Origin: Ctena decussata
Taxonomy: Eukaryota > Mollusca > Bivalvia > Lucinida > Lucinidae
Reading direction: 5' to 3'
Assembly: GCA_963989385.1 (NCBI GenBank)
Contig: OZ022499.1
Location: 52,069,757 to 52,133,756, forward strand
DNA: 64,000 nucleotides
Below are positions 1 to 64,000 of this stretch, in pieces. Made by a program: the position numbers and the translations under genes. The notes beneath the pieces are model-generated. The model ran no database searches, was not told where the DNA came from, and saw nothing but the letters and a program-made list of their open reading frames with translations. Position 1 is the first letter of the stretch, and every line of letters starts with the position of its first letter.

Positions 1-167
1 GAGCGTTTGATCAAACAGTTCCCCGATGCTCAGGAACATATAGCAGCTAAACATGAGGAGATGGTACAAGCCTGGAATATACTCGTAGAAAAAGCTTCCA
101 TGAGGAAAGAGAAACTGAACCAAGCTGAACAGTTGCAGTTATACTTTAATGACTACAGAGAATTGAT
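1..167 (+). CDS. spectrin exon A (partial, end of a spectrin repeat)
   Basis: Open from base 1 in frame 1, 55 codons plus two bases. Contains a spectrin-like helix with QAW at residues 23-25 and ends in YFNDYRELM-like sequence, the usual lead-in to the next repeat. Donor GTAAGC at 168; the exon ends after two bases of a codon. The true 5' end of the exon may lie before the window. Confidence 0.85.
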
Positions 168-3100
168 GTAAGCCACTAATTTAATATGTTACTTTCAGAT
201 ACGTAGGCTAGTGACTAAATGTTAGGGCATATTACTGTAGTGTGCTTAAGTATTGGGACACATAAAATAATTAATTTTCCATTTGTCCCAAATGGAAAAT
301 TAATTATTTTAGGTGTCCCAAAATTTAGGCACATTACGGTAATTTAAATGCATTAAAAGCACTAATCATTTAGGAAGATATATGAGCAAAGAGTAGAGCC
401 ATATTAATTATTTTAGGTGTCCCAAAATTTAGGCACATTACGGTAATTCATATGCAGTAAAAGCACGGATCATGTAGGAAGATATATGAGCAAAGAGTAG
501 ACACATATCAGACAGTTCATAGATGTAGAAACTTTATGTGCTCCATTTTTGGGATCAAGTTTATTATAGGGTTACAGTTCAATAATGCATTGATCGGTTT
601 ATTGTATTTTTGGGCTGATGTTAATTAATGATCGAGTTATATAGTCAGCAAAACCCCAACTAAAGTTTTATGCATTGCAAATAACATCAAAACATTGACC
701 TTAGAGCTTTGTCCTCACCAGTTCAAGCACCATGTCAGGTCAGCTTCTAACACTGTCCACTGACAGCTCTCGTTTTATTTATGCTTTAAAGTTCCTTAAA
801 AGTTATTGTCAGGTGACTTAGTAATCTGGCTGAGCTATCTTTTGACTGCTCTTGTATTGACTGTTATAACTATCAAATGAGTTTTTCAACAGAGCTTGGA
901 TCAGCGAAATGATGGCAGTAATTACCGCCATGGAGTTCCCGCGAGACCTTCAGGGTGCAGAAGCCAGTATGGCAAGGTGGAAAGAGCATCGGGCAGAGGT
1001 CGACAGCAGGAAGGAAGCAGTGAAGAAATTCCTGGAGTCGGGCCAAGCCATGATTGATGATAAACATTTTCTCTCAGATGAGGTAGGGAAAAGAAAAAGT
1101 AAAGCTATACCAGTATAACCTCAAGTTTACCACAAAACAAGTTTATAATCTGTGACAAGAGTCTTTTGTTCCAATGCATTGCAAAAGCATTTCAAATTTT
1201 TTTCAAGAAAAAATGGCAGTGTTATGGGATACAGTGCATTTGAATGTGTAACATCTTGTTATAAACTAAACGGCTAGGTGAGTTTTGAAGAACTGGTTTT
1301 GGACATGTAGGAAATTTCAGACCAACATAGTTTCACTGACTGTGATGAGATATTGCAATGTTGATATACTTATTACTCCTAATAATGCCCTGCTTTAATA
1401 AATGCCACCTGTCTCTTTTCCAAAAATAATTTTACATTAACTTGCTTAGATTTCTGTTTGCTTCTCTGGATGAGGTAGCTTTTTGACATGGGGTCTAATC
1501 TTAAAGGAAGGAATTTGCTCCTAGAGGAGCAAATTCTTTTATTTAAGAGTTGACCGGTTCTATTGCACACAGTCTTTCATTACCACTATTCCATCATCCA
1601 GATATGACTGAAATACTGTTGAGAAGGATGTAAAATCTCAAGTCATCCATCCATCTATTAAAAGAGGAACACCTTTCATGACTACCTGTTTCTTCTCAGG
1701 GAAATGAAACCATTCAGAAAAGTGTCTACTCATAAAGGAAAGAGCTTGTTGCTAGAGGAGCAATTTCTCTTCTTTAAGAATTGACTCACATTGAAAAGGG
1801 AAGCAAAAATTTTCCTTGACAATGTAGCCATTCATGTTTAAAAGGGGAAATTAATCATTCGACAGAAACCTGCGAGGCATGCAGAACAAGACACTTTTTG
1901 AACAGTTATTGGCCCTTTAATTACATGTATGATATTTTGTGTTTCAGATCCAAGAGAAGATTACTGACTTGAATGGTGCATGGGAGGCGCTGTTACGTGC
2001 CCTGGAACAAACCAGAGTATTGTGTGAACAGAATCTTGAAGCTCAGGTGAGTCGTTTAATTGAGGAACAACATGCATAGAGGGGTCTTAACGGATAAAGA
2101 AAAAGCAGGTGCATAGACCAGCATGCTTATTCATACTGTCTGATCAGGGCATTTACCATATTGTTATTGCACACACCCTGTATGGACCCTGAGGCATCAA
2201 CAAAGGCACACTGATAGACTGCATTGATTCACAGGCTGGTTAGAGTCTACACTGGATGCAGATACACATTAAGGCATCTTCTATTTAACATTCATGGTTC
2301 AGCCCACTGAGGTACATTTGGGAATTTTGGAAAACATAAAATAATTCAGGTAAATATTTAAAGAACTTGGCTTTGTAATGTCGTTGGTTGATAACTAGCA
2401 GCATAAACTGTATTGCTGGTACCCACTTCAACCACTCTTTGATACAAAGCAGCTGAGCCTATACGATTTGTAAGGTTACGGTTTCCAAATTCACAAACAG
2501 TCTCTGCAGTTTTTCAGTCCATATATAGCATTGGAATATATGCAGGTAAGAGTTTGCAGGTGTCTAAAACAGGTTGGTCCATGCTTTTAGAGGCTTATTA
2601 TGTTATAATTATTCGATATACATGATGTCAGAAACTTTAACTTGCCTTGTTCAGCTACAACACACAAATGAGTTGGAGCATCTTTATATGCATTTGTCAG
2701 GTACAATAAAGCAATGGTGTAGATAGCCATATTGTTGTCTGACAGTTTTGTAGGTATCCTTAGTGTCCTACAACAGTTGATTTAGCAATGATAGTTCCCC
2801 AGGATTGACTAATAATTTTGTTTGTTCTTCAGCAACTGAAACATGAGATGGAGCAGTTAGAAGCCTGGATGTCTGTGAGAGATCCCCAGGTGAAGGATGG
2901 TAATGTTGGAGACACCATTAATATTGTGGAAGAGTTGTTACGGCGACAGCAGGACTTCGAGAAGACAGTTGATGCACAAGAAGAAAAGTTCACTGCCATA
3001 ACAAGAGCAACCCAGGTAATTAAGGTGTATGGTTACCCCTTTATGTTTTTCTGCCATTCTTATCCATTCATATAGATAAGTTTTATCACCTTCACCTCAA

Positions 3101-6100
3101 TATTGGGACATTTACATGCTTAAAATGCCAATAATGAAAACAGTTGAATTTGCAAACAGCCAATTTCTAGATGAGTAGGCTCATAATGTGCTGTCTCATT
3201 TGGATTTAGGAGTGGTGGTAGTGTAGTGAATTACATGCTAGACTACCAGTAGAGGGGTCGCAGGTTCAATCCCCTGCTACTCTGAACTTTCTTATGAGAC
3301 TTTAAAATGACCTATGTGTTGGTGGGACATTAAACCCGAGTTCAGTCACTCATCTGAATCTACACTGTTTATCCTCTAATCTTTGGATTTTCAATATGAG
3401 CCTCAACACAACATCAACAAAGTGGCATGTGCGCAACGTAAAGACTCAGATCAGCTTGGATTTTCAATATGAGCTTCAACACAACATCATCAGCAAAGTG
3501 GCATGTGCGTCACATAAAGACTCAGATCAGCCTGGGCATTGGCCCAGTCTGATCAGAGTCTTTGCTGTGCATTTAAAGGGCAGCTCAGGGTCTAAGCTAC
3601 CTCCATGCAGACAGCAAAGATTCTGCTCAGACTGAGTGGATGCGCAGGCTGATCTGATTCTTTGCATGTAGCACATGCCACTTTGTTGGTTTTGTTGTGT
3701 TGCAGCTCATATGATATAGCTAGGACAAACCGTGTCAAAAAATGCTGGTAGAATAGTAAATGAACCATGAGCAAATTGACTGATCTGGATCTACACCGTT
3801 TACATAGCACTTCTGTCCCAATATTTAGAGTGGTTACAATAATTTTCATTGTTCTTCCACAGCTTGAACAGTCTTTGTTGAGCCAAAAACAGCTACAGTT
3901 AGAGGCTGACCTTGCTAAGAAAGAGAAAGATCGGCTGGAGGAGATGAGACGGCGGGAACAGAACAGAATAATGGAGGTAATGATAGCATTTGTCTCCAAC
4001 TGCTTGGTCATTGTTACAAAATAAATGTTTATAAAGCAAAGTGCTTGCATGCATGGTTTTAAAGTTGCATGCACAAATTTGGTGGCTGTGACCTTTAGCA
4101 TACAGACTTTTTGAATTCCTTTCTTTCAATGTTATACTTGGAGAAATACTATGACTATACTTCTATCATTTTGATTTTTAGAAAACTTTAGAATGAATTT
4201 GTATTGGTTGTAAATATGCATTATCACAGTCATTTATGAATTGATGTTAAGTTTTGTATTCTGAGATAAATTATAAACAATTGATGGACTCATGATTTAA
4301 ACAAAAAGAAAGAGATACAAAAATTAAGATCACTGTAAATTCTAGAAGCAGAGAATATACATTAGTTTAATTGTCCTGTAGCTTTGTAACATCAAAAAAT
4401 CCTAGCTGGTTGGTTGCTTTACTTTAAATGGTGACAGAATCTTATTATAATAATAACGACTCTAACTCTGGTCATTAGGACTTGCTTACATCCCATATGT
4501 AGTTTCCCCATACTTTTTGTATGTATTTCTAGCCTGTAGGGTTACATTTATGTATATGTACATTATCTTTAGCAAGTCCATGAAATCTTTCATCTGCATG
4601 ATTTTTCTTTCATAGTAAAGGAGGGGGGCCATATTAGAGAGGAAAACTGCAAAGTATAGCGGACATTTGTCATAGAGCAAAACTTTTAACGAGCATCCAG
4701 TTTGTTCCAACCAAATGCAATTAGCCTGTAGCCTAGTCCCACAGTACTTCCACCTCCCATTCTCCACCTTTATTATTTTTCCATTATTGGGATGTTTTCT
4801 CCCAGTAACTTTAGCTTAGCTGCGTGCACTTTGTTATGATTAGTGGGTGATGTGGATTACATGGACTTGTTAATGTTTTGATATGACTTTTTGACTGCTC
4901 ATAATATATATCGCTGAGCATAATGTATCAAAAAGTGAAATTGTTTTTAATGGTCTGTGTAATGTAGCTCTAGATTTTCTTGTGAATTTCTTGTGAATTT
5001 AAAAGCCAGTGCTTTATCTAATGTAAACTGGTAGTCACTCTTGGTCTCAAATACACTTTAGCATTTAATATGGCTAAAGCTATGCAGCGCATGTTACCTT
5101 ATTTGAGCCGCGACAGGACAAAACCAACAAAGTGGTTGTGCGCCCAGCCCATACTCAGATCAGCCTGGGCATCAGCCTCTGTCTGATCAGAGTCTTCGCT
5201 GTCCGCATGGAGCAAGCTTAGACCCTTAACTACCCTTTAGCACTAAGTGAAGAGTCTGATCAAACTTTCTGGATCCCCAGGCTGATCTGTGTCTGCGCTG
5301 AGCGCACAACCACTTTGTTGGTTTTCTCATGTGGCGGCTCAATTTAAGTTCCTGGCCGCTAACAAGTTGCACTGTTTCATTAATTACATCCATACAGGTT
5401 TTATAGCCATCTTGAAAGAAAACTGATCTGACTCTTCCACAGCACGCTATATACCAAATGAAATGTTGCGGAAATTTGTGTGCAGCGGACCATTGAGAAA
5501 TCTTACCCTTTTTATTACCATTTTCAGACAAAGACGCCACCTGTATGTCTGAGTTTCATTGTATTTAATAGATCTTTTGGCTAACTTGCTTTTCATGTTT
5601 TGTGCATTTGTGAGTTATTTGTTCAGAATACTACAAATTATATGAGCGCGATACGAGAAAACCAGCAAAGTGGTTGTGTGCCCAGCATAGACTCAAATCA
5701 GCCTGGGCATCTGCCCAGTCTGATCAGAGTCTTCACTGTCTGCATGAAGGTAGCTTAGACCCTTAGCTACCCTTTAAGCACTTAGCGAAGAGTCTGATCA
5801 GACTGGGCAGATGCCAAGGCTGATCTGAGTTTGCGCTGTGCGCACAACCACTTATTTTGGTTTTCTCTTTTCATGGCTCATATTATGTATGTAGAGGAGG
5901 CAAATGGGTGGCACTTTTATATAAGTACCGGTGCTTTTCAGGTGAAACAGGTTGCTATTGGTAGCACTGTAGTATTCTGAATGTAGTATATTGTAAATGT
6001 ATTGTATTTCCTTCAATGAAACACACATGTACTTTGATTCCACTCAAAACTACTGATTTGGAACCATTTACAATATAGCTGATGCAAATAAGTTTTTTTT

Positions 6101-9100
6101 ACTGTAGATTTTTTTCTTTACTTGCTCGTTTAAAGTGCTTCCAAGTTATTTTGCAAGTCCAGATTAGAAGAGGGAACCAGCCATTACAGAAATGAGCCGA
6201 GACACGACAAAACCAACAAAGTGGCATGTGCACAATTCAGCCTGGGCATCTTCCCAGTCTGATCAATCTTAGTTGTCAATATGGAACCTGAGTCTTGCTG
6301 GGAGCACATCCACTCTGTTGGTTTTGTCATGACATGGCTCCAATGGTTGCAGTGCCAGAGTATTTGTTCTAGATATTCACAGAAAAAAGTGCATTTTTTT
6401 GGAAATACAATTCTATGATGTTGTTGCTGTTGTACATGTAGTGGGTTAGGGGTGTGTGGTTGTTCATGTTGTAATCAGAAAGATAAAATGTTTGATTTTA
6501 TGTTAGTGTGCATTGCTGTTTCATAGAAAGGCTAAACTTTTAGTCATACTCAAATATAATCATGATCATTATTTTTCTCCATTAATATTACCGCTGTTGT
6601 AAAATACTTGAAATTACCTGAATTAACATTGCTTTTACCTTGAGTGTGTATATTTCCTAATTTAATTCAGGTGTATTGCTGATATAACATTGTCATAATT
6701 TCTTCATCTGTATAACATAATGTCTGAATCTGTACCTGTCTCTAGTGAACAAAAATTTGCATTTGTTTCATAGTAATGGATTTTCAGAAACAAAATTTAA
6801 ATTATGAGTGCTTATGTTAAGCTTTATGCCACTCAGTCACTTTATGCCACTCAGACAGACCAAAGGATTGGTAGTTTATCTGTTGCATAATTTGAAAATA
6901 ATGTCAAAGTTTGCTAAAATTCCTGGTAACTTTTCAAGTGGGAACATTGATGTAAGACTATAAGAAAATAATATTTTATTATCTGCAAGAATTAAGGAAA
7001 TTGGTGGACTAAATTATGTCTGTGTACACCATATTACTCCTATGAAACAACCCAGGGCCTTTGCATTTTACGACTCTGATTAGAGCCTGACCCTGGAGGT
7101 TAACATAATTATCAACCACTGGCCAAAGTGTTAATTTCCATGAACAATGATTAGGGATTTTGACCATATCTCAAATAGCTGAATTTGCATGAAAGACCTC
7201 ATGGACTATGATGAGGTAACATACAAGTTACAATATCTGAGGCTTTTGTTCCTGGTATTTTGCAATTTCAATAAGCTGATATACATTTATTTTTTGGGAA
7301 AAAGGGATGGGGTATTTATTAGAGCAAGGGTGTTTGTTAGATTTAATACAGTAAGTCCAAATTCCATGAAGAGCCTTAGTATGCATGGTTTATTAGTGTT
7401 GCAAGTTTGTAACTGAAGAGGCATGGTTGCTAAAGCTTTGTAGAGAGGTCTGTGGTTGCACCAAATACAATACATATAATGGTATATGAGAATACAACTT
7501 TTATCCTGTAGGGCTGATTATGGTCACACTATTGAATGGCTTATAAGATTTTGTTGCATATGAAATGTCCAAACGTGGTGTCTATAGTAGCTTATATTTT
7601 GTGGTTTGAAAGAAGTAAGTTTTGCAAGAAAGTTTGCATTTGTGGTAGGAATGAATGGAATATACTGGCCTATTGGTACTTCGCACTGTCTAAAGATGTT
7701 CCAAATAGTTGCAAGCAGAATAACAGGCAGTGCAGACCCAGATAAAATTGTTTATATATGACCAATAGAGGCCCAGGGGCCGTATTCATAAAGCCACTTA
7801 AGTCATTGCTATGCTGTTGCTAAGGCTAAATATCTATAAAGGAGATTCCCTACAACTATGAAATTTGGTCTGGAGGAACAGTCTTTGTCAGACTGTTCCT
7901 CCAGAGCAAATTTCATAGTTGTAGGGAATCTCCTCCAAAGAAATTTAGCCTTAGCAATCGCATAGCAACCACTTAAGTCGTTTCATGAATACGGCCCCAG
8001 GTAAAGTTAGCCTTCCATGGTAATTCTGGGATAGCGTACCGTATTCTACCTAATTAGCGCACATGCCTCTATAAGCGCACGCCGTGGCAATTTGTGAGGC
8101 ATAGGACTATTAATGCACATATTTTTACTGGTTTATCCCTTTACTTTCTCGTTTACAAGAGCTGAAAATGCAATAGAATATTTAAGTTTTTACTTCTAAA
8201 TCTTCTCTATCCTTCTACATGTATATCCATACGAATTTAAAGCTTAAGCATCAGAGAAAAGCTGCTTATAAGCAGCTTTTTAGCTCACCTGAGCCAGCGG
8301 CTCCGGGGGAGCTTATAGGATGGTAAGGCTCCGTCGTCCGTCGTCGTCCGTCCGTCCGTCAACAATTTCAAACAACTTCTCCTCTGAAACGGCTGGGCCG
8401 ATTGTAATCAAATTTCATATAGAGCCTCCTTGGACCTTAGGAACGAAAAGTTGTTCAAACGGTCCTGGTCACATGACCAACATGGCCGCCATGCCCATAT
8501 ATGGTAAAAACCTGAAAAAATCTTCTTCTCCAGAACCAATAGGCCGATGGCCTTGAAACTTGGTATGTAGCATCGGGTACGCGAGTACTACCAAGATTGT
8601 TCACATTATGACCTTGGGTTGACCTTGATCTTTTTTACGGTTAGGTCAAATTTGCTTCCTTATGCTTTTATATGGCAAGATGCTACAACATAAGATATCT
8701 TGGAAACTGTTGAAGATTTTGGGCTAAAAATTGGTATCTACAGTCATCTTAATGACTACATGAAGATTTACGAGTATTAGAGGTCAAGGTCATTCTTTGA
8801 CCTTTGACCCTGAACTCTTATATTTTGACAAGTTCTAACAATCTACTCAAAAGCCACTTAGCCAATTGAAACCAAATTTCATATAGAGCCTGCAGGGGTT
8901 GAGGGAACAAAAATGTATTCATACAGTCCAGGTCACATGACCAACATGGCCACCACGCCTATATATGGTAAAAACCTTTAAAAATCTTCTTCTCCAGAAC
9001 CAGTTGACCGATGGCCTTGAGTTTTGATATGTAGCATTGGGTACTTGAGTACTATCAAGATTGTTCAAATTATGACCTTGTGTTGACCTTGACCTTTTAT

Positions 9101-12100
9101 ACGGCAAGGTCAAATTTGGGAAAATGCTAGAACATGAGATTTCATGATAAGTTTTGAAGATTTTAACCTAAAAATTGGTATATACAGTCATCTTAATGAG
9201 TACATGAAGATTTGTGAGTACAAGAGGTCAAGGTCATTCTTTGACCTTTGACCCTGAACTCTCATATTTTGACAATTTCAAACAATCTCCTCAAAAACTA
9301 CTGGGCCAATTGTGACCAAATTTAATATAGAGCCTCCAGGGGTTGAGGGAATGAAAAAATTGTCTAACGGTCATGGTCACATGACCAACATGGCCACTAT
9401 GCCTATATATGGTAAAAACCTTTAAAAACCTTCTTCTCCAGAACCAATTAACCGATGGCCTTGAGACTTGGTATGTAGCATTGGGTACTTGAGATTGTTC
9501 AAATTATGACCTTGTGTTGACCTTGACCTTTTTTACGGCAAGGTCAAATATGGGAAAATCCTAGAACATGAGATTTCATGGAAAGTTTTGAAGATTTTGG
9601 CCTAAAAATTGGTATATACAGTTGTCTTAATGAGGTCATGAAGAATTATGAGTACAAGAGGTCAAGGTCATTTCTTGACCTTTGATCCAGATTGCTCATA
9701 TTTTGACATTGGTAACCATTTCCTCAAAAGTCAAAGGGCCAATTGTAAACACATTTCATATATAGCCTGCAGGGGTTGATTGAATAAAAATTTGTTCAAA
9801 CAGTCGAGGTCACATGACCAACATGGCCGCAATTACCACTTATGGTATAAATCTTTAATATGTTTCTTCTCCAGAACCAATACACCTATGGCCTTGAAAC
9901 TTGGTAAGTAGCATGGAGTACTAGAGTACCACCAAGAGTGTTCAAATGGTGACCTTGGGTTTACCCTGACCTTTATTGCGGCATGGTTAAATATGGGAAA
10001 ATGGTAGAACATAAGATTTCGTGGAAAGTTTTGAAGATTTTGGCCTAAAAATGGTATATATGGTAGTCTTGATGAGTACATGAAGATTTATGAGTACAAG
10101 CGGTCATGGTCATTCTTTGACTTTTGACCCAAGACTCATATTTTGACAATTTCAGACATGATAAGAAAAAGCCACGTTGCCAATTGCCCAGGTGAGCGAT
10201 TCAGGGCCTCATGGCCCTCTTGTTTTCTGATGCTTTACCTTTAAATTCGTTCCCTTCAATATAATTATATTAACCTATTAAAGTGCGCTTATATGAAAGA
10301 AAGTTATTACAAGTATTTGCCGCCATTTTGAAAAAGTTAAGCGCACAGGGCACTAATAAGGTCGATTACGGTATCTTATTTCTCCTTAAAATTTATGTAT
10401 GTTGTAACCCCTCAGTAGAATGTCTTGGACAGATGGTTCTATTGAGGGGTCATGATATACATATATTTTTCATGGAGAATTAACAGAAATTATCTTAGAA
10501 ATGTAATCAAATACCTTATCTCGGCCTCTGAACAAGTCTGATCTGGGTGTGTACTCTGTAATCTGCACCTCTGTCCCTATCTATATTGAATGATGGGATG
10601 AACACATGAAGTAAAATGTCATTCAGGAACACAAATTTGATCAGTATCATTTATTTAAATAATGTATGATCATTTTTAGAGGGAACTGTATCACGTATGT
10701 GACCTTAGCATGCTTTTTAAATTGAATTTATCTAAACAATCCATCTTTATTTCATTTGAGCTTAAAATGATAGTCAAATTAACATAAAGAAATATGGACT
10801 AATTTGCAGCCATGATGTGATTGTAACATATTTCTATAAACAGTACTGACATATTATTGATAACATGACTCATATTAGGTACTGTCAAACAGTACAGAAA
10901 TATAATTTATAACATCACTCATATTAGGTAAAAGGTAAAGGTTTCCCATAGCCTAATAGTCGTAGGGACAGTGGGGGTTAGAGACCCACTGTATCTTGGG
11001 CACAGCAGATGAAAGGCGGAGCCCTTCCCTCTCCTTTCACTGCCTTATCCTTCCCTCATTCGAAAAAGGTATCCATTTACTGCTGGGTTGATAGAGAGTT
11101 ATCCAGTTGTCGGACGGTGATGGTGAGCCGTGAACTCATGACCTTCCGGCGACTTTGTGCACCATAACCGAGCATCTCTGACCACTTGACCACGGCACCT
11201 CTCGATATATAGATATATATATATATAATAGGTAATTTATTAGGTACTGTCATCAAAAAGATAATGCACATTGATAACAGTCAAATAACATCCAAGTCAT
11301 CCATTTGTTTAGTGATATTTAAAAAAATAATACAAAGCTTGAAATAAGAATAAACAGAAAATTGACATACCATAACTAGAACTATAGCTGCAAAACAATA
11401 GTAACTATGGAAATTGTTTGATAAAGGACTTCTATGATTAAAGCGAGGATTTTCCCCATTCGACCGGCAAGACAGGTCCGAATTTTCAAAAGTATAAAGT
11501 GGGCAAATTTTTCTTAGCAGAGCTTCCACAAATATGTAAACCGTATGAAATCAGATCATTTGGGATTCAGACCCAAAGACATGGGGAGATAATCCAGTCT
11601 GACCCAACCTACCCTAAATTCAAGATTTTTGCATACCTCTTTTTTTGAGGTAATAAAAATATTGAAATCAGTCATTCATTCCATAAATTTTTGCATAAAT
11701 GCATGCTAAATACACACATATAACAATACAAAGCAATGATTTTCCTCTTGTTACGCTTGATCGGCATTTAAACGTGCAAAACCATAGTTATACTTCCGGT
11801 CAAAGCGGCCAAAAGAGAATGCTTCACTATAACTAAACTACAAGTACTTTACCCCCCGTGACCCAGCATTTCCTTCATGCAGCAGACTTATGTGATGCAG
11901 ATACGCAATATATATGAGTGGGAAGCTCAGGGTCACCGGGGAGGGGGGAGGGGGGGGGGATGATACTTAGTAAGCCAAAGAAGAAGAATGGTCAACAGTA
12001 GCAGTGTCATCTTCAAGGATTATATTGTGTACCATGACCTTGAAATGAGGTCAAGGTCACAAACATATAGTCAAAACTATCCAGTGTTGTCTGTTATCTA

Positions 12101-15100
12101 AGTAATGTGAGTCAAAAATGGGTGAAATGTATAAATAAATCATTATTTCAACGATCAGTTAGAGGATAATTTACAGTTTATCTCAACAATGACGTCAACG
12201 TATGTTTAACGTACTTTACATAGACACAAACACTTGAAAATTCATTTGGCATGCAAGATACATGTCATAGTCATATATGCAAAGCAAAAGTCAGTGATCC
12301 GTATAACTTTTTAGCTCGCCTGAACGAAAGTTCAGGAAGAGCTATTGTTGTCACCCTGGCGTCGGCGTCGGCGTCGGCGTCGGCGTCAGCGTCCGCGTCG
12401 GCGTCCGGATTGGATGTTTTGGTTAAAGTTTTTTAAAGACCTATATCTCCTTAACCCATGGATGGATTCATTTGATACTTGCACTGTAGTTAGATATTGG
12501 TCCAAGGTTTAACAGGGTGCCACCCCCACCCCACTCCATGACCTTGATGTCAAGGTCATGGACTTAGAAAATTGGAAGTGTTTTTGTATTGGATGTTTTG
12601 GTTAAAGTTTTATAAAGACCTATATCTCCTTAACCCATGGATGGATTCCTATGATACTTGCACTGTAGTTAGATATTGGTCCAAAGTTTTCCAAGGTACT
12701 ACCCCCACCCCCTCAGTGACCTTGATGTCAAGGTCATGAACTTAGAAAATTTATTGCTGGGATGTTTTGGTTAAAGTTTTTTAAAGACACATATCTCCTG
12801 AACCCATAGATGAATTCTTTTTATATTTACACTGTACCTAGATATTAGTCCAAAGTTTTACAGAGTACTACCCCAACCCCGCTCATTGACCTTGATGTCA
12901 AGGTCAGGGACTTAAGAAATTTGGTCTTTATTAAAGTTTTCTAATTGCATACTGATTCATTATGCTTGGCAGAGATTTAGTTTACATTTGAACTGATGTT
13001 AGACAATTTTTTTAGATTTTACAAAACACTATATACTTACCCCACCGGATGACCTTGAAGTTAAGGTCATCGATTTTGAATTTTGTCTTAAAGATTTTTG
13101 TTAAAGTTCTATATTTATGAAGACATAATTTCACAGTGCCACCATGGTATTAGTTGATACTTATACTTGGACTGATGTTAGATAATGGTTCAAAGTTTTG
13201 ATACATCCTAGCCCCCCCCCCCCCCCCCCCCCCCCCAAACCCCAACCCAACCCTCCTACCCCCACCCCTTAGTTCTTTGAGCTCAAGCTCATGTACTTTG
13301 AAATTTCATGTGGATTTTTTTTATTTTAATTTCATTTTAAACTTATTTCTGAGATAGCTTTTGTTCATAAATGTGTTGTCATTATGGACATGCTTGCCTG
13401 GATTTTATGCATAGCCGTCCACACTACAATAGCGACTGTGTGATGGGCAAGCACCTATTCAGGCGAGCTATGCTGTCAGGCGACAGCTCTTGTTAATCAT
13501 GGGGAAAATTCACACCTTAAGCATACAAGTCCTTTGCTAAGGAACAAATTTATTCTGTAGTATTCAGTTAAATACTAACAGAATGCTTAGCTACACTTTC
13601 ACAAGTACTGTGATGTTAAAAGCTTTTAAGGTAAAAATTTGTGATGGTTTTTATCTATGAACACACGTTAATTGGCATCTCCATAGAAATGCCTGGATGA
13701 GGGGGGGATGGACAGTGGGTGTAGTGTAAGGAGATGTTGTGCCATATTTTGTAGAGCTATTCTTGCTACTATTTTGCTTACCTCGTACAACTGGCTTCAG
13801 ATGTGATTTAAGAGTAGATTGGAGGTGGGAGATAAGGGAAAGTAAAAGAAACTGGAAAACAACAAAAGAATAATCATAGAAAACTGACTACAAAATAGTT
13901 TTTATTAAACACAATTGGATGTAAATATCTTAAATTTCCTAATTAAGCTTATGATATTATGATACTGTCGCTGATTGCTATTGCTCTATACCATAATTAA
14001 TTTTCTGCTTTATCTTAACCTGAAATCAATACTTACCCGGTATACTTGGACAGTTATTGTGAATCTATAATTTTGAGATTGTCAAAAATGGAAAGAGTGA
14101 TTAAAACCAAAGCCTTTAAGACCTTTTTACAAAATATCCTGCTTTTATTTGAGACATACAAAACCTCAACATCACTTACAAATAGTCACATTAATTTTAC
14201 TATCAATATTATGTATGTTTTAATGTAAATTCGTTTTCAAGTTCTGTAAGTACTATTACATGATACTGTGGCCATTTGATAGCATTAGAAGAAAACATTT
14301 TTCAATAAGGTTCAACATTGTCTCATCGTTTGTATTGTCAGAATTTAGTTTATTGCTACAAAATCATTTAGACTATAAAACTAGATAAGTTTGGCATAGC
14401 CTGTATATATTTCAAGTATGTGAGGTTTTTGATTGAATTATGTTACAGGAGAGAAGACGGGAGAAAGATACCCTGAAAGCCCAGGAGATATTGTTACGTC
14501 GACAGAAGAGTGGAGAAGAATCTTCAGACGAAGAAAAGTAAGTCCATAGCAATCACTGAAGTGTCTCTATATTTATGGCTATGGTTGTTGCAACCATAGC
14601 CATAAATATAGAGACACTTCAGTGAGTAAAAGTGAGCTGCAGCACCACAAAAACAACAAAGTGGCATGTGCCTCCAGCGAAGACTCAGATCAGCCTGGAC
14701 ATCTGCCCAGTTTGCTGAGAGTCTTCACTGTCAGCATGGAGGTAGCTTTGGCCCCTTAGCTACCTTTTAAGGGCTCAGCAAAGACTGATCAGACTGGGTG
14801 GATGCCCCCGCTGATCTGAATACTCATTTGATGCACTGTTATATGATGATGCCACTAAGTTGGTTTTGTCATGTTGTTACTCAAATTGAAAAACTTAATA
14901 TATAAGTCACAAAACATAGGATTGACATTACATGAAAATGTACTTCATATCATGTAAGCAGGGAAAATTCATATCAGCCTGCACAGTCATGTGGTCTGAT
15001 CAGAGCATTCCCATTTTGGCATATACAATCTATGAATCTTGGCAATTTTGTTTATGTAGCTGTGATAGATAGTTTGTAGTAGATAGTGCCTTGCACAAAT

Positions 15101-18100
15101 TACTGATGACATGTATTTTGAATTTATTTTAAATGATATTTCCTATATCTATTTCAGAGGAGAATTGGACAAAAATGTGGTGAAAAATCTTATTCGTTCT
15201 TCTAGTTTGAAAAAGAGCAAGGATACATCAAGAGAGCCAAAACGGGCAATTAGTTTCCGTACTCAGAAATCAGGAGAGCAGTTGACTATGCCTCAACCAG
15301 AATTAAAAACAGCATATGTGTTCCGGCAGGGTGAGGGTGTGGTTACCCCACCTCCTACTCCTGGCCAAGAGACTCAAAATGAGATTGAAAATGCTCCCGA
15401 TTTACCATCAGCCCCACCCCCAGAATTTGTAGAATCAACAAGTCCATTATCAAAGAAAAAACAATTATCCCCGCCAGTTAGTCCAAAACAAAAACATTTA
15501 GAACATGCTAAGGCCCACGACGATAGGAAAAAAAGAACTCCTAGTTTTAATATTAGAAAACGGACTCAAAGTTTTAAAGATAAGCATAAATTACCGGAGA
15601 ATTTACCGCCATTAGAAATGGAAGGACTATTAGAACGTAAGCAAGAACTACAAAGTGGAGGAAAGAAAGCAACAATTAGGTCATGGAAAAATTTCTACGC
15701 TGCCTTATTTGGCCAGTTGTTATGTTTCTTTAAAGATAAGGAAGGTGAGTTATATTTTAATTATTCTTACAGTGTATTGTTTAAAAGCATATTATTGTAA
15801 AAAATTCTGCTAAGTCTTATATGAATAATTAAGCAGAGATGTTGGATGTGGGAAAAATCATCTTTGAAATATTCTCAATAAGCCCTCTTATCTGGAACTC
15901 TGAGTCTTTCCCAGTGTCGGCAGTGTAAACTTTGCGGCAAGCTTTCTGGTCTGTGACAATGTTAAGACAGGCTAGACACTTCTTTCTGCAGAGTTTTTGA
16001 TTTCATCACCTTGGAAACTATTAGGTTTATTTTTTACCCGTAGCCAGATTATTGCTGAGATTTTTCTAGGGCTAGTTTGGATAATTTTGGAGCCATTTCA
16101 GTGATCCGTTTTAGGATGAGAATGTGTCATAAATAGTTACTTGTATGGTGTGTTGAACTTCATGTTTTGCCTTGTGTTTCAGCTTATTCAGAACAAGTTG
16201 CAGCCACTCCACCATTAAATATCCATGAAGCTGCCTGTGTCATTGCCTCAGACTACACAAAAAAGAAGCATGTGCTACGATTAAAACTACGGGATAATTC
16301 TGAGTTCCTCTTAGAGGCTCCAAGTCAGAATGAAATGGTTGAGTGGTTAGGAAAAATAAAGAAATTTTCAGGTAAGTTTTGCTGGGTTATAAAAGTATAA
16401 TTGAGGTTTAGCATAGGGAGAAAACACAAATTGGTATTTGCAAATTGAAAAGCCCAACACTGCAGATAAAGTGAGAACACAGCTGTCACTTTAAAACACT
16501 ACTCTTCCAAAAATGTCAGTAATCATGCCATATTGTTCTGTGTTCTTCTATTCTGAGAAGTCTCATTTCAGTCTATTCACCTGCCTGATTTGAACAGGGC
16601 TGCATAATATATGGAACTTACAGAATGTATTTAGTGAAACATGAAGCCCTTGGATGGCTTCTGATGGGCTTTTCTGATTGCAGTATGCCAGTATTTGTTT
16701 TCCCCTAGCTGACTCTAATAACCTATATCATATTCATTTACATATAGATTAACTCTCTCATCAGAACATTTATTGATGATGTAGTATATACCAGTAGTGT
16801 GAATAAAACAAAATGCTATCTCATATTCCATCTGACAGCTTAGGGAACTCTTCCTATTATCACTTCTAAAATGTTTGTGAATGAATAAAATTAAGGAAAA
16901 TATGAAAGACATACTTTTATACATACATTTAGTACATAACAAAAGTTATTTCAATTGACCAAAGTAAGCACATCATTTGAAATATTTATTTTGAAATGTT
17001 CACATTTAATGTACTTTTTATGGGGAAAGGGACAACTTGAATATGTAATCAGAAGTAGGCTAGATTACTTGGTGATTTTACAAATGAGTATTATTTGGTG
17101 CAGGTCTGTAAAATCTTGGATTTTACAGTAAATGGTTTAAAGAGCAATCTTACATTTCAGAATTTTATTGGAGGAGAACATTATCACTTAGACATGATAG
17201 ATTTATCAAAATATTTTAATCCCTAAGCGATGAAGCGAAAAAAGTTGAATTTGCTAACAGGGTAGATTTTGAGGAGGTGGCTCATAATGAGCTTCTTCAT
17301 CTCGGTCTACACTGTTTGTCTTCAAGTCTTTGAATTCTCAATATGATGTAGGTTGGGCAAATAATGTAATGAAATTTTGCAGATGTACATTTTTGGGGTC
17401 TGCGTTTTAGGCATTTTAAGGGTTAGTTGTTTTTAAGGTGCACCTTTATCTGTATAACCTATTGTACGATGGTTAATAAAGTGTATTGATTTGGCAAAAA
17501 ATTTAAATATGATGTAAAAAGTAACATTGTGGAGTTTATCTTTAAATTTTGCATGGCTGTTATGTAATGTTGAGAATTGAGTATGTTTGGTATATTTTTT
17601 AATTGTGACTGTCGTCATGAATTTGTGGACATATCATATGCATGAAAATAATGTCTAACTTTGAAAAAAAAAACTGTTGTATCATGTCTGTCTATATTAT
17701 ATCTGTCTTGTAGAATTGTTATACATGTATCAAATTATCCCTTACTAGATACTGTTCACATATTTATTCTGACATCAGAGGAACATTTTAGTAAAAGAAA
17801 AAAAGTAATAATAAGTAAACAAGCAAAAATAAATTCTTCCGTTATGATAATTGTTACACCTACATTCAGATTCTTTTAAATTAACTCTTAACATGTTTAA
17901 TTTTATAAAAAAAATCAAAGAAACTGAAACAGTGAAATAATTTATGGAACGTATTTCTGTTACAAATGGGTAAGGAAATAAACTTTGATGTCAGATATTG
18001 TCACAAGCATGAGTTTAACGTAAAATTAACCTTTCACCGTTTGTTGCTACTGTTGATGTTTACAGACCATCCAGCAATGTTTCCCGATATGGAATTTGTT

Positions 18101-21100
18101 AGTGATGTTGTCGACAACGAGGAACCTGGAGGTGACCATAACAAAACACAATTTATTGCCGTTTTTAGTTGCTGTTAACCTTTTTGTCCATTTTCTTTTG
18201 GCCATTTAACTTTCCAAATTATCATAGATTGGCTATTAAAGCATCTCTATCAAGCCATCCGATTCTTTGCTAATATTTCGAAGTTTCAGCATACTTGTAC
18301 CTGGCTGCTGTAGGTGCATGTGCAAATACATTAGAACCATGCACACACGATGTACTTGAAATGGATTCTCAATTTAACAAACTGTCTGTTTTCAGAATAC
18401 ATGAAGTAAAATTTAAAATGAGCCACGACGTGACAAAACCAACAATGTGGTCGTGCGTCCAGCGCAGACTCAGATCAGCCTAGACATCCGCCCAGTCTGA
18501 TCAGAGTCTTCGCTGTCCGCATGGAGGTAGCTGAGTCCCTTAGCTATCCGTTAAGCACTTAGCAAAGAGTCTGACCAGACTGGGCGAATGTCTAGGCTGA
18601 TCTGAGTCTGAGCTGGGCACACTACCACTTTGTTGGTTTTCTCATGTCACGGCTCAAATGTTTGTGCCACTTTTGCCAGGATATCAAAAATTCTTTATAA
18701 CTCAGTCATCATTCAAAAAGGCTGAAAAATTAAAGTAGTCACATTATTAGAACAATTTTACACTTGGAATATAGAATATATACAAAGTCTATGGTAGTTT
18801 GGAAAGATTGGAGCTGCCTTCAAGCCTGCATTCACAATATTTCATTTTTGCTTTTAATCAAATTATTGAGCCACTGGGCTTCAGCTTTACAATGTACAGA
18901 GCTTTTAAAATATTTCACTGAGCTTTATATTTTCATGCAGAGAGATTTTTTGTCAGGTTTTAGCATAATTGCAGAGGCTTTAAAGCTTTTTATGCATATG
19001 TATGTGAGCTTTGTTTGCTTTTTGACATGTAAGTGATGGCCTGTACAGACAAAACGGTTTTGCATTGATACCAACAGTTGGGAGCTGCACCGAAGTTGGA
19101 CTAGGAGCTTTGCAATCATAATCATGAACAGATCCAGACACAGCTTTAGTGCACTGGAAAATGTATACTATTATACAGCCCAAGCAGAAAGAAAATACAA
19201 GTGTACCTAAAATTAAAATCTTAAAAAGTTCCTTCAAGAGCAGAGAATACAAACAGAAGTAGGAACATGGCCAGACTACGTAGTTTCGGCTAATAAAGCC
19301 TCGTCAGTGACCCTGACAGTATCTGGTGACGAAACCAGAAAAAAGCATACTGTAATTTCTTAATTTCTTAAAGTCTGGCTCATTGTCTGACTTAGACAAG
19401 AGATTATATTTGTATCTTGTGAGCATAAATTAAGGGTCATATGGGTGCTGCAATGTATTGACAGGCTTTGAACAATCCTTCACCAAAACTGTGATGCTTA
19501 AGAAAAGACAAAAAAAGGAGACTTTTAAGTGCTAAATCAGAAACACAGTCCATCATGCCTTAAGGAATCATTTTGTCCATAAGAAGAAAATTATAGGTAG
19601 GGTAACAGAAGAAATAATAGTTTCCATCTTCTTTTATTTGGCCTCGCTACGATAGAATTTGAAAAGAACAATGGGTATACAGTTATGTTTCCAATTATTA
19701 ATGTTCCATTTATCTATAATTAAATAACTATTATTCTCACAAAAATGGAATATTTGTCTGCAGGTTTAAAATGAGAGAATAACAGGAACAAAATGAGAAA
19801 ATAAGATTCTGCCTCATCTGAAATCACTGCTACTCACTAGCCTGATTAGCATCATTTAGGTGTTAGTCAGAGAGCCATATAAGCAAACGTGGGCTTAAAA
19901 TTGATATCAAAACAGATGTTTATACTCCCAGACTACCATATTTATTCTGTGAAATGCACCTGGGGTGTTGCATCTTACAAAAGAGGAGTGTGTGTGTGTT
20001 GGGGGGGGGGGGGGGGGGGCTTTGTTTACAGCCGAAAAAGGAACCAAAGCAACCCTAACCAGAATATACTTCCACTAGGCTGAACTAAGAGATTTTAACC
20101 ATGTAAGAATAACAGCTGCACTACAATAGCTGACAGTTGCATGAAATACCTCATGGACCTTGATGAGGTGAACATACGATGGTACATAAATAAGTTCTGA
20201 ATAGTAAGATCCTTTGGAAGCAAAGAATACATCAAAAGAACAGAAATTAGCAGACTCTGTTTTAATTGAGTCTGTTCATGACCAGTAATGAAATGTGCGA
20301 CACCAGCCATGCCACCTAGCACTGGCTTAGGCGGAACTATATTTCTGAGGATTTTATTCCTGGAATTTGCAATTTTGGCAAGTCAGTATAAAATTATTTT
20401 TGGCTAAAGGGGGATAGGGGTTTATTAGAGTGGGGGCAACTAATAGGTTCAAAATGATATTCCTTTATAGAGAAATGGAAAACAATGTAAACCCCAAAAG
20501 TTTGCTTATTTATGACTCTGATTACTATTATATTCCATCAAGGCTAAACATTTTCTCATATTGTTATACATGTTGTACAGAGAATAGCTGTCCTGTTGAA
20601 GGAACAAATATATACTTGTAGAGAATTTAATTTTACTGTGCCACTTGAAGGCTACACAAACATATACAAGAATGTTGAACAAAAGAATGATCAAATGCAA
20701 ATTTGGAACTACCAAAGAAGCCTATGTATTTGACACTTTAACCCTTTTACATGTCCAACAAAACATCTAAAATGGACTTTTCCAGTTTTTTTGAGCTCAC
20801 AGAGGCTTCTTAATAAAATCAATTAGCCAGAACATGACAAACCAACAACTTGGCATATGTGCCAAGCAAAGACTCAGATCAACCTTGGCATCCATCCAGT
20901 CTGACCAGAGTCTGTGCTTTGCACCCAAAGGGTAGCTAAAGGTCTAAGCTACTGCCATATGGGCAGCAAAGACTCTGATTGGACTGGGTGGATGCCCAGG
21001 CTGATCTGAGTCTTTGCATAATGCACCTGCTTTTTTGTAAATTTTGTAATGTCATAGCTCAAATTGTTTGTTGAATGACAAACGGTGTAGACCTGAACAG

Positions 21101-24100
21101 ACTGCATGAAGTTGTTTTGCTGTTTGCCCAGGTATTTTTGCAGTTCCATCAGAATCTTCTGAGACTCTATTGCATTTTCTAAATAACAAAGCTAAATTAA
21201 ATTTTAAGGGGTGAGTGGGGGAAGGGAAGGAGGGGGGTGGAGATATATAGTTGTTCCTACAATATAGCAGTTTTGATTTTTGTTTGTACACTTGCCAGCA
21301 CCCTTTAACACTTTACCTTTTGAGCTTTCTAAAATCTCCCCTAGTCCTGGTTTTTACCAGGGTTGTTGGATAGAGCTTGAGAATGAACCCCATTGCCTAG
21401 ATAGTAAAAAAGGAGCATGCTGTGTATTTGATGATTTCTTTGACGAGGTGGTATTTCAGCAGCATTTGTGTTTCATTCTGTTATGATGCCCTTGGAAGGA
21501 TGGATGAGGACAGGAGACCCCTGATGATTCATTAGGTCTTCCACTGATGTAGGCCTCACCTGGGGCACATTGAGTGAGAAATCCAAGTTCTACTTGTGGA
21601 AGGTCAGGTTTTTCACCACCTTTGCTCTACCATCAGCTCTGTAAGTGAGTACTTTTGAGAGGGGTGTGAAACCCATACACACAAATAAATAGATGGGGTG
21701 CTCGAGATAAAGGTAGCTGTTTTGTACAATCAACTCCTGCCTAAGTTCTTGGCCAGTCAGTTTGAAATTTTGAACAAATGCTAAAGACAAGGTGCTTCTT
21801 ATGAGAGTTCTGGCCAAAGAATTTTTACTGATATGGTTCCCAAAATATGATCTTATGGAGAAGCAGCAAGATGGTTCTAGGGAGGAGCCAAAACATGTTT
21901 TATGCAGAAAATGCCCTAAAATTATCATCAAAACCTGCCCTTATCAGGAGCTCTGGGTCCTGTTGAGGTTTAGACCCAGTCGTCTGCCTTGTTGAGTAAG
22001 AGATTAAGACCCAGTTGTCTGCCCTGTTAAGTATGAGATTTAGACCCAGTTGTCTGCTCTGTTGAGTATGATATTTAGACCCAGTTTCTGCCCTGTTGAA
22101 TATGAGATTTAGACCCAGTTGTCTGCCCTGTTGAGTATGAGATTTAGACCCAGTTGTCTGCCCTGCTGAGTATGATTACCCTGTTGAGTATGAGATTATT
22201 ACTCAGTTGTCTGCCCTGTTGAGTATGAGATTAAGACCCAGTTGTCTGCCCTGTTGGCTGTGAGATTATTACCCAGTTGTCTGCTCTTAAATATGTTTAT
22301 AAATTTTTATAAAATGCAAAAATTTGATAAATTCAGGGTGCAAGTAGTCTTAGTGCAGTTGTTAGTCAGTCTTAGAATTTAGATTTCATTCGTTTTTCTG
22401 CAGCATTTTTGCTTTTATGTTAGTTTAGTACAACTTTGTCCAGGCTTCTAGCAGCAGTTTCCTTGGCTAATTTCTAGATTTGTGGCTTCATAGGGATTAT
22501 CAGTCTTCTCTTTCAGATTTGATAGTTTAACATTTAATGTTTCTTTCATTTTCAGCTTTCCTTTAAAAAGACATTGTATTATGGAGAAATAACAAAGTAA
22601 TCTTACTAAATCTGCAGTTTACTGTCTTAATTAGTCTTTTTGAACTAAATGCCAAGATCCTGATAGTATTACTGGTTCCATTATTGCATGAACCAGAAGA
22701 CAGTTGTATTTGGAATTAGATCTCATATAAAGATAAAGTTCACAGGCTGCCATTATTTTTGGACATACTCGGGCATAGCGCCCATTACGCACAGAGGGCA
22801 TCTGCGTAAAACAAAAAATCTTGAAATAGAAAATATGCCTCAGTTTGCATCTGTATGTGTCCGGAAATGCAAAAGTTTTTCGGGGTGATACTGGGGAACC
22901 CCCTTATGAGAGGGAAATAAGTCCTTCTCCTGCTCTCTCTTTGGCATGCATGAAAATTTGGCTATGCTCCTGACATAGTGTTTCAAAATTCAGATTTGAA
23001 ATATGGTTGTTTTATGATATGAACATAAGAAATGACCCTAATTTTTTGACATTCATGATGTTCAAAAGATGTGAGTTGTAAGCAGTATGAAAGGACCAGT
23101 TGACTTCACTGGAACCCACTGTTTATATTTCATCGATATCAGGGCCCGGTTGTTCAAAACATTGTTACTATAATGCCCGGTTGTTCAAAGCATCATTACC
23201 ATAACAGTGTCATTTGTATAGGATTCTTTAATTCTACTTGTACACATATAATCAAGTGAGCTAATATTTTGTGCCCAACAATACTTCTAATATTTTTGGG
23301 CAAAACATGGCAGTGTTTTTGCATACATTTTGTCAGAAATGTAATGCTCCAATAATTAACAATGACATTAGTTTTGAACAACTGGGACCAGATATTTTAG
23401 ATGCACACATAAGATACCTTGGTCTTGATGGTGGAAATTATAAGAAGCGGATAAATAAAACCACTAACAATTTTAGGGTAAATACAAGGAAAAGGACAGT
23501 GTTTAATTCACTAACCAATTCAGTATGCAGTGTGTATTACACTTCGTAATTTGAATACTTGGGTTTTATGATATTTTTGCACCTCTTTGACCTAATCAGT
23601 GTTGGGAAATGTTTTCAACCTCAGGTTCCTGGTGAATGGTTTTGAGATGGTGATTTGTTGCTTTTTATGTTAATTTACAACCTTAAACTGTAAAATTTAC
23701 AAAATTGTATAACACTGGTCGCAGGGATATTAGAAAGTTTCCATAGGAATACTTTCACTCACTGTTTTCAAGACTCATTGTTTTATTGTAGAAAAGTTAT
23801 AGGAAAGCATCTCTTGAATACTGTACATTTTATGAATAAACATTTTAATGTTAGACTTTTTTATACTACACTTTTTGACACAGATCACATTTAAACACCT
23901 TAGCTGCATGACATATAAGCATTGAGTTTACATATTTGAGTTCATTAGCATGCCACCAATGCAGATTTACACAGGTACTAAGTAACTAAGCATCAGCTTT
24001 TTGTTTTGTCCCTAGACTTAAATTTACCTTGTTTTAGATAGTATATTTTGCATGATCAGTTTGAATTTTAGTTTTAATAATGATCATTTATTAGAATATG

Positions 24101-27100
24101 ATTAATAAAGGATAAGAAAGTGTCCTTGATTTACAGCCAGCATGAAATAATCAGTGTCTTCCAGTGCACATAACATTATTACTGATAAACATTGAAATCA
24201 TACTCATATACATGTATTTGGATTCAGAAAATACATATGTTCATGACAACAGCAATGTTATAAATATAAACACAATATGATCAGAACTCATATATTTGCT
24301 TCTGAAAATTATGTAAAAGCATGTGAGCATGTGCTATACTCTTGTAGCACACATGCAGCTGCCTGACATGCCATTAAAGTGTGGTGGATTTTGCTTCAAG
24401 TGAAATAATCATAAATTAACCTTGTTAAAAAGATCAAATTCATAACTGAAATAAAGTATGGAAATTATATTTTTGTTTCAATTTTGTCATAATAGAGCAT
24501 CCCAGCAGGTTCCAGCCAATGAATTCTTATCAGGCTCCACCTGGCATAGGCCTGATATGGATTATTGAAATTTGTTAAGTTAAACAGAATATTGTAGATT
24601 ATTTAAAAAGTTGGACTGTTTAGCCAGAGTTTTAGTTGAATACATAGAAAAGGGATAAAATACTGTTACACACTTAGCTTAATAATGAAGCTCGACCAAA
24701 CTGGCCAAGAAAAAGAAGCATTGAATAAAACATTACAGGTTTTGCTCTAGCTATGGACCAGATTTGTCAAAAATGAAAGCATTGTAAATAGTTCAGCACT
24801 TACCTGTCTTCCTCCTTGCTGCCAATGCACATGCCACTACACTAGTAACTACCTTTATCCAAAACAAGTAGTGAGGCCTAAATACAAAAATTATCAACAA
24901 TATACTATCATACTACATACTGACCTTAGTAGTTAAAATAGAAAATTTTCAATGAAAAACTATAAATATACATGTATACCACCATCATGATTTGAGAAGA
25001 AATTGTTTGTTTGTGAAAATCTTTCTTTTTGATTATGTGATTGCACTTACCATGGGATGTATGGCATTGGCAGTTATTGATGATGTCATAATGATGAATA
25101 TATGTGACATCATCATGTTATTACAACATCACAATGACAGTACTGTGACATCACCAGTAGCTGAAACAGTATGCTATACATACCAGCATGGATATGCCAT
25201 ACCATTACTATTGCAATAGCAAGTGAAATTCTCTGTTTTTATCAAACAAATAATTTCTTTCTGTGTTCTTGCAGTGTGGTTGCTGTCAATTTCTAATAAG
25301 CACATGTAACATGGTTAAACTTATAATTTCAGAACAACCCAGACTAGAACCCTCCAGCGAACCTCCAAGACCTGCAGCTCGTGACAGAAGTGCATCACCG
25401 CCAGGGGGAGCCACAAGAGTAGAACCTATACCAGAAGGCTATCCACAAACACCACAACAACCTGTACCCACATCTACACCTCCACGGAGCAGAGAGCCAG
25501 TCAGTAAAACTGACAGTTTTAATGAAGGTTTGTATTTACCTTAATCTTTCAGATTCCAGAAAAGTTGAAGACAAAATTTATGTCTGCAAAAGTTAAAAAA
25601 ATGTTTCAACAAAACTGTATCATATTAACATTTCAGTGATTAGAGAGCAAACAGTGTAGATCCAAATGAGGCAGTTCATTATGAGCTACATCATCTTGAT
25701 CAATGTTGTTTGCAATTTTAACCATTTTCGTTTTTATACGCCTGTTTTGAAAAAAATGGACGTATTATGTCTTGGCGCTGTCCGTCCGTCTGTCCATCTG
25801 TCCGTCCGTCCGTAAACATTCTTGTGCGCGGCATAACTCAGTAACCCTTTGTGATATATTCATGATATTTGGTAGGAATATGTATTAGGTTGGGGGAATG
25901 TGTCGCGTACAAAAATGGTTGCTCCCCCTTCCTTAGTTTCCAAGTTATGCCCCTTTGATTAATTTTTACCCTGCAAGTCTCGTGCGCGCCATAACTAGAT
26001 AACCGTATGGGATATCTTCATGTAACTTTGTAGTAAGGTTTATGAAATCCCAACAATGTTTCGCGTACAACAATGTCTGCTCTCCCTTTCTGCATTTTCG
26101 AGTTACCTCCCTTTCATTAGTTCATGTTAGCTATTTTTGTGTATACTTACCTTGTGCATACCTTAACTTAGTAACCATTTGGAATAACATGATGAAACTT
26201 TATAACAATGTGCATGATCACAAGGCAGTGTGTCACATATAAGAATAGTTGCTCCCCCTTTCTTAATTTTGGAGTAACCTCCCTTTGATTAGTATATTTT
26301 AGGTGTTTCTCATTCACTCCATATCTCCTTAACATTTTGAAATATTAGAATGAAACTTTGTAGGAATGTGTATAATAATGAGGCAATGTATCCTGAGCAG
26401 GAACCACAGCTCTGGCTTACTTACTGAATTACCTGCCCTTGCATAAATATCCTGTTTAACATTTCAGCTGTTTAAAATATTGTAACACTACTTAATGGTG
26501 ATGTCAGGGGAGTGTAGTAGAACCAAGAATGGTATATCTAGTATATTTAGTTTATCTCCCTTGACTTTATATACTAATAGTATATTTAAATAATGTTCCA
26601 TTCATTAATTAAAGAGTGGTTGCCTCTGTTTGTCTGCCTGTCTATCCTTTTGTAAACAGTCTTGTTCGTTCTGTAACTCCTTTATGACATTTAAACAGGC
26701 GTATTATGCGCCGCTTGCGAAGCACTTGTTTTTAGCTCACCTGAGCACGAAGTGTGAGCTATTGTGATCGGTCTTTGTCCGTCGTCCATCGTCCGTCGTT
26801 CGTCCGTCGTCAACTTTTGCTTTAAACGACTTCTTCTCCAAAACTGCTTGATGGATTTTGAAATAATTTCACAGAAATGTTCCTTGGGGGACTCTTTACC
26901 AAAATTGCTAAAACGGTTCCGCTCCACTGAACAAAATGGCCGCCAGAGCTAAAAATAGAAAAACCTTTAAACGACTTCGCCTCCAAAACTGCTGGGCAGA
27001 TTTTGAAATAATTTCACAGAAATGTTCCTTAGGAGGCCTTTTACCAAAATTGCTCAAACGGTTCCGCTCCGCTGAACAATATGGCCGCCAGAGCTAAAAA

Positions 27101-30100
27101 TAGAAAAACCTTTAAACGACTTCTCCTCCAAAACTGCTGGGCAGATTTTGATGTATTTTCACAGAAATGTTTCTTAGGAGACCCTCTACCAAATTTGCTA
27201 AAACGGTTCCGCTCTGCTGAATAAAATGGCCGCCAGAGCTAAAAATAGAAAAACCTTTAAACGACTTCACCTCCAAAAGTGCTAGACGGATTTTGAAATA
27301 ATTTCACAGCAAATGTTCCTTAGGAGGCCCTTTACCAAAATTGCTCAAATGGTTCCGCTCCGCTGAACAATATGGCCGCCAGAGCTAAAAATAGAAAAAC
27401 CTTTAAACGACTTCTCCTCCAAAATTGCTGGGCAGATTTTGAAATAATTTCACAGAAATGTTTCTTAGGAGACCCTCTACCAAAATTGCTAAAACGAGTC
27501 AGCTCGGCTGAACAAAATGGCCGCCAGAGCTAAAAATAGAAAAACCTTTAAACGACCTTGCCTCCAAAACTGCTTGGCAGATTTTGAAATAATTTCACAG
27601 AAATGTGTCTACGGAGGCCCTTTACCAAAATTTCTCAAATGGTTCTGCTCCGCTGAACAATATGGCCGCCAGAGCTAAAAATAGAAAAACCTTTAAACAA
27701 CTTCTCCAAAACTACTGGGCAGATTTTAAAATAATTTCGCAGAAATGTTTCTTAGGACAGCCTCTACCAAAATTGCTAAAACGGTTCCACTTCACTGAAC
27801 AAAATGGCCGCCAGAGCTAAAATAGAAAAACCTTTAAACGACTTCTCCTCCAAAACTGCTGGGAAGATTTTGAAATAATTTCACAGAAATGTTCCTTAGG
27901 AGACCCTCTACCGAAATTGCTAAAATGGTTCAGCTCTGCTGAACAAAATGGCCACCAGAGCTAAATATAGAAAAACCTTGAAACGACTTCGCCTCCCAAA
28001 CTGCTGGGTAGATTTTAAAATAATTTCACAGAAATGTTTCCTAGGAGTCCTGCTACCAAAACTGCTCTACCGGTTCCGCTCGGCTAAACAATATGGCCGC
28101 CAGAGCTAAAAATAGAAAAACCTTTAAACGACTTCTCCTCCAAAACTGCTGGGAAGATTTTGAAATAATTTCACAGAAATGTTCCTTAGGAGACCCTCTA
28201 CCGAAATTGCTAAAATGGTTCAGCTCTGCTGAACAAAATGGCCACCAGAGCTAAATATAGAAAAACCTTTAAACGACACCTCCTCTTAAGCCAATGGCTC
28301 GATTTCAAAATAATTTCACAGAAGTGTTTGACTCGTGGTTCTAAACAAAAATTGCTGAAACGGTTCCACTCTGCTGTACAAAATGGCCGCCAGAGCTAAA
28401 AATAGAAATAAATCTTAGAATGAATTAGAGGGCACAGTTACGATCCAATCATCATGAAACATGGTCAGAAAGTTTATCTGAATGAAATCTAGACCAACTT
28501 TGATACTGGGTCATATGGGGTCAAAAACTAGGTCACTAGATCAAATCTTAGAAAAACGTTGTGTACACTCTTTAGGGCACAGTTATGATATAATCTACAT
28601 GAAACTTTGTCAGAATGTTTATTTTTATGAAATCTAGACCTGATTTGAAACTGGGCCATGTCAGGTCAAAAACTAGGTCACTAGGTCAGTTCTTAGTAAA
28701 ACCATTTGAATGCTTTAGAGGACACAGTTTTGTTCTAATCTTCATGAGACTTAGTCAAATGTTTTTCTCCTACAAATCTGGACCAAGGGTGCAACTTGGT
28801 CATGTCGGGTCAAAAACTAGGTCAAACCTTAGAAAAGCATTGTTTACGCTCTAGAGGGCACAGTTTTGATCCAATATTCATGAACTTTTGCAGAATGTTT
28901 ATATCCAAGAAATCTAGACCAGGTTTGAAACTGGGTCATGTGGGGTCAAAAACAAGGTCATTAGGTTAAATCTTATAAAAACCTAAGGTACACAATAAAG
29001 GGTTCATTTTCCATTGAATCTTTGTGAAACTCTGTCTGTTGGACGTATGGATGTTTCTGAGGTTAAGTTCACAGGATACTCAGGTGAGCGATCCAGGGCC
29101 ATCATGGCCCTCTTGTTTTCTATACTTTAAGTGCAGAAACCTATTCCTCACAAAACTCAGATAAGCTGCTTGAGTAAGATTTTGTTGCACAGATGAGCAG
29201 CAAAGACTGGTAATCATCCCACTGCAGGTGTGCAGACTGATCTTATTCTTCTCTTTTCAATATGGATTCCACAGAATTTGTAGATTCCTGACACATACAG
29301 GGAAGAAGCTGCTTAGACTATACCATATTTGTTGCATGCTTATGACCTGCCATATTATTTGGCTATGAGGGGGCCCCCCTCCAAAATGATCCTAATTTGA
29401 TAATTAGACTTGTATAGATGTGTGTGTGAGTGGGGGAGGGGGAGTTCCCTTCAAAACAATCCTGAAAATACAGATAAGTCTAAGACTTGTAAGATGAATT
29501 TTGATGTTTTTGGTTGTTTTGAAGGGAGAAAAAGTCTTATAGCGGAATAAAGTGGAATAAATATTGTGAGTGGTGCAGCAGATTCTATATACATGAACAT
29601 AATTGAGCTGTATCATGAGACTTCCAACAATGTGGCAATTTTGTCATGTGATATTCAGATCATCCTTCTCATTTGTACAGGGTAATCATAGACTTCACTT
29701 TTGGCTCTATGGCTTGGGTCACTTCCATAGATGGCTGATAAGACAAGTGAAGGCTCTGGTCAGACTGCACTTATGTGCAGTCTGATCAGAGCCTTTTCTT
29801 GTAACCAATGCCTTATTGTTGAAAATCACATGATATGGCTCATTTGAGCCTGAAACAAAGTAATTGAACTTTGGATGAAATAATGAATATGATAACAAGG
29901 TTTTGCAATGATTAATAAACCACATTTTGGGTGGAGCAATTATAGCACCATGCCATTATGTGATTGTGCCTATTGAAATCCATCAGATTTCAATATTTCT
30001 TTTATACTGTTTATTTTCTCAGCTATGTCATCCCCAAGATCACTTGATGGCCAACACATGGAGACTGATGGCAGAGCCCAGAATCATGAGGGAGGAGACT

Positions 30101-30793
30101 CGCCTAGGAATACAGATTCTCCCAGGGTTAGTACCTTTTAACAGCTGAATCACTGTTGGATATAAAGCATGCTCGTCTATGGTCTACAAGCTCTCAGTTC
30201 TTTAGACATATTGGCAGGTAGTAAATTTAATGTTCAAATAAGAGGGAGCTGAAGGTTTCCTCTTATTTAGGATAATAATTATCAGTTTGCCAGCTGAAAC
30301 TGCTAAAGAGAGTTAAATTGTATTTATCATCATATTCAGCTCAAGTGATGTATAAGGTGAATTAATACAGTTTATTCCTTAGAGAGCACTATTTTTTACA
30401 AAGAATATGCCTTCCTTTTTAAAGGGATGCTTATCTGATAGAAAAGAATAGGATTTTCAGAAATGTTAAAATTGCTTCACAAAGGGAGTAACTGTTTTCC
30501 TTTAAGAGCAGCTGTCATTAAGAGTAGAGGAAATTTCTTCCTGGTCATGGAGGTGGTACTGTTCATCTAACATAATTATTCTATTTTAGGAAAGGCCAAA
30601 ACCATCTCCAAGAGCTCCACGTCCCATGTCTGAGCCCACAGGGACCCCAGGGGGTGAAGACCACGAGGAAAAGGAAAAGAAACGCAAGAGCATGTTTGGC
30701 TTTCTCAAAAAGAAGAAAGAAAAAGACCATGAAGAACATGATAAACATAAAGACAGTAAAAAACATCATAAGAAAGAAAAGGAAAAATATTAG
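1..30793 (+). CDS. beta-type spectrin, C-terminal part (12 exons, 5' end outside window)
   Basis: Actin-crosslinking membrane-skeleton protein that pairs with alpha spectrin under the plasma membrane. Exons: 1-167, 893-1082, 1948-2046, 2833-3015, 3863-3976, 14449-14537, 15158-15744, 16183-16371, 18066-18131, 25333-25527, 30023-30126, 30590-30793. All introns are GT-AG, phases match throughout, and the joined frame gives 728 residues and one stop (TAG 30791-30793). Order in the visible protein: end of one spectrin repeat (1-55), a full repeat (~56-152), a partial two-helix repeat (~153-213), a charged Arg/Glu helix (~214-265), a Pro/Ser/Lys linker (~281-434), a PH domain (~435-540), a Pro-rich tail and a Lys-rich end. 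This order is that of beta spectrins. The PH start (MEGLLERKQELQSGG) looks more like the heavy beta type than the common beta type, but this is from memory. The N-terminal actin-binding domain and most repeats lie upstream of the window. Confidence 0.9.
229..345. repeat. foldback MITE, ~117 bp
   Basis: Nearly symmetric around position 287. The inner arms 264-285 and 289-310 are perfect (22 bases, TCC loop); the outer arms continue with a few mismatches out to ATTACTGTAGTGTGC on the left and GCACATTACGGTAAT on the right. Confidence 0.8.
300..507. repeat. two-copy tandem duplication, ~104-bp unit
   Basis: Unit 300-403 repeats at 404-507; both begin TTAATTATTTTAGGTGTCCC and end in ATGAGCAAAGAGTAG plus a few bases. 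The first unit starts in the right arm of the foldback at 229-345, so the duplication carried that arm along. Confidence 0.8.
893..1082 (+). CDS. spectrin exon B (start of a spectrin repeat)
   Basis: Acceptor TTTTTCAACAG ends at 892; the first base completes the split codon from exon A. Encodes AWISEMMAVITA, then GAEASMARWKEHRAEVDSR, a typical spectrin helix A/B pattern with the conserved Trp and the H-x-E-x-D series. Donor GTAGGG at 1083; ends between codons. Confidence 0.92.
1083..1947. other. intron B-C
   Basis: No gene. A ~50-base motif around 1503-1553 (containing CTAGAGGAGCAAATTC) recurs diverged at 1735-1786. The stretch 1600-1663 resembles the tail of the SINE at 34588-34770. Confidence 0.5.
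1948..2046 (+). CDS. spectrin exon C (helix C of the repeat)
   Basis: 33 codons, phase 0 on both sides, acceptor TGTGTTTCAG and donor GTGAGT. Encodes IQEKITDLNGAWEALLRALE, the helix C pattern with the conserved Trp seen in spectrin repeats. It continues directly from exon B. Confidence 0.9.
2047..2832. other. intron C-D, nothing recognised
   Basis: I see no repeat, RNA gene or coding potential beyond the splice sites. Confidence 0.6.
2833..3015 (+). CDS. spectrin exon D (partial repeat, likely tetramer site)
   Basis: 61 codons, phase 0 on both sides; acceptor TTGTTCTTCAG, donor GTAATT. Encodes EAWMSVRDPQ..., IVEELLRRQQDFEKTVDAQE and FTAITRATQ, that is helices A and B of a repeat with no helix C after it. 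In beta spectrins the last, partial repeat pairs with the lone N-terminal helix of alpha spectrin to make tetramers, so this exon is the likely tetramerisation site (inference from position and pattern). Confidence 0.9.
3115..3395. repeat. diverged foldback MITE split by a SINE
   Basis: Left part contains TGGCTCATAATGAGCC-like sequence (here with changes) and the right part ATCTACACTGTTT. Both match the family also seen at 17222-17425, 25600-25735 and 35092-35303. A SINE sits in the middle (3206-3350). Confidence 0.5.
3206..3350 (+). repeat. tRNA-derived SINE inside a MITE
   Basis: Contains a tRNA-like A-box area (GTGGTAGTGTAGTGAATTAC) and B box (AGGTTCAATCCC), followed by a non-tRNA body ending in GGGACATTAAACCCGAGTTC. 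Flanks CTCATTTGGAT and CTCATCTGAAT look like a diverged target duplication. Confidence 0.65.
3396..3711. repeat. palindromic MITE family A, copy with internal duplication
   Basis: Member of the ~236-bp foldback family whose ends are GAGCCGCGACACGA and its complement and whose inner arms hold ACTCAGATCAGCCTGGGCAT. A ~74-bp piece starting TTGGATTTTCAATATGAGC occurs twice in a row at the left end (about 3384-3457 and 3458-3531). Confidence 0.8.
3863..3976 (+). CDS. spectrin exon E (charged helical stretch)
   Basis: 38 codons, phase 0 on both sides, acceptor TTCTTCCACAG, donor GTAATG. Encodes a Glu/Arg/Lys-rich helix (AKKEKDRLEEMRRREQNR), as in the LE-R/E-rich segment that follows the last repeat of beta spectrins. 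The next coding exon is 10.5 kb away. Confidence 0.88.
5105..5340. repeat. palindromic MITE family A
   Basis: Starts GAGCCGCGACAGGACAAAAC and ends in the complement (GTTTTCTCATGTGGCGGCTC). Arms of about 110 bases are near-complementary around a centre with AGCTTAGACCCTTAACTACC. Confidence 0.9.
5644..5879. repeat. palindromic MITE family A
   Basis: Same family, ends GAGCGCGATACGAG and CTTTTCATGGCTC. Flanked on both sides by ATAT, a possible 4-bp target duplication. Confidence 0.9.
6194..6340. repeat. palindromic MITE family A, internally deleted (147 bp)
   Basis: Both ends are present (GAGCCGAGACACGACAAAAC and GTTTTGTCATGACATGGCTC) but about 90 bases of the centre and right inner arm are missing. 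Confidence 0.85.
7776..7998. repeat. foldback MITE, ~223 bp, near-perfect arms
   Basis: Left end GGGGCCGTATTCAT, right end ATGAATACGGCCCC, arms about 105 bases around the centre GACTGTTCCTCC near 7890. A different family from A. Confidence 0.9.
8037..10375. mobile_element. foldback element split by a nested array element
   Basis: Left end TACCGTATTCTACCTAATTA, then AGCGCAC...AAGCGCAC; right end is the complement (TTAAGCGCACAGGG...TCGATTACGGTA). Inner arms AATTTAAAGCTTAAGCATCA and TGATGCTTTACCTTTAAATT pair as well. The element at 8279-10222 lies in its centre. Confidence 0.65.
8279..10222 (+). mobile_element. Helentron-like non-autonomous element, ~440-bp internal array
   Basis: Begins TTTTAGCTCACCTGAGCC with a GC hairpin, then a TCCGTCGTCCGTCG microsatellite (8330-8360), then about four units of 434-465 bp (each with CATGACCAACATGGCC, at 8472, 8937, 9381, 9815). 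Ends with CAGGTGAGCG, a GGGCC/GGCCC hairpin and CTCTTGTTTT. No protein coding. Class is inferred from the plan of ends, microsatellite and array. Confidence 0.6.
10930..11203 (-). repeat. tRNA-derived SINE, reverse orientation
   Basis: The complement starts GAGGTGCCGTGGTCAAGTGG (A-box area) with GGTCATGAGTTCACGGCTC (B-box area) downstream, and ends in a body with TGGGAAACCTTTACC. A (TA) run borders the tRNA-like end. Confidence 0.7.
12311..13493 (+). mobile_element. Helentron-like element with (GTCGGC)n and ~175-bp array
   Basis: Begins TTTTTAGCTCGCCTGAACGA with a TTCAGG hairpin, then (GTCGGC)n at 12360-12405, then three to four units of about 175 bp starting TTGGATGTTTTGGTTAAAG. A C-run at 13211-13238 lies inside. 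Ends CAGGCGAGCTA, hairpin GCTGTC/GACAGC, CTCTTGTT. Confidence 0.6.
14449..14537 (+). CDS. spectrin exon F (charged helix, linker start)
   Basis: Acceptor TTATGTTACAG ends at 14448. 29 codons plus two bases, reading ERRREKDTLKAQEILLRRQ then SGEESSDEE. It carries on the Arg/Glu helix of exon E and then turns acidic. Donor GTAAGT at 14538. A long palindrome begins 16 bases into the following intron. Confidence 0.85.
14554..14624. repeat. 71-base near-perfect palindrome next to a splice donor
   Basis: Arms CACTGAAGTGTCTCTATATT... and its exact complement meet at GGTTGTTGCAACC. It starts 16 bases after the exon F donor and would form a hairpin of about 34 pairs in the transcript. Confidence 0.9.
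14634..14882. repeat. palindromic MITE family A, diverged
   Basis: Starts GAGCTGCAGCACCACAAAAA, contains ACTCAGATCAGCCTGGACAT and the complementary right arm, ends TTTTGTCATGTTGTTACTC. Confidence 0.8.
15158..15744 (+). CDS. spectrin exon G (linker and first half of PH domain)
   Basis: Largest exon, 587 bases; the first base completes the Lys codon split after exon F. It encodes a basic and Pro-rich linker with PPPTPG, SAPPP and PPVSPKQ, two similar basophilic sites (KKRTPSF and RKRTQSF), then the PH start at residue ~435: MEGLLERKQELQSGG, RSWKNFYAALFGQLLCFFKD. The RSW...LLCFFKD strand pattern is typical of beta-spectrin PH domains. Donor GTGAGT at 15745, ending after the first base of a codon. 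Confidence 0.92.
15745..16182. other. intron G-H, nothing recognised
   Basis: No repeat or gene seen. Confidence 0.6.
16183..16371 (+). CDS. spectrin exon H (second half of PH domain)
   Basis: 189 bases, phase 1 on both sides. Encodes NIHEAACVIASDYTKKKHVL, then RLKLRDNSEFLLEAPS and MVEWLGKIKKFSG. This is the core and the C-terminal Trp helix of the PH domain; the DYTKKKHV strand is the hallmark of spectrin PH domains, which bind inositol phospholipids. Acceptor CTTGTGTTTCAG, donor GTAAGT. Confidence 0.93.
16372..18065. other. intron H-I
   Basis: A diverged foldback MITE at 17222-17425 is the only element I recognise; the rest is AT-rich unique-looking sequence. Confidence 0.6.
17222..17425. 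repeat. diverged foldback MITE (same family as 35092-35303)
   Basis: Contains GAGGTGGCTCATAATGAGC at the centre, GTCTACACTGTTTG on the right and GCATTTTAAGGGTTAG at the right end, matching the better-kept copy at 35092-35303. Confidence 0.55.
18066..18131 (+). CDS. spectrin exon I (small cassette, 22 codons)
   Basis: 66 bases, phase 1 on both sides, acceptor GTTGATGTTTACAG, donor GTGACC. Encodes HPAMFPDMEFVSDVVDNEEP, an acidic stretch just after the PH domain. Because it is frame-neutral it could be skipped with no frame change. No domain recognised. Confidence is lower than for its neighbours because the exon is short. Confidence 0.72.
18420..18655. repeat. palindromic MITE family A
   Basis: Ends GAGCCACGACGTGACAAAAC and GTTTTCTCATGTCACGGCTC, flanked on both sides by AAAT, a possible 4-bp target duplication. 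Confidence 0.9.
20824..21060. repeat. palindromic MITE family A, diverged
   Basis: Starts TAGCCAGAACATGACAAACC and ends TTTTGTAATGTCATAGCTC, with ACTCAGATCAACCTTGGCAT and its complement inside. Confidence 0.8.
21965..22290. repeat. 35-bp minisatellite, about nine copies
   Basis: Unit of the form GAGATTTAGACCCAGTTGTC followed by TGCCCTGTTGAGTAT, with small changes and one partial copy. Confidence 0.9.
25333..25527 (+). CDS. spectrin exon J (Pro/Arg-rich tail, cassette candidate)
   Basis: 195 bases, phase 1 on both sides. Acceptor ACTTATAATTTCAG, donor GTTTGT (not a strong donor). Encodes PSSEPPRPAARDRSASPPGG, then YPQTPQQPVPTSTPPRSREP and KTDSFNE. Low complexity, likely disordered, with possible SH3-type PxxP and phosphorylation sites. 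Frame-neutral, so alternative use is possible. Confidence 0.85.
25735..26727 (+). mobile_element. Helentron-like element, TATACGCCTG type
   Basis: Begins TTTTTATACGCCTGTTTTG, then a TCCGTCCGTCTGTCC microsatellite (25788-25815), then about four loose units around CTCCCTTT...GATTAGT. Ends AAACAGGCGTATTATGCGC, a small GCTT/AAGC hairpin and CACTTGTTTTT. TATACGCCTGTTT and AAACAGGCGTAT are subterminal inverted repeats. It ends in the T-run where the next element starts. Confidence 0.6.
26728..29117 (+). mobile_element. Helentron-like element with 145-bp and ~149-bp arrays
   Basis: Begins TTTTTAGCTCACCTGAGCAC, hairpin, then TCCGTCGTCCATCGTCCG (26778-26810). First array: about ten units of 145 bp with AAAATGGCCGCCAGAGC (26936, 27081, 27226, 27372, 27517 and on) up to 28405. 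Second array: four units of about 149 bp with GAGGGCACAGTT, 28430-29000. Ends CAGGTGAGCG, GGGCC/GGCCC hairpin, CTCTTGTTTT. Confidence 0.65.
29605..29841. repeat. possible diverged family A foldback
   Basis: Ends GAGCTGTATCATGAGA and TCACATGATATGGCTC are complementary in part; inner arms CTCTGGTCAGACTGCAC and GTGCAGTCTGATCAGAG pair around 29773. Size fits family A, but the inner sequence is poorly conserved. Confidence 0.5.
30023..30126 (+). CDS. spectrin exon K (tail)
   Basis: Acceptor TTTATTTTCTCAG ends at 30022; the first two bases complete the codon from exon J (or from H or I if those are joined directly). Encodes MSSPRSLDGQHMETDGRAQN and GGDSPRNTDSPR. Donor GTTAGT at 30127, ending between codons. 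Ser/Pro-rich, likely disordered. Confidence 0.83.
30127..30589. other. intron K-L, nothing recognised
   Basis: No repeat or gene seen. Confidence 0.6.
30590..30793 (+). CDS. spectrin terminal exon (Lys-rich C-terminus and stop)
   Basis: Acceptor TATTCTATTTTAG ends at 30589. 67 codons and TAG. Encodes PKPSPRAPRPMSEP, then KEKKRKSMFGFLKKKKEKD and a His/Lys/Asp-rich end finishing in KEKEKY. Beta spectrins commonly end in a short basic tail of the form K-x-S-x-F-x-KKK, so the end is believable for the family. Confidence 0.88.
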   Translation, partial: ERPKPSPRAPRPMSEPTGTPGGEDHEEKEKKRKSMFGFLKKKKEKDHEEHDKHKDSKKHHKKEKEKY

Positions 30794-32663
30794 CTTGAAA
30801 AAGAAAAAAATCAGTGAAAAAATATATATCATTGGAAGGAAATTGAGAAGTATTAGTGTTATAGAAAAAGAGAGAACTGTTTGCATAAAAAACATAAGGA
30901 CATTAGAAACATCAGAAAAAAGATAAGGAGAGGAAAAATATTAGCATCCAGAGCATGACAAAGCATCTTGAAGCATCCTAAGTAACTTAGCATAACACTT
31001 TAAGAGAGGAATATCAGCAATGTGAGCAACACGTCAACACGACATTGTCAAAGGATTGGCTTGATTATTTGATTACACATTCAGGTGTATGAATATATTT
31101 CATTGAGAGAGCATTGAAATTTCAGAGATGAAAAGTTTTCCCTCTGGTTTCAAAGAAAGGCCAGTCGTACAGAAAATAATTTATTTCCTGACTGGTATTT
31201 CGACCCCTTCTTTAATACAGGGGACTATGGTTAAAAGGGAGAACTTGCTTCCCTTTAAGGAACAGAAGCCTTTGCTATATTACGATATAGGCCAGGTTTG
31301 AGTCTTGCTGTTCGCATATGCCATCATGCTGGCTTGACATACCATCATGTTTGTTTGACATACCATTGGGTTGGTTTGACCTACCATTGAGTTGGGTTGA
31401 CATACCAACATGCTGGTGTTTTGTTTCATATCTACATGCTGGTTTTTTGTTTCCAGTCACAGGCTGACATTCTTATTTAAAAACTTCTGTATATTTTTTT
31501 TCACGTTTGGAAGGCACCAAACTGGATTCATTATATGTATGCATGTATTTTTCATTTAAGACAGATTTTGATAACATTAACCTAATGAAGATGACTAACA
31601 CATTTCAAAGTTTCTTTGTGCCCCATATATGCCAAAGGGCATATTTTTCTTTTCCTTTCGATTTAGATAAATGTTTACAGACAATGTGATAAAAGTGATA
31701 CACATTTATTTATCAACAAAAACAAAGTCTATACATGTGCATATATAGGCACTATATCTGTTAACACTGCATGTTTTTGCCCACATTTTGTTTTACAGCA
31801 GTGTATCAGCAACAGCATTGGATCAGTTTTGGTCATTTTGGTGAAAGTCAGATTAAGGTGATTTACAATTACGCATGTTGATAATTTCACATTTTCAGGA
31901 AAAACAGTATGTTTGGGACAAAAATTTTTGAAACTTCCCTGTTCATCTACAAAATCATTTTTGTTTTGGAATTTGTTCCACCAGAAGATTCCATTTAGTT
32001 TCTGTTACATTTCAATTTATGCTTTAAATTGAAAGCCCCTGCCCTGAACAAATACCTCAAACTCTGATCAGATTGCTCTTAAGGAATTTGAGCAGGGTGT
32101 AATATGTTTGCAAAAATTTTTATCAAACATCCCATGATATGAGAAAGTACAGAAATCACTGTTGTCCAGTTATTTGAGGGTATTACCATAAAAATGGTAT
32201 GTTTTCCAGAAAATAAACAAAAAATAAAAGTTCATCTCACAGCTGTGTTTATCCTGAAGTTAAGCATTTGTATCAAATGGCATTACCTTTTTGAAGATCT
32301 TTTTCTAAACCATTCATAGGATGACCTGACAAAATCAGTCTTTTGGCATATGGTACCTGCTGATTTCGGGACCCGCCTACATATGCACATTCCCCAGTAT
32401 ATGTCTGTAGGCTTGGCTGAACATGCTTTGGTTGTATGGATCATAATTCATATGACAAGGTGTATTTTATCGTATTGCCACACCTATCATTCCATGTTTC
32501 TTTTGTATTCCACAAAACAGCTCCTCTTGAATCTTTTCAAGACCAAAAATGATGTTGCAATTTCATTAAAAAATGTCAGCCTTCTATTTACATCTAAACA
32601 TTCCAAAGCATTAAAGTCATAGAAGTTCATACAAGTCAGCATCCTGTCAATAGTTTCTATATG
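30794..32663 (+). other. probable 3' UTR and downstream sequence of the spectrin gene
   Basis: No reading frame with coding character. It starts in an A-rich area directly after the stop. Several short repeats of CATACCATCATGTTGGTTTGA type occur at 31315-31400. The end of the UTR is not fixed by sequence alone. Confidence 0.5.
32212..32228 (+). terminator. candidate poly(A) signals, spectrin gene
   Basis: Two AATAAA hexamers at 32212-32217 and 32223-32228, about 1.4 kb after the stop. Other sites could be used; no cleavage evidence is visible. Confidence 0.3.
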
Positions 32664-33266
32664 TACTCAACCGAATTAAAAACGCAACACTTAATTTATC
32701 CAATATTCCATAGCTTATGTCATATGCAGAGTATTTTCAGTTTAATTTCTAGAGTCGACAGGGATTAATGTTTACTGTCCCATAAATTCAGTTTTGTCGA
32801 TGAAATGGTTCACACGTGAGAGAGCACTATTGATAGCTACCCGATTTTGAAAAGTTTAAAAAAAAGACAGAACTATCGAGAGACAGGATGTATACGTCGT
32901 ATCGGTCGCCGGGTTTAAGATAATCTATGGTCTCCCAAGTGCGTCAAATTTTTTCTACGCGAGTAAAAATCATTGATTGGTGGTAACTGGTAATGGAAAT
33001 GTTTGGCTTCCAACCGCAGGCTAACATAAGCATGCAGGATTCTAAGCGCCTTGGCAGACACATCCCTACATGAGACTTTTGAAAATCGGGTAGCTATCGG
33101 TAATGCTCTCCCAAGCGTGAACCATTTCATCAACAGAACTTAATTTCAGGGACAGTAAACATAAATCCCTGTTGATTTAAGAAATTAAACTGAAAATGAT
33201 CAGCATATGACAGGAGCTATGAAATACTGGAAAAATTAGGTGTTGCGTTTTTAATTCGGTTGAGTA
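32664..33266. mobile_element. TA-flanked inverted-repeat DNA transposon, non-autonomous (599 bp)
   Basis: Element 32666-33264 begins CTCAACCGAATTAAAAACGC and ends with its exact complement, flanked by TA on each side. Inverted repeats run about 180 bases with mismatches and include ATGGTTCACACGTGAGAG on the left and its match CTCTCCCAAGCGTGAACCAT on the right. No transposase frame. The TA duplication fits the Tc1/mariner superfamily. Confidence 0.8.
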
Positions 33267-34587
33267 TATTTGATTTACATATACTGTAATTTACATTTGA
33301 TTTACCAACAGACATTCCACAGCATTGCATATCAGTAAACTGCTGCATTCACTTTTACATACTTATTCACTTTTACATACTTGTTAAACAATTGTAAAGT
33401 CATATAATTTCCTTGAATTTTGCTTTAAGCAACAGTATTCCAATGTTTTACTATAGTGTATTGAAGTCAAATAATATGCAGTCCTAGCAATAATACTTTA
33501 TACTAAAATTCTGTTTAAAGTTTGGGTATGTTTTTGCTGAAATTTAAAAGATCAAATTATTTTTTAAGACTTTTACATTATGCAAATGTTCCATGTTTCA
33601 TGTTTATGTTATTCGTTGTTATTTTTGAATTGTTGACAGCTATACTAACACAATACACAAGAGCTAGTTTTGTCCATTTAGTTTACTTAAATAAGCAGAA
33701 CTCCAAATAAGGGGAAGGAATACCAGGTTCTTATTCTGTGATAATATTTCATAGTACTCATTAAAAGTCATGTTTTTGCTGACATTAGAAACGCCTTGGT
33801 GAGGCAACCAGCTGTAATGAAGATCTATAACATGTTTTTTTCACAGGGAATAAACAGAAGTTAAAAATTACTTCACAATTACCATCAGAACAATACCTTA
33901 TCTGGAGTTCTGAAAATCATAGGCCCTAGTAAGATAAGTATTTGATAATAGTTTCACACTAATTTGTCTTAATTCTCCATAAAACATACATTGTGATTCC
34001 TCATTAGAACCATCTCTGTGAGACAGTTCTAATGAGGGTCACATATGTTTTTACTAAGAACTAACAGAAATTATTGTAGAATTGTCCTTAAATACTCAGT
34101 GTTATTCTAGGCCTCTGTTGTTGTTTTGGTGAGGAAGTGCTTAGATTTTGTGCAGAATATAGTTTAGGGAAAACAGTGCTTTAGCTATGTTAGCAATTAT
34201 TGTATATTTTGTTATGATATATAATATTATAATTATGTTATAGAGAGCTGTATGAAGCCAAAATGGGAGTTTATTACATTTTCAAACAGCATGATTACTG
34301 TGCCCAAGAACACCACAAAATTGACATTTTCAGTTATAAACAGTGCAGGCCCAGGCTTTTCTTCAAGTAAATGTACAGCTAATGCCCTGGTCTGTTATGA
34401 GGCTTTTGATGATACAATTTGCCTTTACATATTTGGTCTTATTCCAATTTCAGATCAGTTTTTAATCAGAAAGCTTTACAAAGCAGTTGTTGATGTTTAG
34501 GAGTAAAAATATTAAAACTTAGCCATACAGCACAGATGAACTAACTGAACTTGATTTGATTTGATATTATCATTGCTGCATTATAAG

Positions 34588-34770
34588 AAGTGGCCGAGTG
34601 GTTAGCACTCTTGACTTTGGATCACCGGAAAGCAGAATTGAGTCCTGCTAGAGGTGAGATTTTCTCTGAACCTAAGTAGTGCTTCATTGCTTAGAACCCA
34701 GCATCCTGATATGACTGAAGAACTGTTGAAAAGGACATAAAACCACCAAGTCATCCATGCTGCAATAGGT
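34588..34770 (+). repeat. tRNA-derived SINE (tRNA-Ser/Leu-like head)
   Basis: Head AGTGGCCGAGTGGTTAGCAC is A-box-like as in class II tRNAs, with a degraded B box near GAATTGAGTCCTGC. The tail with ACTGTTGAAAAGGACATAAA also occurs, diverged, near 1615-1663. Confidence 0.65.
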
Positions 34771-35091
34771 AGTAAACTTTTATTTGGCTTCATATTGCCA
34801 ACTTGTTAAGTGTGATGTACGGAAAATTTAATATAGATTACACTATGTACAAGAACATGTAAATTATCATACAGAGTTGTATACAAAGTAATTGATGTAC
34901 AGTATAGTGAAAATATTATGAATCTATTTATGTTGTGTCTGTGCTTCAATGTACATGTATTAATAAACGTGAAATTGCTGTTTATACTTCTAGATGGGAT
35001 GTAAATGTTGAAAATCACAGCCAGAGGACTGGTCAGTCATTTATGATGAATATTGTAGCTAAAATAGTACCAAAATCATAAATCCGAAGTC

Positions 35092-35303
35092 TTAACCCTT
35101 AATGCGCCAAAAAGCAGACGACAAAATTTACGTCTGCAGAATTTCAAAAAAATGTCTCATGCAAGAGATATCATATTGAGAATTTGAACACTAGAGAGCA
35201 AACAGTGTAGATTCAGATGAGGTGGCTCATTATGAGCCACCTCATATGGATCTACACTGTTTGCCAATTCAACAATTTTAAAGTTTGGCGCTTTAAGGGT
35301 TAA
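35092..35303. repeat. foldback MITE, ~212 bp
   Basis: Ends TTAACCCTTAATGCGCCAAA and TTTGGCGCTTTAAGGGTTAA, with a perfect centre GAGGTGGCTCATTATGAGCC...CTC. Best-preserved copy of the family also at 3115-3395, 17222-17425 and about 25600-25735. Confidence 0.85.
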
Positions 35304-38300
35304 ACCATAAAAACAGTGATAAATCTGAAATATTTAGATACACAGGATATTAATCCTGAGGAAAGAAATGTGCAGATGAAAAAGTCCCTTTCAGACATGG
35401 TTGAACTGTCATAGTAGATTATGCCAAATATGATTGCATCGGATGTACATAATACATTAGCACCTTCTTTAATTTCCAAACTGGGAAAGAGCTTGCCATT
35501 AAATTTGTGCAAGACTCATTTATTATAGGTGTCAGAAAGAGTCATAGAATAGATTAAGTAGTGCCCTATGAAAAGTAATTTGAAGTTCTAAATCAGAGCT
35601 TCTTGTTACTATTGATGTTGTAAGCATTTTTTTGCATCCTGTATAAGCCAGTTGTTAGCTTTGCTTCTGGATTTCATGTGAAAACAAGTTCATGAACTGG
35701 AGTCATTGTAAATGTTCCCATTACAATTTCATCATCCATTGATGAGACACAAATATACATTCATGACATTGGATTTTAGATCAAGCTTGAAGTTGCAGCA
35801 GCATAGACCCATATTAGAGAAACTTGATCTTTATTTATCCCTGGACCTCAAGCTTTTATCAGGTATTAGAAAAACAGATATTTGCTTGCTTATCATATTG
35901 CTGGACACTGAGTCATTTATAAGCTAAGCTTTTAGGAGCTTTAAATTCGACTTTTGGAAAATCAGATCAAAACTTCCATATTAAACTATTTTTTTCTGTT
36001 GTGTAAAATGGAATATTGGAAACTAATTTTCAGCTCAATTTAAATTGACTGGAAACATTCAGATTTTAGTGTTCAGCTGCTTAAAAAATCCTGCAAGATT
36101 ATGTTATGCTGACAGCTGAGAATGTATGTTTCTCACAATAGTCCCCGATGAAGAGACATGCTGATCTGGGTGTGTTCTGCTGTGGTATACAACACAAGAT
36201 CAAACACAACCTCATAATTATTTAAGTGCGCTTTCAGAGAACGTATGTAGATGTAGAGCCATAAGGAACAAATGCTAGCATTTATACCAAAATTTATGCA
36301 AATGCAGTTCATATATCTAGTTGAAAGGTGCATGTGAGTGTGTATAAATAGTACAGAATAACAGGTAGATATAGCTTCTGCTGTTGGGTGCTCTTTGGAC
36401 TCCGCAGATTGAGGATGATACATGCACACAAGTTGATCAGTATCTACTCTGTTGCCATAGCTAAGGATGCCGTTTTCTTCATAAGACCCAGTTTATGACT
36501 AGCTGATTTAATTGTTAAGTGTAAATGTTGTTGAATTCCACTTGTAGCTTGCTTTTAAGCTATTCAGCCAGGTTTCTCTGGTCAGGGTAAATGTTTCATA
36601 CTTGTAGAATGATGTTGGTTTTCTTTACAAGGATGATCCTATATTCAAAGCTTTGAAGTATCTTGTTATGGTGGATCATTATGACAAAGCCACAGTGTTG
36701 GAAAGCCTGTCTGTTAACATTATGCAACCTGCTCATTTTCAGACTGGCCTGCACAGTCAGCACTCCAGATATGGTTGGGTTTTAAAGATAAGTCTGAGAT
36801 TATTTTTCTTATTTCATGGCAAATGCTTTTAATGAAATCAGGAAATTATCCCTAAATTATCCCTGTTACCCCTCATCTAGAGCACTGACTGCACATTACT
36901 CATTTGGGTTTCTGTCTGTAAAGTGTGCATTGTTGGCACATATAGTTGCAGAAGTCCATGTGAAAATGCATCTCAAGAAGACGATCTTACTTCAGTTGAT
37001 AAATATCTTCAGCAATAATCCTCAGATAATACATAGTTACATCTGAAATAGCTAGCTTATAAATATTGTCAGTTATTAGTAAATATCCCTGTGCATAATA
37101 GTTATTCTGATCAGAGAAATTTTGACATGCTATACCTGCAGAGACAAAGCTTAATATTAGCATTCCTGTAAAGGCCATATAAAGCATTAATAGATTTTTG
37201 AGCCAGCTCATGGCAAAGGTACCTTTGTAGTTTAATTGAAGACAAGGCTATTTATGGGGATAAGAGTTTTGATACCTGTCATAGATCTCTACAAATCAAC
37301 CTTATCATATTTTCCTTCTGGGTGCACCAATTGTTGATAGTGTTGTTGACTGTCAGGGAGGGATACATTAATATAGTCAGTTTTGACTCACTTCTGAGTG
37401 CGGGTTTAAAATTTGTGCCAGAGAAAAACATTAAATGATTTTTAACTAAATTGATTTTCTAAAGCCATATTATTTTAATGTCTGGTGCCCAAAAAACTTT
37501 CAGATGCAAAAGGTTAGGGATCACTTTTAATGGGGGAGATGTCCTCATCTGAGAAGAAATGACATCCCATAGCACATTTGAGTAGAATCAAGGAGAACTA
37601 TTCCCCCACCCCTCACCCTGCAAATTAAGCCTCTCTGTGTACCCATGTCATGAACGGAACATTTGTCAGTGCAAGCATTCCAGGTTGGATGTTGTGCGTC
37701 TATATTTAACATTATATTGACAATATTTTATGCAATAAACTATTTTTATATCCCGATTATTTTGTTCTGTTGTTTATTGCATGTAATTTCAGGATGGGGA
37801 ATCAATGGCTCATGTTTTGGTACTCTGGAAGGAAAGATTGTGATATGCTGTGATTATTAATAACTTATTGTTTCTCTTTCAAATATTTTTACCCTTATTG
37901 AGCTATGTACCACTTGCCAGTCTGATTCTAACAACACTTCAACAAAACGACAAAGATACGTACTTGGGGCAAGACGTCAGTCAAAATTCTGATTGATATC
38001 CATGCAGATTATGCTGCCGTTTTAGTTTCAATATTTCCTGATCAAAATTTTGTGACCAGTCTCAGCTCAAAGTGTGAGTCTTTGCAGTTCCATCGAAGTG
38101 CTGTTAGAATCGGGAATATGTGGACTGGTAACTGATGCATAGCTCTTTGAGCTAAAATATTGAAAGAAAAATAATAAGCTAATTAACTTGGCAAATGCAG
38201 CGTATCAAAACAAAGAATAAGTGACTTCGACCCTAAATTGTGCCCTTTTGAAATATATTTCCCTAGATTTTCAAATTTGATTTATTTTCAGTATGCAGTT

Positions 38301-38667
38301 CTTATAAAAAAAATAGAATTGGATGAATTTCTCCGTCCATTTTCACATTTTAAAAATTATTTAACAAAATTAAATTCTATTGTTTTTGTTTCTTGCATGA
38401 AAATAGCAACACAGGTATTAAGCCTTTTTATATTGGCCCGGAAGAAATTTTTTGAGTCTCCATTTTATCAAATAAAAATAAAAAACTCAATTGGCCGCAA
38501 AGTAATAAATCATTTTGGTGCTTAACTGGGATCATGCTGAATTTTAATGTGTTAATAGAATTCATAAAAAACTAATCAAGGGCATTTTGAGCATTTCAAA
38601 TAAGGCAGACACTGGCAAAAAAATAAAAAAGAATAAAAACAAATCCTGCAAAATAGACATAATCGAC

Positions 38668-38746
38668 GTAGTAAGATTTTGGATGAACTGAGCATGAAAA
38701 GTTTTATCAAAACTTTTCATGCTCAGTTCAGCCACAATCTTGCTAC
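38668..38746. repeat. short foldback, 79 bp
   Basis: Arms GTAGTAAGATT...AACTGAGCATGAAAAGTTTT and the near-exact complement, loop around ATC at 38707. Two or three mismatches in the outer part. Confidence 0.85.
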
Positions 38747-38941
38747 ATAAACATTTATTACCTCAGGACTTGATCTCACTGGCATGTTATGAGTTCCAGA
38801 CTTGTCCAGTTTAGAATTATCTTCAGATGTTGTGGCACGACCTGCATCAAGATTCTGAGACCATTGTCTTGAAACTATGCAATTCTGTTGCATTGTCAGA
38901 TTTCTTTTGGAGCCAGATGCACCAGATTTTATATGAACCAT

Positions 38942-39162
38942 AACATAAGAGAACCATCAAAATTGTTGTGCACTCAGCACAGACTCAGATCAGCCTGGGC
39001 CTAGTCTGATCAGAGCCTTCGCTGTCCACATGGAGGCCGCTTAGAACCTTAGCTACCCTTTAAGCGCTTAGCATACAGTCTGATCAGACGGCGGATGCCC
39101 AGGCTGACCTGAGTCTGCGCTGTGCGCATAACCACTGTTTTGATTTTCACGTGTAGCTGCTC
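38942..39162. repeat. palindromic MITE family A
   Basis: Contains ACTCAGATCAGCCTGGGC and the matching right arm GCCCAGGCTGACCTGAGTC; ends are worn (AAGAGAACCATCAAAATTG, GTAGCTGCTC). Confidence 0.8.
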
Positions 39163-41342
39163 ACATGTGTATGCATCTAGTACTGAGTCATTACAGATAA
39201 AATTTCTTTCCTGAAATTGACTACAGTTTGAACATTTTAGTATATCGATCTTAGCAGCTATGGACCCCATGCACAGCAGCCAGAATCATAAAATGCATGC
39301 ATCTTATTGCTCGGTGCCAGATGCTGATCATCTTTATATATAATAACTCGCATTTTCTTACCACAAGACTAGATAATCAGAGATCACATTTTTTAAAGTT
39401 GAACTTACAGGTGTCAGCAGATTGGTTCTGGTGCCGTCACTCAGACTATCAATGATGTATTTACTCACTCTTCATTTATGTGAAGATGGATGAACAAACG
39501 GGTATATCTTTTCCTATTCTCTTTGTACTTTATCCTTGCGTGCACCCCTCCACTCCCTGTCCACTCCATATTATGTGCCATGAAATTCAGATCTGTAACT
39601 AGCCACTTAAGTTAAAATTACCATGAGGATGACATTTTTGGGGTAGCGCATGACCCGTACTGTACCAGTGCCGTATTTGGGGTCGCTGGCGTATGTCCGC
39701 ATCTCCTCGTCACAGGCCCTTTTTTAAATTTCAGCCAGAGTATGCATTGCACTACTCCAGATCAACTGACATGAAAGAAAGTTACCTCCGTATAGCATAT
39801 ATTTTCGAAATGTATCACACTCCGCGAGTGTTTGCTTCCAAAGTCCTTAAAACCATGTCAGTGAATACACCCGTCCATGCAGCTAATTCATAGTGAGTCA
39901 AACATAACAATGTGAAGTTTGCAGGTTCATACATATATCGGCTTCCGTGGACTCTAGATCTTTCAAGTATTTCACCACTCCAGGCTCCAGGTAACCGGTC
40001 AAACCTGTAAAACCACACCACAGTGGCAATCCTTTTGCAAAAATATTCATCTGGCTTAGTTTTCGAGGTTGTGGATGTTTCTCCGCGTCCGCGGGTCCCA
40101 AACCTTTCAAACTTCATCACTGCTCAAATACAATGACACGAAGCTAGGTAAATATGGGAGTACTTAAGTTTAACTATACCACAGGTCAAGTTCTCCAGGT
40201 CACATTACTACTTCACTGTGACCTACCCTAAAAGTCCTCAGTGTCGCGTGCATTACTCGCCGGCCTACTGCAGATAGGCAAAAATAAATCTGAACAGGAT
40301 TCTTCTCACGCACATTTTGAAACTATACTCTTCGCCAAAGTTTTGTATAATGTTAAAGTATTCAATTAATGCGATTATAAGAAAGCATAACCATATTAAT
40401 AAGACAAATGCACTCTGTCATCAATGATTAATTATCATAAGTCATCAAGATTAAACTGATTATGAGTAGCAACTACCCAAAGCGAACACAGATACATGTG
40501 TCCAGAAATGAGCATTTTGGGGAAAAAAAATATTACTGCGTTGCGCCGATGGGTGATTTGCCTGTTACATCAATTCAATAATTATAACGTAAAAGATTCT
40601 ACGGCGAATGCGAAACGTTGGTGCTATAAACATTTTTTCTCACTCTCTCAAATACATATAGGCTATTAGCTGTCTATAAAACAGGCCATTTTGCCAAGTA
40701 TCTCTAAAACTACCATACATATCATTTGGAAGCATCTTTACTGTATATATAATACATAACTAATCTATCATTTTCTTGAAAAATGTATTTTGAAACAAAA
40801 AAAAGCTTCTTTTGAAAAATGTCCATTTTTAGCTCACCTGAGCCGAAGGCTCACAAGGTGAGCTTATAGTACAGGCTTGGTCCGTCGTCCGTCCTCCGTC
40901 GTCCGTCCACACTTTTAAGTAGTAATATCTGCTAAAGTAGCTGGCCAATCTTGATCAAATTTTATGTGTAGCACGGTTGGGGTAGGGGATTGATTGCATA
41001 TAGTTTTGGGACAGATTGGTTTAAAACTGTGGTTACCATGGCAACAAAAAGGTCCCAGAGACTTATAATGGGGAAAATGTTGTCCGGGCCCTAACTTCTT
41101 CATTTTTGATCGCAACTTCTTCAAACTTGCAGATAAGCAGGACAGTCAAAACATCTCGGACCAGTTCGAATTTGGGCCAGGTTGGATCATTCTTTTCAGA
41201 GTTACTTGCCCTTGAGTGATAAAATGTTTTCCCATAGACTTATAATGGGGAAAATGTTGTCCGGGCCCCAACTTCTTCATTTTTGATTGCAACTAATTCA
41301 AACTTGCAGATAAGCAGGACAGTCAAAACATCTAGGACAAGT

Positions 41343-43438
41343 ATAGTATAGTATAGTTTATTCTTTAGTAACATAGGCCGCTGGCCCAAATTACATATAT
41401 GCATTTACATAATACATCAAAAAGAGTGACCAAAATATGTTACGCATTTGAACAGCAAATATATCTGATTGGTGTCACGCAAAATGGTGCCCCACGATGT
41501 GCGAAGATAAAGGATCCAGATCAGCCTGGGCATCCGCGCAACCCGAGCCCTTCATCTTTAAACACCCAACTCTTGGATCCCAGAGAGTTTACAAAGATAA
41601 AATCAAAAGACTGTGATCATACTGCGCAGATGCACAGACTGATCACAGCTTTCACCTCAAGCACTTACCCAAAGGTCCCACTTCACGCTCTACCAATCAC
41701 ATATTGATATACATTTTGAGCATCATCTAAGCGGTCGCACAGCGTCGAATCAACACTGAATCAACGCTGATTCAACGTCAGAACCTTGAATCAACGTCCA
41801 TTCAATGTCGACTCAACGCTGCGCACCGAGCAGCATAAATGATCATTAATTTACATCGCCGAGTATAATTTTTTCTCGAACCTTCAGTGCTGAAAATATA
41901 TATCTTGATACATTCAATATAAGTTTATCATTGTTTGAGGTACATATTTGAATAAATTTATCAACTGATGGGTATGTATACCAGATTGCTGAAAAATATT
42001 TAATTCTTACTGCCTTTAACATTGGACAAACGAGCAGAAAATGAAATTCCGTTTCAATATCTGTCTTACAAAGTGGACACAACCTATCACTAAAGGGGAT
42101 ATTATTAAATCGACCTACATTACACTGCAATTTCAACAATCCACCTCTAAATTTCGTAAATAAAATTTTAAAAATCCTACTCTGTTTACTGAAAAGAAAC
42201 TGCTCGCAACCAAAATTATATTTGATAAGTTTGTATGTCCTTAACCTGTCCATAGCTTGCAAGTCTGAATTAAGCGTTTGTATGTTCATATCAGTCAATC
42301 TTTGTTTCAGTACTTTCAAAAATACATTTGCTTGCCCCACCCCCTGGTTCAACCAAACTTCGCCAAATCCCAGCCTAAATAATAATTGCTTGATATTAAA
42401 TGCCCAGCAGTCGGTATCATTTACCAGCCATCGCAACTGCATTTTATAACATAATTTAGGTAGTCGAAAATCCGGCAATGAAATAATTCTGAGCCAATAT
42501 TTGATTGCTTTGATACGTTTAGAAACATCAAGACTGTATCTTCCAAGTTCGCTACGAACAAATGCATTTGGTGCGTACAAAGGTAGATGCAAAACATACT
42601 TGCAAAACTAATTGTGAACCTGTTCAATGTCCGGTGCGATATGGTTAAACCAAACTTCTGAGCCATACAAAAGCACCGGTAATATTTTGCTATCAAATAT
42701 TTTAAACAAAACATTTACACTGATATCACCGTATTGTAATAAGTTTGACTTAACAGAATACAGTGCTTTAGATGCTTGGCTAGCTAAAGTTTTCTGACAC
42801 ATTGACCAAACGTTCCTTGAAGAGAAAAGAATACCTAGATATTTATAATATGTCACGGTTTCAATATTCATGTCGCCGTATTTCCATCTTTCGTTCTCGC
42901 GCAATGGTCCCCCATTTCTGAAAACAATTATTTTTGTTTTTTCAAGATTTATCTTCAAACGCCAGGCATCGCAATATTCCCGCAAGCGGTTAATTAATCG
43001 TTGAAGTTCAATCACAGTTTCCGAGAACACAACTAAATCATCGGCAAAAAGCAAAATAAATAATGTAACAAATTCAACATCAATGCCGTGACTTCCTATC
43101 GATATGTAGTCTTTAAGATCGTTTAGAAAGAAAGTAAACAAAACTGGCGAGATTATACATCCCTGTCGGACCCCGAGCGGACAAGAAAATATTTCGGTGA
43201 GATCTGTTGAGGTTTTAATACATGCTTTAACATCGGCGTAAATAGCTTTTAACATTCGGACCATTTTAGAGCTTACAATTTGAGTTGACAACTTATACCA
43301 AAGTGCACTTCGATCCACACGATCAAATGCCTTTTCGAAGTCTACAAAAAGCGCATAGAAGCGCCCACCTTTTCTACGAAGATATTTTGTTATTAATGTA
43401 TGTAAAACAAACACATTATCGGTTGTTGAAAACTGCGC
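41343..43438 (-). mobile_element. 5'-truncated non-LTR retrotransposon inside the satellite
   Basis: Its 3' end on the left is a run of TATAG/CTATA units (41342-41360); its 5' end on the right stops inside the reverse transcriptase. Flanked by ACAAGT at 41337-41342 and 43439-43444, a likely 6-bp target duplication. The satellite sequence resumes right after it. The 3' UTR (41361-41845) holds a worn stretch similar to MITE family A (41515-41690) and a TCAACG-type minisatellite (41745-41825). Confidence 0.85.
41846..43437 (-). pseudogene. non-LTR reverse transcriptase, truncated and with one in-frame stop
   Basis: Minus-strand frame from 43437 to the stop at 41846. Reads STTDN near the start, then ALFVDFEKAFDRVDR, LGVRQGCIISPVLFTFFLND, the catalytic FADD (43037-43048), KTKIIVF and a thumb/connection part ending QVHN. 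A single TAG at 42608-42610 interrupts the frame where related proteins read on (VH-x-x-FCKY). After it the same frame continues with ELGRYSL and a CPLC...H...C zinc-knuckle-like site. The endonuclease and the N-terminal RT blocks are missing, so the copy cannot move by itself. Confidence 0.9.
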
Positions 43439-46400
43439 ACAAGTTCGAATTTATGTCTGGTTGGATCATTCTTTTCAGAGTTACTTGCCCTTTAGTGATC
43501 AAATATTTTCCCATAGACTTACAATGTGGAAAATGTTGTCCGGGCCCTAACTTCTTCATTTTTGATCGCAACTTCTTCAAACTTGCAGATAAGCAGGACA
43601 GGAAAACCATCTCGGACCAGTTCGAATTTGGGTCAGGTTGGATCATTCTTTTCAGAGTTACTAGCCCTTGAGTGATAAAATATTTTCCCTTAGACTTATA
43701 ATGGGGAAAATGTTGTCCGGGCCCTAGCTTCATCATTTTTGATCGCAACTTCTTCAAACTTGCAGGTATTTAGGACAGCCAAAACAGCTAGAACCAGTTG
43801 GAGTTTGAGCCAGGTTGGATCATTCTTTTAGAATTACTTGCCCTTGAGCGATGAAATATTTTCCCATAGACTTATAATGGGGAAAATGTTGTCCGGGCCC
43901 TAGCTTCTTCATTTTTGATCGCAACTTCTTGTAACTTGCAGGTATCTAGGACATTCAAAACATCTCGTACCAGTTCGAATTTGGGTCAGGTTGGATCATT
44001 CTTTTCAGAGTTACTTGGCCTTGAGTGATAAAATATTTTTCCATAGACTTATAATGGGGAAAATGTTGTCCGGGCCCTAACTTCTTCATTCATTGATCAC
44101 AACTTATTCAAACTTGCAGATAAGCAGGACAGTCAGAACATCTCGGACCAGTTCGAATTTGGGTCAGGTTGGATCATTCTTTTCAGAGTTACTTGCCCTT
44201 GAGTGATAAAATATTTTCCCATAGACTTATAATGGGAAAATGTTGTCCGGGCCCTAACTTCTTCATTTTTGATCGCAACTTCTTCAAACTTGCAGATAAG
44301 CAGTACAGTCAAAAAATCTTGGACCAGTTCGAATTTGAGTCAGGTTGGATCATTCTTTTCAGAGTTACTTGCCCTTGAGTGATAAAATGTTTTCCCATAG
44401 ACTTATAATGGGTAAAATGTTGTCCGGGCCCTAACTTCTTCATTTTTTTTATTGCAACTTCTTCAAACTTGCAGATAAGCAGGACAGTCAAAACATCTTG
44501 GACCAGTTCAAATGTGGGTCAGGTTGGATCATTCTTTTCAGAGTTACTTGCCCTTGAGTGATAAAATATTTTCCAATAGACTTATAATGGGGAAAATGTT
44601 GTCCGGGCCCTAACTTCTTCATTTTTTATTGTAACTTCTTCAAACTTGCAGATAAGCAGGACAGTCAAAACATCTTGGACCAGTTCAAATGTTGGTCAGG
44701 TTGGATCATTCTTTTCAGAGTTACTTGCCCTTGAGTGATAAAATGTTTTCCCATATGCTTATAATGGGGAAAATGTTGTCCGGGCCCTTACTTCTTCATT
44801 TTTGATCGCAACTTCTTCAAACTTGCAGATAAGCAGGACAGTCAAAACATCTCGTACCGGTTCGAATTTGGGTCAGGTTGGATTATTGTTTTCAGAGTTA
44901 CTTGGCCTTGAGTGATAAAATATTTTCCCATAGACTTATAATGGGGAAAAGTTGTCCGGGCCCTAGCTTCTTCATTTTTGATCGCAACTTCTTCAAACTT
45001 GCAGATAAGCAGAACAGTCAAAACATCTCGGACCACTTCGAATATGGGTCAGGTTGGATCTTTCTTTTTAGAGTTACTTGCCCTTGAGTGATAAAATGTT
45101 TTCCCATATGCTTATATTGGGGAAAATGTTGTCCGGGCCCTTTCTTCTTCATTTTTGATCGCAACTTCTTCAAACTTGCAGATAAGCAGGACAGTCAAAA
45201 CATCTCGTACCAGTTCGAATTTGGGTCAGGTTGGATCATTCTTTTCAGAGTTACTTGGCCTTGAGTGATAAAATATTTTCCCATAGACTTATAATGGGGA
45301 AAATGTTGTCCGGGCCTTAACTTCTTCATTTTTGATCGCAACTTCTTAAAACTTGCAGATAAGCAGGACAGTCAAAACATCTCGGACCAGTTCGAATTTG
45401 GGTCAGGTTGGATCATTCTTTTTAGAATTACTTGCCCTTGAGTGATAAAATATTTTCCCATAGACTTATAATGGGGAAAATGTTGTCCGGGCCCTAACTT
45501 CTTCATTTTTGATCGCAACTTCTTCAAAATTGCAGATAAAAAGGACAGTCTAAACATCTCGTACCAGTTCGAATTTGGGTTAGGTTGGATCATTCTTTTC
45601 AGAGTTACTTGCCCTTGAGTGATAAAATGTTTTCCCATAGACTTATAATGGGGAAAATGTTGTCCGGGCCCTTACTTCTTCATTTTTGATCGCAACTTCT
45701 TCAAACTTGCAGATATGCAGGACGGTCAAAACATCTTGGACCAGTTCGAATTTGGGTCAGGTTGGATCATTCTTTTCAGAGTTACTCGGCGTTGAGTGAT
45801 AAAATATTTTCCCATAGACTTATAATGGGGAAAATGTTGTCCGGGCCATAACTTCTTCATTTTTGATCGCAACTTCTTCAAACTTGCAGGTAAGCAGGAC
45901 AGTCGAAACATCTCGGACCAGTTTGAATTTGGGTCAGGTTGGATCATTGTTCTCAGAGTTACTTGCCCTTGAGTGATAAAATATTTTCCCATAGACTTAT
46001 AATGGGGAAAATGTTGTCCGGGCCCTAGCTTCATCATTTTTGATCGCAACTTCTTCAAACTTGCAGGTATTTAGGACAGCCAAAACAGCTCGAATCTGTT
46101 GGAATTTGGGCCAGGTTGGATCATTCTTTTAGAATCACTTGCCCTTGAGCGATAAAATATTTTCCCATAGACTTATAATGGGGAAAATGTTGTCCGGGCA
46201 CTAGCTTCTTCATTTTTGATCGCAACTTCTTGTAACTTGCAGGTATCTAGGACATTCAAAACATCTCGTACCATTTCGAATTTGGGTCAGGTTGGATCAA
46301 TCTTTTCAGAGTTACTTGGCCTTGGGTGATAAATATTTTCCCATAGACTTATAATGGGGAAAATGTTGTCCGGGCCCTAACTTCTTCATTTTTGATCGCA

Positions 46401-49400
46401 ACTTCTTCAAACTTGCAGATAAGCAGGACAGTCAAAACATCTCGGACCAGTTCGAATTTGGGTCAGGTTGGATCATTCTTTTCAGAGTTACTTGCCCTTG
46501 AGTGATAAAATATTTTCCCATAGACTTATAATGGGGAAAATGTTGTCCGGGCCCTAGCTTCATCATTCTTGATCGCAACTTCTTCAAACTTGCAGGTAAG
46601 CAGGACAGCCAAAACAGCTCGAACCAGTTGGAATTTGGGCCAGGTTGGATCATTCTTTTAGAATTACTTGCCCTTGAGCGATAAAATATTTTCCCATAGA
46701 CTTATAATGGCGAAAATGTTGTCCGGGCCCTAGCATCTTCATTTTTGATCGCAACTTCTTCAAACTTGCAGATAAGCAGGACAGTCAAAACATCTCGGAC
46801 CAAGTCGAATTTGGGTCAGGTTGGATCATTCTTTTCAAAGTTACTTGCCCTTGAGTGATAAAATGTTTTCCCATAGACTTATAATAGGGAAAATGTTGTC
46901 CGGGCCCTAACTTCTTCATTTTTGATCGCAACTTCTTCGAACTTGCAGATAAGCAGGACAGTCAAAACATTTTGGACCAGTTCGAATTTGGGTCAGGTTG
47001 GATCATTCTTTTGAGAGTTACTTGGCCTTGAGTGATAAAATATTTTCCCATAGACTTATAATGGGGAAAATGTTGTCCGGGCTCTAACTTCTTCATTTTT
47101 GATCGCAACTTCTTCAAACTTGCAGGTTTATAGGAGAGCCATAACAGCTCCAACCAGTTGGAATTTGGGCCAGGTTGGATCATTCTTTTAGAATCACTTG
47201 CCCTTGAGCGATAAAATATTTTCCCATAGACTTATAATGGGGAAAATGTTGTCCGGGCACTAGCTTCTTCATTTTTGATCGCAACTTCTTGTAACTTGCA
47301 GGTATCTAGGACATTCAAAACATCTCGTACCAGTTCGAATTTGGGTCAGGTTGGATCATTCTTTTCAGAGTTACTTGCCCTTGAGTTATAAAATGTTTTC
47401 CCATAGACTTATAATGGGGAAAAGTTGTCCGGGCCCTAGCTTCTTCATTTTTGATCGCAACTTCTTCAAACTTGCAGATAAGCAGGACAGTCAAAACATC
47501 TCGGACCACTTCGAATATGGGTCAGGTTGGATCATTCTTTTTAGAGTTACTTGCCCTTGAGTGATAAAATGTTTTCCCATATGCTTATAATGGGGAAAAT
47601 GTTGTCCGGGCCCTTACTTCTTTATTTTTGATCGCAACTTCTTCAAACTTGCAGATAAGCAGGACAGTCAAAACATCTCGTACCAGTTCGAATTTGGGTC
47701 AGGTTGGATCATTCTTTTCAGAGTTACTTGGCCTTGAGTGATAAAATATTTTCCCATAGACTTATAATGGGGAAAATGTTGTCCGGGCCTTAACTTCTTC
47801 ATTTTTGATCGCAACTTCTTAAAACTTACAGATAAGCAGGACAGTCAAAACATCTCGGACCAGTTCGAATTTGGGTCAGGTTGGATCATTCTTTTCAGAG
47901 TTACTTGCCCTTGAGTGATAAAATATTTTCCCATAGACTTATAATGGGGAAAATGTTGTCCGGGCCCTAACTTCTTCATTTTTGATCGCAACTTCTTCAA
48001 AATTGCAGATAAAAAGGACAGTCTAAACATCTCGTACCAGTTCGAATTTGGGTTAGGTTGGATCATTCTTTTCAAAGTTACTTGCCCTTGAGTGATAAAA
48101 TGTTTTCCCATAGACTTATAATAGGGAAAATGTTGTCCGGGCCCTAACTTCTTCATTTTTGATCGCAACTTCTTCAAACTTGCAGATAAGCAGGACAGTC
48201 AAAACATTTTGGACCAGTTCGAATTTGGGTCAGGTTGGATCATTCTTTTGAGAGTTACTTGGCCTTGAGTGATAAAATATTTTCCCATAGACTTATAATG
48301 GGGAAAATGTTGTCCGGGCTCTAACTTCTTCATTTTTGATCGCAACTTCTTCAAACTTGCAGGTTTATAGGAGAGCCATAACAGCTCCAACCAGTTGGAA
48401 TTTGGGCCAGGTTGGATCATTCTTTTAGAATCACTTGCCCTTGAGCGATAAAATATTTTCCCATAGACTTATAATGGGGAAAATGTTGTCCGGGCACTAG
48501 CTTCTTCATTTTTGATCGCAACTTCTTGTAACTTGCAGGTATCTAGGACATTCAAAACATCTCGTACCAGTTCGAATTTGGGTCAGGTTGGATCATTCTT
48601 TTCAGAGTTACTTGCCCTTGAGTTATAAAATGTTTTCCCATAGACTTATAATGGGGAAAAGTTGTCCGGGCCCTAGCTTCTTCATTTTTGATCGCAACTT
48701 CTTCAAACTTGCAGATAAGCAGGACAGTCAGAACATCTCGGACCACTTCGAATATGGGTCAGGTTGGATCATTCTTTTTAGAGTTACTTGCCCTTGAGTG
48801 ATAAAATGTTTTCCCATATGCTTATAATGGGGAAAATGTTGTCCGGGCCCTTACTTCTTTATTTTTGATCGCAACTTCTTCAAACTTGCAGATAAGCAGG
48901 ACAGTCAAAACATCTCGTACCAGTTCGAATTTGGGTCAGGTTGGATCATTCTTTTCAGAGTTACTTGGCCTTGAGTGATAAAATATTTTCCCATAGACTT
49001 ATAATGGGGAAAATGTTGTCCGGGCCTTAACTTCTTCATTTTTGATCGCAACTTCTTAAAACTTACAGATAAGCAGGACAGTCAAAACATCTCGGACCAG
49101 TTCGAATTTGGGTCAGGTTGGATCATTCTTTTCAGAGTTACTTGCCCTTGAGTGATAAAATATTTTCCCATAGACTTATAATGGGGAAAATGTTGTCCGG
49201 GCCCTAACTTCTTCATTTTTGATCGCAACTTCTTCAAAATTGCAGATAAAAAGGACAGTCTAAACATCTCGTACCAGTTCGAATTTGGGTTAGGTTGGAT
49301 CATTCTTTTTAGAGTTACTTGCCCTTGAGTGATAAAATGTTTTCCCATAGACTTATAATGGGGAAAATGTTGTCCGGGCCCTAACTTCTTCACTTTTGAT

Positions 49401-51635
49401 CGCAACTTCTTCAAACTTGCAGATATGCAGGACGGTCAAAACATCTTGGACCAGTTCGAATTTGGGTCAGGTTGGATCATTCTTTTCAGAGTTACTTGGC
49501 GTTGAGTGATAAAATATTTTCCCATAGACTTATGATGGGGAAAATGTTGTCCGAGCCATAACTTCTTCATTTTTGATCGCAACTTCTTCAAACTTGCAGG
49601 TAAGCAGGACAGTCGAAACATCTCGGACCAGTTTGAATTTGGGTCAGGTTGGATCATTGTTCTCAGAGTTACTTGCCCTTGAGTGATAAAATATTTTCCC
49701 ATAGACTTATAATGGGGAAAATGTTGTCCGGGCCCTAGCTTCATCATTTTTGATCGCAACTTCTTCAAACTTGCAGGTATTTAGGACAGCCAAAACAGCT
49801 CGAATCTGTTGGAATTTGGGCCAGGTTGGATCATTCTTTTAGAATCACTTGCCCTTGAGCGATAAAATATTTTCCCATAGACTTATAATGGGGAAAATGT
49901 TGTCCGGGCACTAGCTTCTTCATTTTTGATCGCAACTTCTTGTAACTTGCAGGTATCTAGGACATTCAAAACATCTCGTACCATTTCGAATTTGGGTCAG
50001 GTTGGATCAAGCTTTTCTCAGTTACTTGGCCTTGAGTGATAAAATATTTTCCCATAGACTTATAATGGGGAAAATGTTGTCCGGGCCCTAACTTCTTCAT
50101 TTTTGATCGCAACTTCTTCAAACTTGCAGATAAGCAGGACAGTCAAAACATCTCGGACCAGTTCGAATTTGGGTCAGGTTGGATCATTGTTTTCAGAGTT
50201 ACTTGCCCTTGAGTGATAAAATATTTTCCCATAGACTTATAATGGGGAAAATGTTGTCCGGGCCCTAGCTTCATCATTCTTGATCGCAACTTCTTCAAAC
50301 TTGCAGGTAAGCAGGACAGCCAAAACAGCTCGAACCAGTTGGAATTTGGGCCAGGTTGGATCATTCTTTTAGAATTACTTGCCCTTGAGCGATAAAATAT
50401 TTTCCCATAGACTTATAATGGGGAAAATGTTGTCCGGGCCCTAACTTCTTCATTTTTGATCGTAACTTCTTGTAACTTGCAGGTATCTAGGACATTCAAA
50501 ACATCTCGTACCAGTTTGAATTTGGGCCAGGTTGGATTATTTTTTTCAGAGTTACTTGCCCTTGAGCGATGAATATTTTCCCATATACTTAAAATGGGGA
50601 AAATGTTGTCCGGGCCCTAACTGCTTCATTTTTGATCGCAACTTATTCAAACTTGCAGCTATCCAGGACAGTCAAAACATCTCGGACCAGTTCGAATTTG
50701 GGCCAGGTTTGATCATTCTTTTCAGAGTTACTTGCCCTTGAGCGATAAAATATTTTCCCATAGACTTAAAATGGGGAAAATGTTGTCCGGGCCCTAGCTT
50801 CTTCATTTTTGATCGCAACTTATTCAAACTTGCAGCTATCCAGGACGGTTAAAACATCTCGGACCAGTTCGAATTTGGGCCAGGTTTGATCATTCTTTTC
50901 AGAGTTACTTGGCGTTGAGCGATAAAATATTTTCCCATAGACCTATAATGGGGAAAATGTTTTCCGTCATCATTCTAGTGCCTTCATTTATGGAATGATT
51001 TAAATTGTACTTCACACAAGTGATGAGTATGACAATATCTTGGACTAGAACGCGTTTCAGCATTTGTGGGTCAAGGTGAAGGACACAGTGGCTATTTTTA
51101 GAAAAACTTTGTCATCGCTGTAGCGCATCAGTTTGTGGACTGAATTCAGTTGGATATCACACAAGTGATTAGTATGACAATATCTTGGGTTTAGGTCAAG
51201 GTCACAGTGGCTTTTTTTAGAAAAACTTTGTCATCGCTCTAGAGCCTTCATTTATGGACCCATTTTGATTAAAACTTCACACTAATGTTTAGTATGACAA
51301 TATCTTGAACAAGCTCGCGTTTCAGCGTCCTACGGTCAAAGTCAAGATCACAGTGGTTATTTATAGAAAAACTTTGTCATCGCTCTAGCGCTTTCATTTA
51401 TGGACTAATTTCGATTTAACTTCACACAAGTGATAAGTATGGCAATATCTTGGACAAGTTTGCGTTTCAGCATTCTTGGGTCAAGGTCAAGGACACAGTG
51501 GCTGTTTTTAGAAAAACTTTGTCTCGAGCCTTATATGGACCGATTTTGATTTAACTTCACACAAATGTTTAGTATGACAATATCTTGTACAAGTTTGCGT
51601 TTCAGCATTCTAAGGTCAAGGTCACAGTTGCTGTT

Positions 51636-52096
51636 TTTAGCTCACCTGAGCCAAGGCTCACAAGGTGAGCTTATAGTATAGGCTTGGTCCGTCGAACGTC
51701 CACACTTTTAAGCATTAATATTTGCTCAAGTAGCTTGCCAATCTTGATCAAATTTTCTATGTAGCATTGTTGGGGTGGGATCTTGATTTAAAACTGTGGC
51801 TACCATGGCAACAAAAAGGTCCCATAGACTTATAATGGGGAAAATGTTGTCTGGGCCATAGCACCTTTAGTTTTGACTGCAACTTCTTCAAACTTGCAGG
51901 TATCTAGGACAGCCTTAAAATATCGGACCGGTTCGAATTTTGGCCAGGTTGGATGATTCTTGTCTTTTTCATTTTCCACCCTGAGGGTCACAGGTATGAT
52001 ACCACCTATGTGTTCAATTTGCCATAGAGTAACTTACCCTAGAGTACTGAGGCTGAATGGACTCAGGTGAGCTACAGGACCAATGGTCCTCTTGTT
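51636..52096 (+). mobile_element. short complete relative of the 177-bp satellite shell (461 bp)
   Basis: Starts TTTTTAGCTCACCTGAGCC with hairpin, GGTCCGTCGAACGTCC in place of the longer microsatellite, one clear copy of the 177-bp unit (51820-51990), then CTCAGGTGAGCTACAGG, hairpin GGACC/GGTCC and CTCTTGTTA. It shows both ends and the original low copy state of the monomer. Confidence 0.75.
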
Positions 52097-53035
52097 AGTT
52101 ATTATTTTGACTGTATTTTACAAGGGGGTAACTCTTATCAATGTAACAGCCTTCACAATGGCCAACATTTAGCTATGTTTATTGTTAGGTTATTTGCATA
52201 CAAATCAAAGCATAGTAGTTGCATTCACTGACGCCTGTATAACTGTTAATCTTCTTGATTGTGATGCATAAATGGGAATGAGTTATGGCTGTTTCATTTA
52301 ATACTGTACTAGCCTTCACTTAAGCTTAAAAGTTTGTAATAGATTGAATAGACAAAAGCAAGAAAATGACAAGATAGAATTCTGAAAGTCATTTCCTAGT
52401 TATGTATTAATTACAAATACGAGTGGAGAAAGAAAATCATTTTATGCCCAGTGTTGAATGAGAAAATCTAAAGACTATCTTGTTTAATAGACAGCAAATA
52501 GCCTATACACTGTTTGGACATTTTCTTCTTCCCTTGCCTTCCTCAGTTCTTACTCAAAATCAGTCCACACTTGGTGTTTTTACAATACAGTCCAGCTTAC
52601 AAGAGCAGCAGGCCACACATATCGCAGCAGACTCTGTTTAACCTCATCACTCATTTCAGACTGTAATTGTAACAGTACATTAAGTGCTGGTATTTATTTA
52701 ACGCTGTAATATGTTTGCAGTTTTTAAAAAGCAGCATTTGTTATTTTACTGTAAGGATACAAGAAGTTTGAAAGCTGAATCTCATTATCAAAAGAGTATG
52801 GGAGTCTGGCATGTGGTAGTATGATGGATACAGAGACAACCTGGAAGAGGTCACTGTGATAAATCTTCACACTTTCTAGACCATGTAAGCCTCACTGAAT
52901 GAATCCTTGACTTGTTGATAGAATGCATCTATCTTCACTCTGAAAATAAGATCTAATAAAAATGTTGTGCTTTCTAATAATAGTGTTACGTTTACTTTAA
53001 AATTATGCTTAGATTTTGGCGATGGGTATATTAAT
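52097..53035. other. intergenic, nothing recognised
   Basis: AT-rich, no repeat or coding frame noticed. Confidence 0.6.
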
Positions 53036-53266
53036 GAGCCGCGTCACGACAAAACCAACAAAATGGTTGTGCGCCTAGCGCAGTCTCAGATCAGCCTGGA
53101 CATCTGCCCAGTCTGATCAGAGTCTTCGCTGTCCGCATGGAGGTACATTTAGCTACTCCTAGGTACCCTTTGAGCGCTTGAGTGATCAAACTTGGCGGAT
53201 GCCAAGGCTAATCTGAGTCTGCGCTGGGCGCAAAATCTCTTTGTTGGTTTTCTCGTGTCTTTGCTC
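53036..53266. repeat. palindromic MITE family A
   Basis: Ends GAGCCGCGTCACGACAAAAC and GTTTTCTCGTGTCTTTGCTC; right inner arm partly deleted. Confidence 0.85.
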
Positions 53267-53524
53267 AAATTTTGAATTGTGCAAAGGATGCAGATAGGGT
53301 TCTGAATAATATAAAAATGCATATGGAACACATGTTGTGTCTATTGCATACAACGTTCGTCACAAGTTCCTTCTCGGTAAGTGTCTCGGTAACTTTCTTT
53401 GAGTGGAAATTATTGATATTATTATCTTCTTAAAGCCAGGCTTTGCTGACAGTGACAACGAACAACGAATGCTTGCAAAGAAAAGAAAAACCTTGATGTC
53501 GATGGTTCTGCAGCACCTATAATT

Positions 53525-53760
53525 GAGCCGCGACACGAGAAAACCAACAATGTGGTCCTGCACCCAGCACAGACTCAGATCAGCCTTGCCATTCGCCCAG
53601 TCTGATCAGACTCTTTATTAAGCGCTTAAAGGGTAGCCTAGGGACTAAGCTACCTTCATGCGGACAGCAAAGACTCTGATCACACTGGGCGGATGCCCAG
53701 GCTGATCTGAGTCTGCGCTGGGCGCACAACCACATTGTTGGTTTTGTCATGTCGCGGCTC
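53525..53760. repeat. palindromic MITE family A, well kept
   Basis: Ends GAGCCGCGACACGAGAAAAC and GTTTTGTCATGTCGCGGCTC, arms about 110 bases. Its right end lies 384 bases before the start codon of the ankyrin/nucleotidyltransferase gene. Confidence 0.92.
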
Positions 53761-54019
53761 ATATCATTTCAGCGTCTGAATAAAAAATAGACAAGGGAAA
53801 ACAAACGCCTCCACACAGATGGCAAAGTTCCACTAAAGTGCATGGACTGCCTTGAAACTTGCAATTTCAATATATTTTTCTTGAAATGTTTCACTATTTT
53901 TCATGGGAAAAGAAATTTTTACAATTTTTCAAGAAAACAGGTACACTTTCACTCCAGCTAATCGTCATACGTACAATGATTTAGTCGTAGTGTTTTAGCC
54001 ATTATTGATTCGATCACGT

Positions 54020-54026
54020 TATATAT
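54020..54026 (+). promoter_or_regulatory. possible TATA box
   Basis: TATATAT after CACGT, about 120 bases before the start codon at 54145. A start near 54050 would give a short leader with no ATG before the coding start. Unproven. Confidence 0.35.
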
Positions 54027-54144
54027 CTTTTATTGACAACAGTGTACATAAAACACTCGAGTTATTCTATTCCGGGTTCTTTATTTAAGTTGTGTTAGTC
54101 AAGATAACGTCGGACAAAGTTATATTGTTTTCTTGGTGATTGCG

Positions 54145-56844
54145 ATGGCTTCCTCCTGTAAGCACAAAGATACATTGCTTAACGCTATAGAGGATGGCGA
54201 TACAGATCTGGCTGTTGGCTTGATTAAAAATGGTCACTCCACCGACGGCGAATATGATGAAGAATACAGACCGCTTCATGTAGCAGTAATGAAAAATAAC
54301 ATTGATGTTTGCCGTGAGCTTCTGGTTGCAGAGGCACGTGTTAATGCTCTTGACAAGTTTGGATGTACACCACTGATTAGAGCAAGCCATAAAGAAACAT
54401 CACTGGAAATAGTGAAATTACTGATAGCTTCAGGAGCTGACGTTAGGATAACAACACCGTCTTCTGTAAGTGCTATACACATTGCAGCGCAATGGAGTTC
54501 TGTCGAGAAGCTTAGGTTTCTCCTTGATTTGCCTGGTGCGAATCCTTCGCTTACGGACGTATTCAAAAGAAATGCTCTCCATTATGCCTTACAATGTCTT
54601 GAAGGTATAGAGATTGTGAAAATAAACGTTTTGTTGCTTTTATATTCAGGGGTTTCCATCAATGCACAGGATTATGTTGGAGGAACATCTCTCGACTATG
54701 GATACCAATTATGTCACAGCCTCGATCTGCTTGGTCTTCTTTTTCAATATGGTGCTGATCCCACTATCAGAGATAGAAAAGGAGATAATTACTTGAACAG
54801 ACACATGAAGCTTGAAACAGCCTATGAATCAGACATTTTACTTCAACAGTTTCTTTCCGATGGACTTGGCATATTTTCGAAAGAGACTGTTCGATCTATG
54901 ATAAATGATAAAGGGTCTGGTGGCTACACTCCGTTTCATCGTGCTTGCGGGTTTTTTCTGTGTCCAGTTGAGGAGATTGAACAATTCTTCAGAAGTGGAG
55001 CTGACGTCACAATTCCTAATGATCTCGGTAAAACGCCGTTGCACTTGGCATCCCGTGAATTTTGGATTGCGTGCCCAGGTGTTGTTGAATTCCTTTTAAA
55101 AAACGGGGCTCCTGTTAACACGAAAGACACATTTGGTGAAACTCCAATATACCGAATGAAATCGTTAGGGTTGGTTAAAATCTTATTAGATTCTGGTGCA
55201 AATCTTCTTTCGAAAGATAATAATGGTCGACCGCCTCTGCTTGCGTTGTTGAACTTAAAACAACCGAAGGTATTACAACTGTTGCTGGATCGTGGAGCAG
55301 TGGTAAACTGTACAGATGACTATGGCTCGACTCCTTTGCATTATGCAGCATACTACGACGATGTCGAAGCGACACGAATTATACTGCAGCACGGCGGAGA
55401 CCTTGGCTCACTTGATAATCTTGGAATGACACCGCTGGACCTTGCAATAGAGCTGGGAATGTGTCATGTGGCCAAATACCTTCAAAACGAATTAATGGCT
55501 TCAGAAGGAAATCCACAGGTGATATACGACAGAAAAGAGCTCGTTTCTAACAATCAGAAGGACCACATGGGGGCCCAGAAATCACTAATGAGTGCCAAGA
55601 AACTGGACCTAATTGATTATCAGTTATATGAACAAAAGAACCAGTGGGTAGCAGACATTGTAGAAATGCCAAAGGACTTTGACATGTTTGCGCAAAGTGT
55701 CTTGTCCGCACCTGGAATAGGTAGAGTTGATAATCAAGAAGCTGAGGCAGTAAAAACAAGTGTCGTCGAGCTTATGGAGAACATTTGTGGAAAAATAAAA
55801 GAGAATGATGCTCGATTCAAAATAACGTTGGTTCCAACTGGCAGCTCATCGGAAGGAATGAAAGTCGGAGAACCGGATGAATTTGACTTTATGTGTTGCC
55901 TTGACGAGTTTACCGAGATTTGTAGAGTTGTTGAAGTGCCCAAATTAGATCCTTTTGGGTTTGCTAAACTTGCTTTAGCAGATACGGAAAAGCGGAGTGC
56001 ATTTGATCGTTTCTTCAGAGACGATAACTCGCTGTGGCCAGAAGTAGTTTATGAGGAATTCTTTTTCATACTAGATCAGGTGATTCAAACTGGTTCGACG
56101 TGGACAAACAGGCATTTAATATTTGAAGAGAGAGTATACAAGCTTTACGACAAGCCTCCGTTTAGCCTAACCATAACGTGGATCGGTACGAGGTATAAGC
56201 AGTTGAAAATCAGCATAGATATAGTGCCTGCCATCAGGATAAAAAATTGGGTACCTGCTAGCAGTTCAGCGGCCAGGAAATTGGGCTGTTTCTTTCTTTT
56301 GCAACCCACTTCGCACCAATACAGCATGTACGAGGAGAATGTTATGAGGGTTTCCTTTGCTGCAGTGGAAATCTTGTACCTAAGGAGTCTTCCTGAAACC
56401 GTGCGACTCGGCTATTCTCTCGCGAAGGCAATGCGAAACGAGAGTGTCTGTCCACCGGTGCAGTTTAATATGAAAGATTATAAGTTTGGAGCAGAAAGTG
56501 TCATTTCAAGTTACATGCTCAAAAACTGTCTCTTTCATGCCGTGAAATTACATTCCCATGAATTGTGGAAATGTGAACTCGAGACTGTAGCCGAAGACGT
56601 GGCATCTGTTGCCCGTATTTGGGCAATTAGAATTTACGAGATACTGCGAGAATGTTGCGAACGTGGACACCTACCTGTTTACTTCTTACGAAGTCAGGAT
56701 GTTTTCGCGTTTAGTTCCGTTTTCATGTCCGACAAGGAAGAAAAAGACATAAGAGAGGAACTAGCTGAACAAAATAGATGCAGACTTGTGTTTATAAATG
56801 TTATACAAACACTGCTAGGATTGCAGCGTCATTTGTGTGACTAA
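54145..56844 (+). CDS. ankyrin-repeat protein with cGAS-like (Mab-21) nucleotidyltransferase
   Basis: 899 residues, one exon. Start ATG 54145: in-frame TAA at 54049, no other ATG between, and a good context (GCGATGG). Residues ~5-452 form about 12-13 ankyrin repeats (GCTPLIRAS, GKTPLHLAS, GSTPLHYAA, GMTPLDLAI); the middle ones are worn. After a linker (~453-520) comes a Mab-21/cGAS fold: G566-S567 with SSEG, then P577-DEFDFM with E579 and D581, and D692 in KISIDIVPAI. This is the full G[S]...[E]h[D]...h[D]h active-site set. C-terminal Mab-21 marks: LRSLPETVRLGY (~748), SSYMLKN (~788), LPVYFL (843-848). cGAS-like receptors make cyclic dinucleotides after binding a ligand and so signal to STING; that role is inferred here. 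No Zn-thumb (H-x5-CC-x6-C) is seen. Likely cytosolic, no signal peptide or membrane segment. Confidence 0.93.
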   Translation: MASSCKHKDTLLNAIEDGDTDLAVGLIKNGHSTDGEYDEEYRPLHVAVMKNNIDVCRELLVAEARVNALDKFGCTPLIRASHKETSLEIVKLLIASGADVRITTPSSVSAIHIAAQWSSVEKLRFLLDLPGANPSLTDVFKRNALHYALQCLEGIEIVKINVLLLLYSGVSINAQDYVGGTSLDYGYQLCHSLDLLGLLFQYGADPTIRDRKGDNYLNRHMKLETAYESDILLQQFLSDGLGIFSKETVRSMINDKGSGGYTPFHRACGFFLCPVEEIEQFFRSGADVTIPNDLGKTPLHLASREFWIACPGVVEFLLKNGAPVNTKDTFGETPIYRMKSLGLVKILLDSGANLLSKDNNGRPPLLALLNLKQPKVLQLLLDRGAVVNCTDDYGSTPLHYAAYYDDVEATRIILQHGGDLGSLDNLGMTPLDLAIELGMCHVAKYLQNELMASEGNPQVIYDRKELVSNNQKDHMGAQKSLMSAKKLDLIDYQLYEQKNQWVADIVEMPKDFDMFAQSVLSAPGIGRVDNQEAEAVKTSVVELMENICGKIKENDARFKITLVPTGSSSEGMKVGEPDEFDFMCCLDEFTEICRVVEVPKLDPFGFAKLALADTEKRSAFDRFFRDDNSLWPEVVYEEFFFILDQVIQTGSTWTNRHLIFEERVYKLYDKPPFSLTITWIGTRYKQLKISIDIVPAIRIKNWVPASSSAARKLGCFFLLQPTSHQYSMYEENVMRVSFAAVEILYLRSLPETVRLGYSLAKAMRNESVCPPVQFNMKDYKFGAESVISSYMLKNCLFHAVKLHSHELWKCELETVAEDVASVARIWAIRIYEILRECCERGHLPVYFLRSQDVFAFSSVFMSDKEEKDIREELAEQNRCRLVFINVIQTLLGLQRHLCD

Positions 56845-56865
56845 GGTCCTAGACCCGTAATGGCA

Positions 56866-56871
56866 AATAAA
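56866..56871 (+). terminator. poly(A) signal of the ankyrin/nucleotidyltransferase gene
   Basis: AATAAA 22 bases after the stop codon. Further AATAAA at 57244-57249 and 57328-57333 could give longer 3' ends. Confidence 0.5.
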
Positions 56872-57664
56872 GACCAGAGGTAAATTGTCAGTCATCAGCA
56901 AGCAGGCTGCTGTTGCCAACTTTGATTAAAACCGGTTAACATGGGAAAGTGGGGCAAAATGATGCGGCATGCGGGGTCAAACGCTAATGCATTTTATATC
57001 TAATGGCTTTAGGAAATACCATGTTACTGAAACAAGCATTTTAGACTCCTTACCAGCAGACCCTTCTGCCTGTAACTTTTTAGCATAGATTTAAGGTTTT
57101 TTACAAGAAGAAATGACTTGATAGCTAAAGTACACGGGTACTGTGAATTTTGAGGTGTATACAGAACAATATCCACTTCGTTCTGGAATATGAAAGTAAT
57201 CATAAAATATGCATATTATATATATTTTTGTTGTTAAATGAAAAATAAACATCTATTAAATTAGTCAAATATTACCTTGAACTTGGCCAAATTTTGGAAA
57301 TGCAGAACTCAATTTTCCCTCATAAGAAATAAAGATTTTTGCACCAACATATAGTGCAATCCGTTCACTAAAGCAGTCGGAATGTAAAATTTCAAAAATT
57401 TAATTTACAAGCTCACTATTTCTGGTTATTTGATAGCATCCAACACTTATCCGGTAGCCACTGCAAATTTATCTACGAGGGGTAATTTCACAGGCAGATT
57501 TACATAGGTGCATCACATGTACACCTGACTGTCACTGTGTGTTGTATAAACAAGTTGGGTGGGATTTTTTTAACCACGAAAATTAGTTTTTAATGACCTT
57601 CCGGTGAAAAAACCCAAAAACATTCTACTGCTTTAGTTCATGGATTATGCTATCTATTGGTGCA
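56872..57664. other. 3' flank of the ankyrin/nucleotidyltransferase gene
   Basis: AT-rich, possibly 3' UTR in part. No repeat recognised. Confidence 0.4.
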
Positions 57665-57715
57665 AAAAAAAAAAAAAAAAAAAAAAATACGAGGGATGAT
57701 AAAAAAATCCCGGAA
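57665..57715 (+). repeat. A-run followed by a mariner-like terminal sequence
   Basis: About 24 A at 57665-57687, then TACGAGGGATGATAAAAAAA and TCCCGGAAAAG. TACGAGGG...CCCGG is like the ends of some mariner-type elements, here after a TA. No matching second end or transposase frame is found in 57716-58085. Confidence 0.35.
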
Positions 57716-58084
57716 AAGTGCTGTCTTCTCTTTACTATTTAACTTCAAGGAAATTTCACACTAGCCGAGTTTATTGTATTTGTGATTCATTTCATACAAA
57801 AGAATTGACTTATGTCTAATAAGTTTCATGCACGCGCCACCAACGTAACGACCGGTAACGTGACCCGGCCCAGCTAACATCACGTTGCATTTTATCGTTT
57901 CTAATATCAACTTCTTAACGTTGTTTAGCTATGAATTGTGCATAGAAACGAAGGTTAATTAATTCATATATAAAGAGACACTGAATCATTAAACAGTGTG
58001 AATTTGTTTATAACAACTAAGCGCTTTCGGCTTTACGCCTTCATCAGAGTTCAAACACACTCACACATACATACTAAAGCAAAA

Positions 58085-59705
58085 ACTATACAGGTACAGC
58101 ATACAAACAAATGACGACCAAAAAACACTAAAATGCTTAGAATGCTCAGCAGAGTATTTGCAAAACAAGACTACATAATAGTTTTTTGATTGATTGATTT
58201 GATGCTTAACGTCCACGCTAAACAACTATGGTCATGTCGGGACGGCCAGTTACCCTAACCACACTATTCCTGGGCAGGCTTAGACCTCCTAAGCGGTTAA
58301 CCAGTACTAAGTGCACATACTTTCGCCAGTAACTGAAAACTGCCCTTCTTGAATCAGCGGAAGGAGAAACGAAAGTATGTGGCCAGACCGGGTTTCGAAC
58401 CCAGGACCTCTGACTTATGAGTAAGATTACATAATAACAATGATTACACTATCATAACATATTTACATAAAAAGCATTTGAAATGCCCTTTATCGGGCGC
58501 ATAGACTCAGAAGTTTGTAAGCGAGAAAATGGCGTCGCTGTCTTCAATCCTCATGTAACTGAATACAATAAACACACCGCTACAAATGGAAGAGTAGGGC
58601 GCATTGAGCCAAACGTTTGCAAACGAGAATATTGTCCTAATGAAGCTTTGATAAACACACCGCTACAGAGCAAAAATCAAGTTGGGCCATTATATCTAGC
58701 CTTACAGTGAATGGATAAACTGAATTGATGTCAGAGATGATGTAAACTGCAGTATACAGGTAAGGCATACAAATGGACAAATAATCACAAAAAAACACAT
58801 AACGGCAAAATAATATTTGCCAAACAGAAGTAAATATGCTACATAACTACATGAAAAACAAACAAATCTCCCGCACCTACTGCAACCACAGCGGGCCCTT
58901 GCCCCACTATTATCCAAATAAGTTTGATGTCCCAGCGGTGGTGACAGTTACTTAGTACCATCGCCAAAGATTTGCGAACGAGCATCCGGCCCTTATGAAA
59001 CTGATTGCAATTGGAAATCGTGCAGTAAAGTGAATAGAGAAACTGAATCGATGTCAAAATCACAAAAAGCACGTCATGGCCAAAACAATATTTGCCAAAC
59101 ATAAATGTGCACAACTACATGAAAAAGGGTTAAACAATTCTTCCTGCACATACTGCAACCACAGCAGGCCTTTGCTCTACTACTATCTAAGTTAGTGAAA
59201 TGCCCCGGCACAGAAAGTTACCCAGCACCGTCGCCAAAATTTTGCAATCGAGAATCTGGCCCTTCTGGAGCTGATGAACACACTGCTGCAATTGGGAATC
59301 GTGTCGTAAAGTAAATGGCATTACTGAATGGATGGACATCATGACCAAAACAGGATTTTCCTAACAAGACTACATATGCTGGATAACTACATGGAAAAGG
59401 ATCCAAACACTCCCTCCCGTACCTACTGCAACCACAGCAGGCCCTTGCCCTACTATTATCTAAAGGAGTGGGGTGTCCGGCACTGAAAGTCACCTAAAAC
59501 CATCGCCAAAAACTTGCAAACAAAAATCTGGTCCTTATGGAGCTGATGAAAACACCGCTGTAATTGAAAATCGTGCGGTAAGTTAAATGGAAGAATTGAA
59601 TGGATATCAAAATCAGAAAAAAAGCACATCGTATCCAAACAATATTTGCCAAACAAACTACATATGCCGCATAACTACCTGAAAAAAAGAGAAATGTTAC
59701 AGTAT
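58085..59705 (+). repeat. ~280-bp tandem array (about five units), with SINE insertion
   Basis: Units share ACCGTCGCCAAAA...TTGC, GGCCCTTATGGAGCTGAT, GTAAAGTAAATGG and AATATTTGCCAAACA...CTACAT. Repeats of the GTAAATGG area are near 58706, 59025, 59303 and 59578. One further piece returns at 60731-60845 after the next array, so the middle array may have been inserted in it. Confidence 0.75.
58181..58423 (-). repeat. tRNA-derived SINE, reverse orientation, with target duplication
   Basis: Left end is the tail GATTGATTGATTT; right end has GGGTTTCGAACCCAGGACC, the complement of a B box with its stem. Flanked by AGACTACATAATA (58168-58180) and AGATTACATAATA (58424-58436), a 13-base duplication with one mismatch. 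It sits in the first unit of the 280-bp array. Confidence 0.85.
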
Positions 59706-59719
59706 GTAACAATGCCTCC

Positions 59720-60730
59720 GAAGGCCCCTTAAACTAACCTTTGACCCGCCTGTGACCTTGACCTTGGGCAAGGAACCCAAAGCTTGCAAGTGAGACGCCT
59801 AAAATTTTTATCATGCTTTACCTTCTGTGAAGTTTGATGAAATTTACTTGAGCAGTCTTCAGTCAGTTTGGAGATATAATCTGACCTATGAGCCCTGATT
59901 GTGACCCTGACCTTGGGAATGGGAACCTAAATTTTGTTTGTGACATACCATCTCATTATGTTTTACCATTTCAGGAAGTTTGATACAGTTTGCTTAAGAA
60001 GTCTGTTTAGTAATTGGGGAGCAACAACTAGACCTTTGACCTCAAACTGTTTCCTTGAACTTGGGTGTGAAAGCCTATTTCTTGTGTGTGGTTTACCTTC
60101 TCAGGAAAGCTTCATCTTTCTGTGAAGATTGAGGGACTTTGCTTTGGTACATTTCTGAGCAAGTGTTGAGTCATGATTTGACATCTGACCCAAGATACTG
60201 ACCTTGACCCTGGGTTTGGTAATCTAAATATCATATGTGACAAACCTTCTCATTATGCTTTGTATTTCTGTGAAATTTGATGTAATTCAGTTATGTAGTT
60301 TTAAAGTAATCACAGAGACACTATTTGACCGCTAACGGTGACCTTGACCTTGGGTTCGGGAATATAAATATTGAATGTAACAAACCTTCTCATTATGCTA
60401 CATTTCTATGAAATTTGATGAAATTCAGTTATGTAGTTTTAAAGTAATCGCAGAGACACTATTTGACCTCTAACTCCCGACAGTGACCTTGACCTTGGAC
60501 GCGGGAGCATAAATCTTGTATGCGACACACCTTCTGATTATGCTTTATCTTTGTTAAGTTACATCAAATTTGCTTCAGTAGTTTGTAAGTTATAGCTGAC
60601 ACACGATTTAAAACATGATTTGACCTTTGACCCAACTGTGACCTTGACCTTGGGCGTGGGAACCAAAATCTTGTGCGACACACCTTCTCATTGTGCTCTA
60701 TCTTTCTGTGAAGTTTCATCAAATTTGCCT
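59720..60730 (+). repeat. ~150-bp tandem array with TGACCTTGACCTTGGG
   Basis: About seven units, each with TGACCTTGACCTTGGG (59754, 59908, 60340, 60484, 60641 and two weaker), CTTCTCATTATGCT and TTCTGTGAAGTTTGATG. No coding. Confidence 0.85.
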
Positions 60731-60845
60731 CAAACTAGCACCGTCGCAAAAAATTGCGAACGAGAACTTGGCCCTTATGGAACTGATAAACACACCCTGC
60801 AATTCGAAATCAAGTGGGGAATAATATCGTGCGGTAAAGTAAAAT

Positions 60846-61920
60846 GGATCTAGAAAATATGTTTATGAAACACTATACCCCCAACCTTATGCTTGCCTCT
60901 AAAGAAGATGTATCCGTTCATCTACATCTTAGTCTGTAACTGTATGCCAAATATATAAGGAAAATAGCTTAGCGGTTCTAATTTTGTTCACAAAGTTATT
61001 CATATACACATGTAGCTTCTTTGTATTCAAAATGCCTATGTCTGAAAATGGGACAAATTTTACCAAAAATTTATGAAATAGACTCAAAAGTTAATCAGGT
61101 CATCTACACCTTAGTCCAAACCTGCATGCCAAATATAAGGATCCTAGCTTATGCGATTCTTCAGATATTTTGTTCACAAGCTCGTTCCTATACAAAATGC
61201 CTATGTCCGAAAAAGGGGCATAACTCAAACAAAAATTAACCAATGTTTTTTCAAAACTTAATCAGATCATCTATGCCTTAGGCAATGTCTGCCTGCAAAA
61301 AATATGATCCTAGCATCTGGGGTTCTCAAGATATTTTGTTCACAAGGTTCCATACGCTTACAATGCACTAAGTCGAAAAAGGGACATAATTCGATCAAAA
61401 ATTCACGATTTTTTTTCAAAATTTAATCAGGTCATCTACACCACAGGCAGTATCTTCCTGCAAAAAATCATTATCATAGCATCAGGGATTCTCGAGATAT
61501 TTTGTTCACAAGGTTCCGTAGGCTTATAATGCACTAAGTCGAAAAAGGGGCATAACTCGGTCAAAAATTCACATTTTTTTTTCAAAAGTTAATCAGGTCA
61601 TCTACACCTTGGGCAATGTCATCCTGCAAAAAAAAATCATGATCCTAGCATCAGGGGTTCTTGAGATATTTTGTTCACAAGGTTCCATAGACTAAGTCGA
61701 AAAAGGGGCATAACTCTGGAAATATGTGACCGGCGGAAAAAATAAAAAAATACGGGTCCGCTTATTTTTCATGTACGTGCCACATATAAAATTTCAAGAT
61801 CCTAGCGTAAGCAGTTCTTGAGTTTCCCAACTGCATAAAGGCGTTACGGACGGACAGACGGACGGATGGACAGGCCCAAACCAATAAGCCCCCTCCACTT
61901 CTCCGAAGTTGGGGGCATAA
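60846..61920 (-). mobile_element. array element in reverse orientation, ~165-bp units
   Basis: Units with AATCAGGTCATCTACACC (near 61098, 61262, 61428, 61591), TTTTGTTCACAAGGTTCC and GTCGAAAAAGGGGCATAACT. On the right is the microsatellite GACGGACAGACGGACGGATG (61849-61870) and a hairpin CCCCCTCCACTTC/GAAGTTGGGGG, then CATAAAAA. Read on the minus strand this is T-run, hairpin, TCCGTCC microsatellite, array: the same plan as the other array elements. The far end is unclear. Confidence 0.6.
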
Positions 61921-62390
61921 AAACTAAACGGATGTCAGACATGAGGAAATGTTGCTTCAAACAAGGAATGTGGCTGTGCACTGGCAGATTGAGCTGAAGA
62001 CAGAAATGGTGCAAAAATATATACTGAAAGGATTTAAAAACTTCCACTTTTTATGGCTGGCTGCTGATCTGTTCACTCAGGACAGTGTTGAATATCTAAC
62101 GATAAATTGCTTAAAACTTATCAAATTTGAAAATTACGCAGTTAATTGGTACTTTTTACTTAAATGACGTCAGTAAAAGAGCGTTACGTCACTGAAATGC
62201 ATAAGGCGATGCCGGCGTTATCTTATGCAACACTCTTTTCGACCATTTCTTACTGTCTTAATATTGCGACGTCATCCACGTTGATTTGCAAATATCATAG
62301 CGGATGATGCTGTCGCGCAAAGCCTATTACGGAGACGGCGTCGACGTTAGTTAACGTTATGATCTCTGGTTTTTGATTAAGAAATAGATT

Positions 62391-62543
62391 AGCTCTAGCA
62401 GTGAATTGTTGAGTAATAATTCACTGTTTGGAGGTCAGGTGTAAAGTAGATCATATCATGAGCGTGGAGCGCGAGTGATATATCTACTTACAACTGACCG
62501 ACAAACAGTGAATTATTACTGACAATAATTCAATGCTATAGCT
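62391..62543. repeat. foldback, ~153 bp
   Basis: Left arm AGCTCTAGCAGTGAATTG, then AGTAATAATTCACTGTTTG; the right arm is the complement (CAAACAGTGAATTATTACT...CTATAGCT). Arms about 68 bases with some mismatches. Confidence 0.8.
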
Positions 62544-63352
62544 GAACTATTTCGATTCTAACACTCAAAAACGCTGAAAAACTATTCTTTTCATTCAAAT
62601 TCTCCCAACCTTCCTGCCAGCGCATTCATGCTCCCGCCAATATTCTGAACTGTATCTAAGATATATGTACGTTTTTATGGCGATTTAAGAAAGAAATAGA
62701 GACGTTACACCGTCTAACGTCTCAAAACGTCACAAAATTACGTCAGATATTGCAGTGACGTCAGCAATCTGACTCACGCGCTCCGTAACAGTGAATTGTT
62801 GCAGAATAAAACACGGCAACTTTCCATTGCTTCTATAGGCGCACTGTGTTAGAATCTCGGTTAGATGCTTTTCTGACGGTCTTCTGAGCGTCCTGCAAAA
62901 AGTGCACGTTGTCTGAGATTTTACATTGCCGTAATTAACACATAACATTGTCACGCGACGTCATTTTTTGAAATTTCAGCATTTATCTGGCCCAAAACTC
63001 TGCGCCTGTTTGCGATTTTTAGGCGCGGTAGGCTAAATAAAGCCACAGACCGAGTTCAAACTTTTAAAATTAATTTGATATCGTAAGAGAAATGTTTCTT
63101 CAGAAAACTGTATACATGAAGCTATATATCCATATGTAAATGGTACTAAGAACACGAGGAGCACGTGCTTTTTCCTGACCGATTCGGTTGAACGATTTCA
63201 GATTCGGTATACTGATATAATCAGGTACTAGAGAATATATATGTTGTAAAATTTTGGTGGACGTAGCTGCATTCATTTTTGAGATATTCAAAATTAATGA
63301 GTGGAAGTTTTTAAAGCCTTTCAGTATATATAGAGGATCTTACATAAGTGTC

Positions 63353-63459
63353 CATGTATTATTGAATTTATTAAACGAGTTGGGGAAAAAGATAAGATGC
63401 GAGGCTTTGCCGAACATCTTATCGGTTTTCAACGAGTTTAATAAATTCAATAATACATG
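63353..63459. repeat. hairpin with 30-base perfect arms
   Basis: CATGTATTATTGAATTTATT...AACGAGTTG and its complement ending AATAATACATG, with a loop of about 47 bases that contains a smaller AAGATAAGATG/CATCTTATC pair. Confidence 0.85.
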
Positions 63460-63478
63460 AGCACGAATGCAAGATTCT

Positions 63479-63679
63479 ATTTATCATATGACACTAAAAT
63501 CGCATTTTATTAGCAAATTTTGTACTCAAACGTCATAATTTCTCCATTAGAAAACGCGACGTATTTTGCACGTCAACGTACAATGTTACGACGTAATTTG
63601 CATATTTAATCCACTAGTGGATTATCGTTTTTAATGCATGGCTTTATTACACTCTCAGATGCGACGTCATATGATAAAT
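63479..63679. repeat. short inverted-repeat element, 201 bp
   Basis: Ends ATTTATCATATGAC and GTCATATGATAAAT (14 bases, perfect). Holds the 18-base palindrome TAATCCACTAGTGGATTA (63607-63624) and several ACGTCA/ACGTAA words. Confidence 0.6.
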
Positions 63680-63759
63680 ATATAACCTTGATGTTCATTA
63701 CAAATTTTGATATTTTCTACGAAATGATCTCTATAAGTCCAAAGTGTCCTTTAATATTT

Positions 63760-63761
<2 letters not shown>

Positions 63762-63813
<52 letters not shown>

Positions 63814-63823
63814 GGGGGGGGGG
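63762..63823. repeat. (TG)n microsatellite then G-run
   Basis: About 24 TG units followed by TAGGGGGGGGGGGG. Confidence 0.95.
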
Positions 63824-64000
63824 GTGATAATTTGCTTTGCGTTATAAAATAGAATTGTTTTGATCAAGTTTCATAAACTTTAGATAATGGAAATTTGTTA
63901 GATATGTGATGTACGCTTTCAATAGAACTGTTCCAGCAATACGACAACACAATTAAAGACACATTTTTGATTGCATAATACCCTAATAACCGTTTATTGG

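Follow-up and report, generated by a model that had tools for sequence, protein, structure and literature searches.

A gene for a predicted ankyrin-fused cGAS-like receptor in the bivalve Ctena decussata

What does a gene do that joins a long stack of ankyrin repeats to a Mab-21/cGAS-like nucleotidyltransferase (NTase) in a single reading frame, and what might switch its product on? Such a gene lies in a stretch of 64,000 nucleotides from the bivalve Ctena decussata, which we analysed as a whole and refer to as the window. An original prediction, made from the DNA letters alone, had taken the product for an active cyclic-dinucleotide synthase whose sensing part is the ankyrin stack. From our analysis, the product is best explained as a cGAS-like receptor (cGLR) to which 13 ankyrin repeats are fused, with a predicted NTase fold of the cGAS type. 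The fusion itself is already in print, and the gene is a further case of it. Here, we consider its reading frame, its relatives, its catalytic residues and the kind of ligand that it may sense.

Results

The gene and its surroundings

When the window was shuffled 100 times by mononucleotides, none of the three forward frames stayed free of stops for more than 196 codons, and a relative 82% identical to the product exists (P0002); the 899-codon frame is thus far above chance (Table 1). The ankyrin and NTase domains share this one uninterrupted frame, as had been predicted, and both domains also occur in many relatives. The start codon lies in a context with G at both -3 and +4; together with the AATAAA that follows the stop codon, this would be a sign, at the level of motifs only, of a normal animal gene. 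The C-terminus of P0002 reads VTKVSDP, and window bases 56820-56860, around and after the stop codon, read alike by eye in another frame; a small shift of frame seems to set the two C-termini apart. A tblastn search with 12 family proteins, its own included (E 1e-3), matched the window at 54145-56844 and nowhere else, which rules out further copies of the gene in the window.

Table 1. Features of the window, in window positions, with what each assignment rests on
Feature	Position	Strand	Basis or remark
Whole reading frame, ankyrin-Mab21/cGAS-like fusion	54145..56844	+	899 residues plus stop; ATG at 54145, TAA ending at 56844, no internal stops
13 ankyrin helix pairs, residues 10-453	54172..55503	+	Pfam Ank families; full-length model
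Linker, residues 454-507	55504..55665	+	Full-length model; identity to P0002
Mab-21/cGAS-like nucleotidyltransferase and C-terminal helix bundle, residues 508-899	55666..56841	+	
G566-S567, nucleotide-binding loop	55840..55845	+	Family alignments
E579-F-D581, first two metal-binding acids	55879..55887	+	Aligned with EFD of mouse cGAS and Cv-cGLR1
D692, third metal-binding acid	56218..56220	+	Family alignments; mouse cGAS/Cv-cGLR1 alignment
Junction lacking 13 residues found in P0002, between K712 and L713	56280..56281	+	Alignment with P0002
AATAAA, possible polyadenylation signal	56866..56871	+	21 bases past the stop codon; motif only
Spectrin repeats	870-1115, 2809-3072	+	Pfam
Split PH-domain pieces	15087-15797, 16137-16397	+	Pfam
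Reverse-transcriptase frame	42611-43450	-	Pfam, RVT_1 E 4e-26
Tandem array, 177-base unit	43442-50966		42.6 copies, 91% matches; stops some 3 kb before the gene
Dispersed element of about 240 bases, self-matching in reverse, MITE-like	53521-53770		About 375 bases upstream of the ATG
Further copies of the MITE-like element of about 240 bases	near 3394-3715, 5101-5344, 5635-5886, 14630-14819, 18416-18659, 20832-21017, 38931-39166, 53034-53270		

The window holds 97 stop-to-stop frames of at least 75 residues, 10 of which were scanned with Pfam. The exon-like pieces within 870-16397 (+) are assigned to a beta-spectrin gene, beta-spectrin chains being their nearest matches in the PDB. Next to the RVT_1 frame comes one whose zf-RVT match is weak and under the cut-off, and the two (41849-43450, -) are probably a non-LTR-like retroelement. 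We saw no bearing of the surrounding spectrin, retroelement and repeats on the function of the ankyrin-cGLR.

Domain architecture and predicted structure

Both halves of the protein are recognised by Pfam, the ankyrin part through Ank_2 (E 9e-60) and the NTase through Mab-21 (PF03281, residues 570-741, E 5.4e-8, 33.6 bits against a cut-off of 24.1); Mab-21_C scored 19.4 bits, under its cut-off of 24.1. In the full-length model the ankyrin part forms 13 helix pairs, in agreement with the 12-13 repeats of the original prediction, and residues 456-484 of the linker have a pLDDT below 50. The profile match of the NTase to mouse cGAS spans 10-382 of 406, and the fold match of the NTase model covers model residues 28-408 of 415. 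The top Foldseek match of this model is Cv-cGLR1 (PDB 8gjw, E 7.6e-15), and the predicted structure is like those of known cGLR/CD-NTase enzymes. Structure prediction and structural matches thus support the cGAS-type domain of the original prediction. A search of viral structures with the full-length model returned mostly ankyrin proteins among the named entries in the top 50, and was uninformative on the NTase.

The fusion in other species

The closest relative found, P0002, is 82% identical to the window protein over 911 aligned positions. The NTase region, as the first query, brought up 11 proteins, and all 11 carry ankyrin and Mab-21 domains together. With an NTase profile of six rows (E 1e-5), for which the best 8000 candidates were scored, at least 82 proteins were found, 25 of them with ankyrin by the Pfam column, and a search from P0012 gave 68 proteins, P0012 included, with both domains in 60. 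Because these protein searches reach only relatives that share short exact words, the family counts are lower bounds. The same pair of domains was found in other bivalves, where it had been suggested that it be sought: in Mytilus, Ruditapes, Mercenaria, Saccostrea and Pinctada, with the same order in P0007. The named ankyrin-bearing matches from outside the bivalves include the crinoids Anneissia and Antedon and one anemone record; those without annotated ankyrin include the annelid Capitella, the soft coral Paramuricea and eel cGAS.

We built a tree by a quick method from 129 of 141 NTase domains, dropping 12 of under 250 residues; many of its branches are long, and its ankyrin labels are the Pfam annotation of the three family searches. 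The window protein forms a clade with P0002, P0003 and P0004, all ankyrin-fused (98, starred). An 83-row clade (98, starred) comprises 71 rows with ankyrin and 12 without, and among those 12 are some fragments. The ankyrin label changes at least 17 times on the tree, where shuffled labels give a mean of 41; starred branches force 10 of the 17 changes. As far as this annotation goes, the ankyrin-NTase fusion is clustered and kept in the family.

Two records deserve separate mention. P0107, recorded as Actinia tenebrosa (on a contig of 40 kb), pairs with P0106, recorded as Mytilus galloprovincialis, to which it is 63% identical, among rows named as bivalves. We rejected it as evidence of a cnidarian origin, given this nested position, which points to contamination, transfer or mislabelling. 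P0041 (Ruditapes), in the same NTase clade, has PF01753, which we take to be a MYND finger, and no annotated ankyrin; it is a possible domain swap.

Catalytic residues

The acids that correspond to E579, D581 and D692 coordinate two metal ions in cGAS, where binding of the nucleotide falls to the GS loop. All five residues named in the original prediction, G566, S567, E579, D581 and D692, are present at exactly those positions. The full set is kept in 135 of 141 proteins, the window protein included; of the other six, five have a gap in at least one of these columns and the sixth reads ESEDD. In a hand-chosen alignment of 64 rows, the only invariant columns of the window NTase are these five together with S737 and E742. 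This pattern of conservation is what selection on catalysis would leave.

The motif by which Li et al. 2023 define cGLRs is h[QT]GS ... [DE]h[DE]h ... h[DE]h (PMC9980059). The window protein has TGS at 565-567, E579-F-D581-F and I-D692-I. The residue before TGS is P564, which is not clearly hydrophobic, and PTGS is also found in eel cGAS. The printed spacing between the second and third acid motifs is X50-90 (PMC9980059); it is 108 in the window protein and lies within 50-90 in only 3 of 135 family proteins. Since eel and mouse cGAS, each at 91 (the mouse value read off its alignment by eye), fall just outside as well, the printed range is loose and no strict border.

It would be tempting to take the kept residues as proof of an active enzyme. 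The original prediction held that MAB21L-type proteins have lost them, which is contradicted by PMC9980059, which gives human Mab21L1 and Mab21L2 complete putative active sites and describes the making of nucleotide signals by them as not understood. Furthermore, three Mab21 proteins of shrimp are reported (PMC12928593) not to make cGAMP at detectable levels when given analogues of dsDNA or dsRNA, other products not being excluded, to bind neither dsDNA nor dsRNA, and to act through IKK-epsilon. Because complete sites are thus found in Mab21L1/L2, and shrimp Mab21 proteins lack detectable cGAMP, kept residues alone do not prove an active synthase. What stands of the earlier claim is the presence of the catalytic residues, which are kept family-wide; what does not stand is their use as proof of activity. 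The window protein may be an active cyclic-dinucleotide synthase. The literature we searched yielded no experimental test of an ankyrin-fused cGLR, although the 140 enzymes screened in PMC9980059 may include such fusions.

Loss of 13 residues beside the catalytic core

The 13 residues that the window protein lacks relative to P0002 would sit between two core strands of the NTase, beside the catalytic core. The interval from P704 to G714 is 9 residues in the window protein, 22 in P0002, 21 in P0003 and 18 in P0004; it is 18 in 67 of 115 rows and 12 or fewer in 12 other rows. The NTase model, built from the sequence of the window protein itself, has a block mean pLDDT of 88 at the junction. With a fairly confident model and 12 other rows that are also short, the loss may be harmless. 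It had no place in the earlier account of the protein.

Charge and zinc thumb

The window NTase (residues 508-899) has a pI of 5.5 and the whole protein one of 5.4. Within the profile envelope, the pI is 5.58 and the net charge -8, against 8.94 and +11 in eel cGAS. Among 70 NTase domains of the ankyrin set, 50 have a pI below 7 and 10 a pI above 8.5, and acidity is therefore no family rule. The zinc thumb was scored as the pattern H, CC, C, which we take to represent it; 140 of 141 proteins, among them the window protein, lack this pattern, and eel cGAS has it. Of the marks of vertebrate cGAS, the window NTase thus has neither the zinc thumb nor the basic charge. In PMC9980059, nucleic-acid-sensing cGLRs have a pI above 8.5 and those animal cGLRs whose ligand is known sense dsDNA or dsRNA; the ligands of acidic ones are left open, and non-nucleic-acid ligands are proposed for those that are auto-active. 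In its acidity and its missing zinc thumb, the window NTase resembles those cGLRs with a proposed non-nucleic-acid ligand more than the sensors of dsDNA or dsRNA, so that a protein or other non-nucleic-acid trigger would be likelier than either nucleic acid. This argument against dsDNA/dsRNA sensing is absent from the original prediction.

The ankyrin stack

Ankyrin repeats are protein-binding modules, and the stack is the obvious candidate for the protein-binding part of the window protein; its role in gating is putative. It may act as the sensor. Relative to P0002, identity is 82% in the ankyrin part, 72% in the linker, the least conserved part, and 86% in the NTase. In a sample from a clade other than that of the window protein (39 full-length proteins of 56 listed), the ankyrin part was less conserved than the NTase in 721 of 729 binned pairs (741 in total). 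Mean entropy was 1.59 at positions scored as concave and 2.09 at those scored as convex, with 1 of 5000 permutations as extreme; as consensus residues of the repeat structure fall among the concave positions and the comparison had no ankyrin family as a control, it is not diagnostic. It gave no sign of a fast-evolving ligand face. The linker, modelled at low confidence and probably flexible, would suit an arm that recruits while tethered, not a rigid lid.

Discussion

We propose that the gene encodes an ankyrin-fused cGLR that makes a cyclic dinucleotide read by STING and that is triggered more likely by a protein or other non-nucleic-acid ligand; we put the probability of this reading at about 50%. 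A ligand or partner protein would bind the ankyrin stack, the groove of the acidic NTase, or both. Binding would order the GS loop, two metal ions held by E579, D581 and D692 would join two NTPs into a cyclic dinucleotide, and STING would read this product.

The sensor might lie elsewhere in the protein. It is somewhat unlikely, in our judgment, that the ankyrin part only positions or clusters the protein, as a scaffold or as a tether to a membrane or partner, and that the NTase senses the ligand, as in single-domain cGLRs. Consistent with such an arrangement, 87% of cGLRs have no further domain (PMC9980059), only 25 of the 82 Pfam-annotated proteins of the six-row-profile search (best 8000 candidates scored) carry ankyrin, and some rows inside the ankyrin clade lack it, several of them fragments; the linker, moreover, is modelled at low confidence and is the least conserved part. 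However, ankyrin and NTase occur together in 11 of 11 proteins of the NTase-region search and 60 of 68 of the search from P0012, and the ankyrin part falls only a little behind the NTase in its identity to P0002 (82% versus 86%).

Alternatively, the protein might make no cyclic nucleotide at all. That it is an adaptor with an NTase fold, signalling through protein contacts as shrimp Mab21 does, strikes us as improbable: a pure adaptor has no obvious need for the metal and GS-loop residues that 135 of 141 proteins keep. The protein-binding nature of ankyrin repeats would suit an adaptor, as would the shrimp proteins, which bound no nucleic acid, made no detectable cGAMP and acted via IKK-epsilon (PMC12928593). 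More doubtful still is the idea that the family is active but this duplicate weakened or dying, its frame open and its fold damaged by the loss of 13 residues. The 9 residues between P704 and G714, against 18 in 67 of 115 rows, hint at such a fate, as do the more than 200 cGLRs given for some bivalve genomes in PMC9980059. Yet the 899-codon frame is intact and the five catalytic residues are kept, the model of the protein's own sequence is confident at the junction (block mean pLDDT 88), and a loop of 12 residues or fewer in 12 other rows of 115 indicates that a short loop occurs in the wider family.

The proposed ankyrin-fused, ligand-triggered cGLR matters because this family combines a module for protein binding with an NTase that is mostly acidic and keeps its catalytic residues, and so lets one ask directly whether proteins, too, are sensed by cGAS-type enzymes. 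Being a single uninterrupted frame, the window gene is easily expressed, and P0002 provides a natural comparison without the 13-residue loss. We speculate further, as a conjecture that we hold to be unlikely, that bivalves have a widespread class of ankyrin-fused, mostly acidic cGLRs of about 900 residues that take protein or other non-nucleic-acid ligands via the ankyrin stack, an animal counterpart of protein-triggered nucleotide signalling, and that the long acid spacing may have put part of this class outside published censuses.

Comparison with known systems

Ankyrin-fused cGLRs are on record in Li et al. 2023 (PMC9980059), a paper that names S. pistillata and, more broadly, a class of cGLRs that carry ankyrin or TPR modules, and counts more than 200 cGLRs in some bivalves. 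Those proteins have the same two kinds of domain and, by the paper's criteria, the catalytic residues; the acid spacing in these criteria is X50-90, whereas that of the window protein is 108. Within the bivalves, P0007 (Mytilus coruscus) has a similar length, the same domain order and the same catalytic residues as the window protein. Other bivalve ANK-Mab21 proteins also share domains and catalytic residues, although the window protein belongs to a separate small clade and has 13 residues fewer.

Cv-cGLR1 of Crassostrea virginica (8gjw) has the fold that is predicted for the window NTase and the same E-x-D...D, but the two are only 16-17% identical, and the solved Cv-cGLR1 chain is the NTase, numbered 288-631. 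It is activated by dsDNA and makes 2'3'-cUA (PMC9980059). Vertebrate cGAS differs in having a zinc thumb, where the window protein has none and carries an N-terminal ankyrin stack, and in its basic domain (8.9 in eel), where the window NTase is acidic (5.5). MAB21L1 (PDB 5eog/5eom) is of the same domain family (profile E 6.5e-8, Foldseek rank 44) and has a developmental role and no known product according to PMC9980059. By profile E-values, on which this closeness rests since the tree had no row known as MAB21L, it matches the window NTase more weakly than cGAS and cGLR1 do.
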